Source of the DNA: Armatimonadia bacterium
GTDB lineage: Bacteria; Armatimonadota; Zipacnadia; Zipacnadales; JABUFB01
NCBI GenBank assembly: GCA_039679385.1
Contig: JBDKVB010000091.1
Span: forward strand, 1 to 64,000
DNA length: 64,000 nucleotides
Direction: 5' to 3'
The position numbers and the translations under genes are program-made. Positions 1-64,000 of the stretch are shown one piece after another; position 1 is the first letter of the stretch, and every line of letters starts with the position of its first letter. The notes under the pieces were generated by a model. It had not been told where the DNA came from. It was given only the letters and a program-made list of their open reading frames with translations, and ran no database searches.

Positions 1-172
1 GGGCAGCCAGAACACCTGGGGAGGATGGCCGCGCTGGACGACGAACTCAACACTGAGGAGCCAGACCCTGCAACTGAAGCCCGAGGGGCGTTTCAGGCCC
101 TGCAGGTTAGTTTTGGGCCCCTACGGGCTTGCCGATCCGCTTCGATTCGTGACTGCACAAAAGGAGAAAGCC
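1..172. other. Window edge, no assignable gene
   Basis: No gene can be called here with confidence. One plus-strand frame reaches a stop at 54-56 and could be the tail of an upstream gene; the other two stay open. An AAGGAG ribosome-binding site at 161-166 belongs to the gene that starts at 173. Confidence 0.4.
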
Positions 173-2710
173 ATGCCGAAGGGACTCATTCTGTCGATCC
201 TGCTCGTCTCGGCGAGCGTCGCCGTTGCGGCAGTGAAGCCCGGTGAGAACCTCCTGATCAACGGTGGGTTCGAGGGCGAGCAGCTCAGCTTTCCGATGTT
301 CTGGGAGAAGGGCGGTAGCAATACCGGCTTCAACCCGACCGGCGGGCCCGGCAACACCGGCGCGGTGGTATTCAGCAATCCGGAGGGGCTCAAAGGGATC
401 CGGTCCACCTGCCGCCAGTACGACCAGCAGATCATCGCCGGCGAGACGTACAAGCTGAGCGCCTACGTCAAGACCCAGGGCTTCAGGAGCAGTCATTGCG
501 GCATCATCGTCCACAACAACGGCTGGTACAAGGAGAGCGGCATCAAGTCGTTCCCCGAGACCAGCGACGGCTGGCAGTACCTCGAGCAGACCTTCAAGCT
601 GCAGGAGAGCAAGGACAGCGTCTACGGGGTAGCGATCTTCGCTGTCGACTACGTCGGCGAGATCCAGTTCGCCCAGGTCAAGCTGGAGGCCATCAGCCCG
701 GCCGCGCTGGCCGGGAGTTCGGCTTCGCGGCTCCTGGCCGAGCAGAACCGCCCCCGACTCGTGGCCTGGGAGCCACTGCTCAACCAGATCCCCCTAACCG
801 ATCCCAAGATGACCTTCCGCTTCTTCGGCAAGCCGGAGCGCGCCCTCACCGAGTACGAGTGCGTCTACACGGTCGACGACAAGACAGTGCGCAGATACCC
901 TCTCGCGCGTGAACTCAACAGTGTGGATCTGTCGGGGCTCGCCGCGGGCGACCACAGGCTTGACGTCGCGGTCGTCGATCGTGCCACGCAGGAGAAGGTA
1001 TTCGACGCTACGCACGTCATTACGTTGACGGCGCTTCCCGAGGTCGACGTCTCCGCGCACCGACGGCTCAACAACCTGGTGGTGGAAGTGCTGGCGCAGC
1101 CGCTGCAGGCCACAGCCGAACCGCAGCGTTTCGAGTTCAGCACCGTCCGGGACGGCTGGGTGTTCATCAAGCTCGAGACTGGGGCGGAGGACCCCGGATT
1201 GAAGGCCGTCCTCGAGACCGAGGACACCGTCATCACCGCCGCTACCGATCGCCGTGAAGCCTTCCGCGACCTGCCCCGGGGGAAGCATCGCCTCGTGGTC
1301 AGCGGTGCGGCCTCGGGCGGGAAGATCGTGGTACGGTCCATCGCCGAGATCTTCAACTACCCGGCCTGTGCTAGCAGTCAGGTTCCGCAGAACGGCAAAT
1401 ACGATTGGGACTTCCACGTCAAGCACGTCTTCCCGGCGGTGACCACTCTCAACGGTGGCAACGTCCCCGAGGAGCACCGCGCGGACGTGCGCCGCATGGG
1501 ACTGAAGTGGCTCGCGAACGTCGGCACGACCGACCCGAAAGACGCCGCTGACCTCGTCGCACGAATGTCGGCAAGCCCCGGCATGACGGCGCCCTGGTAC
1601 GACGGGTTCACCGCCGACGAACAGTTCTTCGGCCGCCCCGGCCTGGCACACTACACCGAGGCACTGCGACTTCTCAAGAACCCTCAGAACCGGCTGGTCT
1701 ACACGTGGATCGTCGGCAAGCCCGGGCTGCCCGGCATGCACAACGACTTCATGAGCGCAGCATTGAACGCCTCACGGGGACGGGGACGCCTGCTCTTCGA
1801 GGCCTACTGCCACAGCCGTCCCAGCGAGGAAGACGCCGTCAGCTACCTCAAGGACCGCGTCGTCGACACGATGGAGCGGTTTGGCGAGTACTTCCCCAAG
1901 GTCGCTGCGGGCACGGGAATGCTCTTCGGCAACTTCAACCAGGTCCCCATCATCTCCCTCGACGTGAACCCGGAGGTGGACTACAAGTACTACCTCGACA
2001 TGCAGCTCAACCTGGCTGCCAACCATCCGGCCTTCCGGGATCTGGGTATGACCGGGTACTGGGGGAGCTACTACGACGACGAGGAGCTGTACCGCTGGTC
2101 CTTCCGTCTGCTGCGCCACTACTGTGTCGAGGGCAACACGGAGATGCTCTCGAAGACGTACGGGTACCGCTACTCGCCCGGGCACCTCAGCAACTGCGAT
2201 TTCGCTGCCGGGCTCGAGCACTGGACTGCGGACCCGGCGGGCGCTATCCGGGCCGACAGCTTCGCCGGCTACGGGAAGGGCAGCGAAGGCCGCTGGGGCG
2301 GCGCCAGCGAGACGGGGGACACTTTCTGCGTCTTCACCCGCGGTGAGGGCCGCCCGAACACGCTCACCCAGACCGCCACGGGCCTGACCCCGGGCAAGAC
2401 CTACACGCTCCAGTTTGTCACCGCCGACCACAAGGACATGGTCGCGCACAAGGTCGATCCCAAGCAGCACAAGCTAGCCGCCGTCCTCGGCGCTGGTGCG
2501 GAGGTCCTTCCCGAGAAGTCCTATGTCTTCGTCGACGGGCGCAACTCCGGCTCGAAGAAAGACGACGGACTGGTCCGGATCAACCTGCACCATATCCGCT
2601 TCCGCGCCACCGCCCCTTCCTTCACGGTGACCTTCACAGACGCTGCGGCCGAGCCGGGAACGGAGACCGCACTCAACTACATCATGCTCAAGCCGTACTT
2701 CGAGGACTAG
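173..2710 (+). CDS. Secreted protein with carbohydrate-binding-like N- and C-terminal domains
   Basis: This is an 845-residue exported protein. The start at 173 is chosen because AAGGAG lies six bases upstream and the product then begins with a classic signal peptide (MPKGLILSILLVSASVAVAA). Just after it, NLLINGGFEGE opens a jelly-roll segment typical of CBM4/9-like carbohydrate-binding modules. A second such segment begins near residue 695 (SNCDFAAGLEHW). The middle of the chain, roughly residues 410-680, is rich in Trp, Tyr and Asp (YWGSYYDDEELYRWSF) and could be a glycoside-hydrolase-like barrel, but I recognise no catalytic signature. It is probably an outer-surface or extracellular polysaccharide-active protein. 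It stands alone, with 227 bases before the next gene. The function of the central region is unknown. Confidence 0.75.
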   Translation: MPKGLILSILLVSASVAVAAVKPGENLLINGGFEGEQLSFPMFWEKGGSNTGFNPTGGPGNTGAVVFSNPEGLKGIRSTCRQYDQQIIAGETYKLSAYVKTQGFRSSHCGIIVHNNGWYKESGIKSFPETSDGWQYLEQTFKLQESKDSVYGVAIFAVDYVGEIQFAQVKLEAISPAALAGSSASRLLAEQNRPRLVAWEPLLNQIPLTDPKMTFRFFGKPERALTEYECVYTVDDKTVRRYPLARELNSVDLSGLAAGDHRLDVAVVDRATQEKVFDATHVITLTALPEVDVSAHRRLNNLVVEVLAQPLQATAEPQRFEFSTVRDGWVFIKLETGAEDPGLKAVLETEDTVITAATDRREAFRDLPRGKHRLVVSGAASGGKIVVRSIAEIFNYPACASSQVPQNGKYDWDFHVKHVFPAVTTLNGGNVPEEHRADVRRMGLKWLANVGTTDPKDAADLVARMSASPGMTAPWYDGFTADEQFFGRPGLAHYTEALRLLKNPQNRLVYTWIVGKPGLPGMHNDFMSAALNASRGRGRLLFEAYCHSRPSEEDAVSYLKDRVVDTMERFGEYFPKVAAGTGMLFGNFNQVPIISLDVNPEVDYKYYLDMQLNLAANHPAFRDLGMTGYWGSYYDDEELYRWSFRLLRHYCVEGNTEMLSKTYGYRYSPGHLSNCDFAAGLEHWTADPAGAIRADSFAGYGKGSEGRWGGASETGDTFCVFTRGEGRPNTLTQTATGLTPGKTYTLQFVTADHKDMVAHKVDPKQHKLAAVLGAGAEVLPEKSYVFVDGRNSGSKKDDGLVRINLHHIRFRATAPSFTVTFTDAAAEPGTETALNYIMLKPYFED

Positions 2711-2800
2711 GTGCGCCTGGCCGCCGATGGGGTTCTGCCTGTGTATCGACTATGGGTCGCCCCCGTCGGCGCTTAGGCCGAAGGTCCAGTGACGGCAGAC

Positions 2801-2845
2801 GATCTGTCGGTGCCGGCCGAGGAGGGTGGCCGGCACCGACAGATC
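2801..2845 (+). promoter_or_regulatory. Perfect 18-bp stem with 9-nt loop ahead of the P-type ATPase gene
   Basis: The arms at 2801-2818 and 2828-2845 are exact reverse complements (left arm GATCTGTCGGTGCCGGCC), with loop GAGGAGGGT. No T-run follows, so it is not a standard intrinsic terminator. It lies 92 bases before the ATPase start. It may be a leader RNA structure, an operator or a terminator of the upstream gene. The choice cannot be settled from sequence. Confidence 0.8.
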
Positions 2846-2937
2846 CTGGGGCCCCGCGGTCTTCGGAGTGAGTTGGTGGACCACGGTATCGTTCTGCTCA
2901 AGGGGCGGCAAAGAGGGGCGATGAGGGAGGCCGGGTC

Positions 2938-5487
2938 ATGACTGGCTCGCAACCACTGGAAGCCTTCTGGAGTGTTCCGGACGCTGACGTCCTGGAGGCC
3001 GTCTCCGCCACGCCACAGGGACTGTCGCCGGCGGAGGCCCGGCGACGCCTCACGCAGTTCGGGCCCAACAGCCTCAAGGCTGAGAAATCGGCTACCGCCG
3101 TGGGCCTGTTCCTGAAGCAGTTCACGAGCCCCCTGGTCCTTCTGCTGCTCATCGCGGCCATTCTGTCCGCCTTCCTGGGCGACGTCACCGACATGGCCAT
3201 CATCCTGCTCATCGTGCTCACGAGTGGGGTGCTCAGCTTCTTCCAGGAACGCGGGGCAGTCAATGCCGTCGCGAAGCTGCTGGCTATCGTTGAGGTCACA
3301 GTAGCGGTCACGCGCGACGGCAAGGCCGAGGATATCCCCCTCGAGGAGATCGTCCGCGGCGATGTCGTCGAGCTCAACGCCGGTGACGTCATCCCCGGCG
3401 ACTGTCGCCTCCTGTCCTCGAAAGACCTGTATGTCGACGAAGCCGCCCTCACGGGTGAAACGTACCCGGAGGAGAAGCAGGTCGGCACCCTCCCGGCCGA
3501 CACCGCGCTCGGCCAGCGCACCAACACGCTCTACATGGGGACCCACGTAGTCAGCGGCAATGCCCAAGCTCTGGTTGTGGCCACCGGCATGGCCACTGAG
3601 TTCGGGAAGGTGTCCCAGCGTCTGACGCACCGGCGGCCTGAGACTGAGTTCGAGCAGGGGGTGCGGCGCTTCGGTTCCCTCCTGATGGAGCTCACGCTGG
3701 TGATGGTTCTCGCCATCTTCGCGATCAATGTCTTCCTGAAGCATGACGTGAAGGTGCTCGACTCCTTCATGTTCGCGCTGGCCATCGCGGTAGGTCTGAC
3801 GCCTCAACTACTCCCTGCGATCATCACCATCAACCTCGCCCATGGCGCCCGTCAGATGGCCGAACAGAAGGTCATCGTCAAGCGCCTCGTCTCCATCGAG
3901 GACTTCGGGAGCATGACCGTCCTGTGCTCGGACAAGACCGGGACACTGACCGAGGGGAAGGTGACACTCCGATCGGCGCTCGACGTCAACGGCCAAGATA
4001 GTGAGCGCGTGCTCACCTACGCCTACCTCAACTCGGTGTACGAAACCGGCTTTAGCAACCCTATTGACGAGGCTATCCGCAGCTTCCGCGATCTCGACAG
4101 CTCTGCCTACGAGAAGCTTGACGAGGTGCCCTATGACTTCTTGCGCAAACGCCTGAGCATCCTGGTGTGCCACGAAGGGCCTACTGGAGCCGACGCGCAG
4201 CGGGTTCTCATCACCAAAGGCGCTCTGCAGAACGTACTGGAGGTGTGCACCGACGCCGAGACCGCTCCCGGCACGGTGGGCAGTCTTGCCAGTGTGCAGC
4301 GGCAAGTGGATGACCATTTCGCGCAACTGAGCAGCGAGGGCTGTCGCGTACTCGGCCTCGCCTATCGCAACCTGGACGCGGACGTTGTCACCAAGGCGGA
4401 CGAGACCCGTATGACGTTCCTCGGTCTGCTGGTCTTCTTCGATCCCCCCAAGGCAGACGTTGGCCGGACTATCGTTGAGTTGGCGCAGTTGGGCATCAGC
4501 CTCAAGATCATCACGGGCGACAACCCGCTGGTAGCCACGAGCGTCAGCCGGCAAGTCGGCATGGCCGACCCCGTGGTTCTCTCCGGGGCGCAACTCAGGA
4601 TGATGGGCGATGCCGCCCTGTGGGGGCGGGTCGGCCAGGTGGATGTCTTCGCAGAGATCGAGCCGAACCAGAAAGAGCGCATCATCCTCGCACTGCGCAA
4701 GGCAGGCCACATCGTCGGCTACATCGGGGATGGTATCAACGACGCCTCAGCGCTACACGCTGCCGATGTCGGTCTCTCCGTGGAAAGCGGCGTTGACGTC
4801 GCCAAGAACGCCGCCGACATCGTGCTGCTCGAACACAGTCTGGAAGTCCTGGTGCATGGCGTCAGAGCCGGGCGCGCAACCTTCGCTAACACGCTCAAGT
4901 ACGTCTTCATGGCCACGAGCGCCAACTTCGGCAATATGTTCAGTATGGCGGGCGCCTCGCTCTTCCTGCGCTTCTTGCCGCTCTTGCCCAAGCAGATCCT
5001 GCTAACCAACCTGCTGACCGACTTCCCCGAGATGACCATCGCAACCGATGGCGTCGACCCGGAACTGGTCGACAAGCCTCGGCGCTGGAACCTCCGCTTC
5101 ATTCGTGATTTCATGATCGTCTTCGGCCTACTCAGCTCAGTCTTCGACTATATGACCTTTGGCGTCTTGATCCTGCTGCTGCACGCCTCGCCGGAGCAGT
5201 TCCGTAGCGGCTGGTTCCTGGAGTCAGTAGCCTCGGCCGCACTCGTGGTCTTGGTCATTCGCACGCGTCGCACAGTCTTCAGGAGCATGCCGAGCAAGCC
5301 GCTTCTGTTCGCAACCTTGGCCTGCGTCGCGGCTGCGGCCCTCTTGCCGCTGACCCCGCTGGGTCCGCTCCTGGGCTTCGCAGTCCTGCCGATAGGGTGG
5401 ACCGGTCTCATGCTCGCCATCGTGGCCCTCTACGTCGCAGCCGCAGAGATCGCCAAGGCCAGGTTCTACCAGCGGACGCACCTGTGA
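2938..5487 (+). CDS. mgtA: P-type ATPase, magnesium-translocating type (P3B)
   Basis: This 849-residue P-type ATPase probably imports Mg2+ across the inner membrane. The phosphorylated aspartate is D332 in SDKTGTLTEGK. The nucleotide-domain signature TGDNP starts at residue 526, and the hinge GDGINDASAL starts at 597. The membrane motif GLTPQLLPAIITINLAHGA matches the MgtA/MgtB group (usual form LTPELLPMIV), unlike the CPx motif of copper or zinc pumps. The TGET actuator motif is present (LTGETYPEE). Six C-terminal membrane segments follow. Length is close to the usual 850-900 residues. A GGGAGG ribosome-binding site lies just upstream. The unusual hairpin at 2801-2845 may regulate it. Substrate is inferred from family membership. 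Confidence 0.88.
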   Translation: MTGSQPLEAFWSVPDADVLEAVSATPQGLSPAEARRRLTQFGPNSLKAEKSATAVGLFLKQFTSPLVLLLLIAAILSAFLGDVTDMAIILLIVLTSGVLSFFQERGAVNAVAKLLAIVEVTVAVTRDGKAEDIPLEEIVRGDVVELNAGDVIPGDCRLLSSKDLYVDEAALTGETYPEEKQVGTLPADTALGQRTNTLYMGTHVVSGNAQALVVATGMATEFGKVSQRLTHRRPETEFEQGVRRFGSLLMELTLVMVLAIFAINVFLKHDVKVLDSFMFALAIAVGLTPQLLPAIITINLAHGARQMAEQKVIVKRLVSIEDFGSMTVLCSDKTGTLTEGKVTLRSALDVNGQDSERVLTYAYLNSVYETGFSNPIDEAIRSFRDLDSSAYEKLDEVPYDFLRKRLSILVCHEGPTGADAQRVLITKGALQNVLEVCTDAETAPGTVGSLASVQRQVDDHFAQLSSEGCRVLGLAYRNLDADVVTKADETRMTFLGLLVFFDPPKADVGRTIVELAQLGISLKIITGDNPLVATSVSRQVGMADPVVLSGAQLRMMGDAALWGRVGQVDVFAEIEPNQKERIILALRKAGHIVGYIGDGINDASALHAADVGLSVESGVDVAKNAADIVLLEHSLEVLVHGVRAGRATFANTLKYVFMATSANFGNMFSMAGASLFLRFLPLLPKQILLTNLLTDFPEMTIATDGVDPELVDKPRRWNLRFIRDFMIVFGLLSSVFDYMTFGVLILLLHASPEQFRSGWFLESVASAALVVLVIRTRRTVFRSMPSKPLLFATLACVAAAALLPLTPLGPLLGFAVLPIGWTGLMLAIVALYVAAAEIAKARFYQRTHL

Positions 5488-5745
5488 GCTGAGGCACTCT
5501 GAGCTCTCCTTAGTGTCGCGTCAGGTGGTCGCCATGCCATCGGGGCGGACGGTGCCCAACAGGTGGCAGTGCGAGTGGTGGCGAATCTTCGGTAGGTCGC
5601 CGTGCAGGTGATGCCAGGAATCTGGAAGAGATTGCATGGGGGTAGCCGCCTGCCGTCCTCGCCGGTCTGTGTGGAACCCGTCAAAGCCTATCTGCGCTAT
5701 GGGTAACATCGACCGGCCATTGTGGCCACACCAGGGGAGGATCCC
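5488..5745. other. Intergenic stretch without a convincing gene
   Basis: This 258-base gap separates the ATPase from the efflux operon. Minus-strand open frames of 62 and 72 codons lie here, but neither has a ribosome-binding site or a recognisable family. A GGGGAGG site at its right end serves the gene at 5746. I see no clear promoter or terminator. Confidence 0.4.
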
Positions 5746-7047
5746 ATGCGCATCGGATCATGGCTGTCAGGTGCACTCTTGGTGATGGTCTGCGGTTCGC
5801 TCCTGGCAGCGGGCGAGGTCTCGGTACTGACTGAGCAGGCAGTGGTGGAGCAGGCCCTGGCGCAGCACCCCTTCCTCCAGATGGCTCGGGCCGAAGCGGC
5901 GATGGCCGGTTCCCGCACCGATATGGCCCGCTCCGAGGCCAGGGCTCAGGTCTCGGTCAACGGATATGCCGGCCTGTCGAACATGGGCAACAACCTGCCG
6001 ATCCCCGGTGTAATGCCTCAGGCCATCCTGCAGTCGCAGGATCGGGCGTCGCTCGATCTGAATGCCACGGCCATGCTGCCGATCTCCACGGGAGGGCGCA
6101 TCGAGAGCGCTATCAGGGCGGTGGAGCTCGCCGCCTCCGCTGCCGAGGATGCACTGGCCGCAACACGTGTGGAGGTCGCTTACGAGGCTCGAGCAGCGTA
6201 TGCTGACTGGCGAGCAGCCCTGGCCATGGAGAAGGTCGCCCAGGATGCTCTGGTAGCGCAACAGAAGCAGTTGATGCTATCGCAGCACCTGTTCGATGTG
6301 GGGAAGATCCCCAAGTTCGACCTCTTGCGCACCGAGGCGACGGAGGCCGGTGTGCAGCAGCAGCTCGCCAACGCACGGGCGGAGATCTCGGTGGCGACAG
6401 CTCGGCTCCTGCAAGCGATGGGCGCCTCCAACATCACGCTGGGCGTGCCCGCTGAGGAGGGGCTCCTGGGCCCGCCAGTGGACGTCTTGCCGACCGCGCT
6501 TGCCTCACGGCCCGACCTCCTGGCAGCCCGCAAGCAGGTCGCAGCGGCGAAGGCCACGGTCCAGGCCAGACAGGCATCATACAAGCCTCAGTGGTATGGG
6601 ATGGCCATGCTGGATGGTCTGGTACCCTCCTCCATGGATACCTCTGTTGGGATCACGGCAGGCATCGTGGTGGGGTTGCCTGTGGTGGATGGTGGACGTC
6701 GGCAGGCTGAAGTGCGGGAAGCCGACCAGTCCCTTGCCAGGGCGGCGGCAGCAGTCGCTGCGCTTGAGCAGCAGGTCAGGGCCGAAGTCATCACCGCCGA
6801 GGCCAGGGCCGGTGCGGCAAGGCAGAACCTTGAGACCGCCGCCAGTCAGGTGAGAGCGGCCGAGGAAGCCTACAGGGTGGCACAGGTGCGCTACGAGGCC
6901 GGCAAGAGCATCATCCTTGAGGTCCTCGATGCTCTCCGAGCGCAGACGGAGGCACAGCAGAGCCTCGTGGTCGCGCGTGCACAGTACGCAAAGGCCCTTG
7001 CTGACATATACCGTGCCACGGGTCTGGTCGGCCCGCCAAGAGGATGA
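5746..7047 (+). CDS. TolC-family outer-membrane efflux protein
   Basis: This is a 433-residue outer-membrane channel subunit for a tripartite efflux pump. The start at 5746 follows GGGGAGG by seven bases and gives a signal peptide (MRIGSWLSGALLVMVCGSLLAAG). The rest shows the two long Ala/Gln/Arg-rich helical repeats of the OEP/TolC family, for example VEQALAQHPFLQMARAEA early and VRAAEEAYRVAQVRYEAGK near the C terminus. The latter closely matches the conserved second-repeat motif. It is the first gene of a four-gene operon with a membrane-fusion protein, an RND pump and a YHS-domain lipoprotein, with 27 bases to the next gene. The neighbours suggest metal or drug export. Confidence 0.9.
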   Translation: MRIGSWLSGALLVMVCGSLLAAGEVSVLTEQAVVEQALAQHPFLQMARAEAAMAGSRTDMARSEARAQVSVNGYAGLSNMGNNLPIPGVMPQAILQSQDRASLDLNATAMLPISTGGRIESAIRAVELAASAAEDALAATRVEVAYEARAAYADWRAALAMEKVAQDALVAQQKQLMLSQHLFDVGKIPKFDLLRTEATEAGVQQQLANARAEISVATARLLQAMGASNITLGVPAEEGLLGPPVDVLPTALASRPDLLAARKQVAAAKATVQARQASYKPQWYGMAMLDGLVPSSMDTSVGITAGIVVGLPVVDGGRRQAEVREADQSLARAAAAVAALEQQVRAEVITAEARAGAARQNLETAASQVRAAEEAYRVAQVRYEAGKSIILEVLDALRAQTEAQQSLVVARAQYAKALADIYRATGLVGPPRG

Positions 7048-7074
7048 CCCCGGAGCTCACGGGAGGAGGCACCG

Positions 7075-9339
7075 ATGCGCAACATCTTCCTCTTGGTCGT
7101 GGCAGTGAGCATCTCCTCGTGTGCGGGCGCTGGTGCCGCTCCCGTGTCGGCCCGGGCCGGGAAGTTCAGCCTCGAGGTCTCCTCCGAGCCATACCCCCCC
7201 AAGTCCGGTAGTAACGCTTTCACCATCTCAGTCACCGAGGGGGGCAAGCCTGCTACGGGCGTTGCTGTCAAACTCCATGTGGACATGCTGGGCATGCCGA
7301 TGCCCGCCGACTTCGAAGCTGTGCCAGGAGGCAACCCCGGCCAGTACGTCGCCACCGTCAGTCTGGGCATGGCGGGCAAGTGGAAGCTCACTGTTGCGGT
7401 GAAGCAGATGGCCGGCATGGCGATGGCGGGCGATGGGGAAGCACACTTCCTCATCGAGACAGACAGGAGCATCACGGCAGAGACCGGCGGCCCCTCGCCG
7501 TGGAAGCGAGGCCTTGGCCTCGTTCTGGGGGCTGGGCTCCTGATCGGCCTTGTGCTCCTCCTCCGTCACCTCAGGCTTCCACACGGTGCGAGAGGGGTCA
7601 TCATCGGGTTACTCACCCTCGCCGTCGTTGCCGTGGGCACCTGGTGGGTCGTGCGCAAGTACCGCGACCCCAAGGTGGCCACGGTCATCGCCTCGGCCAT
7701 GATGGACATGGAGGCCATGCAGGCGACTGCGGCTGCCACGCCGGTGAAGACCGAGCGGCTGCGCCCTCGGGCCTTCCAGGCCAAGGCGACCTACACGGCC
7801 ACTGTCGTCGCCGACGTGGAGGAGGAGGTTTACCCGAGAGTGACGGGGCGTCTGGTGGAGATGCCACTGTATCCCGGTGATCGAGTGGGAGCCGGTCAGG
7901 TCGTGGCCCGCCTCGACACCGCCGAGCTTGCCTCCAGGGAGGCGCAGGCGGTGGCGGGACGTGAGAGCGCCTCACGTTCCGTCGAGGCTACAAGGGCCGA
8001 GGTGTCCTCTGCACGAGCCGGTCAGGGCCGTTCGGCCAAGGCCGTGGAGCAGGCTCGCACCGGTGTTCAGGAGGCTCTCTCGGGCGCACAGAGCGCCGAG
8101 GGGGCAGTGCGGGCGATGGAGGGAGAACTGGCCGAGGCAGGGGAGATGAAACGGGAAGCCGAGAGCGCTGTGGCCTCCGCCCAGGCTGCCGTCGAGCAAG
8201 CTCAGCAGATGGTAGTGCAGGCCGAGGGCGAGGTGGACAGCGCCCAGGCTGACGCAACCTACTGGCATACCGAGATCGCCAGGGAGCAGACGCTCTTCGG
8301 CAAGGGTGCCATCTCCAGAGAGGAGCTGGACCGGGAGGCTTCTCAGGCCGCTACTGCCGGTGCGAAGCTCAAGCAAGCCCGGGCTGCACTGAAGGCCGCC
8401 GAGATGGGGGTGACCCGAGCACGGAGGGACCAGGAGCAGGCACAGATCCGGGTGGCAGCGGCGAGCGCAAAGGTGCGAACCGCTGAGGCGAAGGTCGCTC
8501 AGGCGAGGTCGGACCACGGCAGCGCCCTCGCCAGGGTCGCCCAGGCCCGAGCGGGGGTTGGCACCGCCCTCGCCGATGTGGAAGCCGCATCTGCCGGAGT
8601 GAGGGCGGCAGCCTCAAAGGTGGGGGTCGCCACCGCGCAGGAGACACAGGCACGGGCGGCCCTGACGGAGGCTAGCGTCATCCGTGGCTACACGACCATC
8701 CGTGCCGCCAATGCGGGAATCGTGACCGCCCGCCTGGTATCGCCGGGCGTCCTCGTGCAGCCGGGGACGGCAGTCCTGCGCATCGCCAAGACCGACTTCG
8801 TACGCCTGCAGGCTCCGCTGTCGGATGCGGATCTGCGTCTCGTCCGCAAGGGGGCTCCCGTCCTGGCCTGGGCGTCGGATGACCCGCAGACGCCGGTCGT
8901 GGGAGAGGTCACCACCCTGTTCCCTGCCCGTGATCCCATGGCACGGACGGGCATCGTGGAGGCCCGCCTCGAGAACCCGGACAGCCGTCTGGTGCCGGGG
9001 CAGACCGTGCGCCTGGAAGTGAGCCTGGGGGACGAGGGCTCTCTGCTGTCCGTCCCGACGTCCGCCCTCTCCATGCGGGAGGGAAAGGCCTCCGTGTTCG
9101 TCGCCGTACAGGACAACGGACGGCTCATCGCGCGGCGGGTCACTGTGGAGACGGGGAGCTACGCCAACGACCGCACGGAGATCCTGTCAGGCCTCAAATC
9201 GGGGGCAGACGTGATCGTCCTCGGCTACGACAACCTGCGTGACGGGGACCCCGTCACCCTTGCCGATAGCGTGATCCAGGCACCGCCCGTCGGTAACAGT
9301 AGTGCGGAGCGCTCGCCCCACTCCGGGCATGGGGAGTGA
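7075..9339 (+). CDS. RND membrane-fusion protein with extra N-terminal FixH/YtkA-like domain
   Basis: This is a 754-residue periplasmic adaptor, about twice the usual length. The order is: signal peptide (MRNIFLLVVAVSISSCAGAG); a beta-rich domain at about residues 25-130 with the look of FixH/YtkA-like domains (VAVKLHVDMLGMPMPADFEAVPGGNPGQY split by gaps in other families); a membrane region at about 145-200; then a HlyD-type adaptor. The adaptor has a lipoyl half near 240-290, a very long Ala/Glu/Gln-rich coiled-coil hairpin (about 290-530), the second lipoyl half and beta-barrel to about 730. Methionine-rich stretches (KQMAGMAMAG, AMMDMEAMQ) hint at copper or silver. The stop overlaps the RND start by one base, so translation is coupled. 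Confidence 0.88.
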   Translation: MRNIFLLVVAVSISSCAGAGAAPVSARAGKFSLEVSSEPYPPKSGSNAFTISVTEGGKPATGVAVKLHVDMLGMPMPADFEAVPGGNPGQYVATVSLGMAGKWKLTVAVKQMAGMAMAGDGEAHFLIETDRSITAETGGPSPWKRGLGLVLGAGLLIGLVLLLRHLRLPHGARGVIIGLLTLAVVAVGTWWVVRKYRDPKVATVIASAMMDMEAMQATAAATPVKTERLRPRAFQAKATYTATVVADVEEEVYPRVTGRLVEMPLYPGDRVGAGQVVARLDTAELASREAQAVAGRESASRSVEATRAEVSSARAGQGRSAKAVEQARTGVQEALSGAQSAEGAVRAMEGELAEAGEMKREAESAVASAQAAVEQAQQMVVQAEGEVDSAQADATYWHTEIAREQTLFGKGAISREELDREASQAATAGAKLKQARAALKAAEMGVTRARRDQEQAQIRVAAASAKVRTAEAKVAQARSDHGSALARVAQARAGVGTALADVEAASAGVRAAASKVGVATAQETQARAALTEASVIRGYTTIRAANAGIVTARLVSPGVLVQPGTAVLRIAKTDFVRLQAPLSDADLRLVRKGAPVLAWASDDPQTPVVGEVTTLFPARDPMARTGIVEARLENPDSRLVPGQTVRLEVSLGDEGSLLSVPTSALSMREGKASVFVAVQDNGRLIARRVTVETGSYANDRTEILSGLKSGADVIVLGYDNLRDGDPVTLADSVIQAPPVGNSSAERSPHSGHGE

Positions 9340-12300
9340 TGGGCCTCATGTCATCCCCCCCACTGTCTCAGGCGGCGAAGGTTGTCCACGGCAGCGCCCT
9401 CAACATCTCCGCCTGGAGCATAGACCACCCCTACCCGGTCCTGGCCTTCTACGCCGGCATCGTTCTCCTCTCCGTCATCGCTGTCGGGTCGTACATGCCT
9501 CGGCGCATGATGCCCTACGTGGAGAGCCCGATGGTGGGCGTCGTCTCCATGATGTCAGGGCTGTCTGCCGAGGAGATGGAGACGTACATCAGCAAGCCCA
9601 TCGAGGAGCAGATGACCAACATCAAGGGAGTGCGCTACCTGCGCTCCTCCTCGCAAGAGGGCCTCTCGCTGGTGTCCCTCGAGTTTCCCTACGGCACTGA
9701 CATGAAGAAGGCGTTGTTCGACGTTCAGGCTTTGATGAACGTCGTCCAGGCCAATCTGCCCATGACGGGGCCCAATCTCAAGCCCTCATGGGTTCTGTCG
9801 ATAGACCCGCTCAACATCCCTATCCTCAGTCTCGCCCTCACCGGTGACGAGAGGTGGTCACCCGAGCAGTTGCGCGAGCTGGCCGACAACCAGGTGGTCA
9901 GCAGCCTCAAGACGATCAGCAACGTCTACTCGGTTGTCCCCTTCGGCGGGTACCGCCGGCAGCTCCAGGTAGTCGTGGACCGTGACAAGCTGGCCCGGTA
10001 CGGACTGAGCATTACCCAGGTCAGGGACGCCCTTGACGGGTTCAATACCTCAAAGCCCGCAGGGACCCTCACTGGTGGCGACCGTGAGGCTGCCGTCAGG
10101 GTTGACAGCAAGGTGCTCACGCCGGTACAGCTCGAAGGGCTTCCCCTCCTCACCTCGCCGCCGTCGGGCCCTGGGGCCTCCCCAGCGCCGTCTACCGTCT
10201 TCCTGCGGGATGTGGCACAGGTCCTGGACACCCACTGGGAGCGGCGCAGCGCCTTCCACTTCATCAAAGACGGCAAGGCTCAGAAGGCCATCGAGGTTGC
10301 CGTCCTGCAGGACCCTGACGCGTCGTCCCCCAGGGTCATCGGTGCAGCGACGCGCAAGCTCAGGCAGTTGGAGCGAACGTATCCGGGCATCAAGTTCGAG
10401 GTCACCTACAACAACGCCCACTTCGTCAGCCTCCTGTTCAGGAACATGTTCGAGGAGCTAGGCCTGGCGATCCTCCTGACGGGAATCGCCGTGCTGCTGT
10501 TCCTGGGGGAGTGGCGGGGCACCATCATCAGCCTCACCACCATCCCTCTCTCCCTGGCGATGGCGATCCTGCTCCTGATTCCCATGGGGATGACGCTGAA
10601 CTCCAGCACCCTCATCGGGCTCCTGCTCGTGATCGGCCGTCTGGTGGACGACTCGATCATTGACATCCATGCCGTGGAGCGCCACCTGCGCATGGGCAAG
10701 ACCCCCCGGGACGCCACCATTGACGGCATTACCGAGGTGCGGTTGGCGGTGATGGCCTCCACCTTCATGCTCTGTCTGGCTCTGACACCGCTCCTGTTCA
10801 GCGGCGGCATCGTCCAGCAGATGTTCGTGGGGCTCGTTTGGCCCATCATCTTCGGCCTGCTGGCATCCATGCTGATCTCCTTCACCCTCACTTCCATCAT
10901 GGCCGCCGCCCTGCTGCGGCCCCATGAGGAACTCACGCGCGAGCGCAGCTCCTGGCCCTACCGGATCATCCTGAACCCGATACAACACCGGCTAGAGCGT
11001 CTGGAGCAGGGATACGAGCGGCTCATCCGGTGGATGCTGCAGCACCGCTTCATCAACATGAGCCGGGTCATCGCCACCGTCATCATCGGCGCAGGCTTCT
11101 ACTTCTTCATCGGCTCCGAGATGATGCCACTGGCGGATGTGGGGCAGGCCTACGGCGTCCTCGAGGCCACTCCGGGGACCTCCTTCGCAGCGACCGAGAG
11201 GATCGTGGAGCAGATCGAGGAGATCATGCTCAAGCATCCCGAGATCATGCACGTGGCCACGGAGGTGGGTGCGGAGTCGGCCTTCGAGAGCACGGGCACC
11301 TACTACACCGGCTATGCCATGCCTGCCGTGAACGCCGCCACGTTCATGATCACGCTGTCCGACAAGGATGAGCGACGCCAGACCATCTGGCAGGTCATCG
11401 ACAGTGTCCGGCAGGAGGCTCTGGCGACGATCCCCGGCATCCGCCGGTTCCAGATCAGGGAGATGGGCTCCGATGTGATGGCCTCATCGGCGGCCCCGAT
11501 CCAGCTCCTGGTCTACGGCCCCGACCTGCAGCGGGTTGCGGACCTGGGGAACGCTGTGGCCGACATCGCTCGCCAGACGCCCGGCATGTCTCAGGTCGCC
11601 ACGAGCTGGGACATGACACTGCCCGACCACGAGGTCAAGGTGGATCCCCTGCAGGCGCAGCGCCTGGGGCTGACGGTCTCCCAGGTGGCCGACCAAGCAT
11701 ACTATGCGCTCCGGGGCGGTCTGACCTCGGAGTTCTGGCGCTTGCCCAACCTGCGGCAGAACACCATCCTCGTACGCTATGCCCATCAGGACCGTTCCAG
11801 TCCCGACGACCTGGAGCGCACCTACATCACTGGGGCCGATGGTCGGCAAGTACCGCTGAACGCCCTGGCAAGGGTTGAGTACCGTCAGGCACCGACCGTC
11901 ATCGAGCACGACGGACTTCGTCGAGCGATGAACATCATGGGCTACTACCGCCCTGGCAGCAGGCCGTCCATGGACCTGGGCATGGACGTCCAGATGCAGG
12001 CGCTGCAGAAGCTGAGTTTCCCGCCGGGCTACGGCATCGAGGTCCGTGGCGACATGACGCAGATGATGGACTCCTTCAAGCGCCTCCTCATCGGACTGGG
12101 ACTGGCGCTGGTGTTCATCTACCTGACCCTGGTGGCCCAGTTCGGCGGGTTCTTGCAGCCAGTGCAGATGGTGTTCTCCTTGCCTCTGGAGTTGTCGGGG
12201 GTGTTCCTGTTCCTCTTCCTGAACCACCAGGCCTTCAGCACCGTCTCCATCCTCGGCGTCATCATCCTGACCGGCATGGACGCGACCACGGCGATCCTGC

Positions 12301-12608
12301 TCATTGACCTGATCATGCAGGTGCGCCGGTCTGGCGTCCCACGGGACGAAGCCGTCGCCACCGCCTGCCCCCAGCGTCTGCGCCCCATCCTGATGACCTC
12401 CGCCATCACCGTCATCGCCATGTCGCCCGTGGCCTTCTTCCCGAGAACCGGGATGGACGCCTACAGCCCCCTGGCGACGGTGGTCATTGGTGGCCTGGTC
12501 ATCGGGACGATCCTGTCACTGTTGGACATCCCGATCCTGCACACCTACATGGACGACCTCGTCAACCTGCTCGCACGAGTGAGGTCCCGTCTAAGGCGCG
12601 AGGAGTAG
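9339..12608 (+). CDS. RND-family efflux transporter permease (AcrB/CusA-like)
   Basis: This 1,089-residue inner-membrane proton-driven pump has the length and layout of the AcrB/AcrD/AcrF family. A first membrane segment near the N terminus is followed by a large periplasmic loop (VESPMVGVVSMMSGLSAEEMETYISKPIEEQM is the family's opening region, quoted here in parts). TM4 carries acidic relay residues in GRLVDDSIIDIHAVERH. The second half repeats the layout, with a final set of helices ending at LLDIPILHTYMDDL. The HME-type metal signature is not obvious, so the substrate class is open. The adjoining methionine-rich adaptor and YHS lipoprotein favour a metal. The start ATG at 9339 overlaps the previous stop; a GTG directly before it is an alternative. 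Confidence 0.9.
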   Translation: MGLMSSPPLSQAAKVVHGSALNISAWSIDHPYPVLAFYAGIVLLSVIAVGSYMPRRMMPYVESPMVGVVSMMSGLSAEEMETYISKPIEEQMTNIKGVRYLRSSSQEGLSLVSLEFPYGTDMKKALFDVQALMNVVQANLPMTGPNLKPSWVLSIDPLNIPILSLALTGDERWSPEQLRELADNQVVSSLKTISNVYSVVPFGGYRRQLQVVVDRDKLARYGLSITQVRDALDGFNTSKPAGTLTGGDREAAVRVDSKVLTPVQLEGLPLLTSPPSGPGASPAPSTVFLRDVAQVLDTHWERRSAFHFIKDGKAQKAIEVAVLQDPDASSPRVIGAATRKLRQLERTYPGIKFEVTYNNAHFVSLLFRNMFEELGLAILLTGIAVLLFLGEWRGTIISLTTIPLSLAMAILLLIPMGMTLNSSTLIGLLLVIGRLVDDSIIDIHAVERHLRMGKTPRDATIDGITEVRLAVMASTFMLCLALTPLLFSGGIVQQMFVGLVWPIIFGLLASMLISFTLTSIMAAALLRPHEELTRERSSWPYRIILNPIQHRLERLEQGYERLIRWMLQHRFINMSRVIATVIIGAGFYFFIGSEMMPLADVGQAYGVLEATPGTSFAATERIVEQIEEIMLKHPEIMHVATEVGAESAFESTGTYYTGYAMPAVNAATFMITLSDKDERRQTIWQVIDSVRQEALATIPGIRRFQIREMGSDVMASSAAPIQLLVYGPDLQRVADLGNAVADIARQTPGMSQVATSWDMTLPDHEVKVDPLQAQRLGLTVSQVADQAYYALRGGLTSEFWRLPNLRQNTILVRYAHQDRSSPDDLERTYITGADGRQVPLNALARVEYRQAPTVIEHDGLRRAMNIMGYYRPGSRPSMDLGMDVQMQALQKLSFPPGYGIEVRGDMTQMMDSFKRLLIGLGLALVFIYLTLVAQFGGFLQPVQMVFSLPLELSGVFLFLFLNHQAFSTVSILGVIILTGMDATTAILLIDLIMQVRRSGVPRDEAVATACPQRLRPILMTSAITVIAMSPVAFFPRTGMDAYSPLATVVIGGLVIGTILSLLDIPILHTYMDDLVNLLARVRSRLRREE

Positions 12609-12647
12609 CCTCAGGACTCATGCCCCACATCACCGGAGGTGATCACA

Positions 12648-12983
12648 ATGCCACTGCGAATCATGCTGGGTGTCGTGGTGCTGGTAGCGGTTCTGGCATT
12701 GACAGGCTGCCCGAAACCGCAGAGCACTGAGGTGACACCGCCTCCTTCCACAGCCCCGACCCCAACGGTCACGGCAAATGAGGCCTCGGCTACCGGAGGC
12801 GAGGAGCTGGCGAGCTGCCCGGTGCTGGGCACAACCATGCCCAAGAGCAAGATGATCCCCGTCGAGCACATGGGCAAGACCTACTACCTGTGCTGCAAGG
12901 ACTGCGTGCCGAAGTTCAAGGCCGATCCGATGAAGTACATCGAGCACCCGGCCAAACCCCTGCCGCCCTCACAGGGCATGTAG
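12648..12983 (+). CDS. Lipoprotein with YHS/TRASH-like metal-binding domain
   Basis: This is a 111-residue lipoprotein. The start at 12648 follows the strong site GGAGGTGATC. The lipobox is LALTGC with the lipidated cysteine at residue 21. A Pro/Thr linker (TPPPSTAPTPTVT) leads to a small domain at about residues 60-105 with CPVLGTTMPKSKMI and YYLCCKDCVPKFKADPMKY. This is the pattern of YHS or heavy-metal-binding domains found in copper-handling proteins. It lies 39 bases after the RND gene and probably belongs to the same operon. A role in metal capture or delivery to the pump is an inference from domain and position. Confidence 0.82.
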   Translation: MPLRIMLGVVVLVAVLALTGCPKPQSTEVTPPPSTAPTPTVTANEASATGGEELASCPVLGTTMPKSKMIPVEHMGKTYYLCCKDCVPKFKADPMKYIEHPAKPLPPSQGM

Positions 12984-13084
12984 CACTCGCACGGGTTGTG
13001 TGGAGCAGAGACATGAGCAAGGCACGAGACCTCCACCAAGTCACTCGGCGTCCTGCTGCATCCTGGTCGTCGGGCGAGGCCGCG

Positions 13085-13195
13085 CCTTCGATGGCGAAAC
13101 CTCCGGGGCCACATACGAAAAACCCTTCTGCCTGCGACACAGCGTGTCGCCTTGCAGAAGGGTCAGTGGATAGCATATGGCGGGCCAGGCGGGAC
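13085..13195 (+). repeat. Left direct repeat: degenerate recombinase tail, hairpin and tRNA-like 3' end
   Basis: This block matches 40036-40130 in the same orientation. Its first part, read in the frame starting at 13084, gives AFDGETSGATYEKPFC; the live recombinase has CTFDGQTLRATYRKPFC at the same place. Next comes a hairpin with the same outer stem as the tRNA-Asp terminator. Last comes a segment ending TATGGCGGG and CGGGAC, which corresponds to the complement of a tRNA 3' end with CCA. The loops differ, so the copies are old or come from different elements. It looks like an attachment-site scar or the end of an earlier integrated element. Confidence 0.75.
13118..13163 (-). terminator. Nested hairpin with T-run on the minus strand
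   Basis: The outer stem ACCCTTCTGC (13122-13131) pairs with 13154-13163. Inside it a second perfect 7-bp stem GCGACAC (13134-13140) pairs with 13144-13150 around the loop AGC. On the minus strand five T residues follow. This is the form of an intrinsic terminator and is equivalent to the terminator of tRNA-Asp at 40070-40098. No live tRNA is recognisable upstream of it. Confidence 0.7.
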
Positions 13196-13625
13196 GACTT
13201 CGCAGAATGGTTGGGCAGTGAGGAGTGCCTGGAGTTGGCCCGCAGGGCGGTGTAAGTGACTCTCGGCCGGGCTCGTGCCGTCCCTACGGTCTGCCCCTGG
13301 CTGGCTGATCTCCCCGACCCGATCGGTAGCAAGGGGTTCTGCGGACTGGCCGCAGTGACCTGGGGTCTCGTGGACCTGACGGAGGGCTGTCGGCGGCCTC
13401 CGGGCTGGAGGGGTAGACGGGACGCATGGTCAGGCCCTCAGCCTGCGTCTCGGTGTCACCAGCTGCGGACCGAGCTGGCAGCGACGGCCGGGGATGGAGG
13501 ACGGTAGCGCCATGGCGTGCTGCCGTTGAGGCCAAGAGGGACCGACAGGGGACCGGGCCTCGTCCCGGTCCCCTCTGTTTGTCACCCGGCTCAGGCTCCT
13601 TCGAGCGTCGAGGGCCTCGCCACCC
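13196..13625. other. Gene-poor left border of the island
   Basis: About 430 bases without a convincing gene. One short plus-strand frame ending at 13255 has protein-like residues (RRDDFAEWLGSEECLELARR) but no start signal, and may be debris. A strong hairpin terminator at 13547-13574 is the only clear signal. Confidence 0.4.
13547..13582 (+). terminator. Intrinsic terminator, 11-bp perfect stem
   Basis: AGGGGACCGGG at 13547-13557 pairs exactly with 13564-13574 around the loop CCTCGT. CTGTTTGT follows on the plus strand. It sits between the plus-strand efflux operon and the minus-strand secreted-protein operon, so it may stop readthrough from the left. Confidence 0.65.
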
Positions 13626-14588
13626 TCAACGCAAAGCCGCTGTGAGGTCGACCCGCTTGCCAGTCACCGCGTCGATCACGATCTTGTCAACCCTCTCGGT
13701 TCCACGGAGAAGCCAGAACCCCCAGGTGGGCCCCTCCTCAGGCGCATAGGCACTGGACAGCACGAGCCTCGCATCAGGGCCGACGCTGTATTGCTCACCG
13801 AGCTTCCTGGCGACTGCCTCGGCCGCCCGTCGAGCCTCAGCTTCTCCGAGTTTCGGTTTGGGCACTTTGGTGGGAGCCACGCGAAGCATGTAGGACACGA
13901 GCTGGCCCTTGGCCATGTCAAAGCTCAGGGTCACCCGGCTGCCCGTGCGGACCTGTGGATTGTCGGCACTCTCCTCCCACATGATAGTGTACAGGGTCTG
14001 TCCCGCAAGGACGGGTTTGCCGGCGACCAACCGGTCGCGGTCTAGAGGGCACACTCGCCGCAGCCAGGCAGTGGCGAGCTCCTTGCATCGTGCGTCGAGC
14101 TCCGGGCTGGCCTTTTGCACCGCCTCACCTGAGAGACGGCTCAGTAGCGTAATGTCCGTCACGTAACCGCGCTTAACATCAACGGTCACGAGCCCAGACT
14201 CGCGCTGTTGTGCGCTGGCGCCGATCTCAAAGGCGAAGGCCTTCTCGTCAGCCGTTCGAGATCGACTGACGCGTCTGCGCGCGAGCCGGTCGCCGGAGGT
14301 GAGGGTGAGGTCCTCCCGCTTGCACTGAAGGAAGTCGGCGACGATCTGCTCGGGGGAGCGCTTCGCAGCCGATGTCGTCTGCGCCCCTTCCTGTGCCGCG
14401 GACGCGGCCGGCTCTGCCGTCGAGCTTTGTGACGTGGTCGCTTCCTTGTCCGGCTGCGCAGAAGCACCGCCGGGCTCGGCCACCTGGCTTTGCGGCTGTC
14501 CCGGCTGGTCTCCCCTCTGCGACTGACAGGCGCCCAGGGCACACACGAGAGCTATCGCGACAAGAACGCCCAGCTTTGCACTCGTCAT
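13626..14588 (-). CDS. Lipoprotein with PepSY/YcdB-like C-terminal region
   Basis: This lipoprotein of about 320 residues has a signal peptide and lipobox (LVCALGAC), a long low-complexity Gln/Ser/Ala/Pro linker to about residue 75, then two alpha-beta repeats that resemble PepSY/YcdB domains. The last repeat ends with the family-like phrase VDKIVIDAVTGKRVDLTAAL. Such domains often act as protease inhibitors or folding factors. The ATG at 14588 is preferred because a GTG nine bases upstream sits too close to the GGGAG ribosome-binding site. It is the last gene of a four-gene minus-strand operon, 14 bases after its upstream neighbour. Function is inferred. Confidence 0.65.
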   Translation of the reverse strand: MTSAKLGVLVAIALVCALGACQSQRGDQPGQPQSQVAEPGGASAQPDKEATTSQSSTAEPAASAAQEGAQTTSAAKRSPEQIVADFLQCKREDLTLTSGDRLARRRVSRSRTADEKAFAFEIGASAQQRESGLVTVDVKRGYVTDITLLSRLSGEAVQKASPELDARCKELATAWLRRVCPLDRDRLVAGKPVLAGQTLYTIMWEESADNPQVRTGSRVTLSFDMAKGQLVSYMLRVAPTKVPKPKLGEAEARRAAEAVARKLGEQYSVGPDARLVLSSAYAPEEGPTWGFWLLRGTERVDKIVIDAVTGKRVDLTAALR

Positions 14589-14602
14589 ATCGTCCACGCT
14601 CC

Positions 14603-15124
14603 CTACTTGGTGAGTAGCACGAGCCGACCGCTGGAAACAAGTACCCAGGGTCTCTTCCCGGTCGCCCTGTCGCGGTACTGAAGGGAGATCACTTCCTTGT
14701 TTCCCGGATTCGGGTTGATCTCCACTTCGGTGACTTCCAGCTCCGAGGGCGACAGCCCCAGGTACTTCGCGAGGAGTTCCTTACCGCGCTCTGCCGCCTG
14801 CGATGCCTCCGCCGGCACAGCCGGGCCGAACTCGTCACTGAAGTGCAGATACCACAGGCCACCCGGTCTCCCAAACGACGCGGACACCATCCGCTGTCCC
14901 GCCTTTGTTAGCACCTTGTACTGCCATACCTTGTAGCGCCAGCACTCCAGGGAGCGCGGGCACGGCCCCAGGCCAGAGGGCTGCACTTGGTCGCCTTCGA
15001 CTCCCAGGAGAGCGACCAGGTGCGCCATCCTGCCGGCGTTATCGAGGCGATTCGAGACCGCCCACAAGGCGACGGCCAGAACGGGGATCGCAGCAAGGAT
15101 GCAGACAATCCGGCGCTTGCGCAT
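14603..15124 (-). CDS. Membrane-anchored protein of unknown function
   Basis: This 173-residue protein has an N-terminal membrane anchor (RIVCILAAIPVLAVALWAV) and an exported soluble part. The C-terminal half (AERGKELLAKYLGLSPSEL, then LQYRDRATGKRPWVLVSSG) has the alpha-beta pattern of a single PepSY-like repeat, related in style to the next gene's product. A Cys pair (CPRSLEC) could form a disulphide. Its ATG directly abuts the TAG stop of the upstream PKD gene, so the two are translationally coupled. I do not recognise a family with certainty. Confidence 0.6.
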   Translation of the reverse strand: MRKRRIVCILAAIPVLAVALWAVSNRLDNAGRMAHLVALLGVEGDQVQPSGLGPCPRSLECWRYKVWQYKVLTKAGQRMVSASFGRPGGLWYLHFSDEFGPAVPAEASQAAERGKELLAKYLGLSPSELEVTEVEINPNPGNKEVISLQYRDRATGKRPWVLVSSGRLVLLTK

Positions 15125-17104
15125 CTACCCACCTCCGAATCTCGATGGGACTAGGATGACGTTGCCCTCGACGCGATGGTCAAGTATATCGTCTCCGCAC
15201 TCGTCACCAATGTCGCCGTAGGCCCACAGGGCAGCGAGGCTGCACGACTTGGCTGCGTTCAGTCCAGTGCAGGCGCAGTCCCAGAAGTAGCTGGCGAAGG
15301 GCGGAAGGTAGCCGGCAGCTATCTCCACGGTCCAGCCAATCGCGCACGATGCACCATTAGTCACAGATCCGGTCACCATATCGGATCCACCGTTGCCCTG
15401 GGCTGTGTTGCATCCCATCCATAGCGCGAGGAGGACGTGGTCCATGTCGAGCGGCAGATCGGTACAACGGAACACTTCGTCCGGGTCTGGCTGACCGGGT
15501 GAGACATAGCCCGGGTCTGCATGCCCGTAGTAAGCAAAGATGGCTGCATCCTGTACAGCGCGGTAGACAGCTTGTTTCGTCTGTGCGACCTCGCCAACAT
15601 CATACGGCGGGTGGTTGGCAAGGTTGTAGGCCGCGAACCGCTCCTCCGTTGCGTTCTTGGCGCCGCTGAAAAAACCGCTAGAGATTCCGGAGCCTGCGCA
15701 TATCCTGACGCGCGGCAGTAACTGCACCGCTGCCCCTCGTGGTATGGTCGGTTTTGGGGTCTCGTCTCGGTTGGCGGATCCATCTGCTTGCGTGCCCGTC
15801 AGGACGAAACGGTAGTCTCCCATTATCTGTCGGTCCACGGCGAACTTGACCACTGCCAGATGCTGACCGACCGATCCGTCCAGGGCTATCCCTGAGAGTA
15901 TGGTGCCTTCGCTGAGGTCGGGCTTGAACAGGAGAAGCTCGCATCCAGAGAGCCCTTGGCTACAGGTGTAGTGCAGGGCCACGAAGGCCGCATCTGGATA
16001 GTCGTCGGTGTCCCAGGTGAAGTCGCTCAGTGACACATTGCTGATCGCGTCCACCTTGTCCGTGTCGGCGCATTCGTAGTGGTCCGCGGTGATCGAGTAG
16101 CTGTAGATGCCGACTTTGGACGGGCCGGGCGGCGTCCAGGAGAACGCCCCACTGCCTGCGTTTCTCGAGTAGGAGGGGTCGGCGACGGTATCGACTGGGT
16201 CTTGAGAGGTCGGGGTTCGGCAGACGTCATAGCACTTGACCTCGACCTTGTACTTGGGAGCAACCACCTCATGATGCGTTACGTTCCAGCCGATCGTGGC
16301 AGATGGCTCCCGGTCCTTGGGCCACTTGATCAGGAGTGCGTCCACACCGGTGGTCGTGTCCCTCACGACCGTGTTGTTGGGCGTCCATGCCCGGTAGAGG
16401 TCCTCGACGATGATGTCGGGTCCCCTTTCAAACAGGGCCTCGACTCTGAAGCAGAGCTGCCTGTTCTTGCAGACCCTCGTATCCCATACCCAGGTGGCGT
16501 TCTGGTGTGTGAGGCCATCAACTAGCACGTCAGCGCCCTTCCAGACCCAACCGTCGTCACCGGCCAGGTCCACGCGGATCCACTGGCCCTCACCGTCTAG
16601 CTGATAGAACCTGCAGCCCCGCAGCGACATGCCGCCTGTTGGCGACACCCGGTACATGAGCGTGACCGCATCCCACACACTGCTGCCCACGTCTTGGGGG
16701 AAGGGGACGTCGGGTGGGCGCTGGTAGCCGGCGAGAGCGACGAACTCCCCCATTTTGGTGGAACCTGCAAACAGAAGGACCCTCGCCTGTCCGGTCAACT
16801 CGCCACATCGGGCGGAGGCCACGCCGGTGTAGCTCCCAGGCGCCATGTATGCGTGAGTGGTGGGGTTAGTCAGGGAGTGGGGGGTGGCATCCCCGAAATC
16901 CCACTCCCAGGTCACCGCACCGGCCTCGAGCTCCTGCCCGTCCAGGTACGCAACTGCCTCGAAAGTGCACTCCTGACCAACAGTGACCTCGATCCCGTCA
17001 CAAGGCTGCATGATCTCAACGGTGAGCCCCGCTGCACTCACCTGCACGACGACTGCCAACACGAGCAACGGCACCATGCAGAGCACACGACACTTCATCG
17101 ACAT
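15125..17104 (-). CDS. Exported PKD-domain protein with caspase-like C-terminal domain
   Basis: This is a 659-residue exported protein. The ATG at 17104 is preferred because GGAGGG lies nine bases upstream; a GTG at 17110 is too close. After the signal peptide (MVPLLVLAVVVQVSAAG) comes one PKD domain at about residues 30-115, with the hallmark WEWDFGDATPHS and THAYMAPGSYTG. A beta-rich middle follows. The last 140 residues look like a clan-CD (CHAT/gingipain-like) fold: a candidate catalytic His in AIFAYYGHADPG and Cys in LLALWMGCNTAQG, 37 residues apart, then a small Gly/Ser/Trp-rich segment (GASCAIGWTVE). These are His530 and Cys567 counted from the GTG. It may be a secreted cysteine peptidase or an inactive relative. 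It is cotranscribed with two PepSY-like proteins. Confidence 0.68.
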   Translation of the reverse strand: MSMKCRVLCMVPLLVLAVVVQVSAAGLTVEIMQPCDGIEVTVGQECTFEAVAYLDGQELEAGAVTWEWDFGDATPHSLTNPTTHAYMAPGSYTGVASARCGELTGQARVLLFAGSTKMGEFVALAGYQRPPDVPFPQDVGSSVWDAVTLMYRVSPTGGMSLRGCRFYQLDGEGQWIRVDLAGDDGWVWKGADVLVDGLTHQNATWVWDTRVCKNRQLCFRVEALFERGPDIIVEDLYRAWTPNNTVVRDTTTGVDALLIKWPKDREPSATIGWNVTHHEVVAPKYKVEVKCYDVCRTPTSQDPVDTVADPSYSRNAGSGAFSWTPPGPSKVGIYSYSITADHYECADTDKVDAISNVSLSDFTWDTDDYPDAAFVALHYTCSQGLSGCELLLFKPDLSEGTILSGIALDGSVGQHLAVVKFAVDRQIMGDYRFVLTGTQADGSANRDETPKPTIPRGAAVQLLPRVRICAGSGISSGFFSGAKNATEERFAAYNLANHPPYDVGEVAQTKQAVYRAVQDAAIFAYYGHADPGYVSPGQPDPDEVFRCTDLPLDMDHVLLALWMGCNTAQGNGGSDMVTGSVTNGASCAIGWTVEIAAGYLPPFASYFWDCACTGLNAAKSCSLAALWAYGDIGDECGDDILDHRVEGNVILVPSRFGGG

Positions 17105-17146
17105 TGCCACTCACCCTCCGTCCTTCTTGGGACCTCGTGATGAACG

Positions 17147-20100
17147 TCATTGTCCACCGGCCTGTGCGTCCGTCCGCATGCGTTGCAGGTATGTCTCGGC
17201 GTATCGGGCCCATTGGGTCTGTGGGAAACTGCCGACGACCTGACTCAGGTAGTCTCGCGCTGCGGCATCGTTGCGCTGGCGCAGGTATGCCAGCCCCAGG
17301 CTGTACAGTGCATTGGCGACCTCCTCAGCTTTGGGATTCTCCTTTTGCATGGCCTCTAGCACACCGGTCGCCTGATCAAGACGGTTCGCGGTCAGGTATC
17401 TGCCTAGAAGCTGTACCTGAGCGCGAAGGCGTTCCTCGCCGGGCGATGCTGCCGCAAGAGCACCCGTAAGGTGGCCGATCGCTGCCCTGTCGTCCCTGGA
17501 CAAGATGGCCGCGTACCGGCGATCCTCGGGCGTGAGCTTGCTCTGGCCGAGGAGACCAGCAAGCCGTTCCAGCGCATCCGAGGCAAGAGCGGGATCGTCG
17601 CGCAGGAAGACCCGCATCGCCTGTCGGTAGAAGGCCTCACACTGAGCCGTCGGTAGCCCCTCTACCCCGGCTGTGAGGTATGCCTGGAAGAGCTCGCGTG
17701 CGACAGGCAGTGCGACTGCCGCCTGTGTCGAATGGGGTGCGCGGATCGGCGTCCGCAGGAGGAATGACCTAGTGGCATCGACCATCCTCTTGAGGCGCTG
17801 CTCACGGCCGCTGTATGGTAGTGCGAACTGCTCCAGCGCAGCCCAGAGCGCCGGCCCGAAGAGCCCGGACTTGAGCTCCGACTTGGCTAGGTCTCCCAGA
17901 AAGGCATCTCGCGCCTCCGGAGTGGTCCTCGCTTGCAGGCTTTTCAGGTACTGCGCGAAGGCCAGTTGCTCCGAGCGCGGGGACAGGTGTCGGTCCCGCT
18001 GGCACTGCCAGGACTGCCAAGCCCGTGTCTCTGGGCCATGGGGAGGCAGCCCCGCGAGTTGAGGCGTTGACCTCTCGGCCGGGTCGAGGAAGACGCCTGA
18101 GATCAGGACATTCATACTGAGGTCTCTGGAGATCAGGAATCTCAGTGTTGTGGGACCAGCGGCGAGGAACTGTTTGTACACACCGTTCACGAAGTCCCGT
18201 ACGTCGGTGCCTGTCTGATAGGATCCGTTCTGGTCGAACACTGAGACCGTATACGTCCTTCTGGGTTCGTAGTAGTTGTGGTCGTTGACGAAGTACAGGC
18301 TCAGACGATGCTGACCGGCCGGCACTGGTATCTCAAGCCATAGGTCGGGGCCGGTCGCTCGTGGATGTGCTTCGCCTCGGTCGTCCCAGTTCGCAGCCCG
18401 ACGGACGCGAGCGAGCGGGTTGTAGAGCACGGATCGGTGGCCGTCTGAGGGCCCGGTCACCCAGTACCGCGTCTTCTCACCCGGCCTCCCGCAACTGGGC
18501 GTGACCTCCCACCCGGGCAGCCTGCCCCCCGCCACGTCCTGTGGCGCCTGTTGCGCGCAGAGCACAAAGCCTTCCGAACCGTAGTAGGTATACCAGTCCC
18601 CCTGCGTCGCGCGGTCCTCCCCGAGGTAGCGAACGACCTGCTGCTGTGCAGGGGTGTGGGTCCTGGCCAGGGCCGCCAGCCTGATGCCTGCCATGCGCGC
18701 CTCTTCACGCAGTTCCGTATGTCTGCACTGTGTCAGCCTGGCGTACGACCTCTGCGCTTCGTTCCACTGGCCGGCGAACTCCTGGCACTGTGCTGTCCGG
18801 TAGGTGGCCCAGTCCCGCAGACGAGCGTCAGCGGTTGTGGTCGCGACCTGCTTGAAGGCCCTAAGCGCTGGACCGCACTCCCCGCACGAAAGGTGTGTCT
18901 CAGCCACACCAAGGTGTCTGCGATCACCGAGGGGCCCACCATCGGCCATCACCGTCTCGTGCTGTGCTCCTCCTGCAGAGATGTCATAGATGCCGCAGCC
19001 CCGCGCCCATTGACCCGCTGCAAGCTTGGCCAAGGCTGCGACGACTGTGCCACGATGCTTCCTCTCCAGGGCCTCAAACCTGCTGCACGCGCTTTCTGCG
19101 TTGCGAGCAAGGGCTGTTGCTTCAGCCTTCTGCCACGCGTCGGCAATGCTGGGGATCGCGTGCTGCTCGACCGGGGAGTACGGGCCGAAGTCCGACGACA
19201 CGGTGTTGAGCAGTTCGAGCGCCCCTGCAAGCAGGGAGCTTGGTGTCGGTCGCGAGATACGGTCGACGAGTGGCTGGTTGTCCCGCAGTCTGGTGGTGCA
19301 GGCCGTGGTGTGCTCGCCGCTGGCATCAAAGACATCAAGCAGATAGGAGACCGTCTGTGAGCTGGTCCGTGCCGTACTCACTTGGTACTCAGCGACCTGC
19401 AGCGATGCTTGCTTGGACTCAGGGCTAGGTGGCCAGATCGCTGCGAGCGCCTCTAGGGCTGCCACATCGACCGGAGTCAGGATGTCTCTTGGTACCAAGC
19501 TTGCCAACCGGCTGCGGATGATCGAGCTCATATCAGACGCAAGACGGTTCATGTTGTAGTTGCTGGCTTCGCCGATGCCAGGTTTGGCCTTCGCTGGATC
19601 CACGGCCGCCAAAGCGGCTCGGTACCTCTCGGTCGCCTCCTTCGTCCTCCTGAGGCCTTGCAGTGCGTCGCCCTGACAGAGCAGAGCTCGGGCGACGGCA
19701 GGAGTCGCCCTGACCGCCTCGCCGTACTGCTCCCAGGTTGCAAGAGCGAAGTCATGGAGACCTGCGCGCTGCAGCATACCACCGAGGTACGCGAGCGCCG
19801 GTACCACGGACAGCGGGCAGGGGACGTCGGGGACGGAGACGAGTACGGTGGCCCCAGTCGGGGCTTCGAGTGACAAGTGTAGAGCCAGCGGAGTGGAAGT
19901 CGCGAGAGGAGCTTTCGGTAGGGACACGGGGAGAAGGGTCCAGAGCGCAGCGGGAAGCGAGACGTAGGGCGCCTGCTCGCTCCCAGCCATGTCGCCTATG
20001 GCTGCACTCATTCTGCACTTCGCCTTAGGGTCCAGGCACAGAGCAAGGAGGTGCGCGGTCGACGGGAGCTTGAGGGATGGATCGAGAGGGCACGAAGCCC

Positions 20101-20380
20101 TCCCGGTGCCACTTGCCGGCGTCTTCAGCGGGATGATCTGCCCGGTGACCTGAGACGCCCCGGTAACGCCGATCAGACCGTTGATAGCCTTGTCAACCGC
20201 GAGGAGGGTCTCAGACGATCTGGGGGACGTCGGGGACGCCCGCACTGTTGGAACTGCGACGGAAGTATGAGCGATACAGAGGACTAAGCACAGAAGATGA
20301 ACTGATCGGCAAGAGCAGAAGCGGCAGACGCGCGCTTGGCTTGCGGTCGATTGCGTCGTGTTCACGCTCGGCCAACTCAT
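17147..20380 (-). CDS. Large exported TPR-repeat protein
   Basis: This 1,077-residue protein has a hydrophobic export segment at about residues 27-43. It carries repeated helical pairs in the first third (ALATWEQYGEAVRATPAVA) and again at the C terminus (ANALYSLGLAYLRQRNDAAARDYLSQ), which are tetratricopeptide repeats like those of YbgF/BamD-type proteins. The middle (about residues 560-760) is beta-rich, with DWYTYYGSEGFVLC and LWLEIPVPAGQHRLSLYFVND resembling a galactose-binding-like module. It is first in the four-gene operon that includes the PKD/caspase-like protein. A GGGGGGAA site precedes the ATG. It may scaffold an envelope complex; no enzymatic motif was seen. Confidence 0.68.
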   Translation of the reverse strand: MSWPSVNTTQSTASQARVCRFCSCRSVHLLCLVLCIAHTSVAVPTVRASPTSPRSSETLLAVDKAINGLIGVTGASQVTGQIIPLKTPASGTGRASCPLDPSLKLPSTAHLLALCLDPKAKCRMSAAIGDMAGSEQAPYVSLPAALWTLLPVSLPKAPLATSTPLALHLSLEAPTGATVLVSVPDVPCPLSVVPALAYLGGMLQRAGLHDFALATWEQYGEAVRATPAVARALLCQGDALQGLRRTKEATERYRAALAAVDPAKAKPGIGEASNYNMNRLASDMSSIIRSRLASLVPRDILTPVDVAALEALAAIWPPSPESKQASLQVAEYQVSTARTSSQTVSYLLDVFDASGEHTTACTTRLRDNQPLVDRISRPTPSSLLAGALELLNTVSSDFGPYSPVEQHAIPSIADAWQKAEATALARNAESACSRFEALERKHRGTVVAALAKLAAGQWARGCGIYDISAGGAQHETVMADGGPLGDRRHLGVAETHLSCGECGPALRAFKQVATTTADARLRDWATYRTAQCQEFAGQWNEAQRSYARLTQCRHTELREEARMAGIRLAALARTHTPAQQQVVRYLGEDRATQGDWYTYYGSEGFVLCAQQAPQDVAGGRLPGWEVTPSCGRPGEKTRYWVTGPSDGHRSVLYNPLARVRRAANWDDRGEAHPRATGPDLWLEIPVPAGQHRLSLYFVNDHNYYEPRRTYTVSVFDQNGSYQTGTDVRDFVNGVYKQFLAAGPTTLRFLISRDLSMNVLISGVFLDPAERSTPQLAGLPPHGPETRAWQSWQCQRDRHLSPRSEQLAFAQYLKSLQARTTPEARDAFLGDLAKSELKSGLFGPALWAALEQFALPYSGREQRLKRMVDATRSFLLRTPIRAPHSTQAAVALPVARELFQAYLTAGVEGLPTAQCEAFYRQAMRVFLRDDPALASDALERLAGLLGQSKLTPEDRRYAAILSRDDRAAIGHLTGALAAASPGEERLRAQVQLLGRYLTANRLDQATGVLEAMQKENPKAEEVANALYSLGLAYLRQRNDAAARDYLSQVVGSFPQTQWARYAETYLQRMRTDAQAGGQ

Positions 20381-21438
20381 GGGAGTTCCCCCCCGGGTAG
20401 TTGCACCTTCGTACGCAGTGGCGGCCTGAGCTGACTACTGATGGACTGTGATCGCGCCGCATCTGACCGGAACTGAACAATAGCGGCGCATGCGCACCAA
20501 AAGACAACCGCTTCATAGCATATGGTCGAAATCATGATCTATAGTGAGATTACATCATGCATACCCGTTTTTGTTAGATCAAAGATATGTGTACAGGAAA
20601 TAGCGTATATCCTACATAATAACTTCGCTGCTTTCCGAAGTCAATATGGGTATCAGTTGTGCGTTACACCACACAATGCCGTCTCTGTTCACGGCTCCCT
20701 CGGGAAGGGCCTGCTCCTGTCTCCGTCGGCGCTAGCGCCGAGCAGGCTGTGGCCGAGCTCACGCATAGACGAGCAGCCGTTCCGCGGTGGGCTGCGCTGT
20801 GCTCTGAGTGGCTCTATGGGGCCATCGGGAGTCATGCACAGCTTCGGCGCCGTGTGGCGAAGTGTGAATCCGACGTCAAGGGGAAGGGTCCCGTGTGTGG
20901 ATCGGGGGTGACAGCTCGCAACGGCGTGGACGCGAACCAGCGTTGGCACTCGCACCGGCGAGGAGCTACGACGTGACGATCCTCCGGTACTGATCTGCCA
21001 TGAGATGGTCAGCCCTGCTGGTATGCCAGGGCGGGGACGTCTGAAGCATGGCGCACCCACGGAAGGCCGCGCGGGCGTGCGATGGCAGCCGATGAGGCTT
21101 CGCCGTGAACCGGCAATGACACGGAAGGCGAGGGCTGCTGGATGGCCATCGTCACCTTGTCACAGGCTCTTGTGCAGTGTGCTCGGCGCCGCTCCGTTCT
21201 TCCCCCCACGCGTGGGATGGCAGAAGCCGTACCACCGAGCCGCTGTAGCTCCATGTCAGAAACCTCGTCACCATCCGCAGCAACCACAGGGGCTCAAGGA
21301 ATGGTTGGCCAAGACACTGTCGTACCGGAGAGACCTCCCAGAAGGGCCTCCCATTGGCGCAGAAACCCCATTTCGACGTCTCTCCGGTTTCACTTCAGGA
21401 GCTCGCGGACAAGGCGGCCCAGGCCGCGCAAGCTTGAC
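20381..21438. other. 1-kb gap with an AT-rich patch
   Basis: No gene is called in this stretch. Bases 20521-20660 are strikingly AT-rich against a GC-rich background and probably hold the promoter region of the minus-strand operon or a foreign insertion scar. A 14-bp palindrome CGGCGCTAGCGCCG lies at 20726-20739, flanked by CCTGCT and AGCAGG. The remainder (20750-21430) has open frames on several strands but none with a start signal or family. Degenerate genes cannot be excluded. Confidence 0.45.
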
Positions 21439-22143
21439 CTACAGAAGCCTTAGCTTGCCACCGTTCTCCCTCAGCCATCGCCTTGGTCCCTCAACGTCTC
21501 CCACCATCCCCCGGACGATCAGCCAGAACCTCTGCGAGTGCTTCCGCTCCGCGAGGTGGGCGACCTCGTGGGCGACCACGTACGTGAGCACCTCTGGCGG
21601 CGCCATCACGAGACGCCAGTTGAAGGACAGGTTGCCCTGACGGGAGCAACTGCCCCAGCGGGTCCGCTGATCCATGATGTAGACCCGACCGCGCTCACGT
21701 TCGCCGCAGAGGGCCTCCAGCTCGGCCTCGATGTGACGGCGGGCCTGCTGTCGAAGCCAACGGTTCAGGAGCGGCAGCCCTGCATCGCCTGCCCGCAGGC
21801 GAAGCTGGATAGACTGTCCGGACATCGACACTCGGCGGCGTTCGCCCTCCTCGGGGTGGACGATGCTGAGAGCATGCAGGGTTCCGCGGTACAGGATTGT
21901 CTGACCGTCCTGGGGTTCGCCCTCCGGCCGCCATACCGGAGCCGATCGGAAGTACGCTAGTTGCCTCTCGATCCATGTCCGCTTGCCGACAAGCAGATCG
22001 GGCAGTAGGTCCGCATCGTATGCCTCGGGGATGACCACGACAAGACCCTCGGTGGCGTTCACCTTGAGTCGGACGTTCCTGGCCCGGTTGCTCCGCCGGA
22101 CCTCGTACTTCACGTCGTGACCGCCCAGTCGCACTACCGGCAT
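21439..22143 (-). CDS. YgjP-like M48-type metallopeptidase next to hsdR
   Basis: This 234-residue cytoplasmic zinc peptidase belongs to the YgjP/DUF45 group. The zinc motif is HEVAH at residues 192-196 in TYVVAHEVAHLAERKHSQRFW. The family signature RWGSCSRQGNLSFNWRL is at about 162-178. The N terminus (VKYEVRRSNRARNVRLKV) is also typical. Genes of this family are common partners of type I restriction systems, and here it follows hsdR by 11 bases as the last gene of that transcript. Its substrate is unknown. Regulation or turnover of the restriction complex is an attractive but unproven role. Confidence 0.85.
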   Translation of the reverse strand: MPVVRLGGHDVKYEVRRSNRARNVRLKVNATEGLVVVIPEAYDADLLPDLLVGKRTWIERQLAYFRSAPVWRPEGEPQDGQTILYRGTLHALSIVHPEEGERRRVSMSGQSIQLRLRAGDAGLPLLNRWLRQQARRHIEAELEALCGERERGRVYIMDQRTRWGSCSRQGNLSFNWRLVMAPPEVLTYVVAHEVAHLAERKHSQRFWLIVRGMVGDVEGPRRWLRENGGKLRLL

Positions 22144-22154
22144 CCTCGTTGCCC

Positions 22155-25085
22155 CTAGCTCACGTCCGCGTAGTGCTGGACGGCGTAGTCGACGGCGGCG
22201 TTCTTGAAGCCGCCCGGAAACAGGTTCAGCTCACGGTAGTCGTGGAGCAGCAGGCGTGCGATCTCCTGGCCCACCCGCTGGCAGGCGGCGGTGCTGTCGG
22301 TCCAGCCGGCGAACGCGTTGGCTTGCACGAAGCTCGCGATGTCCTGGGCCAGGGACTTGCATCGCTCGGGATCGGCGTCGGGTGCGAGCTCGAGGGCCTG
22401 TCGCATGATGGCCAACTCGCCGGGGGAGACCCCCTCCCGTTCGGGGGCCGCGATCGTCTCCACCACGTCCTGGATGAGGTTCCTATACTCCAGCATCAAC
22501 TGGATCCCATGCAGCATCCCTTCACGCTTGGCCTTGAGGATCCGCTCCAGTCGCTCGCTCAGCCTCTCGTAGGCCGGATCGGTGCCGCGACGTATCTGGA
22601 TCTCCCTGGCCACGGCCTGTTCCATCTCGGCAGCCTTATCGTCGGGGTCCCCCTCCAGGTCGTGGATGAGGACCAGGTAGTTCTCATCGATCCGGTATAA
22701 GGGCAGGTCCCGTTGTACGTCGAGGATATGGGTGTGCTCCAGTATGAGCTCCCTCGTCTTGGCCCCGTACGCTGCCAGGTTCGTCGTGTCCTCACGCTTG
22801 AACCGCTTGACGTAGGCCATGTAGAAATCGCACAGCCAAGCGTAGCTGTGCCGGTAGGCGTAGAGGTCCGGGTCCGGCATGATCGCTTCCCAAAGGGCCT
22901 GTGTCTGCCGGAACCGCCGCTCGAACTCCGCTTGCCGCTCCGGAGGGCTCTCCAGCCTCCTGAGGCAGGCCAGCAGGCACTGCACGCTGTCCTCCAGCTC
23001 GATCCCGGCGAAGTAGGACAGTGCCTCCGCGAGCGCCACCGGGAACTGCTCCTTGAGGGCGTCCCAGTCGAAGACGGCATCCTCGATCTCGGCCTCGTCG
23101 TAGTTCAGGGCGACCTGCAGGTTCTGGAAGACGCCGAAGTAGTCGACGACAACGCCGTTCTTTTTGCCCTCATGCGGGCGGTTCGTCCGGGCGATGGCCT
23201 GCAGTAGGCTGTGGTCCCGCAGTGGCTTGTCCAGGTACATGACCTGCTCGATCGGCGCGTCGAAGCCCGTCAGCAGCATGTCGCAGACGATCAGCAGTTG
23301 TGGCATCTCGCCGGGCTTCTTGAACTCCCGAATGACCGCCTCTTGGCCGGCCTTGCCGCGATGGTGCTCCCGCAGCAGGGCCTCGTCGTTCTGGCCCTCC
23401 GAGATCACCACGGTTGACGCCTCCGGCGGCAGGTGCTTGTCCAGCTCCTTCTTGACCAGGGCACAGGCCTCGCGGTCCACGCAGACGATCTGCCCCTTGA
23501 AGCCGTTGGGCTCCACGTGCTCCCGAAAGTGCTGGGCGATGTCCTCCGCTATCGACGCCACGCGTTCGGGGCTCTTCATGAGCAGCTTGAGGCGGGCGTT
23601 TTCCTTCTGGAGCCGCGTTCGCTCGGCCTCGCTGAAGTGCTCAAAGGTCTCCTCGAAGGCCGCATCCAGCAGCTCCCGCTCGATCCTCCAGCGGGCATCC
23701 CGTGGTTGGTAGTAGACGGGCACCGTCGCCTTGTCCGCGATGGCCTGGCGGATGCTGTAGATGTCGAGGTACCGTTCCTGCTTGCCCTCCACGATCGGCC
23801 CGAAGTTGCGGAAGGTGTTCAGGTGGTCGCGGTCGATCGGCGTGCCCGTGAAGCCGAACCGCTTGGCCCTCGGCATCACCCGCTGGCACTCGAGGCCGCA
23901 CAGTCCCTCCTGGCTGCGGTGCGACTCATCGGCCAGCACGATGATGTTGCTCCGGTCGGTCGCCACGTCCCCGAGTTCCTGGAACTTCTGGATGGTGGTG
24001 ACAAAGACGCCTCGCTTGCCGCTCTCGATGATCTGCCACAGGTCGGCGATCGAGAAAGCCCGGTCCACGTTCGGGAAGTCCACGGCCTCGAAGGTGCCGG
24101 TGATCTGCGTGTCGAGGTCCACCCGGTCGACGATGATGAACACCGTCGGCTGCTGCAGAGAGGGGTGGCGGCGAAGCTTCTGGGCGGTGAAGATCATGGT
24201 CAGGCTCTTGCCCGAGCCCTGCGTGTGCCAGACCAGGCCCCGATCGTGTTCTCCCCCGGTGACCCGGTCCACAATCTTGTTGGCGGCCCGGAACTGCTGG
24301 TAGCGGGCGACCTTCTTCACCGTGCGGTTGTCACGGGTCTCGAAGACCCAGAAGTGGGCCAGCATGTCCAGCAGGTTGTCGGGCGACAGGAGCCCCGTAA
24401 CCCCGACCTGCATCTCGCAGGCCTTGGGCGGCAGACTACGCGGCCAAGCGTCCTTCCACTCTGCCCAGTACTCCGGCGGGGCGTTTGTCGCTCCGTAGCG
24501 GAACTTGAGGCCGTCCGCCGCCACGTTCAGCAGGTTGGAGGCGAGCAACTGCGGGGCTTCCTCCTGGTAGCGCACGAACTGCTTCACCGCCTCCAGCCAG
24601 TCGTCATGGGCCGTCGGTGACTTCGCCTCGATCAGCACCAGGGGGATGCCGTTGACCAGCAGCGTCAGGTCGGCGCGGATGGTCTTCGTGCCACGTACCT
24701 GATACTGCCGGGCCACACAGAGGTCGTTGTTGCCGATGTCCTCGAAGTCCACCAGCCGCACGGTCTGAGTGGGCGCACCGGGGCGAAGCTGCAGTCGGGC
24801 ACCGTCCTGCAGGAGAGCCAGGAAGTTGCTGTTGGCCAGAAGCCAGTCGGGGGTGTGGTGGAAGGGACGGAGTATCTGGTCGATGACGGCCAGGGCATCT
24901 TCGCTCGTTTCGATGACGCCGAGGTTCAGCCGCAGGAGGGCGTCCACGAGGATCGGCTCCACGAAGGGGTCGGCGAGTGGGCGGGCATACCCGCGCATCT
25001 CCTTGGGTGTGCGAAAGGTCCAGCCCAGTTCGACAAGCCACTCGACGACCTGCAACTCGACGCAGTTGAGTTCAGAGAAGCTCAT
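22155..25085 (-). CDS. hsdR: Type I restriction enzyme R subunit
   Basis: This is a 976-residue motor and nuclease subunit of a type I restriction complex. The start at 25085 overlaps the previous stop in ATGA. The N-terminal nuclease domain has the PD-(D/E)XK element LVLIEAKSPTAHDDW. The SF2 helicase motor follows, with Walker A in THQ/TQGSGKSLTMIF and the DEAD-like box LADESHRSQEG. Motif VI is represented by QAIARTNRPHEGKKNG. The C-terminal part is helical, as expected for contact with the HsdM-HsdS core. It is separated from hsdM and hsdS by the XRE-ImmA/PIN module but reads in the same direction. Length matches the family. Confidence 0.93.
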   Translation of the reverse strand: MSFSELNCVELQVVEWLVELGWTFRTPKEMRGYARPLADPFVEPILVDALLRLNLGVIETSEDALAVIDQILRPFHHTPDWLLANSNFLALLQDGARLQLRPGAPTQTVRLVDFEDIGNNDLCVARQYQVRGTKTIRADLTLLVNGIPLVLIEAKSPTAHDDWLEAVKQFVRYQEEAPQLLASNLLNVAADGLKFRYGATNAPPEYWAEWKDAWPRSLPPKACEMQVGVTGLLSPDNLLDMLAHFWVFETRDNRTVKKVARYQQFRAANKIVDRVTGGEHDRGLVWHTQGSGKSLTMIFTAQKLRRHPSLQQPTVFIIVDRVDLDTQITGTFEAVDFPNVDRAFSIADLWQIIESGKRGVFVTTIQKFQELGDVATDRSNIIVLADESHRSQEGLCGLECQRVMPRAKRFGFTGTPIDRDHLNTFRNFGPIVEGKQERYLDIYSIRQAIADKATVPVYYQPRDARWRIERELLDAAFEETFEHFSEAERTRLQKENARLKLLMKSPERVASIAEDIAQHFREHVEPNGFKGQIVCVDREACALVKKELDKHLPPEASTVVISEGQNDEALLREHHRGKAGQEAVIREFKKPGEMPQLLIVCDMLLTGFDAPIEQVMYLDKPLRDHSLLQAIARTNRPHEGKKNGVVVDYFGVFQNLQVALNYDEAEIEDAVFDWDALKEQFPVALAEALSYFAGIELEDSVQCLLACLRRLESPPERQAEFERRFRQTQALWEAIMPDPDLYAYRHSYAWLCDFYMAYVKRFKREDTTNLAAYGAKTRELILEHTHILDVQRDLPLYRIDENYLVLIHDLEGDPDDKAAEMEQAVAREIQIRRGTDPAYERLSERLERILKAKREGMLHGIQLMLEYRNLIQDVVETIAAPEREGVSPGELAIMRQALELAPDADPERCKSLAQDIASFVQANAFAGWTDSTAACQRVGQEIARLLLHDYRELNLFPGGFKNAAVDYAVQHYADVS

Positions 25086-25594
25086 GTCGTCCCCCATCTC
25101 AGCAGACGTTCGTCGCACTCGTCTGCGGGCAGCCGGGCGCCCTGTTCCCTGATGGTTGTCAGTGCCCGCGCCGCCGCCCGCACCGCCAGCAACCTCCTCG
25201 CCACCAGCTCATCGAGGACCCACAGCAGACCGTGGACTTCCAACTGCTGCCCCTGCGCGGCCTCACGCAACTGGCGGTCACCTGTCAGCAGGCCCCATCC
25301 CTGCTCGATCGCCAGCAGAAGGGCGTATAGGTCCGCATCACTCGGATGCTTGTACCGGCTGCGTAGCTCGAGAAGGGCGGCACCCGACTCGGGTCCGGCG
25401 GAATGGCTGAGGAGGCCCTGGTCGAGGAGGCGGCCCGCCAGGTCCGGCCCGAGTTCGTCCACGACGGTGTCTGGACTGACGAACTCGTACCCGAGGGCGA
25501 AGACCAGGGCGGTCAACCCCCCGTTGTCCAGATCGATCCAGACGTTGGCATCGGTGACGAGGCTCAGACTCCGGCCACCTCCGGCTTCGGCCAC
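25082..25594 (-). CDS. PIN-domain protein, probable toxin nuclease
   Basis: This 170-residue protein has the acidic layout of PIN nucleases: VTDANVWIDLDNGG near the N terminus (first acidic residue D15), a Glu in TVVDELG, SDADLYALLLAIEQGW, and LLTGDRQLREAA. PIN proteins of toxin-antitoxin modules cut RNA. It overlaps the preceding XRE-ImmA gene by 31 bases and hsdR by 4, so all three are probably cotranscribed. The pairing of XRE/COG2856 (ImmA) proteins with PIN proteins is a known toxin-antitoxin arrangement. The start could lie a few codons downstream, since PIN domains usually begin close to the first aspartate. Confidence 0.8.
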   Translation of the reverse strand: MAEAGGGRSLSLVTDANVWIDLDNGGLTALVFALGYEFVSPDTVVDELGPDLAGRLLDQGLLSHSAGPESGAALLELRSRYKHPSDADLYALLLAIEQGWGLLTGDRQLREAAQGQQLEVHGLLWVLDELVARRLLAVRAAARALTTIREQGARLPADECDERLLRWGTT

Positions 25595-26640
25595 CCCATC
25601 TCTCCTCGCAGCTCGATCAGAGACGTGTTCAGGAGGTCAGCGGCGCGGGAGACAGAGATGATGTCCTCTGCCACCGCTCGTTCGACCAGCCGCTCGAACC
25701 GCTGAGTCTGCTCGGGCCTGACCTGCTCTCCTGGCTCGCGCTTGCTCCAGCCGCTCGCCCGAAACCGCCGGGCGATGATCTGGTACTGGTTGGCAGAGAT
25801 GATGTCCAGGTCTGCGAGGCGATGGAACCACGCTGCCATGCTCAGACCCCACTTGTGCTTCAGGGAGTGGATCTCCTTGAACTCGATCCGCCCCCGGTGG
25901 CTACCCACCTCTCGACGGACCGCCTCAGCCGGCACAAGGAACGCCCCGGCGAAGCGATGGCAGGCCTTCTCCGCGTCCACGTCTTCGGCCATGTGCTTTT
26001 CCAGCAGTAGGTGGCCCAACTCGTGGGCCAGCGTGAACCTCTGACGGTCACCGGGCAAGCCGTCGCCCTTTCGGCAAGCCACCACAGGGATCGTCTCATT
26101 CGCCCAGCACGAGTACCCGTCGAACTTCTCGTCCACGTCCTCGAGGAGGATGACCTTGACGCCGTGGTCCTCCAGCGTCTCGCACAGGTTCGCTATGGGG
26201 TCATGCCCGAGGCCCCAGTCACGCCGCAGGCCCTCCGCCCACTGTTCCGCCTCCTCGACACTCTTCAGCGTCCCGCTGCACGACTCGGGCCACTCGAACA
26301 CCGGCATCCTGTCCGGCTCGAATACGTCCTCGGCCGCGAGGTACCGCTCCAGGAACTCCCTGATCCGGCCCTCGATCATCCCCTGGGCCTTCTTCGTGAC
26401 TTTGCTGTGCTTGCGGAAGGCCGGGCACTGCACCTCCACCTGCAGTGGCCGCAGGAAGTAGCCGACCTTCACCCCGAGGGCCTTGCCCAGCCGTAGGAGC
26501 ATGTCCGAGCCGGGCAGAACCTGACTGTTCTCATACTTCGAAAGGGCCATTGCCGACACGTCCACACGCTCCGCCAGCTCTCTGAGGCTCAACCCCGCAG
26601 CGAGGCGAGCCTGCTTGATCCGCTCACCCATCGACTGCAT
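25564..26640 (-). CDS. XRE-family regulator fused to ImmA/IrrE metallopeptidase
   Basis: This is a 358-residue two-domain protein. Residues 5-60 are a helix-turn-helix of the XRE type (IKQARLAAGLSLRELAERV, then SKYENSQVLPGSDMLLRLG). A zinc peptidase domain of the ImmA/IrrE family (COG2856) carries HELGH at 206-210 in RFTLAHELGHLLLEKH, followed by ACHRFAGAFLVPAEAV. It is probably the antitoxin or regulator of the adjacent PIN protein, and may repress its own promoter through the inverted repeat at 26670-26705. A GGGGAG site lies eight bases before the ATG. The operon continues to the PIN gene, hsdR and the metallopeptidase gene. Confidence 0.9.
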   Translation of the reverse strand: MQSMGERIKQARLAAGLSLRELAERVDVSAMALSKYENSQVLPGSDMLLRLGKALGVKVGYFLRPLQVEVQCPAFRKHSKVTKKAQGMIEGRIREFLERYLAAEDVFEPDRMPVFEWPESCSGTLKSVEEAEQWAEGLRRDWGLGHDPIANLCETLEDHGVKVILLEDVDEKFDGYSCWANETIPVVACRKGDGLPGDRQRFTLAHELGHLLLEKHMAEDVDAEKACHRFAGAFLVPAEAVRREVGSHRGRIEFKEIHSLKHKWGLSMAAWFHRLADLDIISANQYQIIARRFRASGWSKREPGEQVRPEQTQRFERLVERAVAEDIISVSRAADLLNTSLIELRGEMGWPKPEVAGV

Positions 26641-26669
26641 GGTATAGCTCCCCTTTCTCGATTGTCTTG

Positions 26670-26713
26670 GTTTACATTATAGCCTTGACGGTGACGCGTG
26701 TAAACCGTAGACT
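26670..26713. promoter_or_regulatory. Divergent promoters with shared inverted-repeat operator
   Basis: On the minus strand, TTTACA (26704-26699), a 17-base spacer and a perfect TATAAT (26681-26676) form a near-consensus promoter for the XRE-ImmA operon. On the plus strand, TTGACG (26685-26690), 17 bases and TAGACT (26708-26713) form a promoter for the 56-aa gene. The inverted repeat GTTTACA (26670-26676) and TGTAAAC (26699-26705) covers the minus-strand -10 and -35 boxes. It is a likely operator for the XRE protein. Confidence 0.7.
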
Positions 26714-26747
26714 CACGAGGAAGCCCAAGCGAAGGAGGTGAGAGCAG

Positions 26748-26918
26748 ATGGCAAAGAACGCCCCCACCGGCGATGGACATCGCCACGGAGCCGTCTCGCG
26801 ACGCTCCCAGTTCGAGCTGCCAAGTGGACTGTGGGCGAAGCGAGGTACGCAAACGGGCCGCATCGTGGACGTGAAGACGTCCGGCGGCCCGTTCAAGGGA
26901 GTGCGACGTGAGAAGTAG
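26748..26918 (+). CDS. Conserved 56-aa basic protein of restriction/antitoxin neighbourhoods
   Basis: This 56-residue protein starts at 26748 after an excellent site (GGAGGTGAG, spacing about seven). The sequence opens MAKNAPTGDGHRHGAVSRRS, has a middle SGLWAKRGTQTGRIVDVK and ends GPFKGVRREK. I recall this pattern from many small hypothetical proteins (GDGHR-GAV-RSQ ... KRDTxTGRFMDVK ... PFKGVRREK) of unknown function in diverse bacteria. It is divergent from the XRE-ImmA gene, has its own promoter, and ends before a terminator hairpin. It is rich in Lys and Arg and may bind nucleic acid. That is only an inference. Confidence 0.75.
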   Translation: MAKNAPTGDGHRHGAVSRRSQFELPSGLWAKRGTQTGRIVDVKTSGGPFKGVRREK

Positions 26919-26939
26919 CAATCATCTCGTCGCCTCAGG

Positions 26940-26967
26940 CTGCGGGGACGCCGGCACGTCCCCGCAG
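26940..26967. terminator. Hairpin between convergent small gene and hsdS
   Basis: CTGCGGGGAC (26940-26949) pairs exactly with 26958-26967 around GCCGGCAC. TTCAATCTTT follows on the plus strand. It lies between the stop of the 56-aa gene and the stop of hsdS, so it may serve both directions. Confidence 0.6.
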
Positions 26968-26991
26968 TTCAATCTTTCGACGGCGGCCCTG

Positions 26992-28248
26992 CTACACCTT
27001 CACCCGCACCTTCCCCGTCAGCAACTGCTGCATCAGGCCACGCTTGAGGGCCTGCAAGCCGGTGAGTTCTTGCTGGGTGACGGTGACGGCAGTGCCGGCC
27101 GCCTCGAGCCGGGCAGCGATATCGTGTTGCTCAATGAGAGGCGGAAGACGCACTGGTATCTCTTTGAGCACCGGAGCCTGGATTGTCTGGATTGTGGTCG
27201 CGGAAGATGCAGCCTGCAACCGCTGCTGGAACTCCGCTCCGAGCATCACGTGCTTGAGCCACAGCGGATCCACTCGCCGTCTGTCCGGCGACAGACGGAT
27301 CAGGTTGGCCGTCATGTTGGCTCCGCTCAGGCAGCCGTGCACGTACCCGATCTTCCCCATCGTCCCCCGAACCGAGAGCACGAAGTCCCCCTCCTGCAGG
27401 ACTGTTCGGGGGAACCGGGCGGATGTCTGTGGGGAGATGCGGCGGTATTCCGCGAAGTCATTGCTCAAACGACCATCCTCGCCGATGAGTTCGCCCCGGA
27501 CCTCTGGCACGCCGGAGGCGACGTAGTCTATGTTGTAGTAGGTGGGGTATCGGTAGACTTCGTCACAGAGCTCTCCAAGCGTCGCGACACACCAGTTGGA
27601 CGGGAGATGCCCCAAGTCCGTCTCCACGAACTCCGTGTGCCCGATCCCCTTGGTCAGCAGCTCCTGCATCATCCCCCGCTTGACTTCCCGCAGGGCGGCG
27701 ATCACCGCCTCCGTCCGCTCGACCGCCTCGTCCACCGACCGCAGGACCGCCGCGATCTTCCGCTGTTCCGCGGGCGGGGGAAGGGCGATCTCGATCCGAG
27801 CGAACGAGTGACCGTCAACGCTCTGCACGGTGGTACCGGTCTTCACTGCTGTGCGGAGGATGTTGGTCGTGTTGGCCTGCAGTGCATAGAAGACGAAGTC
27901 ACTGCAGTGGGCAGCGTCCGTGGAAAGCACCTTGATGTCCTGGTTGACGGCGTAAGGCACTGAGCACCTGGTGATCGGGAACGTGTGCCGTAGGATGCCG
28001 CTGCGAAAGACCACTGCCACATCACTCGGCTGGTAGAGTCGCAGCCCTCTGCTGGTCAGGCCGACCTCTGTTATGTGGTCTTCGGTGTCCTGTATCTGCG
28101 AGGCACTGAAGTCTTTGGGAGTCAGCCAAGGGATGGAGCCTCCCCAGTAGTCCGGCTGCGACTTGCTCGGGGTGCCGCCGCCTCGCCAGACACCCAAATC
28201 CCCAACTCGTGCGGTCGTCCAGCCTTCCGGCAAAGCAGCCTCTGTCAT
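26992..28248 (-). CDS. hsdS: Type I restriction-modification specificity subunit
   Basis: This 418-residue subunit reads the target sequence for the HsdM methylase and HsdR motor. Two target-recognition domains are visible: the first starts at LPEGWTTARVGDLGVWRGGG with SIPWLTPKDF, the second at LPSNWCVATLGELCDEVYR. Each is followed by the conserved helical spacer (PPPAEQRKIAAVLRSVDEAV and PPLIEQHDIAARLEAAGTAV, the latter leading to GLMQQLLTGKVRV). It overlaps hsdM by four bases. The DNA target cannot be predicted from sequence alone. Confidence 0.92.
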   Translation of the reverse strand: MTEAALPEGWTTARVGDLGVWRGGGTPSKSQPDYWGGSIPWLTPKDFSASQIQDTEDHITEVGLTSRGLRLYQPSDVAVVFRSGILRHTFPITRCSVPYAVNQDIKVLSTDAAHCSDFVFYALQANTTNILRTAVKTGTTVQSVDGHSFARIEIALPPPAEQRKIAAVLRSVDEAVERTEAVIAALREVKRGMMQELLTKGIGHTEFVETDLGHLPSNWCVATLGELCDEVYRYPTYYNIDYVASGVPEVRGELIGEDGRLSNDFAEYRRISPQTSARFPRTVLQEGDFVLSVRGTMGKIGYVHGCLSGANMTANLIRLSPDRRRVDPLWLKHVMLGAEFQQRLQAASSATTIQTIQAPVLKEIPVRLPPLIEQHDIAARLEAAGTAVTVTQQELTGLQALKRGLMQQLLTGKVRVKV

Positions 28249-29783
28249 AGCCCCAACTCCTCAAGGTAGCCCCGCAACGTCTTCATGGCTTCCTCGCGGG
28301 CTGCCTCCGCCTCGCCCAGGGCCGCCACCGCTGCCGGCATGTCCACCGGCTCCTCCGGCTCGAAGGTGTCCACGTACCGGGGGATGTTCAGGTTGTAGTC
28401 GTTCTCGGCGATCTCGTCCATCGCCACCAGGCGGCAGTAACGCTCCTCGTCCTGCCCCGCCTCAAAGGCCGCCACGATGCGGTCCACATCCTGCGGCCGC
28501 AGGCGGTTCTGGTTCGAGAGTTCCTCGTAGTCCTTGGCGGCGTAGATGAACAGCACCTTGCCCCGTCGCTCCTGTGGCTTGCAGCGGTTGAAGAACAGCA
28601 GGCAGCCGGGGATGGTGTTGCCGTAGAAGAGGTTGGACGGTAGTCCGACCACCGCCTCAAGGAGGTCCTCCTTCAGCATCGCCCGCCGGATCTTGCCCTC
28701 GGCGTTGCCTCGGAACAGCACGCCCTGGCTGCAGACTACCCCCGCTCGGCCGGTCTCGTTCATGCTGGCGACGATGTGCTGGAGGAAGGCGAAGTCGCCA
28801 TTCTTGCTTGGCGGCATGCCGTACCGCATCCGCCCGAAGGGATCCTCCTTGAGCCGCTCGTGGCCCCAGTTCGCATCGGAGAAGGGGAAGTTGGCGATGA
28901 CCACATCAAAGGTGTCGATCTGTCCTTCGCCGCGAGTGAACTGCGGATCGGTGAGCGTGGAGGCCCCGCCCCGAATCTCGGCCTCCAGGTCGTGCAGGAC
29001 CATGTTCATGCGGGCGATGGCCCAGGTGTTCCAGTTCCGCTCCTGCCCGAAGAGCTTCATCTTCCGAGCCCCGTCCGGCCCGTCCTGCCGCCGCACGTGC
29101 TCGGCGCTGTAGACCAGCATCCCACCCGAGCCGCAGGTGGGGTCATAGACTCGAGCTGTGGGGGAGGGCTTGAGGATGCGAACCAGTACCTGGACGACCT
29201 CACGGGGGGTGTAGAACTCTCCGCCCTTCGCGCCGGCGTCATCGGCGAACTTGAGGATCAGGTACTCGTAGGCCCGCCCCAGCACGTCCACATCCACGTT
29301 GTCGTTGGAGAGGTTGTGCGTGCTGAACTCCTGGACAAGATCGTGCAGCACCTCGTTGCCGATGCGGGGCTTCTGGATCCCGCTATCGTTGACGGTGGCG
29401 TTCCAGTCGACCGCCCGGAAGACAGCATCGAGTTGGGGGTTGGCAGAGCCGACCTCGCCCATCACATGATTGAGCTTCTGCCCAAGCTGATGGGTGGGCG
29501 TGCTGACGATGTCTTGCCAGAAGCATCCCGCCGGGATGCTGATGCGGTGCTGGTGGAAATCGGGGTCGTTCCGGATGGCCTTCCGCATCGCGGCCGTTAG
29601 CTCTGTCGTCCCCGACTGCATCTTGCGCACGGCCTGTTCGGCCTCGCATTCCCACTGGTCGGCGAGACGCTTGTAGAACATCAGGGTCAGGATGTAGTCC
29701 TTGAAGTCCTGGGAGTCGATGGAGCCCCTGAGCTTGTTTGCACAAGACCACAGGTGCGTCTCTAGTTGCTGCTGAGTTAGCAT
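28245..29783 (-). CDS. hsdM: Type I restriction-modification DNA methyltransferase
   Basis: This is a 512-residue N6-adenine methylase. The N-terminal HsdM helical domain (LETHLWSCANKLRGSIDSQDFKDYI split by family gaps) precedes the SAM-binding motif VYDPTCGSGGMLV and the catalytic motif DVVIANFPFS. The usual catalytic form is NPPF or NPPY; here it is NFPF, a variant seen in part of the HsdM family. RMNMVLHDLEAEI is also characteristic. hsdM and hsdS overlap in one transcript, while hsdR is carried downstream after an intervening regulatory module. Confidence 0.92.
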   Translation of the reverse strand: MLTQQQLETHLWSCANKLRGSIDSQDFKDYILTLMFYKRLADQWECEAEQAVRKMQSGTTELTAAMRKAIRNDPDFHQHRISIPAGCFWQDIVSTPTHQLGQKLNHVMGEVGSANPQLDAVFRAVDWNATVNDSGIQKPRIGNEVLHDLVQEFSTHNLSNDNVDVDVLGRAYEYLILKFADDAGAKGGEFYTPREVVQVLVRILKPSPTARVYDPTCGSGGMLVYSAEHVRRQDGPDGARKMKLFGQERNWNTWAIARMNMVLHDLEAEIRGGASTLTDPQFTRGEGQIDTFDVVIANFPFSDANWGHERLKEDPFGRMRYGMPPSKNGDFAFLQHIVASMNETGRAGVVCSQGVLFRGNAEGKIRRAMLKEDLLEAVVGLPSNLFYGNTIPGCLLFFNRCKPQERRGKVLFIYAAKDYEELSNQNRLRPQDVDRIVAAFEAGQDEERYCRLVAMDEIAENDYNLNIPRYVDTFEPEEPVDMPAAVAALGEAEAAREEAMKTLRGYLEELGL

Positions 29784-29923
29784 GAGTCAGTGAGTCCCTA
29801 CCGTCTGATCAGATGATGGGTGCCTGCCGATGGCACACGGCCACCGGGGTGTGAGTTGTCGACACAAGGTACAGGGGCTGATGCTGAGGGCACTGTCCTG
29901 GCCAGGAGCCCTGAAGCCGTGGA
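29784..29923. other. Intergenic gap upstream of hsdM
   Basis: A 140-base gap between two minus-strand genes. It should hold the hsdMS promoter, but no box is convincing. Confidence 0.4.
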
Positions 29924-30994
29924 TCACATATCGGGATCGAATAGAGCCATCTGCTTCTGGGGCTGAGCCGTCTTTCGCGGCTTCCTGTCACGGGGGAGTT
30001 GGCTGTCTGCGAGCTTCCGCACGAATCGCCCCTGAGCATCGGTGAATGACCTGTACTCGATGTCGTAGCTGCCGGACTCGGTCTTCTTGCCGTGCCCCTG
30101 TCGGACCAACTCCTCCAGAGCGTCCCGGACCCACTGCTTCCGTGGGATGGTCCTGCAGTTCTGGCCTGCGGGCGGCAGACAGCGGGTCAGCCTTGACTGC
30201 AGGTCCCTCGCGATGGCATCGTCAGTCACGACCACGTGCGGCGACCTCTTCTTCTCTCGGCTCTCCTTGTACTGGGCGACTGTGATGAGGGACGGGAGCA
30301 CCTCGTTCCAGATGACCGCCATCATGTAAGGTAGGGGTGGCGGGGAGTCATAGAAGTGCAACTGGTAGCGGGTGATCAGATAGTCGAGCTTGATGGTCAG
30401 CACCCGCCGCAGTTCCTCATCCAGTTCCGGGTCGGTTAGCCTCCCGTAGCAGCGTTCGAGACTTATCTGCTCTTCCAGATCGCGGGCCCGTTGGAAGGCG
30501 ACGACGGCAAAATCCCGCTCGAACTGCAGATCACCCGCCTCGATATGTTCACTCAGGTAGTCGACCACATCGACCTTGCGGGTATGATGCACTAAGACCG
30601 TGAGGCAGTGACTCGGCAGCGGTTGCTGTGTCTGCGGCCAGCCACTCAAGCTGTCATCGTACTTCCGCATCTGCTTCTGGAGATCATCGCCCCAGTGATC
30701 CGGGTTCCTGGGGATGGTCCGTTTTACCTCGGCGACGCTGCCCCACTTGCCGCCGATGCCGACGACAATATCGGGCGTCACCGCATTGCTGGGGCATACC
30801 GCGTTCTCCTTGGAGGTCTTCAGTTTTGGCCCGATGGCGACTAGGCTGTCTGGTACGAAGTCATCCGTGTTTGGGTCCCAGAGGGCAGCATGGGCAAAGG
30901 CGAAGATCGCTTGAACGGTTGACTGGTAGTTATCGATCTCAATGTGCTTGGCCTTGGCCAGTTGATCCAGCTTGGCCTGGCGTTCCTCAGTCAT
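29924..30994 (-). CDS. Unknown protein with PD-(D/E)XK nuclease-like motif
   Basis: I do not recognise the family of this 356-residue protein. At residues 74-91 it has PDIVVGIGGKWGSVAEVK, which fits a PD-(D/E)XK nuclease core (P74-D75, then E89-x-K91), and an upstream helix (TVQAIFAFAHAALW) could supply the first acidic position. The middle is helical. The C-terminal part, about 230-320, looks like a winged-helix region (RKQWVRDALEELVRQG). It has no export signal. Its ATG overlaps the stop of the upstream gene by eight bases, so the two products probably act together. Location beside a type I restriction system makes a defence role plausible but unproven. Confidence 0.7.
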   Translation of the reverse strand: MTEERQAKLDQLAKAKHIEIDNYQSTVQAIFAFAHAALWDPNTDDFVPDSLVAIGPKLKTSKENAVCPSNAVTPDIVVGIGGKWGSVAEVKRTIPRNPDHWGDDLQKQMRKYDDSLSGWPQTQQPLPSHCLTVLVHHTRKVDVVDYLSEHIEAGDLQFERDFAVVAFQRARDLEEQISLERCYGRLTDPELDEELRRVLTIKLDYLITRYQLHFYDSPPPLPYMMAVIWNEVLPSLITVAQYKESREKKRSPHVVVTDDAIARDLQSRLTRCLPPAGQNCRTIPRKQWVRDALEELVRQGHGKKTESGSYDIEYRSFTDAQGRFVRKLADSQLPRDRKPRKTAQPQKQMALFDPDM

Positions 30995-32093
30995 GGGCTA
31001 TCAACTCCCCCTCCCTGAACTGGTCCAACACGTGGCCGATCAGCCTTCCGAAGGCGGACGCTGATGCCCTGGCACCGGGCAGGATGGTGATCTCCTCGGC
31101 ATCGACCACCCACACGGCGAAACTCGAACCGTCGAGGTGGTCGACCAGGCTCACGTGGAGATAGGGGTTGCCATGATAGACCGACAGAGACGAGTCGGGC
31201 AGCTTTCGGAGCTGACGGACTAGGAACTTCGCGGCTGCAACGTCCCGGAAGACTGGTTCGCCGTAGCGGATCTTCAGCGGGCGTAGGGGGAACTCGTATG
31301 AGTTGCCGCGGTCGCGGCCCTGCAGTGTCTCCTTCTCTTGGCTCAGGATCGCCGCCGACCGCAGGACTACCTGTTCCCAGACAACCGGCACAGCCGACGT
31401 TGCGGTGACAACCGCGTCCCGTCCGAGAGACCCCGCCGCCTCGCAGAATCCGGCTTCGCCTTCGTCCCAGTCGAAGCTGAAGCCGATACGTCGTACCCAA
31501 CCCTTCGTCTCCGCCAGGTATAGAGACGCGTTCTCCAGCGTCCGCTGCGTCCACTTGCGATCTGACTCCCACGCACCATCTTCCGCTGCCGCATCGATCG
31601 GGGCTCGGTATGAACACCCCCGTACCACAAAGCCCGAACAGCAGTTGTCTGCAGCCACGCCCTCAAGCACCTCAAACACCATGCTCGTGTCGAGGAAGCC
31701 CCTGCCCACACTCGGGTACTCTTCCCGGAGGAAGGTTTGGTGCAGTCGTCTGAAAACACCGCTGCCGGCGGCCGAACTGAGGATACAGCAACCACCATAG
31801 ATCGTCACGAAGAGCACGGGAGCATCGTGGACAGATGGGGCATCAAGCGGAAGCCCCGCAGCCCCCTGATCACTCTCGGGTCTGCCGACGGCTAGGGCCA
31901 AGTACGGGTCACCCAACAGCACCCGCCACTCGTCCCAGTGCCACGTTCGGTCAGTCGAAAGGGCAGCCTGATCCAGGTCCGCCGGCATGACGGCGAACCT
32001 GGCCGATGTCCTACCCCCTACGACGGCGTCGAGGGCGCCAAGCATGGAAGACACGTCGTGGACGTCGCGGAACCGCTCCGGGATGAGAGCCAT
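30987..32093 (-). CDS. Unknown protein, partner of the PD-(D/E)XK-like gene
   Basis: This 368-residue soluble protein is of unrecognised family. The ATG at 32093 is preferred because GGAGGG lies eight bases upstream; a GTG six bases earlier is too near. It contains a hydrophobic strand region (APVLFVTIYGGCCILSSAAGSG), a Trp-rich central helix (WTQRTLENASLYLAETKGWVRRIGF in parts) and a C-terminal alpha-beta unit (SLSVYHGNPYLHVSLVDHLDGS). I see no Walker, nuclease or membrane motif. Translational overlap with the downstream gene points to a two-component cassette. It lies back to back with the next plus-strand cassette. Confidence 0.65.
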   Translation of the reverse strand: MALIPERFRDVHDVSSMLGALDAVVGGRTSARFAVMPADLDQAALSTDRTWHWDEWRVLLGDPYLALAVGRPESDQGAAGLPLDAPSVHDAPVLFVTIYGGCCILSSAAGSGVFRRLHQTFLREEYPSVGRGFLDTSMVFEVLEGVAADNCCSGFVVRGCSYRAPIDAAAEDGAWESDRKWTQRTLENASLYLAETKGWVRRIGFSFDWDEGEAGFCEAAGSLGRDAVVTATSAVPVVWEQVVLRSAAILSQEKETLQGRDRGNSYEFPLRPLKIRYGEPVFRDVAAAKFLVRQLRKLPDSSLSVYHGNPYLHVSLVDHLDGSSFAVWVVDAEEITILPGARASASAFGRLIGHVLDQFREGELIAHD

Positions 32094-32414
32094 CTGCACC
32101 GCCCTCCCACCGTTGCCTAGAGCCCTACAACGGTAGCATGACCGTACTTCTGGTGGAAGATCCCACTGTTCGCCTTGTTGGTCGTTCTCTCCTCTTCCTC
32201 TGAGACCAGCAATAGGGTACCTGACAGCCCCAACGGTGAAGCTCCTTCGCGTAGCATCTGCAGCCGCCGCCCTCAGGCTGTGACGATCGCATTACCTGTG
32301 GCCTTCTGCCTCACCACAATATGGCGTCCATCAGCCAAGATGAAGAGGTCGTCAACTCCTCCATGGCGAAGACGCATCGGTCGGTCACGTTCGCGGTGCG
32401 GTAGGAGCGCCTCG
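32094..32414. other. Divergent intergenic region between the two unknown cassettes
   Basis: This region carries the start signals for the minus- and plus-strand cassettes. The plus-strand open frame that runs through it (from 32175) is rich in Ser, Arg and Pro and looks non-coding. A short minus-strand frame (32273-32443) does look protein-like and is listed separately. Confidence 0.4.
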
Positions 32415-32443
32415 ATGGAGGCGCGGCCTCTTGACCCATACAT
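32273..32443 (-). CDS. Possible 56-aa small protein
   Basis: A 56-codon frame on the minus strand reads like protein, with charged and hydrophobic alternation (MRLRHGGVDDLFILADGR, then HIVVRQKATGNAIVTA). There is no good ribosome-binding site, and its first 29 bases overlap the start of the plus-strand gene at 32415. It may be a real small protein, a fragment or chance. Confidence 0.3.
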   Translation of the reverse strand: MYGSRGRASIEALLPHRERDRPMRLRHGGVDDLFILADGRHIVVRQKATGNAIVTA

Positions 32444-33692
32444 CACAACGCCGGGGGGATGTCAGTTGGCCCAAGAGTACTCGCTGAGGACGTTTCTGAG
32501 GAAGGCACCCAATGCGCTTCTGCAGAGCTACCTGACTGAGCGGTTGGGGATAGAGATCCCGTGGCACAGGCTGTCTGAGACGAGCGTCGATGAGATCATC
32601 ACCGCAATCGAGAACGCCCCGGAGGCGAGCAGACGGCAAGCCGAGAATGCCTTCCGCGACATTCACGATATGGCCGACGGGAACGGCCGTCGGCTGTTCA
32701 TCGAGGAGGGGCGCGACAGTCACCACAACGTCGAGCTCGCCGATATCCTGGACGCAAAGAGCGGTCATCTTGAGTGTGCGTTCTGGGTGTTCCTGACGCA
32801 TCCTGCCATCTTCAACGTAGCGAGACGGTTCCACGAAGCGGATGCATTGCCCCGCCCCCGCAAACGGGACCGCCTGCCGAGTGCTGAGCCCAACACGGAC
32901 AGCGAGACGGCGTGCCGTCTCGGAACAGCGATCTCCGGGTACTACTCCCATAGCGAAGGGCGAGGATACCTGTGTGAGGTCGAGCACTACCGACGCCAAT
33001 ACAGGCTGTACTGGTTTGCCTACCTGTCAGACTACGCCCAGAGCAACCTCACCTTCAACGACGACCAACAACTGGAGGCACGGACGCAACGGCCAGCCTT
33101 CCAGATCGTCTTTGTCTACGACCCGAGAGAACGGTCGCTCGAGATCACCCTGAAGGGCGACAAGAGACGCCTGCTTGACCTTCAGTGCATCTTCGGCAAT
33201 GTGGTCTTGGGAGTGGACCTGCGCCAGGAGGATCCGTCGCGCGTCGTCTACGACTTGGCGCCGCTCATTCGCCGGGATTTCCCCTTTGATCTTGAGCCCG
33301 ACGATGGGGTGGACGTCGTTAGCGTCAAACGACTTCGCCTGCGGGTAATTGGCGCAGACAACGAGCGGATCACGCTGGAGGCCGCGACCAAGGGCAACCG
33401 GAACGCTGTCTACGACTTGCTGGATAGGGTGGTCGCAAGCAAGCAACTGCCGTCTGGCCTGATGCAGGTGACCTCGGTGACGCTGTCCCTTGCTTTCAGA
33501 GCGCAGGGGCAAGAGCCGGCCCGGACAGTGACCCTTCACGTTTCCACCCCAGACTCATGCTCCCTGAAGCACGACCCGCGCCACGACCATGTCAGGGATC
33601 TGCTCAAGAGGTGGGGGATTGATGTCTCGGGACGCCCTGAAGACGATCCTGCTGATGCTCGACGCCCGGTGCAGTTCACTAATCGGGTCTGA
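32415..33692 (+). CDS. Unknown protein in a pair with a winged-helix protein
   Basis: This 425-residue protein is of unrecognised family. The ATG at 32415 is chosen because GTAGGAG lies seven bases upstream and the sequence becomes protein-like only from here; the open frame starts 80 codons earlier with Ser/Arg/Pro-rich residues. The N-terminal third is helical (EYSLRTFLRKAPNALLQSYL). A central His/Asp/Glu-rich segment (DIHDMADGNGRRLFIEEGRD) precedes a beta-rich region with many Tyr (YRRQYRLYWFAYLSDYAQS). No export signal or membrane segment is seen. It overlaps the next gene by 71 bases, which suggests tight coupling. Confidence 0.65.
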   Translation: MEARPLDPYITTPGGCQLAQEYSLRTFLRKAPNALLQSYLTERLGIEIPWHRLSETSVDEIITAIENAPEASRRQAENAFRDIHDMADGNGRRLFIEEGRDSHHNVELADILDAKSGHLECAFWVFLTHPAIFNVARRFHEADALPRPRKRDRLPSAEPNTDSETACRLGTAISGYYSHSEGRGYLCEVEHYRRQYRLYWFAYLSDYAQSNLTFNDDQQLEARTQRPAFQIVFVYDPRERSLEITLKGDKRRLLDLQCIFGNVVLGVDLRQEDPSRVVYDLAPLIRRDFPFDLEPDDGVDVVSVKRLRLRVIGADNERITLEAATKGNRNAVYDLLDRVVASKQLPSGLMQVTSVTLSLAFRAQGQEPARTVTLHVSTPDSCSLKHDPRHDHVRDLLKRWGIDVSGRPEDDPADARRPVQFTNRV

Positions 33693-34605
33693 CGATGTGG
33701 CAGACTGGGGTCCCGGCGAACTCGAGGCCCTCCTCACTGCTGGCCTGTTGCGTCCAGCCGGCATGGCAAATGCGGTTGAGTGCGAGTGTGAGGCAGGTGG
33801 GCTCGAGGATGTCATCTTCGTGGACGGCGCGGAGGGAGAGGGACTGCGGGCCTACATCGTCTGCCGTGAGGGCAGCCTGGGACGTGTGAAGGTGCCTCTG
33901 GAGCGCCTGAGACGGTGGAGAACGGACCCCGCTGGTCTGGCCCGCTATCTGGCTGCCCAGTTCGACGAAGGGACGAGGGTGGACGAGTGCGTGCCTGAGC
34001 GTTTGTGGTGGCTCGGCAGACCGATCGTGGGGAACAAGCGGTGCGACCTGTTCCTTGCCCGCGGCGCCACATGGGGCGATGCGGACGAAGTCTTTGGAGC
34101 GCCAGGAGCAGCGACCGGCTGTACCAGAGCCGTGGTGCTGGTGCCGCGGCAACTGCCCACTGGCGCTCTTTTCACTCCCAGCACGCAGGTGGTCTGCTTG
34201 GGACGTGTGTTGTCTCTTGGGGACGGCGCACTGCGTGTGGACGTGAGCGTGGTACAGGATGCCATGGCGGCCGAGCAGGTCGCGGCACCACTTGGTCGCC
34301 AGCCCGTTCTTGTTATCGACGGGGTGTCGGTTGAGTACCGGAACCAAAGGGTGATGCTGAGCTCACTGCCATTGCAGCTCCTCAAGGCCCTGGCCCACAA
34401 GCCTGGAGCCCTGTTGTCTCACTTCGAGCTGGCTGAGGCCGTCTGGGGGGATGCGGGGACGCAGTACCTTGACCAGCTCAGAGGCCACGTGAAGACGGTA
34501 AACGACGCCTTCATCAAGGCAGGCAGCACCACGAGACTGATCAGGCCCAAGAAAGGAACCGGTTACCTCCTCGACCTGGGCGCCGAGCAGGTGTCATGCG
34601 ACTAG
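33622..34605 (+). CDS. Protein with C-terminal OmpR/PhoB-type winged helix
   Basis: This 327-residue protein starts at 33622 (after GGTGGGGG) inside the end of the preceding gene. The N-terminal 220 residues are of unknown fold, with several Trp and Cys and no receiver-type aspartate pocket that I can identify. The last ~95 residues match an OmpR/PhoB DNA-binding domain: YRNQRVMLSSLPLQLLKALA, then GALLSHFELAEAVWGD, and the closing wing STTRLIRPKKGTGYLLDL. It probably regulates its own cassette or senses a signal through the N-terminal part. It is not part of an ordinary two-component system, as no histidine kinase is nearby. Confidence 0.72.
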   Translation: MSRDALKTILLMLDARCSSLIGSDDVADWGPGELEALLTAGLLRPAGMANAVECECEAGGLEDVIFVDGAEGEGLRAYIVCREGSLGRVKVPLERLRRWRTDPAGLARYLAAQFDEGTRVDECVPERLWWLGRPIVGNKRCDLFLARGATWGDADEVFGAPGAATGCTRAVVLVPRQLPTGALFTPSTQVVCLGRVLSLGDGALRVDVSVVQDAMAAEQVAAPLGRQPVLVIDGVSVEYRNQRVMLSSLPLQLLKALAHKPGALLSHFELAEAVWGDAGTQYLDQLRGHVKTVNDAFIKAGSTTRLIRPKKGTGYLLDLGAEQVSCD

Positions 34606-34777
34606 TCACCGACACTCCGCCGTCCCCTCGGTTAGCAAGCCCACTCCCTCCCAAGCACTTCGTCAGCCCCCAACAGACAAACAACGAATAACGAACGGTC
34701 CTCCGACGCACGCCTCGGCGCGTTCCGCTATTCTACCTCTGTCACCGACCGAACCACAGGGAAGACGGAGTGGAGCC

Positions 34778-34960
34778 GTGCAGCGGGATATGGCAACGGC
34801 GTTCAGCAGCGACACCCAACGCTTCTGGCAGCAGCGTGGTGTCAAAGCTGTTTCCCCGGAGGACGCTCGCGAGGCGATCCGCAATGTGGCGGCCTTCGTC
34901 GACTTGCTGGCACTGTGGGACAAAGGTGTCGCGGACGAGTCAGAGCGACAGGCGGAATAA
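34778..34960 (+). CDS. Small island protein upstream of the primase
   Basis: This 60-residue protein (GTG start after GGAG, spacing seven; ATG at 34790 is an alternative) contains SPEDAREAIRNVAAFVDLLA followed by LWDKGVADESE. I recall similar short proteins with an EDAREAIRNV core next to primase and recombinase genes in integrative elements. Its function is unknown. It ends 17 bases before the primase start, so it is likely in the same transcript. Confidence 0.6.
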   Translation: MQRDMATAFSSDTQRFWQQRGVKAVSPEDAREAIRNVAAFVDLLALWDKGVADESERQAE

Positions 34961-34977
34961 CGAGAGTGGGTGCAACG

Positions 34978-37236
34978 ATGACAGGGAGACAGACGAAGTG
35001 GGCGATGGTACCAGGGGAACTGAAGCGCGAACGGCGGTGGGTCTGCTGGGTCTACGAAGACCGCAATGCGAAGCGGACCAAAGTGCCCGTCGTGGCGGCA
35101 AGGCTCTTCCGTGCAGATGGCGGGCCGCGCCGGGCATCCTGTCGGGATCCTCGCACCTGGCGCAGCTTTGCAGAGGCCGCCGCCAACGCGAACCGTTTCG
35201 AGGGCATTGGCTTCATGCTTGGCAATGGGTTTGCCGGCATCGACCTCGACCGTTCACTGAGCGCGAACCAGTCGCTCGAGCCCTGGGCAGCACCCATCCT
35301 CAGCATTGTCCAAAGCTACACGGAGGTCTCCCCGTCACAACACGGGCTCAAGATACTCTGTCGCGCCCACAAGCCCCGCGACGCTGGACCGAAGGACAGC
35401 GGCAACAGGAAGCCAGTCGAGGGCGGGGAGGTCGAGTGCTACTGGGAGCGACGCTTCTTCACGATCACCGGCCAGCACTGGGCAACAAGCCCGCTGGCAA
35501 CCACCGACTGTGGCGATGCGTTTGCAGGCGTCTGGCGTCAGTACGTCAAGCCCGCAGGCCAGGACGACGGCCATCGGCAGTCAGACAGAGCCGGCGGCCT
35601 GAGCGACGCAGACCTCCTTGCGAGAGCGAGGACATCGAAGAACGGCGCCCAGTTCGTTGCGCTCTTCGATCAGGGGGACACGTCCGCGTACCGACGGACC
35701 AACGAGGACGGGACCGCCAACGATGGCGCAAGCGAAGCCGACCTTGCGCTGTGCAACCACCTCGCCTTCTGGACAGGAGGCGACGAGGCTCGCATTGACC
35801 GTCTGTTCAGGCAGTCAGCCCTCATGCGCAGCAAGTGGCTCCGCGATGACTACCGCGATGGTACGGTTCAGAAGGCCATCCGGAATGCTCGCGCGACGGT
35901 GTCGTACCGGAAGCGCTGTACCAACGAACAGCGCGGGTCGTACCAGGCTTCCGCACCCCGGGGGGGCGCCGGAGACCCCGTGAGTGCTTCGCGGCTCGCT
36001 AGCGCGGTCCTGAAAGCAGACTCCTTCGCAGTGGATGAAGGCAATGCGCTCTACTACTTCGACCATGGACGCTATCGGTCAAAGGGCGAGCGCCGCATCG
36101 CGAGCCGTGTCAAGCGCCTGCTCACGACTTGGGGGCAGAGTGACAAATGGAGCAGCCGCAAGCAGTGTGAGGTGGCCGAGTACATCCGAGTTGATGCGCC
36201 TCGTCTCTGGTCCGTGCCCCCACTGAACGTACTGAACTGCGGCAACGGCCTTCTTGACCTGGCCACGGGCGAATTCCGCGAACACGACCCGAGTTTCCTA
36301 TCGCTAGTGCAGCTTCCGGTGCAGTACGACCCCGACGCCACCTGCCCCGCTTGGGAGCGCTTCGTCGAGCAGACCTTCCCCGACGACGCCCTGGGGCTGC
36401 CGTGGGAGATCGCCGCGTGGCTAATGACGCCCGACACATCCAACGAGAAAGCCCTTCTCCTGCTTGGTGAAGGGGCTAACGGCAAGTCAACCTACCTGGC
36501 GGGACTGATGGCCTTCCTCGGCAACGAGAACTGCACGAACCTCAGCCTTCAGAAGCTGGAAACTGACCGCTTCGCCGCAGCCAGGCTCGCAGGCAAGCTC
36601 GCGAACATCTGTCCTGACCTTCCCTCGGCCCACCTCGCCGGCACGAGCGTGTTCAAGGCCATCACCGGGGGAGACCGGATCGACGCTGAGCGCAAGTACG
36701 CTGAAGGCTTCTCCTTCGACTGCTATGCCCGCCTCGTCTTTAGCGCCAATCACCCTCCACAGTCTGCCGACGCTTCGCCGGCGTTTTTCCGGCGGTGGTT
36801 GTGCGTTCCCTTCGCGCGGACCTTTGAGGGGAGCGCGGCAAGGAACCGCGGCGAACTCGACGCAGAGCTTGGGGCCGCCAAGGAGCTTTCTGGAGTGCTC
36901 AATCTCGCGCTTGCCGCCCTGCCTCGCGTTAGGTCGAAGGGACTCACCGAAGCGACGTCCATGCGAGAGGCAATGGGCGACTTCCGAACGGTCACCGATC
37001 CCTTGGTGGTATGGCTTGAGAGGGAGGTGGTACGTGGGTCTAGGCTGCTGACCCCCAAACGCCAGCTGCACTCCGCGTACAACGAGGCCTGTCAGAAGGC
37101 GGGTCGTCCTGTGACCACAGAGAAGTCCTTTGGCAGCGCGTTGCGGCGTTTCATGCCAGGCGTCGAGGAAGGACAACGTACCGTTGGTGACAGGCTGCAG
37201 TGGTGCTGGGTGGGGATCGGGCTTCGCTCCGCATAG
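34978..37236 (+). CDS. Primase-helicase of phage/plasmid type (P4/D5-like)
   Basis: This 752-residue protein starts at 34978. The N-terminal domain is of the archaeo-eukaryotic primase / NrS-1 polymerase-like type (RRWVCWVYEDRNAKRTKVPV, EGIGFMLGNGFAGIDLDRS with acidic residues for metal binding). A D5-like segment with SF3 helicase follows: Walker A GEGANGKST at about residue 497, and the P4-family stretch ANICPDLPSAHLAGTSVFKAI leading to TGGDRIDAERKY. The C-terminal part is helical and may bind DNA. It should start and drive replication of the element. Iteron-like repeats lie directly downstream. Confidence 0.85.
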   Translation: MTGRQTKWAMVPGELKRERRWVCWVYEDRNAKRTKVPVVAARLFRADGGPRRASCRDPRTWRSFAEAAANANRFEGIGFMLGNGFAGIDLDRSLSANQSLEPWAAPILSIVQSYTEVSPSQHGLKILCRAHKPRDAGPKDSGNRKPVEGGEVECYWERRFFTITGQHWATSPLATTDCGDAFAGVWRQYVKPAGQDDGHRQSDRAGGLSDADLLARARTSKNGAQFVALFDQGDTSAYRRTNEDGTANDGASEADLALCNHLAFWTGGDEARIDRLFRQSALMRSKWLRDDYRDGTVQKAIRNARATVSYRKRCTNEQRGSYQASAPRGGAGDPVSASRLASAVLKADSFAVDEGNALYYFDHGRYRSKGERRIASRVKRLLTTWGQSDKWSSRKQCEVAEYIRVDAPRLWSVPPLNVLNCGNGLLDLATGEFREHDPSFLSLVQLPVQYDPDATCPAWERFVEQTFPDDALGLPWEIAAWLMTPDTSNEKALLLLGEGANGKSTYLAGLMAFLGNENCTNLSLQKLETDRFAAARLAGKLANICPDLPSAHLAGTSVFKAITGGDRIDAERKYAEGFSFDCYARLVFSANHPPQSADASPAFFRRWLCVPFARTFEGSAARNRGELDAELGAAKELSGVLNLALAALPRVRSKGLTEATSMREAMGDFRTVTDPLVVWLEREVVRGSRLLTPKRQLHSAYNEACQKAGRPVTTEKSFGSALRRFMPGVEEGQRTVGDRLQWCWVGIGLRSA

Positions 37237-37246
37237 CCCCAACGGC

Positions 37247-37273
37247 GTTCACGCGGTTCACGGGGTTCATCAC
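37247..37273 (+). repeat. Iteron set A: three tandem 9-bp repeats
   Basis: GTTCACGCG, GTTCACGGG and GTTCATCAC follow each other without gap. They lie 11 bases after the primase stop and face an opposite set at 37356-37382. The arrangement suggests a replication origin or binding site of the element's replication protein. Confidence 0.7.
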
Positions 37274-37355
37274 GCACATGTTCAGCGCACGCACCAGAGG
37301 GCCGATGGACACGGGGGACAGCCCTGACATGGCCAATGGTAACAGGCAACGAGAC

Positions 37356-37382
37356 CCTGTGAACCCTGTGAACCCTGCGAAC
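37356..37382 (-). repeat. Iteron set B: three tandem 9-bp repeats, opposite orientation
   Basis: On the plus strand CCTGTGAAC, CCTGTGAAC and CCTGCGAAC are consecutive. Their complements are GTTCACAGG-type units, matching set A in the opposite orientation. Eighty-two bases separate the sets. Confidence 0.72.
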
Positions 37383-37485
37383 CTGGTATGTAGTCTTGCT
37401 CTGGTCAGCAACCCGGGTGTCACGCAAGCTGTGCCACAGCAAGCGGGGCAGTCGCGAGAGCGTAACACAAAGGAGGGGCCACGTG

Positions 37486-37797
37486 ATGGGTTGGGAGACG
37501 CGCAACGGGAAGGGCAGCTACTACACTCGGAGCAGACGGGTCAAGGGCAAGGTGGTGCGTGAGTATGTGGGCACTGGCGAGGCAGCACAAGTGGCTGCCG
37601 TGAACGACGCGCGCGATCGCGCAAAGCGTCTCGAGAACGCAAGGGCGTTCGAGGCTGCGCGCGCACGGTTCGAAGTCGTGGAAGCAATGACGCAAGTCTT
37701 CAGTGCAGTGTGCGACACCGTGGCCCAGGCCGCACTGGTTGCAGCCGGTTACCACAGACACAACCGAGGCGAATGGAGGCGCAGACGAGATGGCTGA
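37486..37797 (+). CDS. Small conserved island protein (GWE-YYTRSRR-type)
   Basis: This 103-residue protein starts at 37486 after AAAGGAGG. The N terminus MGWETRNGKGSYYTRSRRVK followed by GKVVREYVGTGEAA resembles small proteins (AWExR...YYYRKRRxGGRVVSEYVG) that I recall near recombinases in many GC-rich bacteria. The basic N-terminal strand pair could bind nucleic acid. The C-terminal half is helical (RDRAKRLENARAFEAARARF). It overlaps the next gene by eight bases, which suggests that the two products work together. Function is unknown. Confidence 0.7.
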   Translation: MGWETRNGKGSYYTRSRRVKGKVVREYVGTGEAAQVAAVNDARDRAKRLENARAFEAARARFEVVEAMTQVFSAVCDTVAQAALVAAGYHRHNRGEWRRRRDG

Positions 37798-38488
37798 CAG
37801 GCAGTCCGAGCGTGGTTCTATGCAACAGGCTCTTTTGGAGGCGGCAGCAAGGAGAGCAGAGGGTGATATCACGGCGCTCGCCGGATATGCCGACCAGATC
37901 CAGGACCTGATCTGCCGGTCAGAGGCGGGTGATGAGGAGGCGGTGTCCCGTCTACGCCAGGTCCTCACCCGGTGTCCCGAGATGTGGCACTGTTTCGGCG
38001 ACTTCGGGCACGTAGCCGAGGACGCTGCCCTGAAGATGGTGTCAGGCGGGAACCTATTGCTCCGGGAGGGCTTGAGGCGCCATCTGGCAGAACTGAGACA
38101 GAAGCTTGCAGAGCCCGGGGGCTCGCCGCTGGAGGCATTGCTGATAGACCGCATAGCCCTCTGCTGGCTGCAGGCTCAGAATGCGGACATCCATGCCACG
38201 CAGATGCCCAAGGGAACAGACGGGCGTGAGGAGGACTTCCGGCAGCGCCAGCAGGACCGGGCGCACCAACGCTTCATATCGGCCTGCCGGGCTCTCGCCA
38301 ACGTGAGGAGGCTACTCAGACCGCAGGTCACACAGGTGAACGTCGCAGAGCAGCAGATAAACATCGCCCAGTCAGTGGCCAACTCGGCTCAGCCGGGGCT
38401 GCTGCGGACTGACGCCGGTAGCTCCGAGGATGCCCAGCCATCGCCCTCGCTTGCAGACCCCAATGGGGTCACGAGCGACCGCGAGTGA
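37790..38488 (+). CDS. Conserved helical island protein, partner of the preceding gene
   Basis: This 232-residue, mostly helical protein starts at 37790 in an ATG that overlaps the previous stop. It contains MVSGGNLLLREGLRRHLAEL, then LEALLIDRIALCWLQAQNAD, RFISACRALANVRRLLRP, and QVNVAEQQINIA. This is the pattern of a conserved hypothetical family that travels with the preceding small gene in mobile elements (PLERLLVERI..CWL; YLSAIKTLATVR; QVNI). No catalytic motif is visible. The acidic/Ser C terminus looks disordered. It probably belongs to the replication or transfer module. Confidence 0.7.
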   Translation: MADRQSERGSMQQALLEAAARRAEGDITALAGYADQIQDLICRSEAGDEEAVSRLRQVLTRCPEMWHCFGDFGHVAEDAALKMVSGGNLLLREGLRRHLAELRQKLAEPGGSPLEALLIDRIALCWLQAQNADIHATQMPKGTDGREEDFRQRQQDRAHQRFISACRALANVRRLLRPQVTQVNVAEQQINIAQSVANSAQPGLLRTDAGSSEDAQPSPSLADPNGVTSDRE

Positions 38489-38642
38489 CCCGGCCCTACG
38501 CCCCCTGTGTCCAGCCTCGGCCACAAGTGGGAAGGACCCACAGGCGCGCAAGAAGAAGACCATTGTGAGCCCTGCTCGCTAGGGTAGTCAGCAGCGCTCT
38601 GCAGAGCACGACGGTCTACGTCGGCAGTCGGGGGAGCGAATG

Positions 38643-40124
38643 ATGAAGGCGACACCTCGAAGCAGCGGCACCCCAGTCGTTATCTACGCCCGTGTCTCCA
38701 GCAGGGAGCAAGCTGATGAGGGCTTCTCCATCCCGGCTCAACTCAAACTCCTGCGCGAGTATGCCTCCGACAGAGGCTTCGACGTCGCGCAGGAGTTTGT
38801 GGACGTGGAGACGGCCAAGCAGGCGGGGAGGCCGGCCTTCGGCGAGATGGTGGAGTTCCTGCGCCGACGCCAGAAGACGTGCAGAACCTTGCTGGTCGAG
38901 AAGACTGATCGCCTCTACCGTAATCTGCGGGACTACGTCACCCTCGACGACCTGGACGTCGAGGTCCACTTTGTCAAGGAGAGCTTCGTGCTCTCTGATG
39001 ACAGCCGGTCCACCGAGAAGTTCATGCACGGGATCAAGGTCCTCATGGCGAAGAACTATGTGGACAACCTCGCCGAGGAAGCCAGCAAGGGGATGAGGAC
39101 AAAAGCCGAGCAGGGCACCTGGCCGTCCTCAGCACCGCTGGGGTACCTCAATGTGCGATCTGGCGACAGGCGCGGTATCGCGCTGGACCCGGAGCGGGCC
39201 GGCACCATCAGGCGCATGTTCGAGGTGTACGCGTCAGGTAACTGCAGCCTGGAGGAGATCCGCGTGCGCGCCATTGCCGAGGGGCTTATGACGAGACGCG
39301 GCAGCGCGCCGTCGAAGAGCACGATCGCGCGGGTACTGAAGAACCCCTTCTACACGGGGCAGTTCCAGTGGGGAGGGCGCACCTACACAGGGGATCACAC
39401 GCCCCTGGTCTCGGCTGAGCTTTTCCATCGAGTACAGGAGGCCTTCCGCCAGGGAAACCACCCCGTCCACGAGAGCAAGCGGTCCCTCGCCTACGCTGGG
39501 CTCATCAAGTGCGAACGCTGCGGTTGTGCGGTCACGGCGGGTGTTCACAAGGGGAAGTACGTGTACTACCGCTGCACGCGCGCGCGAGGTGACTGCAGGG
39601 CTCCACTGATCCGTGAAGACAGGCTGGAGGGCCTCCTGGGCGAACTCGTGCAGCGCGTGCAGATCGACGAACAGACCATCGACTGGGTCGCTATGGCCCT
39701 CAAGGAAAGCCACCGCGACGAGAAGGAGCACCATGCAGAGCAGGTGGATCACCTACAGCGAGAACTGACGAAGATCCAGGCTCGTATGGACAGGGCATAC
39801 GAGGATAAGCTCGATGGCAGGATATCCGAGGACTTCTGGCAGCGGAAGAGCAGTGAGTGGCGAGCCAGTCGACTCGAGCTGCAGGCCGCGATCGAACGGC
39901 ACCAGAGAGCGGCAGAACTGTACCTTGAGGCAGGCGTGCAGGTGCTCCGCCTGGCCATGCGGGCGTACCCCCTCTGGCTCCATCAGCCCCAGACTGGGAA
40001 ACGGAAGCTGCTGGATATCCTCCTCTTAAACTGCACCTTCGATGGCCAAACCCTAAGGGCCACATACAGAAAACCCTTCTGCTGGTTGGCAGAAGGGTCA
40101 TTGCGTACTGTATGGCGGGGCTGA
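38643..40124 (+). CDS. Large serine recombinase (site-specific integrase)
   Basis: This 493-residue recombinase probably integrates and excises the island. The resolvase domain opens VVIYARVSSREQADEGFSIP; the catalytic serine is Ser19 (first Ser of ARVSS, counted from 38643). The recombinase domain follows (APLGYLNVRSGDRRGIALD, NPFYTGQFQWGGRTYTG). A zinc ribbon comes next (IKCERCGCAV and YYRCTRARGDC), then a long coiled coil typical of large serine integrases. The C-terminal tail (CTFDGQTLRATYRKPFC) is coded by bases that also form the tRNA-Asp terminator, and the stop lies inside the tRNA 3' end. ATG 38640 is an alternative start. Confidence 0.92.
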   Translation: MKATPRSSGTPVVIYARVSSREQADEGFSIPAQLKLLREYASDRGFDVAQEFVDVETAKQAGRPAFGEMVEFLRRRQKTCRTLLVEKTDRLYRNLRDYVTLDDLDVEVHFVKESFVLSDDSRSTEKFMHGIKVLMAKNYVDNLAEEASKGMRTKAEQGTWPSSAPLGYLNVRSGDRRGIALDPERAGTIRRMFEVYASGNCSLEEIRVRAIAEGLMTRRGSAPSKSTIARVLKNPFYTGQFQWGGRTYTGDHTPLVSAELFHRVQEAFRQGNHPVHESKRSLAYAGLIKCERCGCAVTAGVHKGKYVYYRCTRARGDCRAPLIREDRLEGLLGELVQRVQIDEQTIDWVAMALKESHRDEKEHHAEQVDHLQRELTKIQARMDRAYEDKLDGRISEDFWQRKSSEWRASRLELQAAIERHQRAAELYLEAGVQVLRLAMRAYPLWLHQPQTGKRKLLDILLLNCTFDGQTLRATYRKPFCWLAEGSLRTVWRG

Positions 40125-40130
40125 CGGGAC
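40036..40130 (+). repeat. Right direct repeat: recombinase tail, terminator and tRNA-Asp 3' end
   Basis: This block is the intact counterpart of 13085-13195. It covers the last codons of the serine recombinase, the hairpin ACCCTTCTGC...GCAGAAGGGT and the 3' end of tRNA-Asp including CCA. The conserved parts are CCTTCGATGGC, GGGCCACATAC, both stem arms, TATGGCGGG and CGGGAC. Confidence 0.75.
40070..40098 (-). terminator. Intrinsic terminator of tRNA-Asp
   Basis: A 10-bp perfect stem (40073-40082 with 40089-40098) and a six-base loop are followed on the minus strand by TTTT. It lies 15 bases beyond the tRNA CCA end. Confidence 0.8.
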
Positions 40131-40190
40131 TCGAACCCGCGACCTCTGGCTTGACAGGCCAGCACTCTAAACCGACTGAGCTACAGCCCC
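40113..40190 (-). tRNA. tRNA-Asp (GUC)
   Basis: The minus strand folds as a 78-base tRNA. The acceptor stem is GGGGCTG with CAGCCCC, discriminator G and encoded CCA. The D arm is GCTC...GAGT. The anticodon stem is CTGGC/GCCAG around loop CTGTCAA, which gives anticodon GTC. The T arm is GCGGG TTCGAGT CCCGT. It is the probable integration target of the island: the recombinase stop codon lies within its 3' end. Open frames running antisense through it are artefacts. Confidence 0.96.
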
Positions 40191-40212
40191 ATATTGATAC
40201 TGCGGAAAGACC

Positions 40213-40238
40213 AAAAACGCTCGCTACTCGCTGCGAGC
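40213..40238 (-). terminator. Intrinsic terminator after aroE
   Basis: On the minus strand GCTCGC, an eight-base loop and GCGAGC form a stem, followed by GTTTTT. It lies about 90 bases after the aroE stop and separates the housekeeping operon from tRNA-Asp. Confidence 0.75.
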
Positions 40239-40327
40239 AGGCGATAGGTTACCATACGCCCCCGAGGCTGTCAAGCTTATTCGCGCAGTGCTCGGGCGAA
40301 TTGTCTTGTGCCCCCGCAAGTGCGGCT

Positions 40328-41215
40328 CTATCGAACCGCCTCACGAACCTCAAGAGCCTGAACCAGGGCCGCTCGCATCACCTCAACCGGCGCCGCCTGC
40401 CCGGTCCATAGCTCCAAAGCGATGGCGCCCTGATGCACCAACATTCCGACTCCCTCGACGGTTCGCGCCCCTGCCTGTCGTGCGGCCTTGAGCAGCACCG
40501 TATCACGCGGAGTGTAGACCAGGTCGCACACGCACTGTCCCTCATGGAGCCACTCCGGAGGGATCGCCGGTGCATCGTCGACATGGGGGAACATGCCACA
40601 GGGGGTGCAGTCGATGATCACTTGCGCGTCCCGGACGGCCTGCTTAGCCTCCGGCGAATCCAGTGCCGCCACCGAAGCCTGCACCGGCGTGTTGCGACTC
40701 ACCAACTCAGCCACGTCGCGAGCGCGAGCCGGAGTGCGGTTGACGACGGTGACCGCTGCAGCTCCGGCAGAAGCGACGGCATAGGCGACTGACCTCGCAG
40801 CTCCACCGGCACCTATGAAGGTGACGCGCCGGTCGCGCACCTCTTCGCCGGCCTCACGCAGCGACCGCAGGAAACCCTCACCATCAGTGTTGTGGCCGTG
40901 GAGCACGCCCTCGCGATTGACGATGGTGTTGACCGCCCCGAGAACCTGCGCGGCCCCCGAGCGTTCGTCCACCAACCGCGCCACAGCCTCCTTGTGCGGC
41001 ACCGTGACGTTCAGGCCGACCAGGTTCAGCGCTCGTAGTCCCTCCAGGGCCTGCGGGATCTGTTCCGGCGCAACCTCGAAGGGCACGTAGATCCAGTTGA
41101 GGCCGAGGGCCTCGAGCGCGGCGTTCTGCATGGGAGGTGACAGGCTGTGTCTGACCGGCCAGCCGATCACGCCGACCACACGGGTTGTGCCGTCCACTTC
41201 GGTAAGCAGACGCAT
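40328..41215 (-). CDS. aroE: Shikimate dehydrogenase (NADP+)
   Basis: This 295-residue enzyme reduces 3-dehydroshikimate to shikimate in aromatic amino acid synthesis. The substrate-binding N-terminal domain has the signature VVGVIGWPVRHSLSPPMQN and NVTVPHKEAV with the catalytic Lys. The NADP-binding motif is TFIGAGGAARSVAYAV with NRTPARA after it. The C-terminal motif VEGVGMLVHQGAIALELWTG is typical. Length is normal for the family. It is the last gene of the minus-strand housekeeping run and is followed by an intrinsic terminator. Confidence 0.95.
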   Translation of the reverse strand: MRLLTEVDGTTRVVGVIGWPVRHSLSPPMQNAALEALGLNWIYVPFEVAPEQIPQALEGLRALNLVGLNVTVPHKEAVARLVDERSGAAQVLGAVNTIVNREGVLHGHNTDGEGFLRSLREAGEEVRDRRVTFIGAGGAARSVAYAVASAGAAAVTVVNRTPARARDVAELVSRNTPVQASVAALDSPEAKQAVRDAQVIIDCTPCGMFPHVDDAPAIPPEWLHEGQCVCDLVYTPRDTVLLKAARQAGARTVEGVGMLVHQGAIALELWTGQAAPVEVMRAALVQALEVREAVR

Positions 41216-41257
41216 GGGTGGATGCCTCGGAGGTGGTGGAGCCTGTGGTGTGGAGTT

Positions 41258-41782
41258 TCAGGACCCCTCGGGCAGGAGCCCCATCCTGCGGAAGCGGCGA
41301 AGGAGGAGCCGCTCCACGGCTCGTGAAGGCTTGGTCCCGAAGAACTCGCGCTTCTGCAGCGGCTGAACCCAGACGGTGAACAGCCCCAGTCGGTTGCCGC
41401 CGAGAACGTCGGTCATGATCTGGTCGCCGATCATCGCCGTCCGGCTGCGGTCGACGCCGAGGAGCTGAAGCGCTGCCAGTATCCCGCCCGGGAAGGGCTT
41501 GCGGCCAAGTCCCCACCGACCCACGGCCGGGATCGCCAGGCGGTCGGCCACACGGTTCAGACGACGTGGGTGGATGCTGTTGGAGACCATGCACACCTTG
41601 AAGCGTGCGGTCGCCTGCTGCACCCACTCCTCGCAACCGGGAGCCGGTTCCTCGCTGTGCCAGGGGCACACGGTGTTGTCCAGATCCAGGAGCAGCGCCT
41701 CAAGTCCGTGGGTGGCGAGGTCGTCTAGACTAAGGTCCTGTAACCGGCGGACTACCAGCTTGGGCGTTAGGTTTGACAGCAC
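41258..41782 (-). CDS. YqeG-type HAD-IIIA phosphatase
   Basis: This HAD-superfamily phosphatase has about 174 residues. The GTG at 41782 gives a start (VLSNLTPKLVVRRLQDLSL) that matches YqeG proteins; the open frame extends further upstream but reads as an antisense-like Arg/Pro-rich stretch. The nucleophile motif is LLLDLDNTVCPW, motif II is VSNS, and the last acidic motif is AMIGDQIMTDVLGGN. It overlaps the end of mltG by 53 bases. YqeG is widely found beside aroE in Terrabacteria. Its substrate is likely a phosphorylated lipid or small metabolite, though that is not shown here. Confidence 0.85.
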   Translation of the reverse strand: MLSNLTPKLVVRRLQDLSLDDLATHGLEALLLDLDNTVCPWHSEEPAPGCEEWVQQATARFKVCMVSNSIHPRRLNRVADRLAIPAVGRWGLGRKPFPGGILAALQLLGVDRSRTAMIGDQIMTDVLGGNRLGLFTVWVQPLQKREFFGTKPSRAVERLLLRRFRRMGLLPEGS

Positions 41783-42833
41783 GGTCCGACCCTCCGCGTG
41801 CAGAGCTTTCAGCGCGCGCCTTGGCGGCGAGATGCTCCTGGTAGGTGGTTGAAAAGGTGTGCGTCCCGTCCCCGTTGGAGACGAAGTACAGCGCCGAGGT
41901 CTTCTGCGGATACACAGCGGCCTTGAGCGAGGCGTCACCCGGGTTGCAGATGGGGCCCGGCGGCAGGCCACGGTTGATGTAGGTGTTGTAGGGAGAGGGT
42001 GTCCGGATATCCCTATAGGTAAGCCGGGCCTTGTGCTGCGGCAGGATGTACTCGACGGTTGCGCAAGACTCCAGCTTCATGCCGCGGCTGATGCGGTTGA
42101 GGAAGACCTGGGCGATGATCGGACGCTCGGCGTCCTTGACGGCCTCCCGCTCAACGATGGAGGCCAGAGTCACCAGCTCATGCGGCGTCAGTCGACGCGT
42201 CTTGATGGGGTCCTCATACCTGCGGACGAAGCGGGTGAAGAACTCGCGGAACATAACCGCGACGATCTGGTCCGCCTTGGAGCCCGCCTCGAACTGATAG
42301 GTAGCGGGGAAGAGGTAACCCTCCGCCGACTTGGTGGGGAGGCCTATGCCGGTTGCCTGGCGGTAGGCGTCGGCAGTCGCCGCAGCCCTGATCTCCTTCG
42401 CCCTGGGCAGCCACTGGCCGCCCTCAACCTTCCCTGCCTTCTCGATGCGGTCGGCGATCTGAGCGATAGTGAGGCCTTCGGGAAGGGTGACCTTGATAGT
42501 CCAGGTCTCGTGGTTACCGAGCTGCCTGGCGATCTCCTCGGCGTTCTTGCCGGGCTCGATCCGGTACAGACCGGGCCGAAGCTTGCTCTCGATGCCGAGG
42601 CCGCGCATCGTGCGCTTGAACTGCCAGGAGCTGCGGATGATGCCCTTCTTGGCCAACTGCTCCGCCACCGGCCCGGCCTTGGCGCCCTCCTTGATCTCGA
42701 AGAGCATGAACTTGTCGCCCGGCCAGTGGCTCGGAGGCGCAAGCAGATAGCGCTGCACTCGCGGGGCGATCACCCCGAAGCCGCAGACGATGAGGATAAC
42801 CAGGACAGCGAAGGCCAGCAGAAGGCGTTTCAT
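41730..42833 (-). CDS. mltG: Endolytic murein transglycosylase
   Basis: This 367-residue inner-membrane enzyme cleaves nascent peptidoglycan and ends glycan chains. It has one N-terminal membrane segment (LLLAFAVLVILIVCGFGVI), a LysM-like region near 45-130 (FEIKEGAKAGPVAEQLAKKG, VTLPEGLTIAQIADRIE), and the YceG catalytic domain. The catalytic glutamate lies in LASIVEREAV. The family motif SPYNTYINRGLPPGPICNPG is present. The C-terminal tail is Ser/Ala-rich. GAGGTCGAG precedes the ATG. It follows ruvX, as in many genomes. Confidence 0.95.
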   Translation of the reverse strand: MKRLLLAFAVLVILIVCGFGVIAPRVQRYLLAPPSHWPGDKFMLFEIKEGAKAGPVAEQLAKKGIIRSSWQFKRTMRGLGIESKLRPGLYRIEPGKNAEEIARQLGNHETWTIKVTLPEGLTIAQIADRIEKAGKVEGGQWLPRAKEIRAAATADAYRQATGIGLPTKSAEGYLFPATYQFEAGSKADQIVAVMFREFFTRFVRRYEDPIKTRRLTPHELVTLASIVEREAVKDAERPIIAQVFLNRISRGMKLESCATVEYILPQHKARLTYRDIRTPSPYNTYINRGLPPGPICNPGDASLKAAVYPQKTSALYFVSNGDGTHTFSTTYQEHLAAKARAESSARGGSDRAVKPNAQAGSPPVTGP

Positions 42834-42908
42834 CGGACGAACTCGACCTCAAAGCACGACTTACCGCGTTGGTGTAGTCGCCGCTGCTGTGACCGACGAG
42901 GCCACAGA

Positions 42909-43322
42909 TCAGGGCAGGGAGTCCAGGTAGCTTTGCAGGATCAGGGCGGCTGCGACCTGATCGATCTTGCGGCGACGCTCCATCCGAGAGACGTCGGCCC
43001 CGATCATGGTGCGCTCGGCGATGGCGGTCGTCATGCGCTCGTCCCACTCGACGATGGGCAGCGCCGTGCACTCGCGAAGCAGGGCGATGAACTCCTCGAT
43101 CTTGTGGGCCGCTATCTCGCGCTCGCCCCGAAGACTCACGGGCATGCCGACCACGATTCGCTCGGCCTCGTACTCAGTCGCCATCTCGGCCAGACGCGCA
43201 GCATCGGCAGCGGCGTCCTCTGAACGAAGAACAACCCCTGCAGGAGAGGCGATGGTTCCCAGAGGATCGCTCACCGCGACGCCGACGCGCTTCGTTCCGA
43301 TGTCATAGGCAATGGTACGCAT
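42909..43322 (-). CDS. ruvX: Holliday junction resolvase-like RuvX (YqgF)
   Basis: This 137-residue RNase H-fold nuclease-like protein is linked to 16S rRNA processing and Holliday junction resolution. The start at 43322 gives the family N terminus MRTIAYDIGTKRVGVAVSDP; the open frame continues upstream only as an Arg/Ser/Pro-rich stretch. The catalytic acidic residues lie in that N-terminal strand, in VEWDERMTT and in KIDQVAAALILQSYL. It lies between alaS and mltG, a frequent order in bacteria. Confidence 0.93.
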   Translation of the reverse strand: MRTIAYDIGTKRVGVAVSDPLGTIASPAGVVLRSEDAAADAARLAEMATEYEAERIVVGMPVSLRGEREIAAHKIEEFIALLRECTALPIVEWDERMTTAIAERTMIGADVSRMERRRKIDQVAAALILQSYLDSLP

Positions 43323-43398
43323 GGCAGGACCCGTCGTTTGCACAGTTGGGACAAGCCGCACGCGGACCCGGTTGGACGGACCGTGTGCGGCCTGGAAG

Positions 43399-46035
43399 TT
43401 ACTTGAGTTGCCCCTTGAGAACCTCGGCTGCAGTGGCGAGAGCATCCTCGAGCTTGTCAGGCTGCGTGCCGCCGGCCTGGGCGAAGTTCGGTCGGCCGCC
43501 GCCGCCGCCACCACAGGCAGTGGCAACGGCCTTGATGAGGTTACCGGCGTGCGCGCCCTTCTTCACCAGGGGATCGGCGACCTTGCACACGAGGCTGACC
43601 TTGCCATCGTCCGAGGAGCCAAGGACCGCAATGCCTTCTCCGAGCTTCTCGACGATCATGTCGGCCAGCGATGCCAGGGCGTCGCGGTCGGCGCCGGGGA
43701 TCTGTGCCGCCACCAGGCGGACTCCACAGACCTCGGCAGCAGCGGAGACCAGGTCATCAAGGTTCGTCGCTGCCGACATCTCGCGGGCGGCTTTGAGCTG
43801 TGCCTGCAGTTCGCCGATGCGCTTGTGCAGACCCTCAAGGCGGTCCGAGATCTCCTCGGGCTTGCAGTTCAGCGACGCGGCCACCTGGTCGAGAGCCGCC
43901 TCACGAAGGCGACCAAGAGCCAGGGCGCCTCGTCCCGTCACGGCCTCGATACGGCGAACCCCGGCCGCCACACTACCCTCGTGCACCACGCGGAAGATGC
44001 CGATCTGACCGGTGCGATCGCAGTGCGTTCCACCGCAGAGCTCGAAGCTGACGTCCTCGACACGGACGGCACGGACGATGTCTCCGTACTTCTCACCGAA
44101 GAGGGCCATGGCACCCATCTGCTTGGCCTCGTCGATGGGCATCTCCCTGGAGCAGACCTCTGCGTCCTGCATGATCCAGGAGTTCACCAGGTCCTCGACC
44201 TTGCGGAGTTCCTCCGGCGTGACCGCTTCGTGGTGCGAGAAGTCAAAGCGGAGCCGCTCGGGAGAGACGAAGGACCCGGACTGGGCCACATGATCGCCGA
44301 GCACCTGACGCAGGGCCGCCTGGAGCAGATGGGTCGCCGTGTGATTGCGGCGGATGTCCCAGCGGCGTGCCCCATCGACCTTCGCCGTGACCTTCTCACC
44401 GAGCTTGAGCTGCCCCGTGGTCACCTTGCCGACGTGGAGGATGGCCGCGCCGAAGACCTGCGTGTTGGCGACCTCGAAGCGTGCCCCTGCAAGCTCGAGC
44501 ACACCTGTGTCGGCGACCTGTCCACCCTTCTCGGCATAGAAGGGCGTCGAGTCGAGCACGATCCCGGCCTCGTCGCCGGCGGATACGACTTCGACCTGCG
44601 CCTCGTCCTTGACGAGGAGAGTGATGGTGCCCTGAGCCGCCGTGTTGTCGTACCCCGTGAAGGTCGACTCGCCCGCGGCAGTTGCCAGAGTTGCATCGGC
44701 ATGGAGTTCGAGCCCGTGAGCTTTGCCACGAGACCGTTCGCGCTGCTCCTCCATGGCGCGACTAAGGCCCTCTTCATCGACGCTGAGGCCGCGTTCGGTG
44801 GCCAGCTCGCGGGTCACCTCAACGGGGAAGCCGTAGGTGTCGCTGAGCTTGAAGGCAATCTCGCCAGGGATGGTGGTCGAGGAGGACTTGGACAGGTCCG
44901 CTGCGATCTCCTCGAAGAGCGCCAGCCCCTGCTCAAGCGTGGTGTCGAAGCGCTCTTCCTCGCCCTGGAGCACCTTGGCCGTGTAGTCCTGGCGGGTCAG
45001 GATCTCAGGATAGGTCTTGCCCATCGCCTCGGCGACTGCGGGAAGGGCGCGGTAGAGGAAGGGCTTCTGCGCTCCCAGTTGGCGGCCGAAGCGATACGCC
45101 CGACGGATGAGACGACGGATCACGTAGCCGGCGCCCTCATTGGAGGGCACCACGTTGTCTGCAATGACGAAGGCGACGCCGCGGATGTGGTCGGCGATGA
45201 CGCGCAGCCCCATGTCGAGCGCAGGGTCCTGTCCATATATATAGGGTGTCTCACGGTCTTCGTTGATGATCCCCAGGGCCGTGGACAGCACATGCCACAG
45301 CTCGTCGGTCTCCATGGACCACTTCTTGCCCTGAAGGACCAGGCCCAGGCGCTCCAGGCCGCCTCCGGTGTCGATGCCCGGCGCCGGCAGCGGCGTCAGT
45401 GCGCCATCCTCGGCCTCGGTGAACTGCTGGAAGACGAGGTTCCATAGCTCGAGATAGCGGTTGCAGTTGCAGCCGAAGTCGCAGCCGCCGGGGCAGCCGA
45501 ACTCGGGGCCCAGATCGATGTGAATCTCGGTGCAGGGACCGCAGGGGCCCTCCCAGCGTGCCTTGGGCCACCAGTTGTCTGAGCGTCCCCAGCGTTGGAT
45601 GCGTTCCTTGCGGATGCCGATGCGCTTGTGCCAGATCTCCTCGGCTTCGTCGTCGTCCTCGAAGACGGTGATCCACAGCGGCTCTGTGGGGATCTTCACG
45701 ACTTCGGTGATGAACTCCCAGGCGAAGTCGATGGCGCCCTGCTTGAAGTAGTCGCCGAAGGAGAAGTTGCCGTACATCTCAAAGAAGGTGTGGTAACGGT
45801 TGAACCGACCGACGTCGTCGATGTCGCCGGTGCGCAGGCACTTCTGCAGGCTCGTGACCCGCGGACCGGGAGGGTTCTCGAGGCCACGGAAGGCGCGCAG
45901 GTAAGGCTGCATGCCGGCGACGGTGAACAGACTGGTCGGGTCATCGTGCAGGACCAGCGGAGCGCTGGGTCGGACGAGATGTCCTCGCTGCTCGAAGTAG
46001 CTCAGGAAGGTCTCACGAATCTGCTGGATCGTCAT
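43399..46035 (-). CDS. alaS: Alanyl-tRNA synthetase
   Basis: This 878-residue class II synthetase charges tRNA-Ala. The start at 46035 gives the usual opening MTIQQIRETFLSYFEQRGH; the six codons before it are optional. The aminoacylation core has LFTVAGMQPYLRAF and ARWEGPCGPCTEIHIDLG. The editing domain carries the zinc ligands HTATH and CGGTHCDRTG. The C-Ala domain ends with GGGGGGRPNFAQAG. Full length. It is cotranscribed with ruvX, which begins 76 bases after its stop. Confidence 0.96.
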   Translation of the reverse strand: MTIQQIRETFLSYFEQRGHLVRPSAPLVLHDDPTSLFTVAGMQPYLRAFRGLENPPGPRVTSLQKCLRTGDIDDVGRFNRYHTFFEMYGNFSFGDYFKQGAIDFAWEFITEVVKIPTEPLWITVFEDDDEAEEIWHKRIGIRKERIQRWGRSDNWWPKARWEGPCGPCTEIHIDLGPEFGCPGGCDFGCNCNRYLELWNLVFQQFTEAEDGALTPLPAPGIDTGGGLERLGLVLQGKKWSMETDELWHVLSTALGIINEDRETPYIYGQDPALDMGLRVIADHIRGVAFVIADNVVPSNEGAGYVIRRLIRRAYRFGRQLGAQKPFLYRALPAVAEAMGKTYPEILTRQDYTAKVLQGEEERFDTTLEQGLALFEEIAADLSKSSSTTIPGEIAFKLSDTYGFPVEVTRELATERGLSVDEEGLSRAMEEQRERSRGKAHGLELHADATLATAAGESTFTGYDNTAAQGTITLLVKDEAQVEVVSAGDEAGIVLDSTPFYAEKGGQVADTGVLELAGARFEVANTQVFGAAILHVGKVTTGQLKLGEKVTAKVDGARRWDIRRNHTATHLLQAALRQVLGDHVAQSGSFVSPERLRFDFSHHEAVTPEELRKVEDLVNSWIMQDAEVCSREMPIDEAKQMGAMALFGEKYGDIVRAVRVEDVSFELCGGTHCDRTGQIGIFRVVHEGSVAAGVRRIEAVTGRGALALGRLREAALDQVAASLNCKPEEISDRLEGLHKRIGELQAQLKAAREMSAATNLDDLVSAAAEVCGVRLVAAQIPGADRDALASLADMIVEKLGEGIAVLGSSDDGKVSLVCKVADPLVKKGAHAGNLIKAVATACGGGGGGRPNFAQAGGTQPDKLEDALATAAEVLKGQLK

Positions 46036-46122
46036 GGCTCGGGCTGTCCTCATGCTGAGAATCGTTGAGACAGGCCGCCGGCCTGTCCCTGAGTGGTTCA
46101 GAACGGGTGTTGGTCAACTGCT

Positions 46123-47397
46123 CTAGGTATCGGTGGGCGGCGTCTTCGTCTCCGCTGGCCGGGCGGTTGTGTCCTCTGTCTCCTCATCGCTCTCGCGGGC
46201 GAGGCCGACGGCGTCCTCAATCCTCTCGGTCACCCGACCCAGAGCCGAGAGCGCCATGTGCGCTGCGCGCTGGAGGTCAAAGGCCAGCGGTGCAGCCTTG
46301 CCGGGCTTCGTCTCGACCTCCTGCAGCGGCAACCATCGCGCGAGAATGATCTTGATCGCTGCGGCCGCGGGAGTGGCGATGATCATCCCCGGGACACCCA
46401 GGACCTGCACTCCGGCCATGAGCGCAAAGATGATGACCAGGGGATGCAGTCCCACCTCGCGCCCCAGGACCCTGGGCGTAAGGATGTTGTCGCAGACGAA
46501 GTTGATGGTCGTCATCGCCGCCATCGCGCAGACCGCGGAGATCACCGGATCGTGGGTCGCGGTGATGTAGCCAATGATGATCGCGGCTACGTTCGTCAGG
46601 AAGGCGCCGATCCACGGGACGACGTAGACGACACCGGCCAGGACGCCGACCACAAGCCCATACTGCGTGCCGAAGATGCGACCCAGGACGAAGAGTGCCA
46701 GGGTGGCCAGCGAACCCATGATGAAGCACATGGTCGCCTGGCCGCGAAGGTACTGGCCCAGCATCACGTTCACGCGGCGCCCGATGTCGGCAACGCCGTC
46801 GCCGGTCTCCTTCGACAACATGGCGCGCACCGACCGGCGGAAGGGGTCGATGAACAGCATGAAGTTCAGAGCGATGAAGAGGACCATGAGCAGCAAGCCG
46901 AGAAAGGACACCGAGGCCAACAGAGTGTCGCTGATGAACTTGAGCAGCGAAGGCAGCCTCTCCTGGGCCCAGCCCTGGGCCTGGGTCATCTTCTCGTCCA
47001 CGAAGGCCATGACGTCGTAGTCCGGGAAGTGAGCGCTCAGGTAGGCCCGTGCCCACTGTTCACAGCTCTCATAGCCCTGGACGATCTCCGCGTTGTACTG
47101 CGGCCACTGCTTGACAAGGTGCTGGGTCTGCAAGACCAGCGCCGGAATCCCCCAGGCGCCGACGGCGAACAGGATGCAGGCAAAGACGACCATCGTCAGT
47201 GCGACGGCCTGGCCCCGCGACCACCCACGTGTCTCCAGGCGGTCGAGGAGTGGATCGAGGACGTAGGCGACCGCGAAGCCGGCAGCGAAGAGCCACAGGG
47301 TCGGAGCTATCCGCTGCAGCACCCACATGCTGGCGCTGGCAACAAGAATGCCGACGCAGACCGCAGACATCAGTTGGAGCCAGCGACGCGAATCCAC
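46123..47397 (-). CDS. AI-2E family transporter (PerM-like)
   Basis: This is a 424-residue multi-pass membrane protein of the AI-2E/PerM family. About eight membrane helices are visible, with a long cytoplasmic or periplasmic loop at about residues 100-155. The family motif GQYLRGQATMCFIMGSLATLAL and the closing LVIIFALMAGVQVLGVPGMII are both present. The hydrophilic C-terminal tail is Glu/Thr-rich. A GTG start follows GAGGTGACC. Substrate is uncertain: family members export a signal molecule, exchange ions or act in stress tolerance. It lies between the sigma-factor operon and alaS. Confidence 0.88.
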   Translation of the reverse strand: MDSRRWLQLMSAVCVGILVASASMWVLQRIAPTLWLFAAGFAVAYVLDPLLDRLETRGWSRGQAVALTMVVFACILFAVGAWGIPALVLQTQHLVKQWPQYNAEIVQGYESCEQWARAYLSAHFPDYDVMAFVDEKMTQAQGWAQERLPSLLKFISDTLLASVSFLGLLLMVLFIALNFMLFIDPFRRSVRAMLSKETGDGVADIGRRVNVMLGQYLRGQATMCFIMGSLATLALFVLGRIFGTQYGLVVGVLAGVVYVVPWIGAFLTNVAAIIIGYITATHDPVISAVCAMAAMTTINFVCDNILTPRVLGREVGLHPLVIIFALMAGVQVLGVPGMIIATPAAAAIKIILARWLPLQEVETKPGKAAPLAFDLQRAAHMALSALGRVTERIEDAVGLARESDEETEDTTARPAETKTPPTDT

Positions 47398-47487
47398 GGA
47401 CCCCGGTCACCTCAGGTGCGGTAGCGGTGCGCAAGCGCCTCGTCACGCCAAGACCTTGGCTTCGGCGTGGCCCGACGCACCGCAGAG

Positions 47488-48246
47488 CTATCGGTCTTTG
47501 CCCATGATACGACGCAGTTTCTGCAAGGCCCGGTGCTGCAGTCGCGACACGTGCATCTGGGAGATGCCCAGACGATCGCCGACTTCCTGTTGCGACATGT
47601 CCTGGAAATAGCGCAGGAAGAGGATGACGCGCTCACGGTCGGGCAACTGGCGCAGCGCCCGGCGCATCTCATCTTTCTCACCGATGTCCTCAAGGTCAGG
47701 ATCAAGGGAGCCGGCTCGTTCCGACTCGGGCACCGTCTCTTCGCCCGAGTTATCGGCGGTCATGGCGTCGATGCTCAGGAGCTCATACTGACGCCCCACT
47801 TCGATCGCCTCAATGACGTCCTCTTCCTGAACACCCAGTGCCTGCGCCAGCTCGGTATAGGTTGGTGAGCGTCCGTGAGCCTGCGAGAGACCCTCGCTGA
47901 CCTTCCGCGCCTTGAGGGAGAGCTCCTGGACCCTGCGCGGCACTCGCACTCCCCAGGTTCGATCGCGGAAGTACCGGCGGATCTCGCCCTTGATCGTGGG
48001 GACGGCGAAGGTGGCGAACTTGGTTCCGCGGAGCGGGTCGAAGCGGTCGACGGCGTGGATCAGCCCCACGTGGCCGACGCTCACGATGTCCTCATACGCC
48101 TCGCCCGAGGACAGATACTCGCGGGCGACGTGGCGCACCAGCCCCTCATGGCGCTCGATCAGGTAGTCGCGAAGCTCGGGATCCGAGCTACTACGCAACT
48201 CCCTGAAAAGCTCATTGGTTGACATGGCATCCCAACGAGGTGCCAA
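47488..48246 (-). CDS. SigB/SigF-type RNA polymerase sigma factor
   Basis: This 252-residue sigma factor is of the SigB/F/G group. Region 2 is EDIVSVGHVGLIHAVDRFDP, with TKFATFAVPTIKGEIRRYFRD; region 3 is VPRRVQELSLKARKV; region 4 is RALRQLPDRERVILFLRYF with QQEVGDRLGISQMHVSRLQHRA. The start is uncertain: TTG at 48246 has a strong AGGTGA site at 48258-48253, while ATG at 48225 has none. TTG is used here. It lies directly after an RsbW-like anti-sigma kinase and an RsbV-like antagonist, the classic stress sigma operon order. Confidence 0.92.
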   Translation of the reverse strand: MAPRWDAMSTNELFRELRSSSDPELRDYLIERHEGLVRHVAREYLSSGEAYEDIVSVGHVGLIHAVDRFDPLRGTKFATFAVPTIKGEIRRYFRDRTWGVRVPRRVQELSLKARKVSEGLSQAHGRSPTYTELAQALGVQEEDVIEAIEVGRQYELLSIDAMTADNSGEETVPESERAGSLDPDLEDIGEKDEMRRALRQLPDRERVILFLRYFQDMSQQEVGDRLGISQMHVSRLQHRALQKLRRIMGKDR

Positions 48247-48252
48247 AGCACA

Positions 48253-48678
48253 TCACCTCGCCAGACGCTTTAGCATGGTTACCTTGGTACCGCTGCCCGG
48301 GGCACTCTCGATGCTGACCTCGTCCATGTAGCGGTGCACCAGGTACAGGCCCAGACCGCCCTCCTGGGAGAGGTCGGCCTCGGCATTGAAGTCGCGACTT
48401 CCCACATCAAAGCCGACGCCTTCGTCAATGATCTCGACGGCGAGACCGGTGGGTCGAGGCGTCATCCGTATGACGACGGGACGCAGTTCGCGCCCCTCAA
48501 AAGCGTGGTCGATGACGTTGGTGAAGACCTCGCTGACGGCGACCTTGAGGTCATCCACATCGTCGACCGTCATGCCGGCACGGGAGGCGACGGCTGCAGC
48601 CGCAAGGCGCACCACGGCGATATACTTGGCGTCGGGTAGCAGCTTCAGCTCAACGACGTCGGCGCAGACCTCGCTCAC
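48253..48678 (-). CDS. Anti-sigma factor serine kinase (RsbW-like)
   Basis: This 141-residue protein of the GHKL ATPase group binds and inhibits the partner sigma factor and phosphorylates the antagonist. The start GTG at 48678 overlaps the previous stop in GTGA, with GGGAGG upstream. The N-box is DLKVAVSEVFTNVIDHAF, the G1 box is VEIIDEGVGFD, and the G2 box is QEGGLGLYLVHRYMDEV. The gap to the sigma gene is only six bases. Confidence 0.9.
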   Translation of the reverse strand: MSEVCADVVELKLLPDAKYIAVVRLAAAAVASRAGMTVDDVDDLKVAVSEVFTNVIDHAFEGRELRPVVIRMTPRPTGLAVEIIDEGVGFDVGSRDFNAEADLSQEGGLGLYLVHRYMDEVSIESAPGSGTKVTMLKRLAR

Positions 48679-49079
48679 TGCCCCGCACCTCCCTGGGCGG
48701 TGGCCTGACAACCACCGCGGGCGGCGCGTTCGCCGGCCAGGGTCTCCACTGCCCGCCCGAAATCGTCCTGAACGTTGAGCAGCTCAGCGGTGCCGGAGAC
48801 ATCGAAGACGCGGCGGATGTTCGGGCGTCCGCATACGACGGCCAGGTCGCCGTTCTTCTCGCCGGCCCGCTTCACTCCACCAATGAGGATTCCGAGAGCC
48901 ACGCTGTCGATGTACTCGGCCTGCCGCATGTCGATGACAAGCCAGGCGACGCCCTCGTCCAACGCGGCGGTGATTGCTTCGAGCAGACGCGGGGCTGTGT
49001 AGGCGTCCAGCTCGCCCTCGATGGCGATGTTCTTGAGCCAACCGTCGATGAGGTCAGGCTGAATTCTCAACGCTCTCAC
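48675..49079 (-). CDS. Anti-sigma factor antagonist, STAS domain (RsbV-like)
   Basis: This STAS-domain protein of about 134 residues relieves RsbW inhibition of the sigma factor. The phosphorylatable serine lies in AEYIDSVALGILIGG. The strand pattern begins with LKNIAIEGELDAYTAPRL and ends with IRRVFDVSGTAELLNVQ. The start is uncertain. A GTG at 49079 lies 26 bases inside the end of rarA, while the open frame extends much farther as antisense-type sequence. The C-terminal tail (GERAARGGCQATAQGG) is longer than in typical RsbV. Confidence 0.85.
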   Translation of the reverse strand: MRALRIQPDLIDGWLKNIAIEGELDAYTAPRLLEAITAALDEGVAWLVIDMRQAEYIDSVALGILIGGVKRAGEKNGDLAVVCGRPNIRRVFDVSGTAELLNVQDDFGRAVETLAGERAARGGCQATAQGGAGQ

Positions 49080-50436
49080 CTTTGGTGGAGCCGCTATCCT
49101 TGTCCTTGGCCGCCGAGTCGTCGGGCTGCGTCGTCTGACGCGCCTGCTGCAGAGCGGCCAGGTGGGCGGCGATCTTTTGCTCGCGTGGGTTATCCTTCGG
49201 CGTGTAGAACCGACGGCCCTGAAGGCCTGGTGGCAGGTAGTCCTGGCCGACCCAGCCGCCGGGGTAGTCGTGCGGATAGAGGTACTCGGACCTTGCGTCG
49301 CCGGGTCGCATGCCGCCTGCCAGATGCCCGGGGACGGCGGACGCACCCTCTGCACGGACGGCCTCCCGGGCCGCCGCAATGGCCGCGCAGGCCGAGTTGC
49401 TCTTGGGCGCCAGGGCCAGGTACAAAGCCGCCATTGCCAGCGGAATCTGGGCCTCCGGTAGGCCTACGTATTCTACCGCATCCGCCGCGGCAACCGCAAC
49501 CCTGAGCGCCAGCGGGTCGGCCAGCCCGACGTCCTCTGCAGACTGGATGAGGATCCGCCGTGCGATGAAGCGCGGGTCCTCTCCGGCCTCGAGCATCTTC
49601 GCCAACCAATACATAGTGGCGTCCGGATCCGAACCGCGCATACTCTTGATGAAGGCCGAGATCGTGTCGTAGTGCTCGTCGCCGGCGCGGTCGTACTTGA
49701 GGACCGGCTGCTGGAGCGCCGCCTCCGCTCCTGCAAGATCGATGCGGCGACGTCCCTCCGCGTCAGGCTCTGCGGTGATGGCAGCCAGTTCCAGCGCTCC
49801 CAGAGCCACTCGAGCGTCACCGTCGGCAGCCTCACACAGGTGCTCCAGGGCGTCCTCGTCGACGTCAGCTCCGAGCGAGGCCACGCCTCGTTCCGCGTCG
49901 GTGAGGGCGCGTTGCACCAGCTCCCTCAGGTCCGCCGTTGAGAGCTTCTCCAGGCCGAACAGCCGACAGCGGGAAAGCAGCGGAGCGATGACACTAAAGT
50001 ACGGGTTCTCGGTGGTCGCACCGATGAGCGTGAAGGAGCCGTCCTCGACGTAGGGGAGAAGCTGGTCCTGCTGGGCTTTGTTCAGTCGGTGGATCTCATC
50101 GATGAAGAGGATGGTGCGCCGGTTGTGCAAGGTCAGGGCTTCGCGTGCACTCTTGGCAGCCTCGCGAATCTCCTTCACGCCGGCCGAGACGGCCGAGAGC
50201 TCCAGGAAACGATGCTCGGTCTGTCCGGCAACCACTCGCGCAAGAGTGCTCTTGCCGGTGCCGGCAGGGCCATGGAGAATCACCGAGGGAAGGCGGTCGC
50301 GGTCGAGGGCACGACGGAACACAGAACCCGGCGCAGTCAGGTGAGACTGGCCCACCACTTCCTCCAGGGAACGGGGCCGCATCCTCGCCGCCAGGGGCGT
50401 CCCACTGGGGTCCTGGGGGGTGTCAAAAAGGGTCAT
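49054..50436 (-). CDS. rarA: Replication-associated recombination protein A
   Basis: This 460-residue AAA+ ATPase of the RarA/MgsA family acts at stalled replication forks. The N-terminal motif is PLAARMRPRSLEEVVGQSHL. Walker A is HGPAGTGKSTLARVVAG, Walker B is TILFIDEIHRLNKAQQD, and sensor 1 is FTLIGATTENP. The C-terminal MgsA domain has DEHYDTISAFIKSMRGSDPD and the closing YLPPGLQGRRFYTPK. It is the first gene of the minus-strand run and reads into the sigma operon. A candidate 6S RNA lies upstream; 6S RNA genes are known next to rarA homologues in several bacteria. Confidence 0.95.
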   Translation of the reverse strand: MTLFDTPQDPSGTPLAARMRPRSLEEVVGQSHLTAPGSVFRRALDRDRLPSVILHGPAGTGKSTLARVVAGQTEHRFLELSAVSAGVKEIREAAKSAREALTLHNRRTILFIDEIHRLNKAQQDQLLPYVEDGSFTLIGATTENPYFSVIAPLLSRCRLFGLEKLSTADLRELVQRALTDAERGVASLGADVDEDALEHLCEAADGDARVALGALELAAITAEPDAEGRRRIDLAGAEAALQQPVLKYDRAGDEHYDTISAFIKSMRGSDPDATMYWLAKMLEAGEDPRFIARRILIQSAEDVGLADPLALRVAVAAADAVEYVGLPEAQIPLAMAALYLALAPKSNSACAAIAAAREAVRAEGASAVPGHLAGGMRPGDARSEYLYPHDYPGGWVGQDYLPPGLQGRRFYTPKDNPREQKIAAHLAALQQARQTTQPDDSAAKDKDSGSTKGESVENSA

Positions 50437-50544
50437 GGGATTCCGGGCAGGTGGAGTGGGGAAGGCCAGGCGTGAACTGCAGCCCTACGGGGTCAGCAGT
50501 GACTGTGGGCCGCAGCACCCGTGGTCTACCCCCTGAGGGGAACA

Positions 50545-50769
50545 CAAAAGAGGCTCCCCGCAAATGCCGTGCCTCCTCAAGTTTTCGGACCCACAATTAA
50601 TGTGGGTGCTCTCCCACCTACATTGCATATCCCGTGTGGTCCGCTCCTGCCCGGGCAGTGGCGCAACCAGAGGCGAGACGTCGCGTTGCAGACGGAGCCC
50701 GAGCTCCCTAATCGCAGGTGTTGGGCCGAAACTGTTGGACGTCACGCGCAGCGCAGGGAAACCTCTTGC
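50545..50769 (-). ncRNA. Candidate 6S RNA upstream of rarA
   Basis: The minus strand carries a promoter (50804-50776) followed by about 225 bases without a gene. The predicted ends pair: near the 5' end GAGG, a small bulge, then TCCCTGC match GCGGGGA, then CCTC near the 3' end, followed by TTTT. Such an end-closing stem with a largely open centre is the hallmark of 6S RNA. A side hairpin CCCACATTAATTGTGGG lies in the 3' half. Position next to rarA supports the call. The length is somewhat above the usual 180-200 bases and no sequence match could be tested. It could be another structured RNA. Confidence 0.5.
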
Positions 50770-50775
50770 ACCTGG

Positions 50776-50804
50776 ATTATACCTGCAGCAGGAGGGCTTT
50801 GCAA
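50776..50804 (-). promoter_or_regulatory. Promoter of the candidate 6S RNA
   Basis: On the minus strand TTGCAA (50804-50799), a 17-base spacer and a perfect TATAAT (50781-50776). The predicted start at about 50769 is the 5' end of the structured RNA. Confidence 0.65.
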
Positions 50805-50986
50805 GGCAGCACACCTTCGCAGAAGGTGTCGACAGGCATGCAGGAATCCCTCACACCGGCGAGGAAAGGTCCCCCGATGATCGGCGGCGTCATGGTTTTG
50901 CGGTGGTCGATATCCGTTGCCGCCAAAGCGCCTGGGTGACGACGCGGTGCGGGTAGAGGGTGGCCGATTGCCAGGCGGCTGTTTTG

Positions 50987-51016
50987 TTGACTTGCGGTTG
51001 TGGCGTGACCTATAAT
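50987..51016 (+). promoter_or_regulatory. Promoter of the pilus assembly operon
   Basis: TTGACT (50987-50992), an 18-base spacer and a perfect TATAAT (51011-51016). The predicted transcript has a leader of about 165 bases before pilB. I looked for a cyclic-di-GMP riboswitch in the leader and did not recognise one. Confidence 0.7.
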
Positions 51017-51189
51017 GCAACGTGCCATAAGGCGGACGGCGATCTGGCGGGCCGGGATGCCCTCGGCTTGCGCCTGACCTTTCGCCGACAGGCTGTTGCT
51101 CCGGTTACGGCTCAGCGGGCCGCCCGGCACCGAGCGTCTCGTCACATCGCACCATCATACGGGGACTTCCTACCTCACGCGAGAGGTGT

Positions 51190-53031
51190 ATGGCCATGCG
51201 CAGGCCTGTCGGCGGTCGCAAGCAGATTGGTCAGATGCTCATCGAAAAGGGCCTGATTACCGAGCAGCAACTCAACGATGCGCTCGCGACCCAGAGCCAG
51301 ACGACCGGAGAGATGCTGGGCCAAGTCCTCATCACTCTAGGTTTCGTCGATCGAGTCCCCCTCTATGAGACCCTCGCCGAGCAATTGCGCGTGCCCTTCG
51401 TCGACCTGTCCAAGCAGCCGGTCGATGCGAATGTGGCCTCCCTGGTCCCCCGTGAGATCCTCGAACGCTACAACGCTGTGCCGGTGGGCCGTGGCGATGG
51501 CTGCATCCGTGTAGCGATGGCTGAACCTGGTGACGTCATCGCAGCCGACGACCTCAAGATGCATCTGCAGCAGGCCGTCGAGCCGCTTCTGGCCGACCCC
51601 GAATCGATCCAGATTGCGATCAGCGGCGCCTTCGAACGGCGGGGTGGTGGCGCCGGCGGAACTCCACCACCGGTCGCTGCAGCTTCCTCCGCCACCGGCA
51701 CCGACGGCAGCACCACGAACTTCGAAGGGCTGGACATGCGAGCCCTCACCGAGTCCGTGCGTACGTCAGGCATGCTCGGTGGCGAGGACACCTACGAAAA
51801 CAAGGAGACGCGGGTCACCACGGACCGCGTGGCCGACGTCGCCGATGAAGCCCCGATCATCAAGATCGCCAAGGTCATCCTGCAGCGCGCTATCCAGGAC
51901 CGCGCCAGCGACATCCACGTCGAGCCCTACCGAGACAAAGTCCGTGTGCGTTATCGGATCGACGGCGTGCTCCACGACATGATGCAGGTTCCCAAACACG
52001 TACACGCGCCGCTCGTCTCCCGGTACAAGATCATGTCGGAGATGAACATCGCAGAGCGTCGTGTTCCTCAGGACGGCCGCATCCATGTGCGGCACGCCGG
52101 CAAGGACTACGACCTGCGCTGCTCCGTCATTCCGACTACCGGTGGCGAGAAGTTCGTCATGCGGATCCTCGACAAGAGCTCCATCGAGATCGGTCTGGAA
52201 GCCCTTGGCTTCGATCGCAGCATGCTTGCCGACCTCGAGAAACTGATCCGCCAGCCGAACGGCATGATCCTTTCCACCGGTCCGACGGGTTCGGGCAAAA
52301 CGACCACGCAGTACTCGATTCTGAACCGCATCAACTCGGTTGAGATCAACATCATCACGGTTGAGGACCCAGTCGAGTACCAGCTCGATGGTATCGCTCA
52401 GGTACACGTGAACCGCAAGGCTGGTCTGACCTTCGCCATCGCGCTGAAGTACTTCCTGCGCCAGGACCCGGACATCATCCTGGTCGGAGAGATCCGTGAC
52501 CTCGAGACTTCAGAAATCGCCATCCAGGCAGCTCTCACCGGTCACCTTGTCTTGAGCACCCTGCACACGAATGACGCTCCGTCAACCGTTACGCGTCTGG
52601 TTGATATGGGTGTTGAACCCTTCCTTATCTCTTCCTCGGTTATCGCCTCCCTTTCGCAGCGTCTGGCGCGGCGCATCTGCCCGGACTGCAAGGAGCCCTA
52701 TGAACCGCGGAAGGATGCACTGCTCGGCTTTGGGTTCGACCCCGATGCCTCCGAGAACCGGGACATGGTCTTCTACCACGGGCGCGGCTGCGAGAAGTGC
52801 CGCCACACCGGGTACCGTGGTCGCGTCGGCGTGTACGAGCTCATGACCATGAACCAGGAGATCGCCGAGCTTATCGTCAAGCGCGCCTCTGCGGGTCAGA
52901 TCAAGGAAGCGGCCCTCGCGGCCGGCATGATCACTCTTCAGAAGGACGGCTTCCGCAAGGTTCTGTCGGGTATGACCACGGTTGAAGAGCTGACCCGTAT
53001 CGTCTTCACAGCCGGCAGCTACGCGGGCTAG
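51190..53031 (+). CDS. pilB: Type IV pilus / type II secretion assembly ATPase
   Basis: This 613-residue hexameric ATPase drives pilin polymerisation. The N-terminal MshEN-like domain (IGQMLIEKGLITEQQLNDAL, YETLAEQLRVPFVDL) may bind cyclic-di-GMP. A low-complexity linker lies at about 150-185. In the motor domain, SDIHVEPYRDKVRVRYRIDG leads to Walker A GPTGSGKTT at 364-372; the Asp box is ITVEDPVEYQ and Walker B is PDIILVGEIRDLET. The His box is LSTLHTNDAP. A zinc-binding tetracysteine motif (CPDCKEP and CEKCRHTG) is present. It is first in the pilB-pilT-pilC operon. GAGAGG precedes the ATG. Confidence 0.96.
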   Translation: MAMRRPVGGRKQIGQMLIEKGLITEQQLNDALATQSQTTGEMLGQVLITLGFVDRVPLYETLAEQLRVPFVDLSKQPVDANVASLVPREILERYNAVPVGRGDGCIRVAMAEPGDVIAADDLKMHLQQAVEPLLADPESIQIAISGAFERRGGGAGGTPPPVAAASSATGTDGSTTNFEGLDMRALTESVRTSGMLGGEDTYENKETRVTTDRVADVADEAPIIKIAKVILQRAIQDRASDIHVEPYRDKVRVRYRIDGVLHDMMQVPKHVHAPLVSRYKIMSEMNIAERRVPQDGRIHVRHAGKDYDLRCSVIPTTGGEKFVMRILDKSSIEIGLEALGFDRSMLADLEKLIRQPNGMILSTGPTGSGKTTTQYSILNRINSVEINIITVEDPVEYQLDGIAQVHVNRKAGLTFAIALKYFLRQDPDIILVGEIRDLETSEIAIQAALTGHLVLSTLHTNDAPSTVTRLVDMGVEPFLISSSVIASLSQRLARRICPDCKEPYEPRKDALLGFGFDPDASENRDMVFYHGRGCEKCRHTGYRGRVGVYELMTMNQEIAELIVKRASAGQIKEAALAAGMITLQKDGFRKVLSGMTTVEELTRIVFTAGSYAG

Positions 53032-53092
53032 ACAGATCGCGCCCGGCGTGGCGCAGCGGCATGCTTCATCCGCAGAAGGATGGTCTCTCACG

Positions 53093-54229
53093 ATGGTACA
53101 GAACGCCAACGGTACTGGGGCCGCAGCGCAGTCCCAGGTCAAGCGTCCGAGCCGCAAGCCGGTTGAGGATGTCCACATTGACGAGCTGCTCGAGATCATG
53201 GTCAACAACAACGCCTCCGACCTTCACCTGGCCGTTGGTTTGCCACCCATGATGCGCATCGACGGTGAGCTCAAACCTACTCGCTACGAGGTCATGACTC
53301 CTCCGATCGCGCAGCGGATGATCTACGACGTCCTCACCGACGACCAGATCCAGCGCTTTGAAACCAACCTCGAACTCGACTGCTCTTATCAGATGCGTCA
53401 GATCGCCCGGTTCCGTGTCAACGTTTTCCGCGACAAGGGTACCGTGGCGAGCGCTTTGCGTCTGATCCCCCAGAAAGTGCCGACGATCCAGCAGCTCGGC
53501 CTGCCTGCCATCGTTGAGGACTTGGCACGCCGGCCGCGTGGACTGGTGCTCGTGACCGGGCCAACCGGTAGCGGCAAGTCGACCACTCTGGCCTCCATCA
53601 TCCACCAGATCAACACCGAGCGGTCCGAGCATATCATCACGGTTGAGGACCCCATCGAGTACCTGCACACGCACAGGAAGTGCATCATCAACCAGCGTGA
53701 ACTGGGCCAGGACACCCTGACCTTCAACGCAGCACTTCGCTCGGCTCTTCGTGAAGACCCCGACGTCATCCTCGTTGGTGAAATGCGTGACCTGGAGACC
53801 ATCCAGTTGGCGATCACCTGCGCGGAAACCGGTCACCTTGTCATGGCGACCCTGCACACAAACAACGCGGCCGAGTCCGTCGACCGCATGATCGACGTCT
53901 TCCCGTCGGACGAGCAGGAGCAGATCCGCGTCCAGCTCTCCAACAACCTGGTGGCAATCATGTCACAGCAGTTGCTACCTCGCGCGGGGCAGCCGGGCCG
54001 CGTCGCAGCGATCGAGGTTATGGTCGCCAGTGCCGCCATCCGCAACCTCATCCGCGAGAACAAGGCCCACCAGATGCACTCGATCATCCAGACCAGCGCG
54101 GAAGCCGGCATGCAGTCTATGGACCAGGCGCTGCGCGATCTGTACAAGCAGAGCCTCATTACCTACGAGACCGCCATGCGCCGGTCGCACAACCCGGACG
54201 AGTTGGAGAAACTTATCCACGGCGAATAG
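53093..54229 (+). CDS. pilT: Pilus retraction ATPase
   Basis: This 378-residue hexameric ATPase disassembles pili. The start at 53093 gives a short flexible N terminus before VEDVHIDELLEIMVNNNASD, the usual PilT opening. Walker A is GPTGSGKSTT, Asp box ITVEDPIEYLH, Walker B PDVILVGEMRDLET, His box MATLHTNNAAE. The retraction signature AIRNLIRENK is present near the C terminus, which separates PilT from assembly ATPases. It lies 61 bases after pilB in the same transcript. Its presence suggests true retractable type IV pili, not only a type II secretion pseudopilus. Confidence 0.95.
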   Translation: MVQNANGTGAAAQSQVKRPSRKPVEDVHIDELLEIMVNNNASDLHLAVGLPPMMRIDGELKPTRYEVMTPPIAQRMIYDVLTDDQIQRFETNLELDCSYQMRQIARFRVNVFRDKGTVASALRLIPQKVPTIQQLGLPAIVEDLARRPRGLVLVTGPTGSGKSTTLASIIHQINTERSEHIITVEDPIEYLHTHRKCIINQRELGQDTLTFNAALRSALREDPDVILVGEMRDLETIQLAITCAETGHLVMATLHTNNAAESVDRMIDVFPSDEQEQIRVQLSNNLVAIMSQQLLPRAGQPGRVAAIEVMVASAAIRNLIRENKAHQMHSIIQTSAEAGMQSMDQALRDLYKQSLITYETAMRRSHNPDELEKLIHGE

Positions 54230-54418
54230 GGCAGAACTGAGGCACTTCCCCGCCGCGTCGGGTGTTGAAGAGGGTAACGTGCCGGTAAACATTAGGTTTA
54301 GGGTGGGGATGGGCGCAGCCGATACTCTAGTGGCAGGCTTCTCGGGGGAAGGCTTCCCCGTGTTTCACGCCCCGTCGTTCGCACGACGTGAGGTTGTGGA
54401 AGAAGGAGTGAACCGCGA
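54230..54418. other. pilT-pilC spacer with small hairpin
   Basis: A short inverted repeat (GGGGAAG with CTTCCCC, 54345-54359) lies in this 189-base spacer. It is too tight to be a firm terminator and may modulate pilC expression. A GAAGGAG site ahead of 54419 serves pilC. Confidence 0.4.
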
Positions 54419-55651
54419 ATGGCGACCTTCGAGTACGTAGCCAGGGACAAGACCGGTAAAGAGGTCACGGGGACGCAGGATGCGCCGACGAAGGAGGCCC
54501 TGGTCCAGCAGTTGCGGGACAAGGGCCTGATGACCAGCAGTGTGGAGGAGAAGAAGACCCAGGCGCTGGTCAAGAAGAAGGCCGGTCGTCGAATCCGAGG
54601 CCGCAAAGTCACCGCACGCCACCTCTCCATCTTCTGCCGCCAGTTCGCAACCATGATCAACGCTGGCGTGTCGCTGGTGCGCTGCCTCGACGTTCTCGAG
54701 CAGCAGACTGATAGCGCCGCCCTCAAAGAGATCATCCGAGACATCGAGGTGGAGGTCGAAGGCGGCGCCACGATGTCGCGCGCGATGGCCAAGCACCCGC
54801 GCGTATTCACCAACCTGGCCGTCGGTCTCGTTCGCGCAGGAGAGGTCGGCGGTGTCCTCGACGAAACCCTCGACCGCCTCGCAGGCTTTCTCGAGAAAGA
54901 CATGGAACTGCGCCGGAAGGTCAAGTCCTCAATGACCTACCCGGTCCTGGTCATGGTCGCAGCCATCGGTATCGTGACCTTCCTGGTCACCTTCATCTTG
55001 CCTAAGTTCATGAAGATGTTCGTGGAACTGGGCATGACCGAAGACAAGTTCCCCCTGCCCACGCTCATCCTCATGAAGCTCAGCGGCTTCATGACCAGCA
55101 AGTGGTACATAATGATCGCCATCATCGTGGGCTTGACCATCGCCTACAACCGTATCAAGGCGACCAAAACCGGGAAGCGCTATCTCGACATGCTGAAGTT
55201 GCGCTTCCCTGTATTCGGCTCCCTGAACCACAAGATCGCGATCTCGCGCTTTGCCCGCACACTCTCGACACTGCTCTCTTCGGGTGTGCCGATCCTGTCC
55301 GCTATGGAGACAGTGGCCGGTACGGTTGACAACGACATCATCGCTGACGCTATCCTCCTGTCCCGTGCAGCCATCCGCGAAGGCGACACGATTGCTGACC
55401 CGTTGGCGCACTCCAAGATGTTCCCTCCCATGGTGGTGCAGATGATCACCATCGGTGAGGAGACCGGTCAGCTTGACCAGATGCTGGAGAAGGTTGCCGA
55501 CTTCTACGAAAGCGAAGTGGACGCTTCCCTCGAATCTCTGACAAGCGCTCTGGAACCACTGCTTATCATGTTCCTGGGTGGCGTCGTCGGCTTCATCGTC
55601 GTCAGTATGTTCCTGCCGCTGATCGCCATCATCGGCGAGCTGTCCCAGTAG
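54419..55651 (+). CDS. pilC: Type IV pilus inner-membrane platform protein
   Basis: This 410-residue PilC/GspF-family protein anchors the assembly ATPases and pilin exit. It opens with MATFEYVARDKTGKEVTGTQ. Two homologous halves of the GspF domain are seen (LSIFCRQFATMINAGVSLVR and ISRFARTLSTLLSSGVPILS), each followed by a membrane region; YPVLVMVAAIGIVTFLVTF is the first and EPLLIMFLGGVVGFIVVSM the last. Length is typical. An intrinsic terminator follows 49 bases after the stop. Confidence 0.95.
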   Translation: MATFEYVARDKTGKEVTGTQDAPTKEALVQQLRDKGLMTSSVEEKKTQALVKKKAGRRIRGRKVTARHLSIFCRQFATMINAGVSLVRCLDVLEQQTDSAALKEIIRDIEVEVEGGATMSRAMAKHPRVFTNLAVGLVRAGEVGGVLDETLDRLAGFLEKDMELRRKVKSSMTYPVLVMVAAIGIVTFLVTFILPKFMKMFVELGMTEDKFPLPTLILMKLSGFMTSKWYIMIAIIVGLTIAYNRIKATKTGKRYLDMLKLRFPVFGSLNHKIAISRFARTLSTLLSSGVPILSAMETVAGTVDNDIIADAILLSRAAIREGDTIADPLAHSKMFPPMVVQMITIGEETGQLDQMLEKVADFYESEVDASLESLTSALEPLLIMFLGGVVGFIVVSMFLPLIAIIGELSQ

Positions 55652-55699
55652 GAGCAGGGCTCCGGCACACGTCCGGAATCAGGATTGACAGCTGGTCAC

Positions 55700-55737
55700 A
55701 GCGGTCGGGACTCCCGTTCCGACCGCTCTCCGTTTTG
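55700..55737 (+). terminator. Intrinsic terminator of the pilBTC operon
   Basis: AGCGGTCGG (55700-55708) pairs exactly with 55719-55727, with a ten-base loop and TTTT at 55733-55736. Confidence 0.75.
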
Positions 55738-55939
55738 TGCAGAGGGCTTTGCTGAACACAGGTGACCTGGAGGGAAGGCCAGTCGTGGCTGAGGGTGGTG
55801 GCGGGCCCGGAAAGCCTCGAAGCGGCAGAAGGAATCCGAAGGGCACAAGAGGAAGAGACGGCCGCGGGCTGCATGGGGTCCGGCTTTTGTGGTGCTTGCC
55901 GGCCGGAGCCACGGGCTCGGACTGAAACGGATCACAGCG

Positions 55940-56812
55940 ATGATATACGTCCCCGACAACCCGGCGGCCTGGGTCCTGATCTTCATCACTGGGTCGGTCA
56001 TCGGCAGCTTTCTGAATGTGGTCATCTACCGGTGGCCGCGCTGTGAGTCCATCGTCACGCCGCCGTCTCACTGCGGCAGCTGTGGGGCAAGACTCACCGG
56101 AGTCGACATGGTGCCGGTGCTCAGCTATGTCCTGCTGGGCGGCCGATGCCGCCATTGCCATCACTCGTACAGCCCCCGCTATGCGGTGGTCGAGGCGCTC
56201 ACCGGCCTCCTGTTGCTCGGATGCGTGGGCAACTTCGCGTTGTCATGGTATGCCCTGGGTGTGTTCGTGGTTGGCTGCTGCCTGCTTCTGGCCTTCTTCA
56301 TCGATCTGGATCATATGATCATCCCTGACGAACTGGTGGCGATCATCGCCGCGGTAGGGATCGGAATCAACCTGGTCGACCTGCTCCACGATGTGACCGG
56401 GGTGACTGGCGGCCAGGAAGCCACCCATGCCCTGCGTTTCGCCCAGGAAATCGGTGGGCAGCCGCATAGCTTGCTGCTCCCCAGTTCGATCGTAGGGCTA
56501 TGTCTGGGCGCCGCGGCGTTCTGGTCCGTGTCGTGGGTGTTCGAGCGGGTCTTCGGCAAGCCGGTGCTGGGTTTCGGTGACGTGAAACTGGCCGCGGGCA
56601 TGGGAGCCTTCTTTGGCCCGGGTTACCTGTTCGTGGCCTGGTGTCTGTTGTCTGTCGTGGTCGGGGCTGTCGTATCGGTGTTCCTGCTGGTGACCGGGAT
56701 CCGCAAACGCGGTGACTACATCCCCTTCGGGCCGATGCTGGCCGCAGGTGGTGTGGTGCTGATGTTGTACCCCGCCCTTGGAGGCTGGATTCTCAGCCTC
56801 TACGGTGGGTGA
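55940..56812 (+). CDS. pilD: Prepilin peptidase and N-methyltransferase
   Basis: This 290-residue membrane aspartic protease removes prepilin leader peptides and methylates the new N terminus. The start at 55940 places the membrane segment AWVLIFITGSVIGSFLNVV at the beginning, as usual; the ribosome-binding site is weak. The zinc ligands are two CxxC pairs (HCGSCGARL and CRHCHHSY). The catalytic aspartates lie in FFIDLDHMIIPDEL and VLGFGDVKLAAGMG. Eight membrane segments are expected. It serves the pilins and pseudopilins that follow. Confidence 0.94.
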   Translation: MIYVPDNPAAWVLIFITGSVIGSFLNVVIYRWPRCESIVTPPSHCGSCGARLTGVDMVPVLSYVLLGGRCRHCHHSYSPRYAVVEALTGLLLLGCVGNFALSWYALGVFVVGCCLLLAFFIDLDHMIIPDELVAIIAAVGIGINLVDLLHDVTGVTGGQEATHALRFAQEIGGQPHSLLLPSSIVGLCLGAAAFWSVSWVFERVFGKPVLGFGDVKLAAGMGAFFGPGYLFVAWCLLSVVVGAVVSVFLLVTGIRKRGDYIPFGPMLAAGGVVLMLYPALGGWILSLYGG

Positions 56813-57016
56813 GACGGATCGAGAGGCGCGCTTCGCAGGGGCTGGTAGGCCCCTGTGCCGGGCCTCGCCGGGGGGTAACAGATGGCCTACCCAGGTTTAC
56901 TGCGCACAGGTAGTGGGTAGAGACAGTAGTGGCTTAGGTTGCGGCAAGAGCGTGGCAAACCTGTTTGCTTCGCGCAAGCTGAAGCGACTTGGCCAACCCT
57001 AGAGAGGTGCAGCGGA

Positions 57017-57835
57017 ATGCACATGATCAACCGCATGGGACGGGGTTTCACACTTATCGAGTTGCTCGTAGTGATAGCTATCATCGCAGTCCTCGCCGGT
57101 ATCCTGATGCCGGTCATCAGCAGCACTCAGGAAAAGGCGCGACAGGCGAAATGCTCCGCCAACCTCATGCAGTTGTCCACCGCTCTCGGCGCGTACAAAG
57201 CCGACTGGGGGCGCTATCCTTTCCGGCCCTTCTACGATGCGAACCTCAACGAGTATCAGGGCGGCGTCAGCGCGGTAGCCCCGGACTACATCAAGTCCTC
57301 GACAGTGCTGGAGTGCCCCAACGACGCTGGGAACATCCGCGGCAAGCAGATTCCGAAGCATTACTCGACCTACAATGGCCCAGTGCATTTCATGTTTGAT
57401 TCGACGGCCACGGGCACGGACATGTGGCAGTTCGAGAAAGTCGCCGGCGGGATGGGTACCGCCAGCGATCTGTGCATGATCACCTATAACTACGGTGGTT
57501 TCGACAACAACGGCTGGGACGAGTCCTGGTGGGACGGAACCAAGTGGACGATGTCGACGCCCGACGGCGGGGCTGTTCCGACCTGGTTGGACCCGGCCAA
57601 GTGGCGGTTCTACCCGCGCTTGTCCAACCGTCAGTGCCCGGACAACGCCGTGGCGCTGCACTGTCGTGCGCACCGCGCCTGGTATGGGCGCGACGAGACG
57701 AAGGCGGCCAATGCCGAGCCGGCACGGTGGCGCGATATCGTGGTGCGCATCAACGGGCGCGTTGAAACCGTTGACTACTCGGGTTGGGCCCATCCGGAAG
57801 CGTCCGGTGCGTCGCAGTGGAAGATACAGAAGTAG
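57017..57835 (+). CDS. Type II pseudopilin / prepilin-type protein (GspG-like N terminus)
   Basis: This 272-residue exported protein has a class III prepilin leader cut before F: MGRGFTLIELLVVIAIIAVL. The start at 57017 follows GAGGTG. The helix is followed by SSTQEKARQAKCSANLMQLS and ALGAYKADWGRYP, a common pattern of the DUF1559/GspG-like pseudopilins of Armatimonadota and Planctomycetota. The C-terminal body has many Trp, Tyr and Asn residues (YNYGGFDNNGWDESWWDG). It is probably a minor pilin or pseudopilin. I see no terminator before the next gene. Confidence 0.88.
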   Translation: MHMINRMGRGFTLIELLVVIAIIAVLAGILMPVISSTQEKARQAKCSANLMQLSTALGAYKADWGRYPFRPFYDANLNEYQGGVSAVAPDYIKSSTVLECPNDAGNIRGKQIPKHYSTYNGPVHFMFDSTATGTDMWQFEKVAGGMGTASDLCMITYNYGGFDNNGWDESWWDGTKWTMSTPDGGAVPTWLDPAKWRFYPRLSNRQCPDNAVALHCRAHRAWYGRDETKAANAEPARWRDIVVRINGRVETVDYSGWAHPEASGASQWKIQK

Positions 57836-58069
57836 TTCCGGTCGCCGGCTGAGCCGCTGGGGGCTGAGCACGGGGCGCAGAATCCCGTTGCCAGCCCCAT
57901 GTCGTTGAAGGTGGCGCCGTTTCCGGGTCAGTGGCCAGAGTTTGCAGGTTTGGGCGAGAGGTGTCCAGGGAAGTCTCTGCCAGAGGCACCCTCGGGATCG
58001 CCGGCCAAACACGAGGATCGGGCAGCGTACGAGAGCTCCGGCGGCCGTCCTGCATAGCGGAGGCGCAAG

Positions 58070-59743
58070 ATGGTAGTGAACACGAAGGGGTACAGCCACA
58101 TCGGCGGGCGACGTAGCGGTTTCACGCTCATCGAGCTGCTGGCGGCCATGGTTGTCCTGCTGATCGGCGTCTATTCGGTGGCGGCCCTCTTCCCACGGCT
58201 CTCCAAAAGCGTGTCCGACGAGGAGCGGCGAACCACCATCACCCGTGCGGTCGCTGAGTTGTCCTCGCGCTACCAGAGCGACGCCGCTGAGGCACCCGAG
58301 GCTACTGCGCCGGCAGACGCCGACATCAACGCCCTGGATCCCAACAGCTTGCCGCAGGACCCGGACAGCACGAGCCTCACCACGAACCCGGTGAACAGCC
58401 GGGACGACATCGTGCAGGTCTATGGTGAGGAGTTCAGGGTCCCGGCACCCTCCGTGGCCGGCGGCTTCCCCTGCTATGTGCCTAAGGGCGGTCTGATCGA
58501 CCCGAACACCCTTCCTACCGTCATAGAGCTGCGTAGCCTTACCGAGGCAGCCGTGGATCCGGGACCGGGAGGCACAGTCGCTTCCGGCGAGTTCTACCTC
58601 AGGCCGGATGGGATGCTCATCGCTAACTCCGGAACCGGCTACGTCTCGGTCGACTACGACTGGACCGCGAACAACCTGGTGCGCCATGCGGTCGACGAAA
58701 TGGTCCCAGTTCAGGCCGGTGGCACTCTGGTTCAAGCTCAGCAGCCGGTCGGCCCGAGCGGTCGCGGTGGCGCCGTCGTGCTGGGCAATACGCAGGCCTA
58801 CGCAGTCTATGGATACACGGGCTCGGTTGGTGATCCCAACGGAACCACACTGCCGACAGGTAGCCTGAGCTTTGTCGTCGACTCCCGTGCCGGGCAGGCC
58901 ATCTACTTCCCGCCCGATGCCGTGGGCAAGAGGCTGAAGATAAGCTATCGGCTGCGGCGCGAAGACATCCAGGGCGGGACCAACCAGCGGCTCGCTCTGA
59001 TCATGCATGAAGACAAGACGATCCCGGCGACGGCACCTTACGAATTGCCCCTTGGGATCGAGTTCCTGGACGATGCGAACGAGCTGTTCACCCAGACCTT
59101 TGATGGGACGCAGTTGACCAAGCCGGAATGGGTCATGATGGTCGACCTGACCGACGGCACCCCAATCGGATGGGAAGGCCAGACGAGCAATGCCTCCTTC
59201 GACTTCCTGCGGGGCATCAGCAACGTCGACTTCCGGAAGGGTCTGCTGACGATCGACTCGACAGCCCTGGCAAGCCGCCTTGGGCACCCGGTGCGCATCT
59301 ACTACCGGACCCTTGAGCAGCACTCGATCCAGGTTCAGCGCGCGCCGGCGGAGTTCGTCGAAGTCACTGCCGGCTTCACTCCGAACGTACCTTTCTGGCA
59401 GCACCGCCAGTTCTGTCTGGGGACCCAGGTTACAGGCGGGCATACCTACGGGTATGTCTACGGCATGCCGGCGTACTGCGAGGACCAGGCGGTGCAGGTC
59501 GACTACATGATCCGCAAGCCCGGTTGGGGTACGCCGCGGCGGGTGTCCAACGAGGTGCACGTCGTGACCGACCTACGCAACATGGGCGCGGGCTACGGAT
59601 TTGGGTTCGCCCTGAACGAGCCCGACATCGTCGGGATCACCAGGGTCCGCGGGGTGTCGGTGCGAGTGGTCGGATGGTGGCGGACCGAGGCAGGACGTCA
59701 GGGGCGCATGGATCTGACCAACATGCTCTTCCCGGATGTCTGA
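58070..59743 (+). CDS. Large prepilin-type protein (PilV-like N terminus)
   Basis: This 557-residue protein has the class III leader RRSGFTLIELLAAMVVLLIG. After the helix it continues SVAALFPRLSKSVSDEERRT and a very large beta-rich exported body, far longer than a standard pilin (150-200 residues). This may be a tip or adhesin-type minor pilin. No known domain is recognised in the body. GGAGGCGC precedes the ATG. The window has five consecutive pilin-like or PilX-like proteins, and this is among the largest. Confidence 0.85.
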   Translation: MVVNTKGYSHIGGRRSGFTLIELLAAMVVLLIGVYSVAALFPRLSKSVSDEERRTTITRAVAELSSRYQSDAAEAPEATAPADADINALDPNSLPQDPDSTSLTTNPVNSRDDIVQVYGEEFRVPAPSVAGGFPCYVPKGGLIDPNTLPTVIELRSLTEAAVDPGPGGTVASGEFYLRPDGMLIANSGTGYVSVDYDWTANNLVRHAVDEMVPVQAGGTLVQAQQPVGPSGRGGAVVLGNTQAYAVYGYTGSVGDPNGTTLPTGSLSFVVDSRAGQAIYFPPDAVGKRLKISYRLRREDIQGGTNQRLALIMHEDKTIPATAPYELPLGIEFLDDANELFTQTFDGTQLTKPEWVMMVDLTDGTPIGWEGQTSNASFDFLRGISNVDFRKGLLTIDSTALASRLGHPVRIYYRTLEQHSIQVQRAPAEFVEVTAGFTPNVPFWQHRQFCLGTQVTGGHTYGYVYGMPAYCEDQAVQVDYMIRKPGWGTPRRVSNEVHVVTDLRNMGAGYGFGFALNEPDIVGITRVRGVSVRVVGWWRTEAGRQGRMDLTNMLFPDV

Positions 59744-59810
59744 GCCTGAGAAGTCCACGATGTTAGTTGGCCGCCCGCGGTGCACAAGGCACAGCAACGG
59801 GGAGACAACC

Positions 59811-60542
59811 ATGAGGCGGAATATGTCTAGAGGGTTCACGCTGATTGAATTGATGGTGGTGATCGGCATCGCCGCACTGGTGAGTGCGATCACCCTCCCG
59901 GTTGCCTTCAGCCTTGCAAACGGCAACAAGGCGATGAACTGCACCACCCGGATGCAGCAGATCGGGATGGCGCTCAAGCAGTATGCGCTGGACAACGGCG
60001 CGCCGCCGCCGTACTACCCGGATACAGCCAACAACGCGATGGTCGGGGTAGGTCTGCTGGCTCTGGTCGACGGCGGCTATCTGAAGAGCTCTGACAGCCT
60101 GCATTGCCCGGCGGACAGCAGGCATCCTAAGAACGATCCGTTGTACTCCCATAGCTACGATACGGCGGACACCCAGGCAGCCTTCGATACGGGTAACCCC
60201 TATGGCGACTGGAACCAGTACAAGTTCCTGTCCTGCCGTGGGGTACGCAGGAACTCTGGCGATCCTCAAGAGAAGCAGCAGCTCTCTTCCTTGCCGGAGG
60301 CGCCGAGCACGAGCACAGTTCCTGCCTTCCGGCGTGATTGGCACCCTGATGACCGGACCCTTGTTCTGTGGTGCGACTTCCACTACCTGTCCGTCAGCAA
60401 GGGCGGCAAGGGTGTCTACCAGGCACTGTTTTGGGATGGCTCGGTCTTTCGCATGACCGGCGAGCTGTTCCGGTCCGGCACTGCCGTGAAGACTGACGCG
60501 TGGCGCATAGAGCCCGCGGATGATCCGACGCAAGCGGGGTAG
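59811..60542 (+). CDS. Prepilin-type protein (GspH/G-like)
   Basis: This 243-residue pseudopilin starts at 59811 after GGGGAG. The leader and helix are MSRGFTLIELMVVIGIAALV. The helix continues to TTRMQQIGMALKQYALDNGA, the pattern of GspG-like proteins with DUF1559-style soluble parts. A Pro/Tyr-rich loop (PPPYYPDTANN) and a CPADSRHP segment follow, and the C terminus is Trp-rich (TLVLWCDFHYLS). It lies 68 bases after the preceding gene and 115 before the next. Confidence 0.87.
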   Translation: MRRNMSRGFTLIELMVVIGIAALVSAITLPVAFSLANGNKAMNCTTRMQQIGMALKQYALDNGAPPPYYPDTANNAMVGVGLLALVDGGYLKSSDSLHCPADSRHPKNDPLYSHSYDTADTQAAFDTGNPYGDWNQYKFLSCRGVRRNSGDPQEKQQLSSLPEAPSTSTVPAFRRDWHPDDRTLVLWCDFHYLSVSKGGKGVYQALFWDGSVFRMTGELFRSGTAVKTDAWRIEPADDPTQAG

Positions 60543-60656
60543 TGTTGGAGTTCGGTGACGGGGAAAACAAGAGCGCAAAGAGGTCCTGAACAGAACCCGA
60601 GCGCTCACCCCGAAGGACGGTAAGCGTGTCATGCGAGCACCAAAGAAGGTGGTAGT

Positions 60657-62414
60657 GTGGTGAGAGTTGCCGGGTCGCGTCGTCAGGGCTTCACCCTGAC
60701 TGAGGTGCTGGTTGCCCTGGCCATCATGGTCATCCTGTTCGCGCTGCTGTTTGCGCCGATGATGGCTGGATTGGACTGGGTGTCGACCGGTCGCGCCAAC
60801 GTGAACCTGCAGAACGCGGCGCGCTTTGCCATGGAGCAGATCCGGCGTGAACTCGGGGAGGCCGTGTACGTTTACCCGACCGAGAGTGTGCTGGCATCCG
60901 GCGCCGTACCGAACTACTCACAGGTGTGCTTCGCGATTCCTCGGCGTGACAACTTTGGCCGTGTCGAGTACCCGGTGCGTGCCTCCATCCGCACGACGGG
61001 TGCCGGCGGCCACTACCAGGAAATCGCCCGCTACCACGTTCACCTGGCCGATCCCACGCAGCCCTATGGCGAGGACAATCCCTTCGTCCTCTACCGACAG
61101 GAACTGCTCTGGGATGACACGCAGCCGGAGGGAAGGCGCGCCGGACTGTTCGACAGCAGCAACGTCTGGTGCTATACGGATGCCGCTCTGGCGAACTCCC
61201 AGAGCCTGGCGGAGAACGCGATGACGCCGAAACACGGCGCCACCTTCCTCCCGACCACGAGCGTATGCGCCAATGCCTCCTGCGGTCAGCAGACGCCGGG
61301 CTATGCAACCGCCTGCCCGAGCTGCGGCGGCACGGAGATGTACTACCTGTTCAATGGTCTGCAGTTCGTGCCTCACCGCGTTGCCGGTGAGGAGCTGAAG
61401 ACCGACAACGGTGTCGTGTACAAGTCTACTTACCCGGCGTGGGACGGCATCCTTACAGGCACCTTCATGTTGCCGCCCACCTCGATCTCTCGGTCCGAGC
61501 TGAGCCCACGTATCTCGCTGTATGCCTGGAACCCGATCACGCAGCGGTACGATCAGTCGCGGACGGACATGGACAGCTGGACGGCGGCAATCCGCAGCGT
61601 CGATCTGCAGTTGCGCCCTGACAGCGGACAGGTACAAGCCGGGCAGTGGGTAACACGCACCCTCACCCTGACGCAGAACGGCAACGGGTGGTACGTGCCG
61701 ACGGCAGTTGCCGACATGAACCCGATCTGGCCTTCCTACGACACAGCCAGCATGGGAACACCGCCGGCGCCGCCGACGCCACCACCGAGTTCGCCTCCGG
61801 CGGACAGCGCCTCGGCTCCGATCGCCTTCCGCCTTGACCCGAGCTGCAACGGGACCCTGGCGCCGGCCATCATCGAGTCGGGCTCCGTGAAGGTCCGTGT
61901 GATCGCTACCAGTGGTGGCATCACCCGCGAGATCGACCTCAAGCCCAGCAGCAACTACGACCAGGCTTCACTGCGCGGCGACGAGTTCTGCCCGGTGCTG
62001 TCGCGAGCTCTGCAGGACACCAATGGCAACGGCACCTTCGACGCGGGTGAGGGAATGGGTCTCACGGCTGAGGTACGCTTCTCACGGTTTGACCCGCCCC
62101 GGCCCAACAGCCAGGCACTGTTCAGCGGAGGCCTGCCGGCGGGAAGCACCTTGCGGGTCGAGATCTCCTACTACTACCGGCGCAACTACGCCTATGACAG
62201 CAGCCGGGATACGGCCGGCAAAGAGCCCTTCGTCAATGACGTGATCCGTGTGGACTACTCCTCCCGGACCGTGCAGAACGTGGCGCTCACTCTGCAGGGC
62301 TACACGGACCTTGAGCAGAGCGGGCCAACCGTATTCATACTGCCGCCCGATCAGCACCCCAACGAGGTCGCTCTGCGCGAACAGGTGATCGTGCGGAACC
62401 TCGGCGGCCGCTAA
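60657..62414 (+). CDS. Large prepilin-type protein with zinc-ribbon-like insertion
   Basis: This 585-residue protein has the leader GSRRQGFTLTEVLVALAIMV. Note Thr in place of the usual Ile at the fourth position after the cut; the E at position +5 is kept. The helix runs through LQNAARFAMEQIRRELGE, the pattern of PilW/GspJ-type minor pilins. A four-cysteine element (CANASCGQQ, then TACPSCGGTEM) is inserted at about residues 200-225, resembling a zinc ribbon, which is unusual for an exported pilin. A Pro-rich linker (PPAPPTPPPSSPPADS) precedes a C-terminal beta domain. Start GTG at 60657; GAAGGTGG lies upstream. Confidence 0.85.
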   Translation: MVRVAGSRRQGFTLTEVLVALAIMVILFALLFAPMMAGLDWVSTGRANVNLQNAARFAMEQIRRELGEAVYVYPTESVLASGAVPNYSQVCFAIPRRDNFGRVEYPVRASIRTTGAGGHYQEIARYHVHLADPTQPYGEDNPFVLYRQELLWDDTQPEGRRAGLFDSSNVWCYTDAALANSQSLAENAMTPKHGATFLPTTSVCANASCGQQTPGYATACPSCGGTEMYYLFNGLQFVPHRVAGEELKTDNGVVYKSTYPAWDGILTGTFMLPPTSISRSELSPRISLYAWNPITQRYDQSRTDMDSWTAAIRSVDLQLRPDSGQVQAGQWVTRTLTLTQNGNGWYVPTAVADMNPIWPSYDTASMGTPPAPPTPPPSSPPADSASAPIAFRLDPSCNGTLAPAIIESGSVKVRVIATSGGITREIDLKPSSNYDQASLRGDEFCPVLSRALQDTNGNGTFDAGEGMGLTAEVRFSRFDPPRPNSQALFSGGLPAGSTLRVEISYYYRRNYAYDSSRDTAGKEPFVNDVIRVDYSSRTVQNVALTLQGYTDLEQSGPTVFILPPDQHPNEVALREQVIVRNLGGR

Positions 62415-62542
62415 GCCGCTCTCAGTGAGCCAGGTGGGGTAGAGGTAGGGCAGTCGCAAGCAAGAGGGCACTTCGACCCAGACAGACATGAAAGCTCCAG
62501 AGTCGCCAGTAGGGGCGGTGCCCCCGGCGGAGGCGAGAGTTA

Positions 62543-64000
62543 ATGCTCCGAATGATCACGAAGTACCCAGGAAACCACCAACAGGGCCAGGCGCTCATGG
62601 TCGCCGTCCTGCTCATGATGGTCATCCTGCTGACCGGCATCCTCTTTGTAGCCATTGTCAGCTACAACCAGGCTCAGTCAGCGCGGAGCAGCGACGTTGT
62701 GGCGGCCCAGAGCCTCGCTGAGGCCGGCATCCGCTGGTGCAACGAGAACCTCAATCACAGCCCTGAGGGCGCGGACTGGCGCCCGCCCTTCCGCCCGCTC
62801 ATCCTGGACACGAGCGATCCTCGGTGCTTCGACTACACCAATCCGGATACCTGGCCGGTTCCCCCGGTGCAGGATACCAACGGTGTCGATTACGGCTGCT
62901 ACGGTGCGGACCTTACCTTGAACGCGGGGAACCCCACCGGCGCCGCCGATACTGCAGACGACTACTACAGCGAGTTCGAGCGCAGCCACGGCTGGCATGG
63001 GCTGGTCGATCCGAGTGCACGCTATCGCCGCCTGGGCTTCTTCCGGATCCCCGACATCAATAGCAAGCCGGCCGCCGTCACCTTGCCCACCGAAGTCGGT
63101 GCTCTCGGCGGCAAGGGCCACATCCTCGTGCGGGTCACCTACGATCCCGATCCGCCCTACGAGCCCGAAGACGGCACGGCCCCGACGCCGGACCCGATGA
63201 GCAAGTATATCAAGATTGAGGCGGTCGGCGTTGTCGATCAGGACGTGCCCGTGTTCCGCTACCTGGTCGCCTACAAGCCGATTGGCCTGACCGACTACAC
63301 GCTCTTCGTCACCGACAAGGACCAGACGGGACGCCCCGCCAAGATCGGCTTCAGCCCGAGCATCGACATGCTCAACAACGGTGGCGCCGAGACGCTGTTC
63401 CAGTCCTTCTACGGCCCCCTCAAGTTCAACACGCAACTGCAGCTCGTGGGCGGCAACGTGAACAGCCCGAGCGACGCAGCAGGTGCAAGCACGCGCTTCG
63501 TGCTGACCGACGGCCCGACGAACGTACCTGCCACGCCGGAGGTTCCGGGTGTGAACCCGCGCATCATGGGCGGTGGCTACCTGCGCTCCGATACCGCCGA
63601 GGCCCAGGGGATCGTCGAGGCCGGTACTGCGCCGACGACCGCTGTCTACACACGGGATGCCACCGGTACCCTCAGTGCCGCTACCGCTCTCGCGCCGACC
63701 GGGCCGGCCTTCGATACCGTGCAGGGCAAGGTCATGGACGGCGAGACAGCCATCGACAGTAACGGCTTCTCCCGGGCAACCCGCCGGCTGACTCCGCCGG
63801 AGGCCGCGACCGGGCAGGGCCTGCAGCGCTACCTGGACCTCACCCGCGATTCGGGCTCGGTGGTCACGGACACGGCGACGGGCCAGGCTGTGAACCTCGG
63901 CCGCATCGGCCAGGGCCTCGGCGTCTACGTCGACAACGCCTCCGAGGTGCAGTTCGTTGACAAGGACGGCTCCCACAACCTGGACGCCCTGATCGGCGAC
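62543..64000 (+). CDS. PilX-like exported protein, 3' end beyond window
   Basis: The gene begins at 62543 after GGAGG and stays open to the last base, so 486 codons are visible and the stop lies beyond. An N-terminal membrane helix (ALMVAVLLMMVILLTGILFVA preceded by HQQGQ, quoted in part) is the pattern of PilX/Tad-like minor pilins: a short basic leader, a QGQALMVAVL hydrophobic stretch, then SYNQAQSARSSDVVAAQSLA. It lacks the FTLIE cleavage motif. The exported body is beta-rich. It follows the pseudopilin cluster and likely belongs to the same pilus. Confidence 0.82.
   Translation, partial: MLRMITKYPGNHQQGQALMVAVLLMMVILLTGILFVAIVSYNQAQSARSSDVVAAQSLAEAGIRWCNENLNHSPEGADWRPPFRPLILDTSDPRCFDYTNPDTWPVPPVQDTNGVDYGCYGADLTLNAGNPTGAADTADDYYSEFERSHGWHGLVDPSARYRRLGFFRIPDINSKPAAVTLPTEVGALGGKGHILVRVTYDPDPPYEPEDGTAPTPDPMSKYIKIEAVGVVDQDVPVFRYLVAYKPIGLTDYTLFVTDKDQTGRPAKIGFSPSIDMLNNGGAETLFQSFYGPLKFNTQLQLVGGNVNSPSDAAGASTRFVLTDGPTNVPATPEVPGVNPRIMGGGYLRSDTAEAQGIVEAGTAPTTAVYTRDATGTLSAATALAPTGPAFDTVQGKVMDGETAIDSNGFSRATRRLTPPEAATGQGLQRYLDLTRDSGSVVTDTATGQAVNLGRIGQGLGVYVDNASEVQFVDKDGSHNLDALIGD

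Follow-up and report, generated by a model that had tools for sequence, protein, structure and literature searches.

A two-gene module of bacteria and haloarchaea combining a nuclease-like protein with a putative sliding-clamp docking tail

Computational analysis of the window, a 64,000-nucleotide stretch of DNA from the phylum Armatimonadota, and of related loci has identified a two-gene module, B-A. The second protein of the module (A) likely has a PD-(D/E)XK nuclease fold and ends in a peptide of the kind bound by the replication sliding clamp. It is probable that the pair acts on DNA while it is being copied, either policing or poisoning it, and its most likely role is defence against foreign DNA. 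We consider the chances even that B-A is a clamp-tethered surveillance or defence module which would use a nuclease or, in some lineages, a membrane effector.

The gene pair and its immediate neighbourhood

The module is encoded in the window by two genes:

30987-32093, minus strand: gene B, first gene of the pair, 368 aa from the ATG
29924-30994, minus strand: gene A, second gene of the pair, 356 aa

The genes share the eight bases 30987-30994, the overlap described in an earlier note on this DNA, and gene B has an alternative in-frame GTG start six bases 5' of the ATG. That note had also placed the pair beside a type I restriction system in a mobile setting, and the genes for both were found:

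28245-29783, minus strand: HsdM of the type I RM system, adjoining A, 140 bases downstream (context, outside the conserved pair)
26992-28248: HsdS of the type I RM system, downstream of A
25564-26640: RmrA-like regulator (HTH and M78 peptidase), inside the type I RM operon, downstream of A
22155-25118: HsdR of the type I RM system, downstream of A
34915-37236: D5/NrS-1-like primase-helicase, on the upstream side of the pair among divergent genes
38640-40124: Ccr-like large serine recombinase, on the upstream side of the pair, abutting a tRNA-Asp gene
40113-40190: tRNA-Asp, adjoining the serine recombinase

The Hsd genes are on the same strand as the pair and adjoin it, but A and B have no domain in common with the Hsd subunits. 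Since most loci with the pair lack Hsd genes (at locus L029, HsdM is two genes away), we rejected the possibility that the pair belongs to the type I RM operon.

Several other features of this region were recorded. RmrA is listed in PADLOC as an RM-associated regulator family. Divergent from B is an ORF of 505 aa (32175-33692, plus strand) for which no family match was obtained and which probably starts later than the listed TTG; it is followed by a Trans_reg_C winged-helix protein (33589-34605). A 26-base repeat (92%) at 13106-13131 and 40057-40082 is built on the hairpin AAAACCCTTCTGC...GCAGAAGGGT. It was set aside as an att site since the hairpin is terminator-like, and it may still be an island-end repeat.

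Distribution and co-inheritance of the pair

Relatives were gathered by whole-genome search together with alignment of B; a single-protein scan of the genome contigs gave no relative. B was immediately upstream of A at all 23 distinct loci, the spacing ranging from -17 to +58 bases with an ATGA-type overlap of 4 bases being the commonest arrangement (11/23). Within Armatimonadota, the whole-genome search found A in 6 of the 291 genomes, with B adjacent in the same six, and the main clades of the A tree agree with those of the B tree. B-A is a real two-gene module, and the survey of gene neighbourhoods that the earlier note had proposed bears out the co-occurrence of its members.

The pair is found in Armatimonadota, Omnitrophota, Planctomycetota and Acidobacteriota, on Arthrobacter plasmids and in haloarchaea (Halosegnis, Haloarcula pNG100, Natrinema, Halosimplex, Halorussus, Halomicroarcula, Halorarius and Natronomonas). 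The MAG carriers are labelled Omnitrophota, Bacillota, Planctomycetota, Acidobacteria and Nanoarchaeota, and one IMG/VR contig also has the pair; these, like the haloarchaeal and Arthrobacter loci, came from plasmid and genome collections. Its frequency is sparse and scattered (6/291, 2/393 and 1/237). The contig binned as Nanoarchaeota (L029, JAHIPG010000238.1) has a bacterial-type RadC and HsdM, and its bin assignment may be wrong.

Protein A and its putative catalytic site

The model of A, built with 17 homologues, has a pLDDT of 88 and a pTM of 0.83. From the N-terminus it shows a long helix, a core of mixed alpha/beta structure, more helices, a domain resembling a winged helix and a tail predicted to be disordered. 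The residues proposed to be catalytic are found in one short stretch:

30722-30772, minus strand: putative catalytic stretch of A, from D75 (TPDIVV) to E89 and K91 (AEVK)

A contains TPDIVVGIGGKWGSVAEVK, which includes D75, E89 and K91; in the model, D75 is at the start of strand 76-80 while E89 and K91 are on strand 84-91. The PDIVV...AEVK pattern pointed out in the earlier note is therefore present, and since nearly all homologues have the P-D and 14 of 23 retain E/D-x-K, it goes beyond the chance resemblance of a single sequence. The order of secondary structure in the high-confidence model is compatible with the alpha-beta-beta-beta-alpha-beta core of a nuclease fold, with Foldseek E values of 0.03-0.3. 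The best PDB match, itself weak, was the Shedu protein SduA (E 0.028), and there were further weak matches (E about 0.2-0.3) to XisH, YaeQ and SfsA, which are likewise PD-(D/E)XK proteins. Among viral models, A matched a phage restriction endonuclease, MmcB-like proteins and an annotated PD-(D/E)XK nuclease. From the combination of fold, motif and conservation it is likely that A belongs to the PD-(D/E)XK fold, and on this basis it looks like a DNA-cleaving enzyme. The C-terminal winged helix that had been suggested for A is supported by the model (helices 258-272 and 286-298, strands 302-304 and 310-313) and by weak Foldseek matches to the winged-helix domains of cullin WHB, VanR and YtrA.

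A and B of the window had no match in Pfam, NCBIfam, PADLOC, PDB sequences or phage genomes. The profiles of PADLOC-DB 2.0.0 gave 0 families for the two window proteins and 0 for the 17 A homologues, and profile searches of the PDB returned chance matches only. The view that the pair matches no named system thus held in the Pfam, NCBIfam and PADLOC searches, and neither a housekeeping nor a known defence family was matched. Two known nucleases nevertheless serve as analogies. NucS is a PD-(D/E)XK-like (RecB-motif) nuclease of archaea and Actinobacteria that is activated by a C-terminal PCNA/beta-clamp motif (PMC8228993). A is similar to NucS/EndoMS in its likely type of nuclease, in having a putative PIP/beta-clamp motif at its extreme C-terminus and in occurring in archaea and Actinobacteria, but it has no sequence match to NucS, and its nuclease-like core is central with the winged helix following. 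The pair also differs from NucS/EndoMS in its obligatory partner B, its sparse and mobile distribution and its repeatedly lost catalytic site. Membership of NucS was rejected since the NucS profile was unmatched in Pfam and NCBIfam; in Pfam the 17 A homologues likewise had no NucS family match. Shedu SduA, a PD-(D/E)XK defence nuclease, is a single-gene system, whereas A has a partner and a clamp tail, and membership was rejected because neither A nor its homologues matched Shedu/DUF4263 in PADLOC or Pfam.

The C-terminal tail of A

The account of A in the earlier note was sound regarding the PD-(D/E)XK pattern and the winged helix but overlooked a putative clamp-docking peptide at the C-terminus:

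29927-29959, minus strand: C-terminal tail of A, ...QKQMALFDPDM, with the putative beta-sliding-clamp binding peptide QMALF

Residues 344-354 are predicted to be disordered (pLDDT < 50). The beta-clamp consensus is QL[S/D]LF, with the relaxed forms Q-phi-x-[L/M]-[F/L] and Q-phi-x-[L/M]-x-[F/L] (PMC13254535), and the PIP box of Haloferax is QxxLxxFx (PMC7776575). The bacterial A proteins have tails such as QLSLFELDE, QMDLFETN, QLELFSPQ, QRNLFE, QMSLPLDQ, QQSLTLGEN, QLSLFDASE and QPSLFDEFE, while those of haloarchaea end in QSSLDDF, QSSLEEFS, QTSLVQFE, QTSLGQF, QSSLEEYF, QPTIGEF or QPTIGEY. QxxL followed by F or xL was present within the last 20 residues of 8 of the 12 non-redundant bacterial proteins, compared with 0.21 expected from shuffling, and QxxLxx[FY] (PIP box) was present at the extreme C-terminus of 5 of the 7 non-redundant haloarchaeal proteins (0.03 expected); in both cases 0 of 20000 shuffles reached the observed count. 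The neighbouring proteins, taken as those of at least 150 aa excluding A and B and possibly including some spurious ORFs, had the clamp and PIP motifs in 0/122 and 0/85 cases. A recognisable clamp peptide is missing from the bacterial homologues at L027, L029, L034 and L037 and from the haloarchaeal homologues at L007 and L042. The two Y-family polymerases encoded in the window's genome served as a positive control and have QPSLFEE and QLSLFEE close to the C-terminus. Since the bacterial proteins have the clamp form and the haloarchaeal proteins the PIP form, as defined by the published consensuses, the putative docking tag of A corresponds to the type of clamp used in the host's domain. It is proposed from these sequence matches that the tail of A binds physically to DnaN or PCNA.

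A very improbable alternative, in our judgement, is that these tails are coincidental, low-complexity disordered C-termini and that the pair is an unnamed restriction-type system of the PD-(D/E)XK class. The shortness of the motifs (5-7 residues) and their absence from 6 of 23 homologues would fit this, but their frequency is far above that in shuffled sequences and neighbouring proteins, they are at the extreme C-terminus, their type switches with the host clamp, and the host's own clamp clients have the same letters.

Protein B

The model of B (pLDDT 79) is alpha/beta, with a C-terminal half at about 90 and a poor region at residues about 42-90. The order of the C-terminal domain, beta-alpha-beta4-alpha, is TBP-like, and judging from the model B probably holds TBP-like domains. 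Part of B gave weak, partial PDB fold matches to the toxin RnlA of RNase LS (prob 0.47-0.92), CENP-L and Iml3, but there was no sequence match to RnlA, no RnlA family profile and no RNase site identified in B. The top PDB matches of B (phytochromes, KICSTOR and CPLANE) were discarded as noise, having TM-scores of 0.1-0.2 and an rmsd near 20. The most conserved part of B is a signature near its C-terminus:

31040-31186, minus strand: signature stretch of B, residues approximately 303-351, SVYHGNPYLHVSLVD...R

The signature, VxHxNPYxH...D...P....S.....R (V305-R350), is nearly invariant in bacteria and archaea, and the invariant residues of the B alignment are R262, V305, H307, N309, P310, Y311, H313, D318, P339, S344 and R350. 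Since it is more conserved than anything in A, this sequence probably holds the core activity or a recognition surface. The earlier description of the partner as having no recognisable domain is correct in that no family was matched but missed the probable TBP-like folding and the HxNPYxH signature.

Loss of the active site and additional membrane proteins

The D, E/D and K residues are intact in A of the window and in 13 other homologues and have been lost in three lineages. In the actinobacterial lineage (L023, L024 and L027), K91 is replaced by A to give E-x-A; at L025, L038, L039 and L040, E is replaced by K together with K by L; and at L022 and L044, D is replaced by T, E by D and K by I. 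All of these homologues except that of L027 keep the clamp peptide, and the B signature is kept at all of these loci. The earlier nuclease reading of A is in accordance with the motif in the window protein, but did not take into account the repeated loss of the site or the membrane proteins that accompany two of the losses.

The first of these proteins, C1 (444-461 aa), is common to the four E-to-K/K-to-L loci, where it is upstream of the pair:

L025:6816-8201: C1, unnamed haloarchaeal family
L038:8189-9523: C1
L039:7982-9361: C1
L040:8198-9577: C1

C1 has two hydrophobic segments at its C-terminal end and a region resembling a coiled coil. It is not specific to the pair, as relatives (L060, L062, L063 and L064) occur elsewhere with no A or B, directly behind a 405-aa HNH-like protein ending in LCIPCHRR. 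C1 is therefore an exchangeable part and looks like an exchangeable membrane effector. The second, C2 (216-217 aa), is seven bases downstream of the pair at the two D-to-T loci, and on Haloarcula marismortui pNG100 it is directly 3' of the pair:

L022:8878-9528: C2, four hydrophobic segments
L046:7680-8333: C2, four hydrophobic segments

A relative of C2 is present in L061. C2 gave weak PADLOC matches to PycTM (E 5e-4 and 1.5e-4) and to the CBASS 2TM effector (0.03 and 0.003), and the PycTM match could be a general likeness between membrane proteins. While C2 beside the dead-A pairs of L022 and L046 is in this way reminiscent of Pycsar PycTM and CBASS 2TM effectors, no cyclase is annotated or family-matched beside the pair, and C2 is absent from the window. 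At the loci with intact A, the pair is not adjoined by any conserved membrane protein encoded in the same direction; L034 has an ORF of 223 aa on the downstream side with one hydrophobic segment, which was judged unrelated.

The A tree places the two dead haloarchaeal clades as sister groups, support being moderate (88/89), and a single catalytic loss could therefore lie behind both. C1 and C2 are unrelated in layout and are on opposite sides of the pair, which suggests separate acquisitions. Since the actinobacterial lineage lost K91 with no gain of a membrane protein, the swap of effectors is not universal.

These losses also bear on two other explanations of the pair. One is a DNA-repair module, in which A would be a NucS/EndoMS-like, clamp-activated endonuclease specific for structures or mismatches, B would find the lesion, and the pair would have spread horizontally. 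The shared NucS design of a nuclease with a C-terminal clamp motif speaks for this, as do the SbcCD-like genes (by annotation) near the pair at L040, but we consider it unlikely given the lack of a NucS family match in Pfam and NCBIfam, a sparse and mobile distribution that is unlike housekeeping, the repeated loss of catalytic residues from a pair that persists, which would be odd for a repair nuclease, and the poor fit of the membrane-protein partners. The other, which we also doubt but rate a little less unlikely, is a toxin-antitoxin or addiction system stabilising plasmids and islands, where A or its clamp peptide would block or cut replicating DNA and B would neutralise it. Such a system would account for the overlapping two-gene layout on plasmids and islands and for the weak fold similarity of B to the toxin RnlA, and clamp-targeting toxin-antitoxin systems are on record (PMC12795458). 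It does not sit well with two large (about 360 aa), multidomain proteins of which B rather than A is the better conserved, with the persistence of catalytically dead A, or with a clamp tag and winged helix that exceed the needs of a toxin.

Genomic context of the pair

The surroundings of the pair differ at almost every locus. Defence-type genes are near it in the window and at L007, L022, L023, L029, L030, L031, L038 and L039, and there were none among the genes examined at the remaining pair loci. Type I RM genes were found in the window and at L029; further defence neighbours are PDC-S37, PDC-S28, a type III RE, HmaB-like and IetA-like proteins and a C5 methylase. At L028, L033, L036 and L037, the pair is located among metabolic or other ordinary genes, and the context is suggestive of defence rather than decisive.

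At L031 a run of defence genes (635-10908) comprising a PLD-helicase (DrmD/HmaA/C3a139-like), an Eco57I-type methylase, a DarT-like gene and macro-domain genes leads into B-A, with a gap of 3 bases between the run and the pair. The whole is possibly a larger composite defence operon.

ParA/ParB genes are near the pair on plasmids (L024 and L025), and serine recombinases are near it in the window and at L024 and L027. These neighbours would be expected if the pair were an accessory of its mobile element, steering the replication, copy number, incompatibility or fork-coupled integration of its carrier. It would be in keeping with such a role that transposases are known to bind the clamp (PMC4549789; compare TnsE and IS transposases). 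However, no single gene for replication or integration is a constant companion of the pair, the type of element differs at nearly every locus, and the surroundings at L028, L033 and L036 are those of an ordinary chromosome, making this role improbable.

Proposed mode of action

Returning to the clamp-tethered surveillance or defence module, we propose that A would deliver its PD-(D/E)XK nuclease domain and winged helix to the sliding clamp, with the QMALF tail docking in the ligand pocket of the host beta clamp and, in haloarchaea, the PIP box binding to PCNA instead. B would be indispensable to A, either recognising a signal or gating A through its HxNPYxH surface or site. The complex, sitting on clamps left on replicating DNA, would sample newly replicated DNA, and upon meeting foreign or abnormal replication by a phage or plasmid A would cleave the DNA. 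In the lineages with a decayed site, A may have stayed on as a clamp adaptor, and in the two haloarchaeal clades the adjoining membrane protein would be the likely effector.

Clamp docking is equally a trait of repair enzymes, which counts against the defence reading. We favour defence over housekeeping repair since the distribution is scattered, the pair is found on plasmids and near RM and other defence genes, and effectors have apparently been exchanged. The pair would then be of the nuclease-based conflict or defence kind, with clamp docking in a two-gene system as its specific new feature. A description of a clamp-docked two-gene defence system was not found in a search of the open-access literature. 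More tentatively, and with less than even confidence, the pair may be an undescribed immune module of bacteria and archaea that inspects nascent DNA via the sliding clamp, its tag having been swapped between domains of life and the killing passed to membrane proteins in some lineages. If the proposal is correct, the sensor of a defence or conflict system would be plugged directly into the replication clamp, explaining how replicating foreign DNA could be found with no sequence or modification signal. The use of beta-clamp tags in bacteria and of PIP boxes in haloarchaea would then document, in nature, how one module adapted to hosts of different domains.

The B proteins of the haloarchaeal/actinobacterial clade (L007, L042, L025, L038-L041, L022, L023, L024 and L027) end in a short acidic-aromatic tail, for example SLTDFVA, TMADFFPT, TMGDFFSA or SLDDLVGAG, that is possibly a second docking peptide, as judged from its sequence. 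The B tails closest to a PIP box are those of L007 and L042, the two loci where A has no PIP box.
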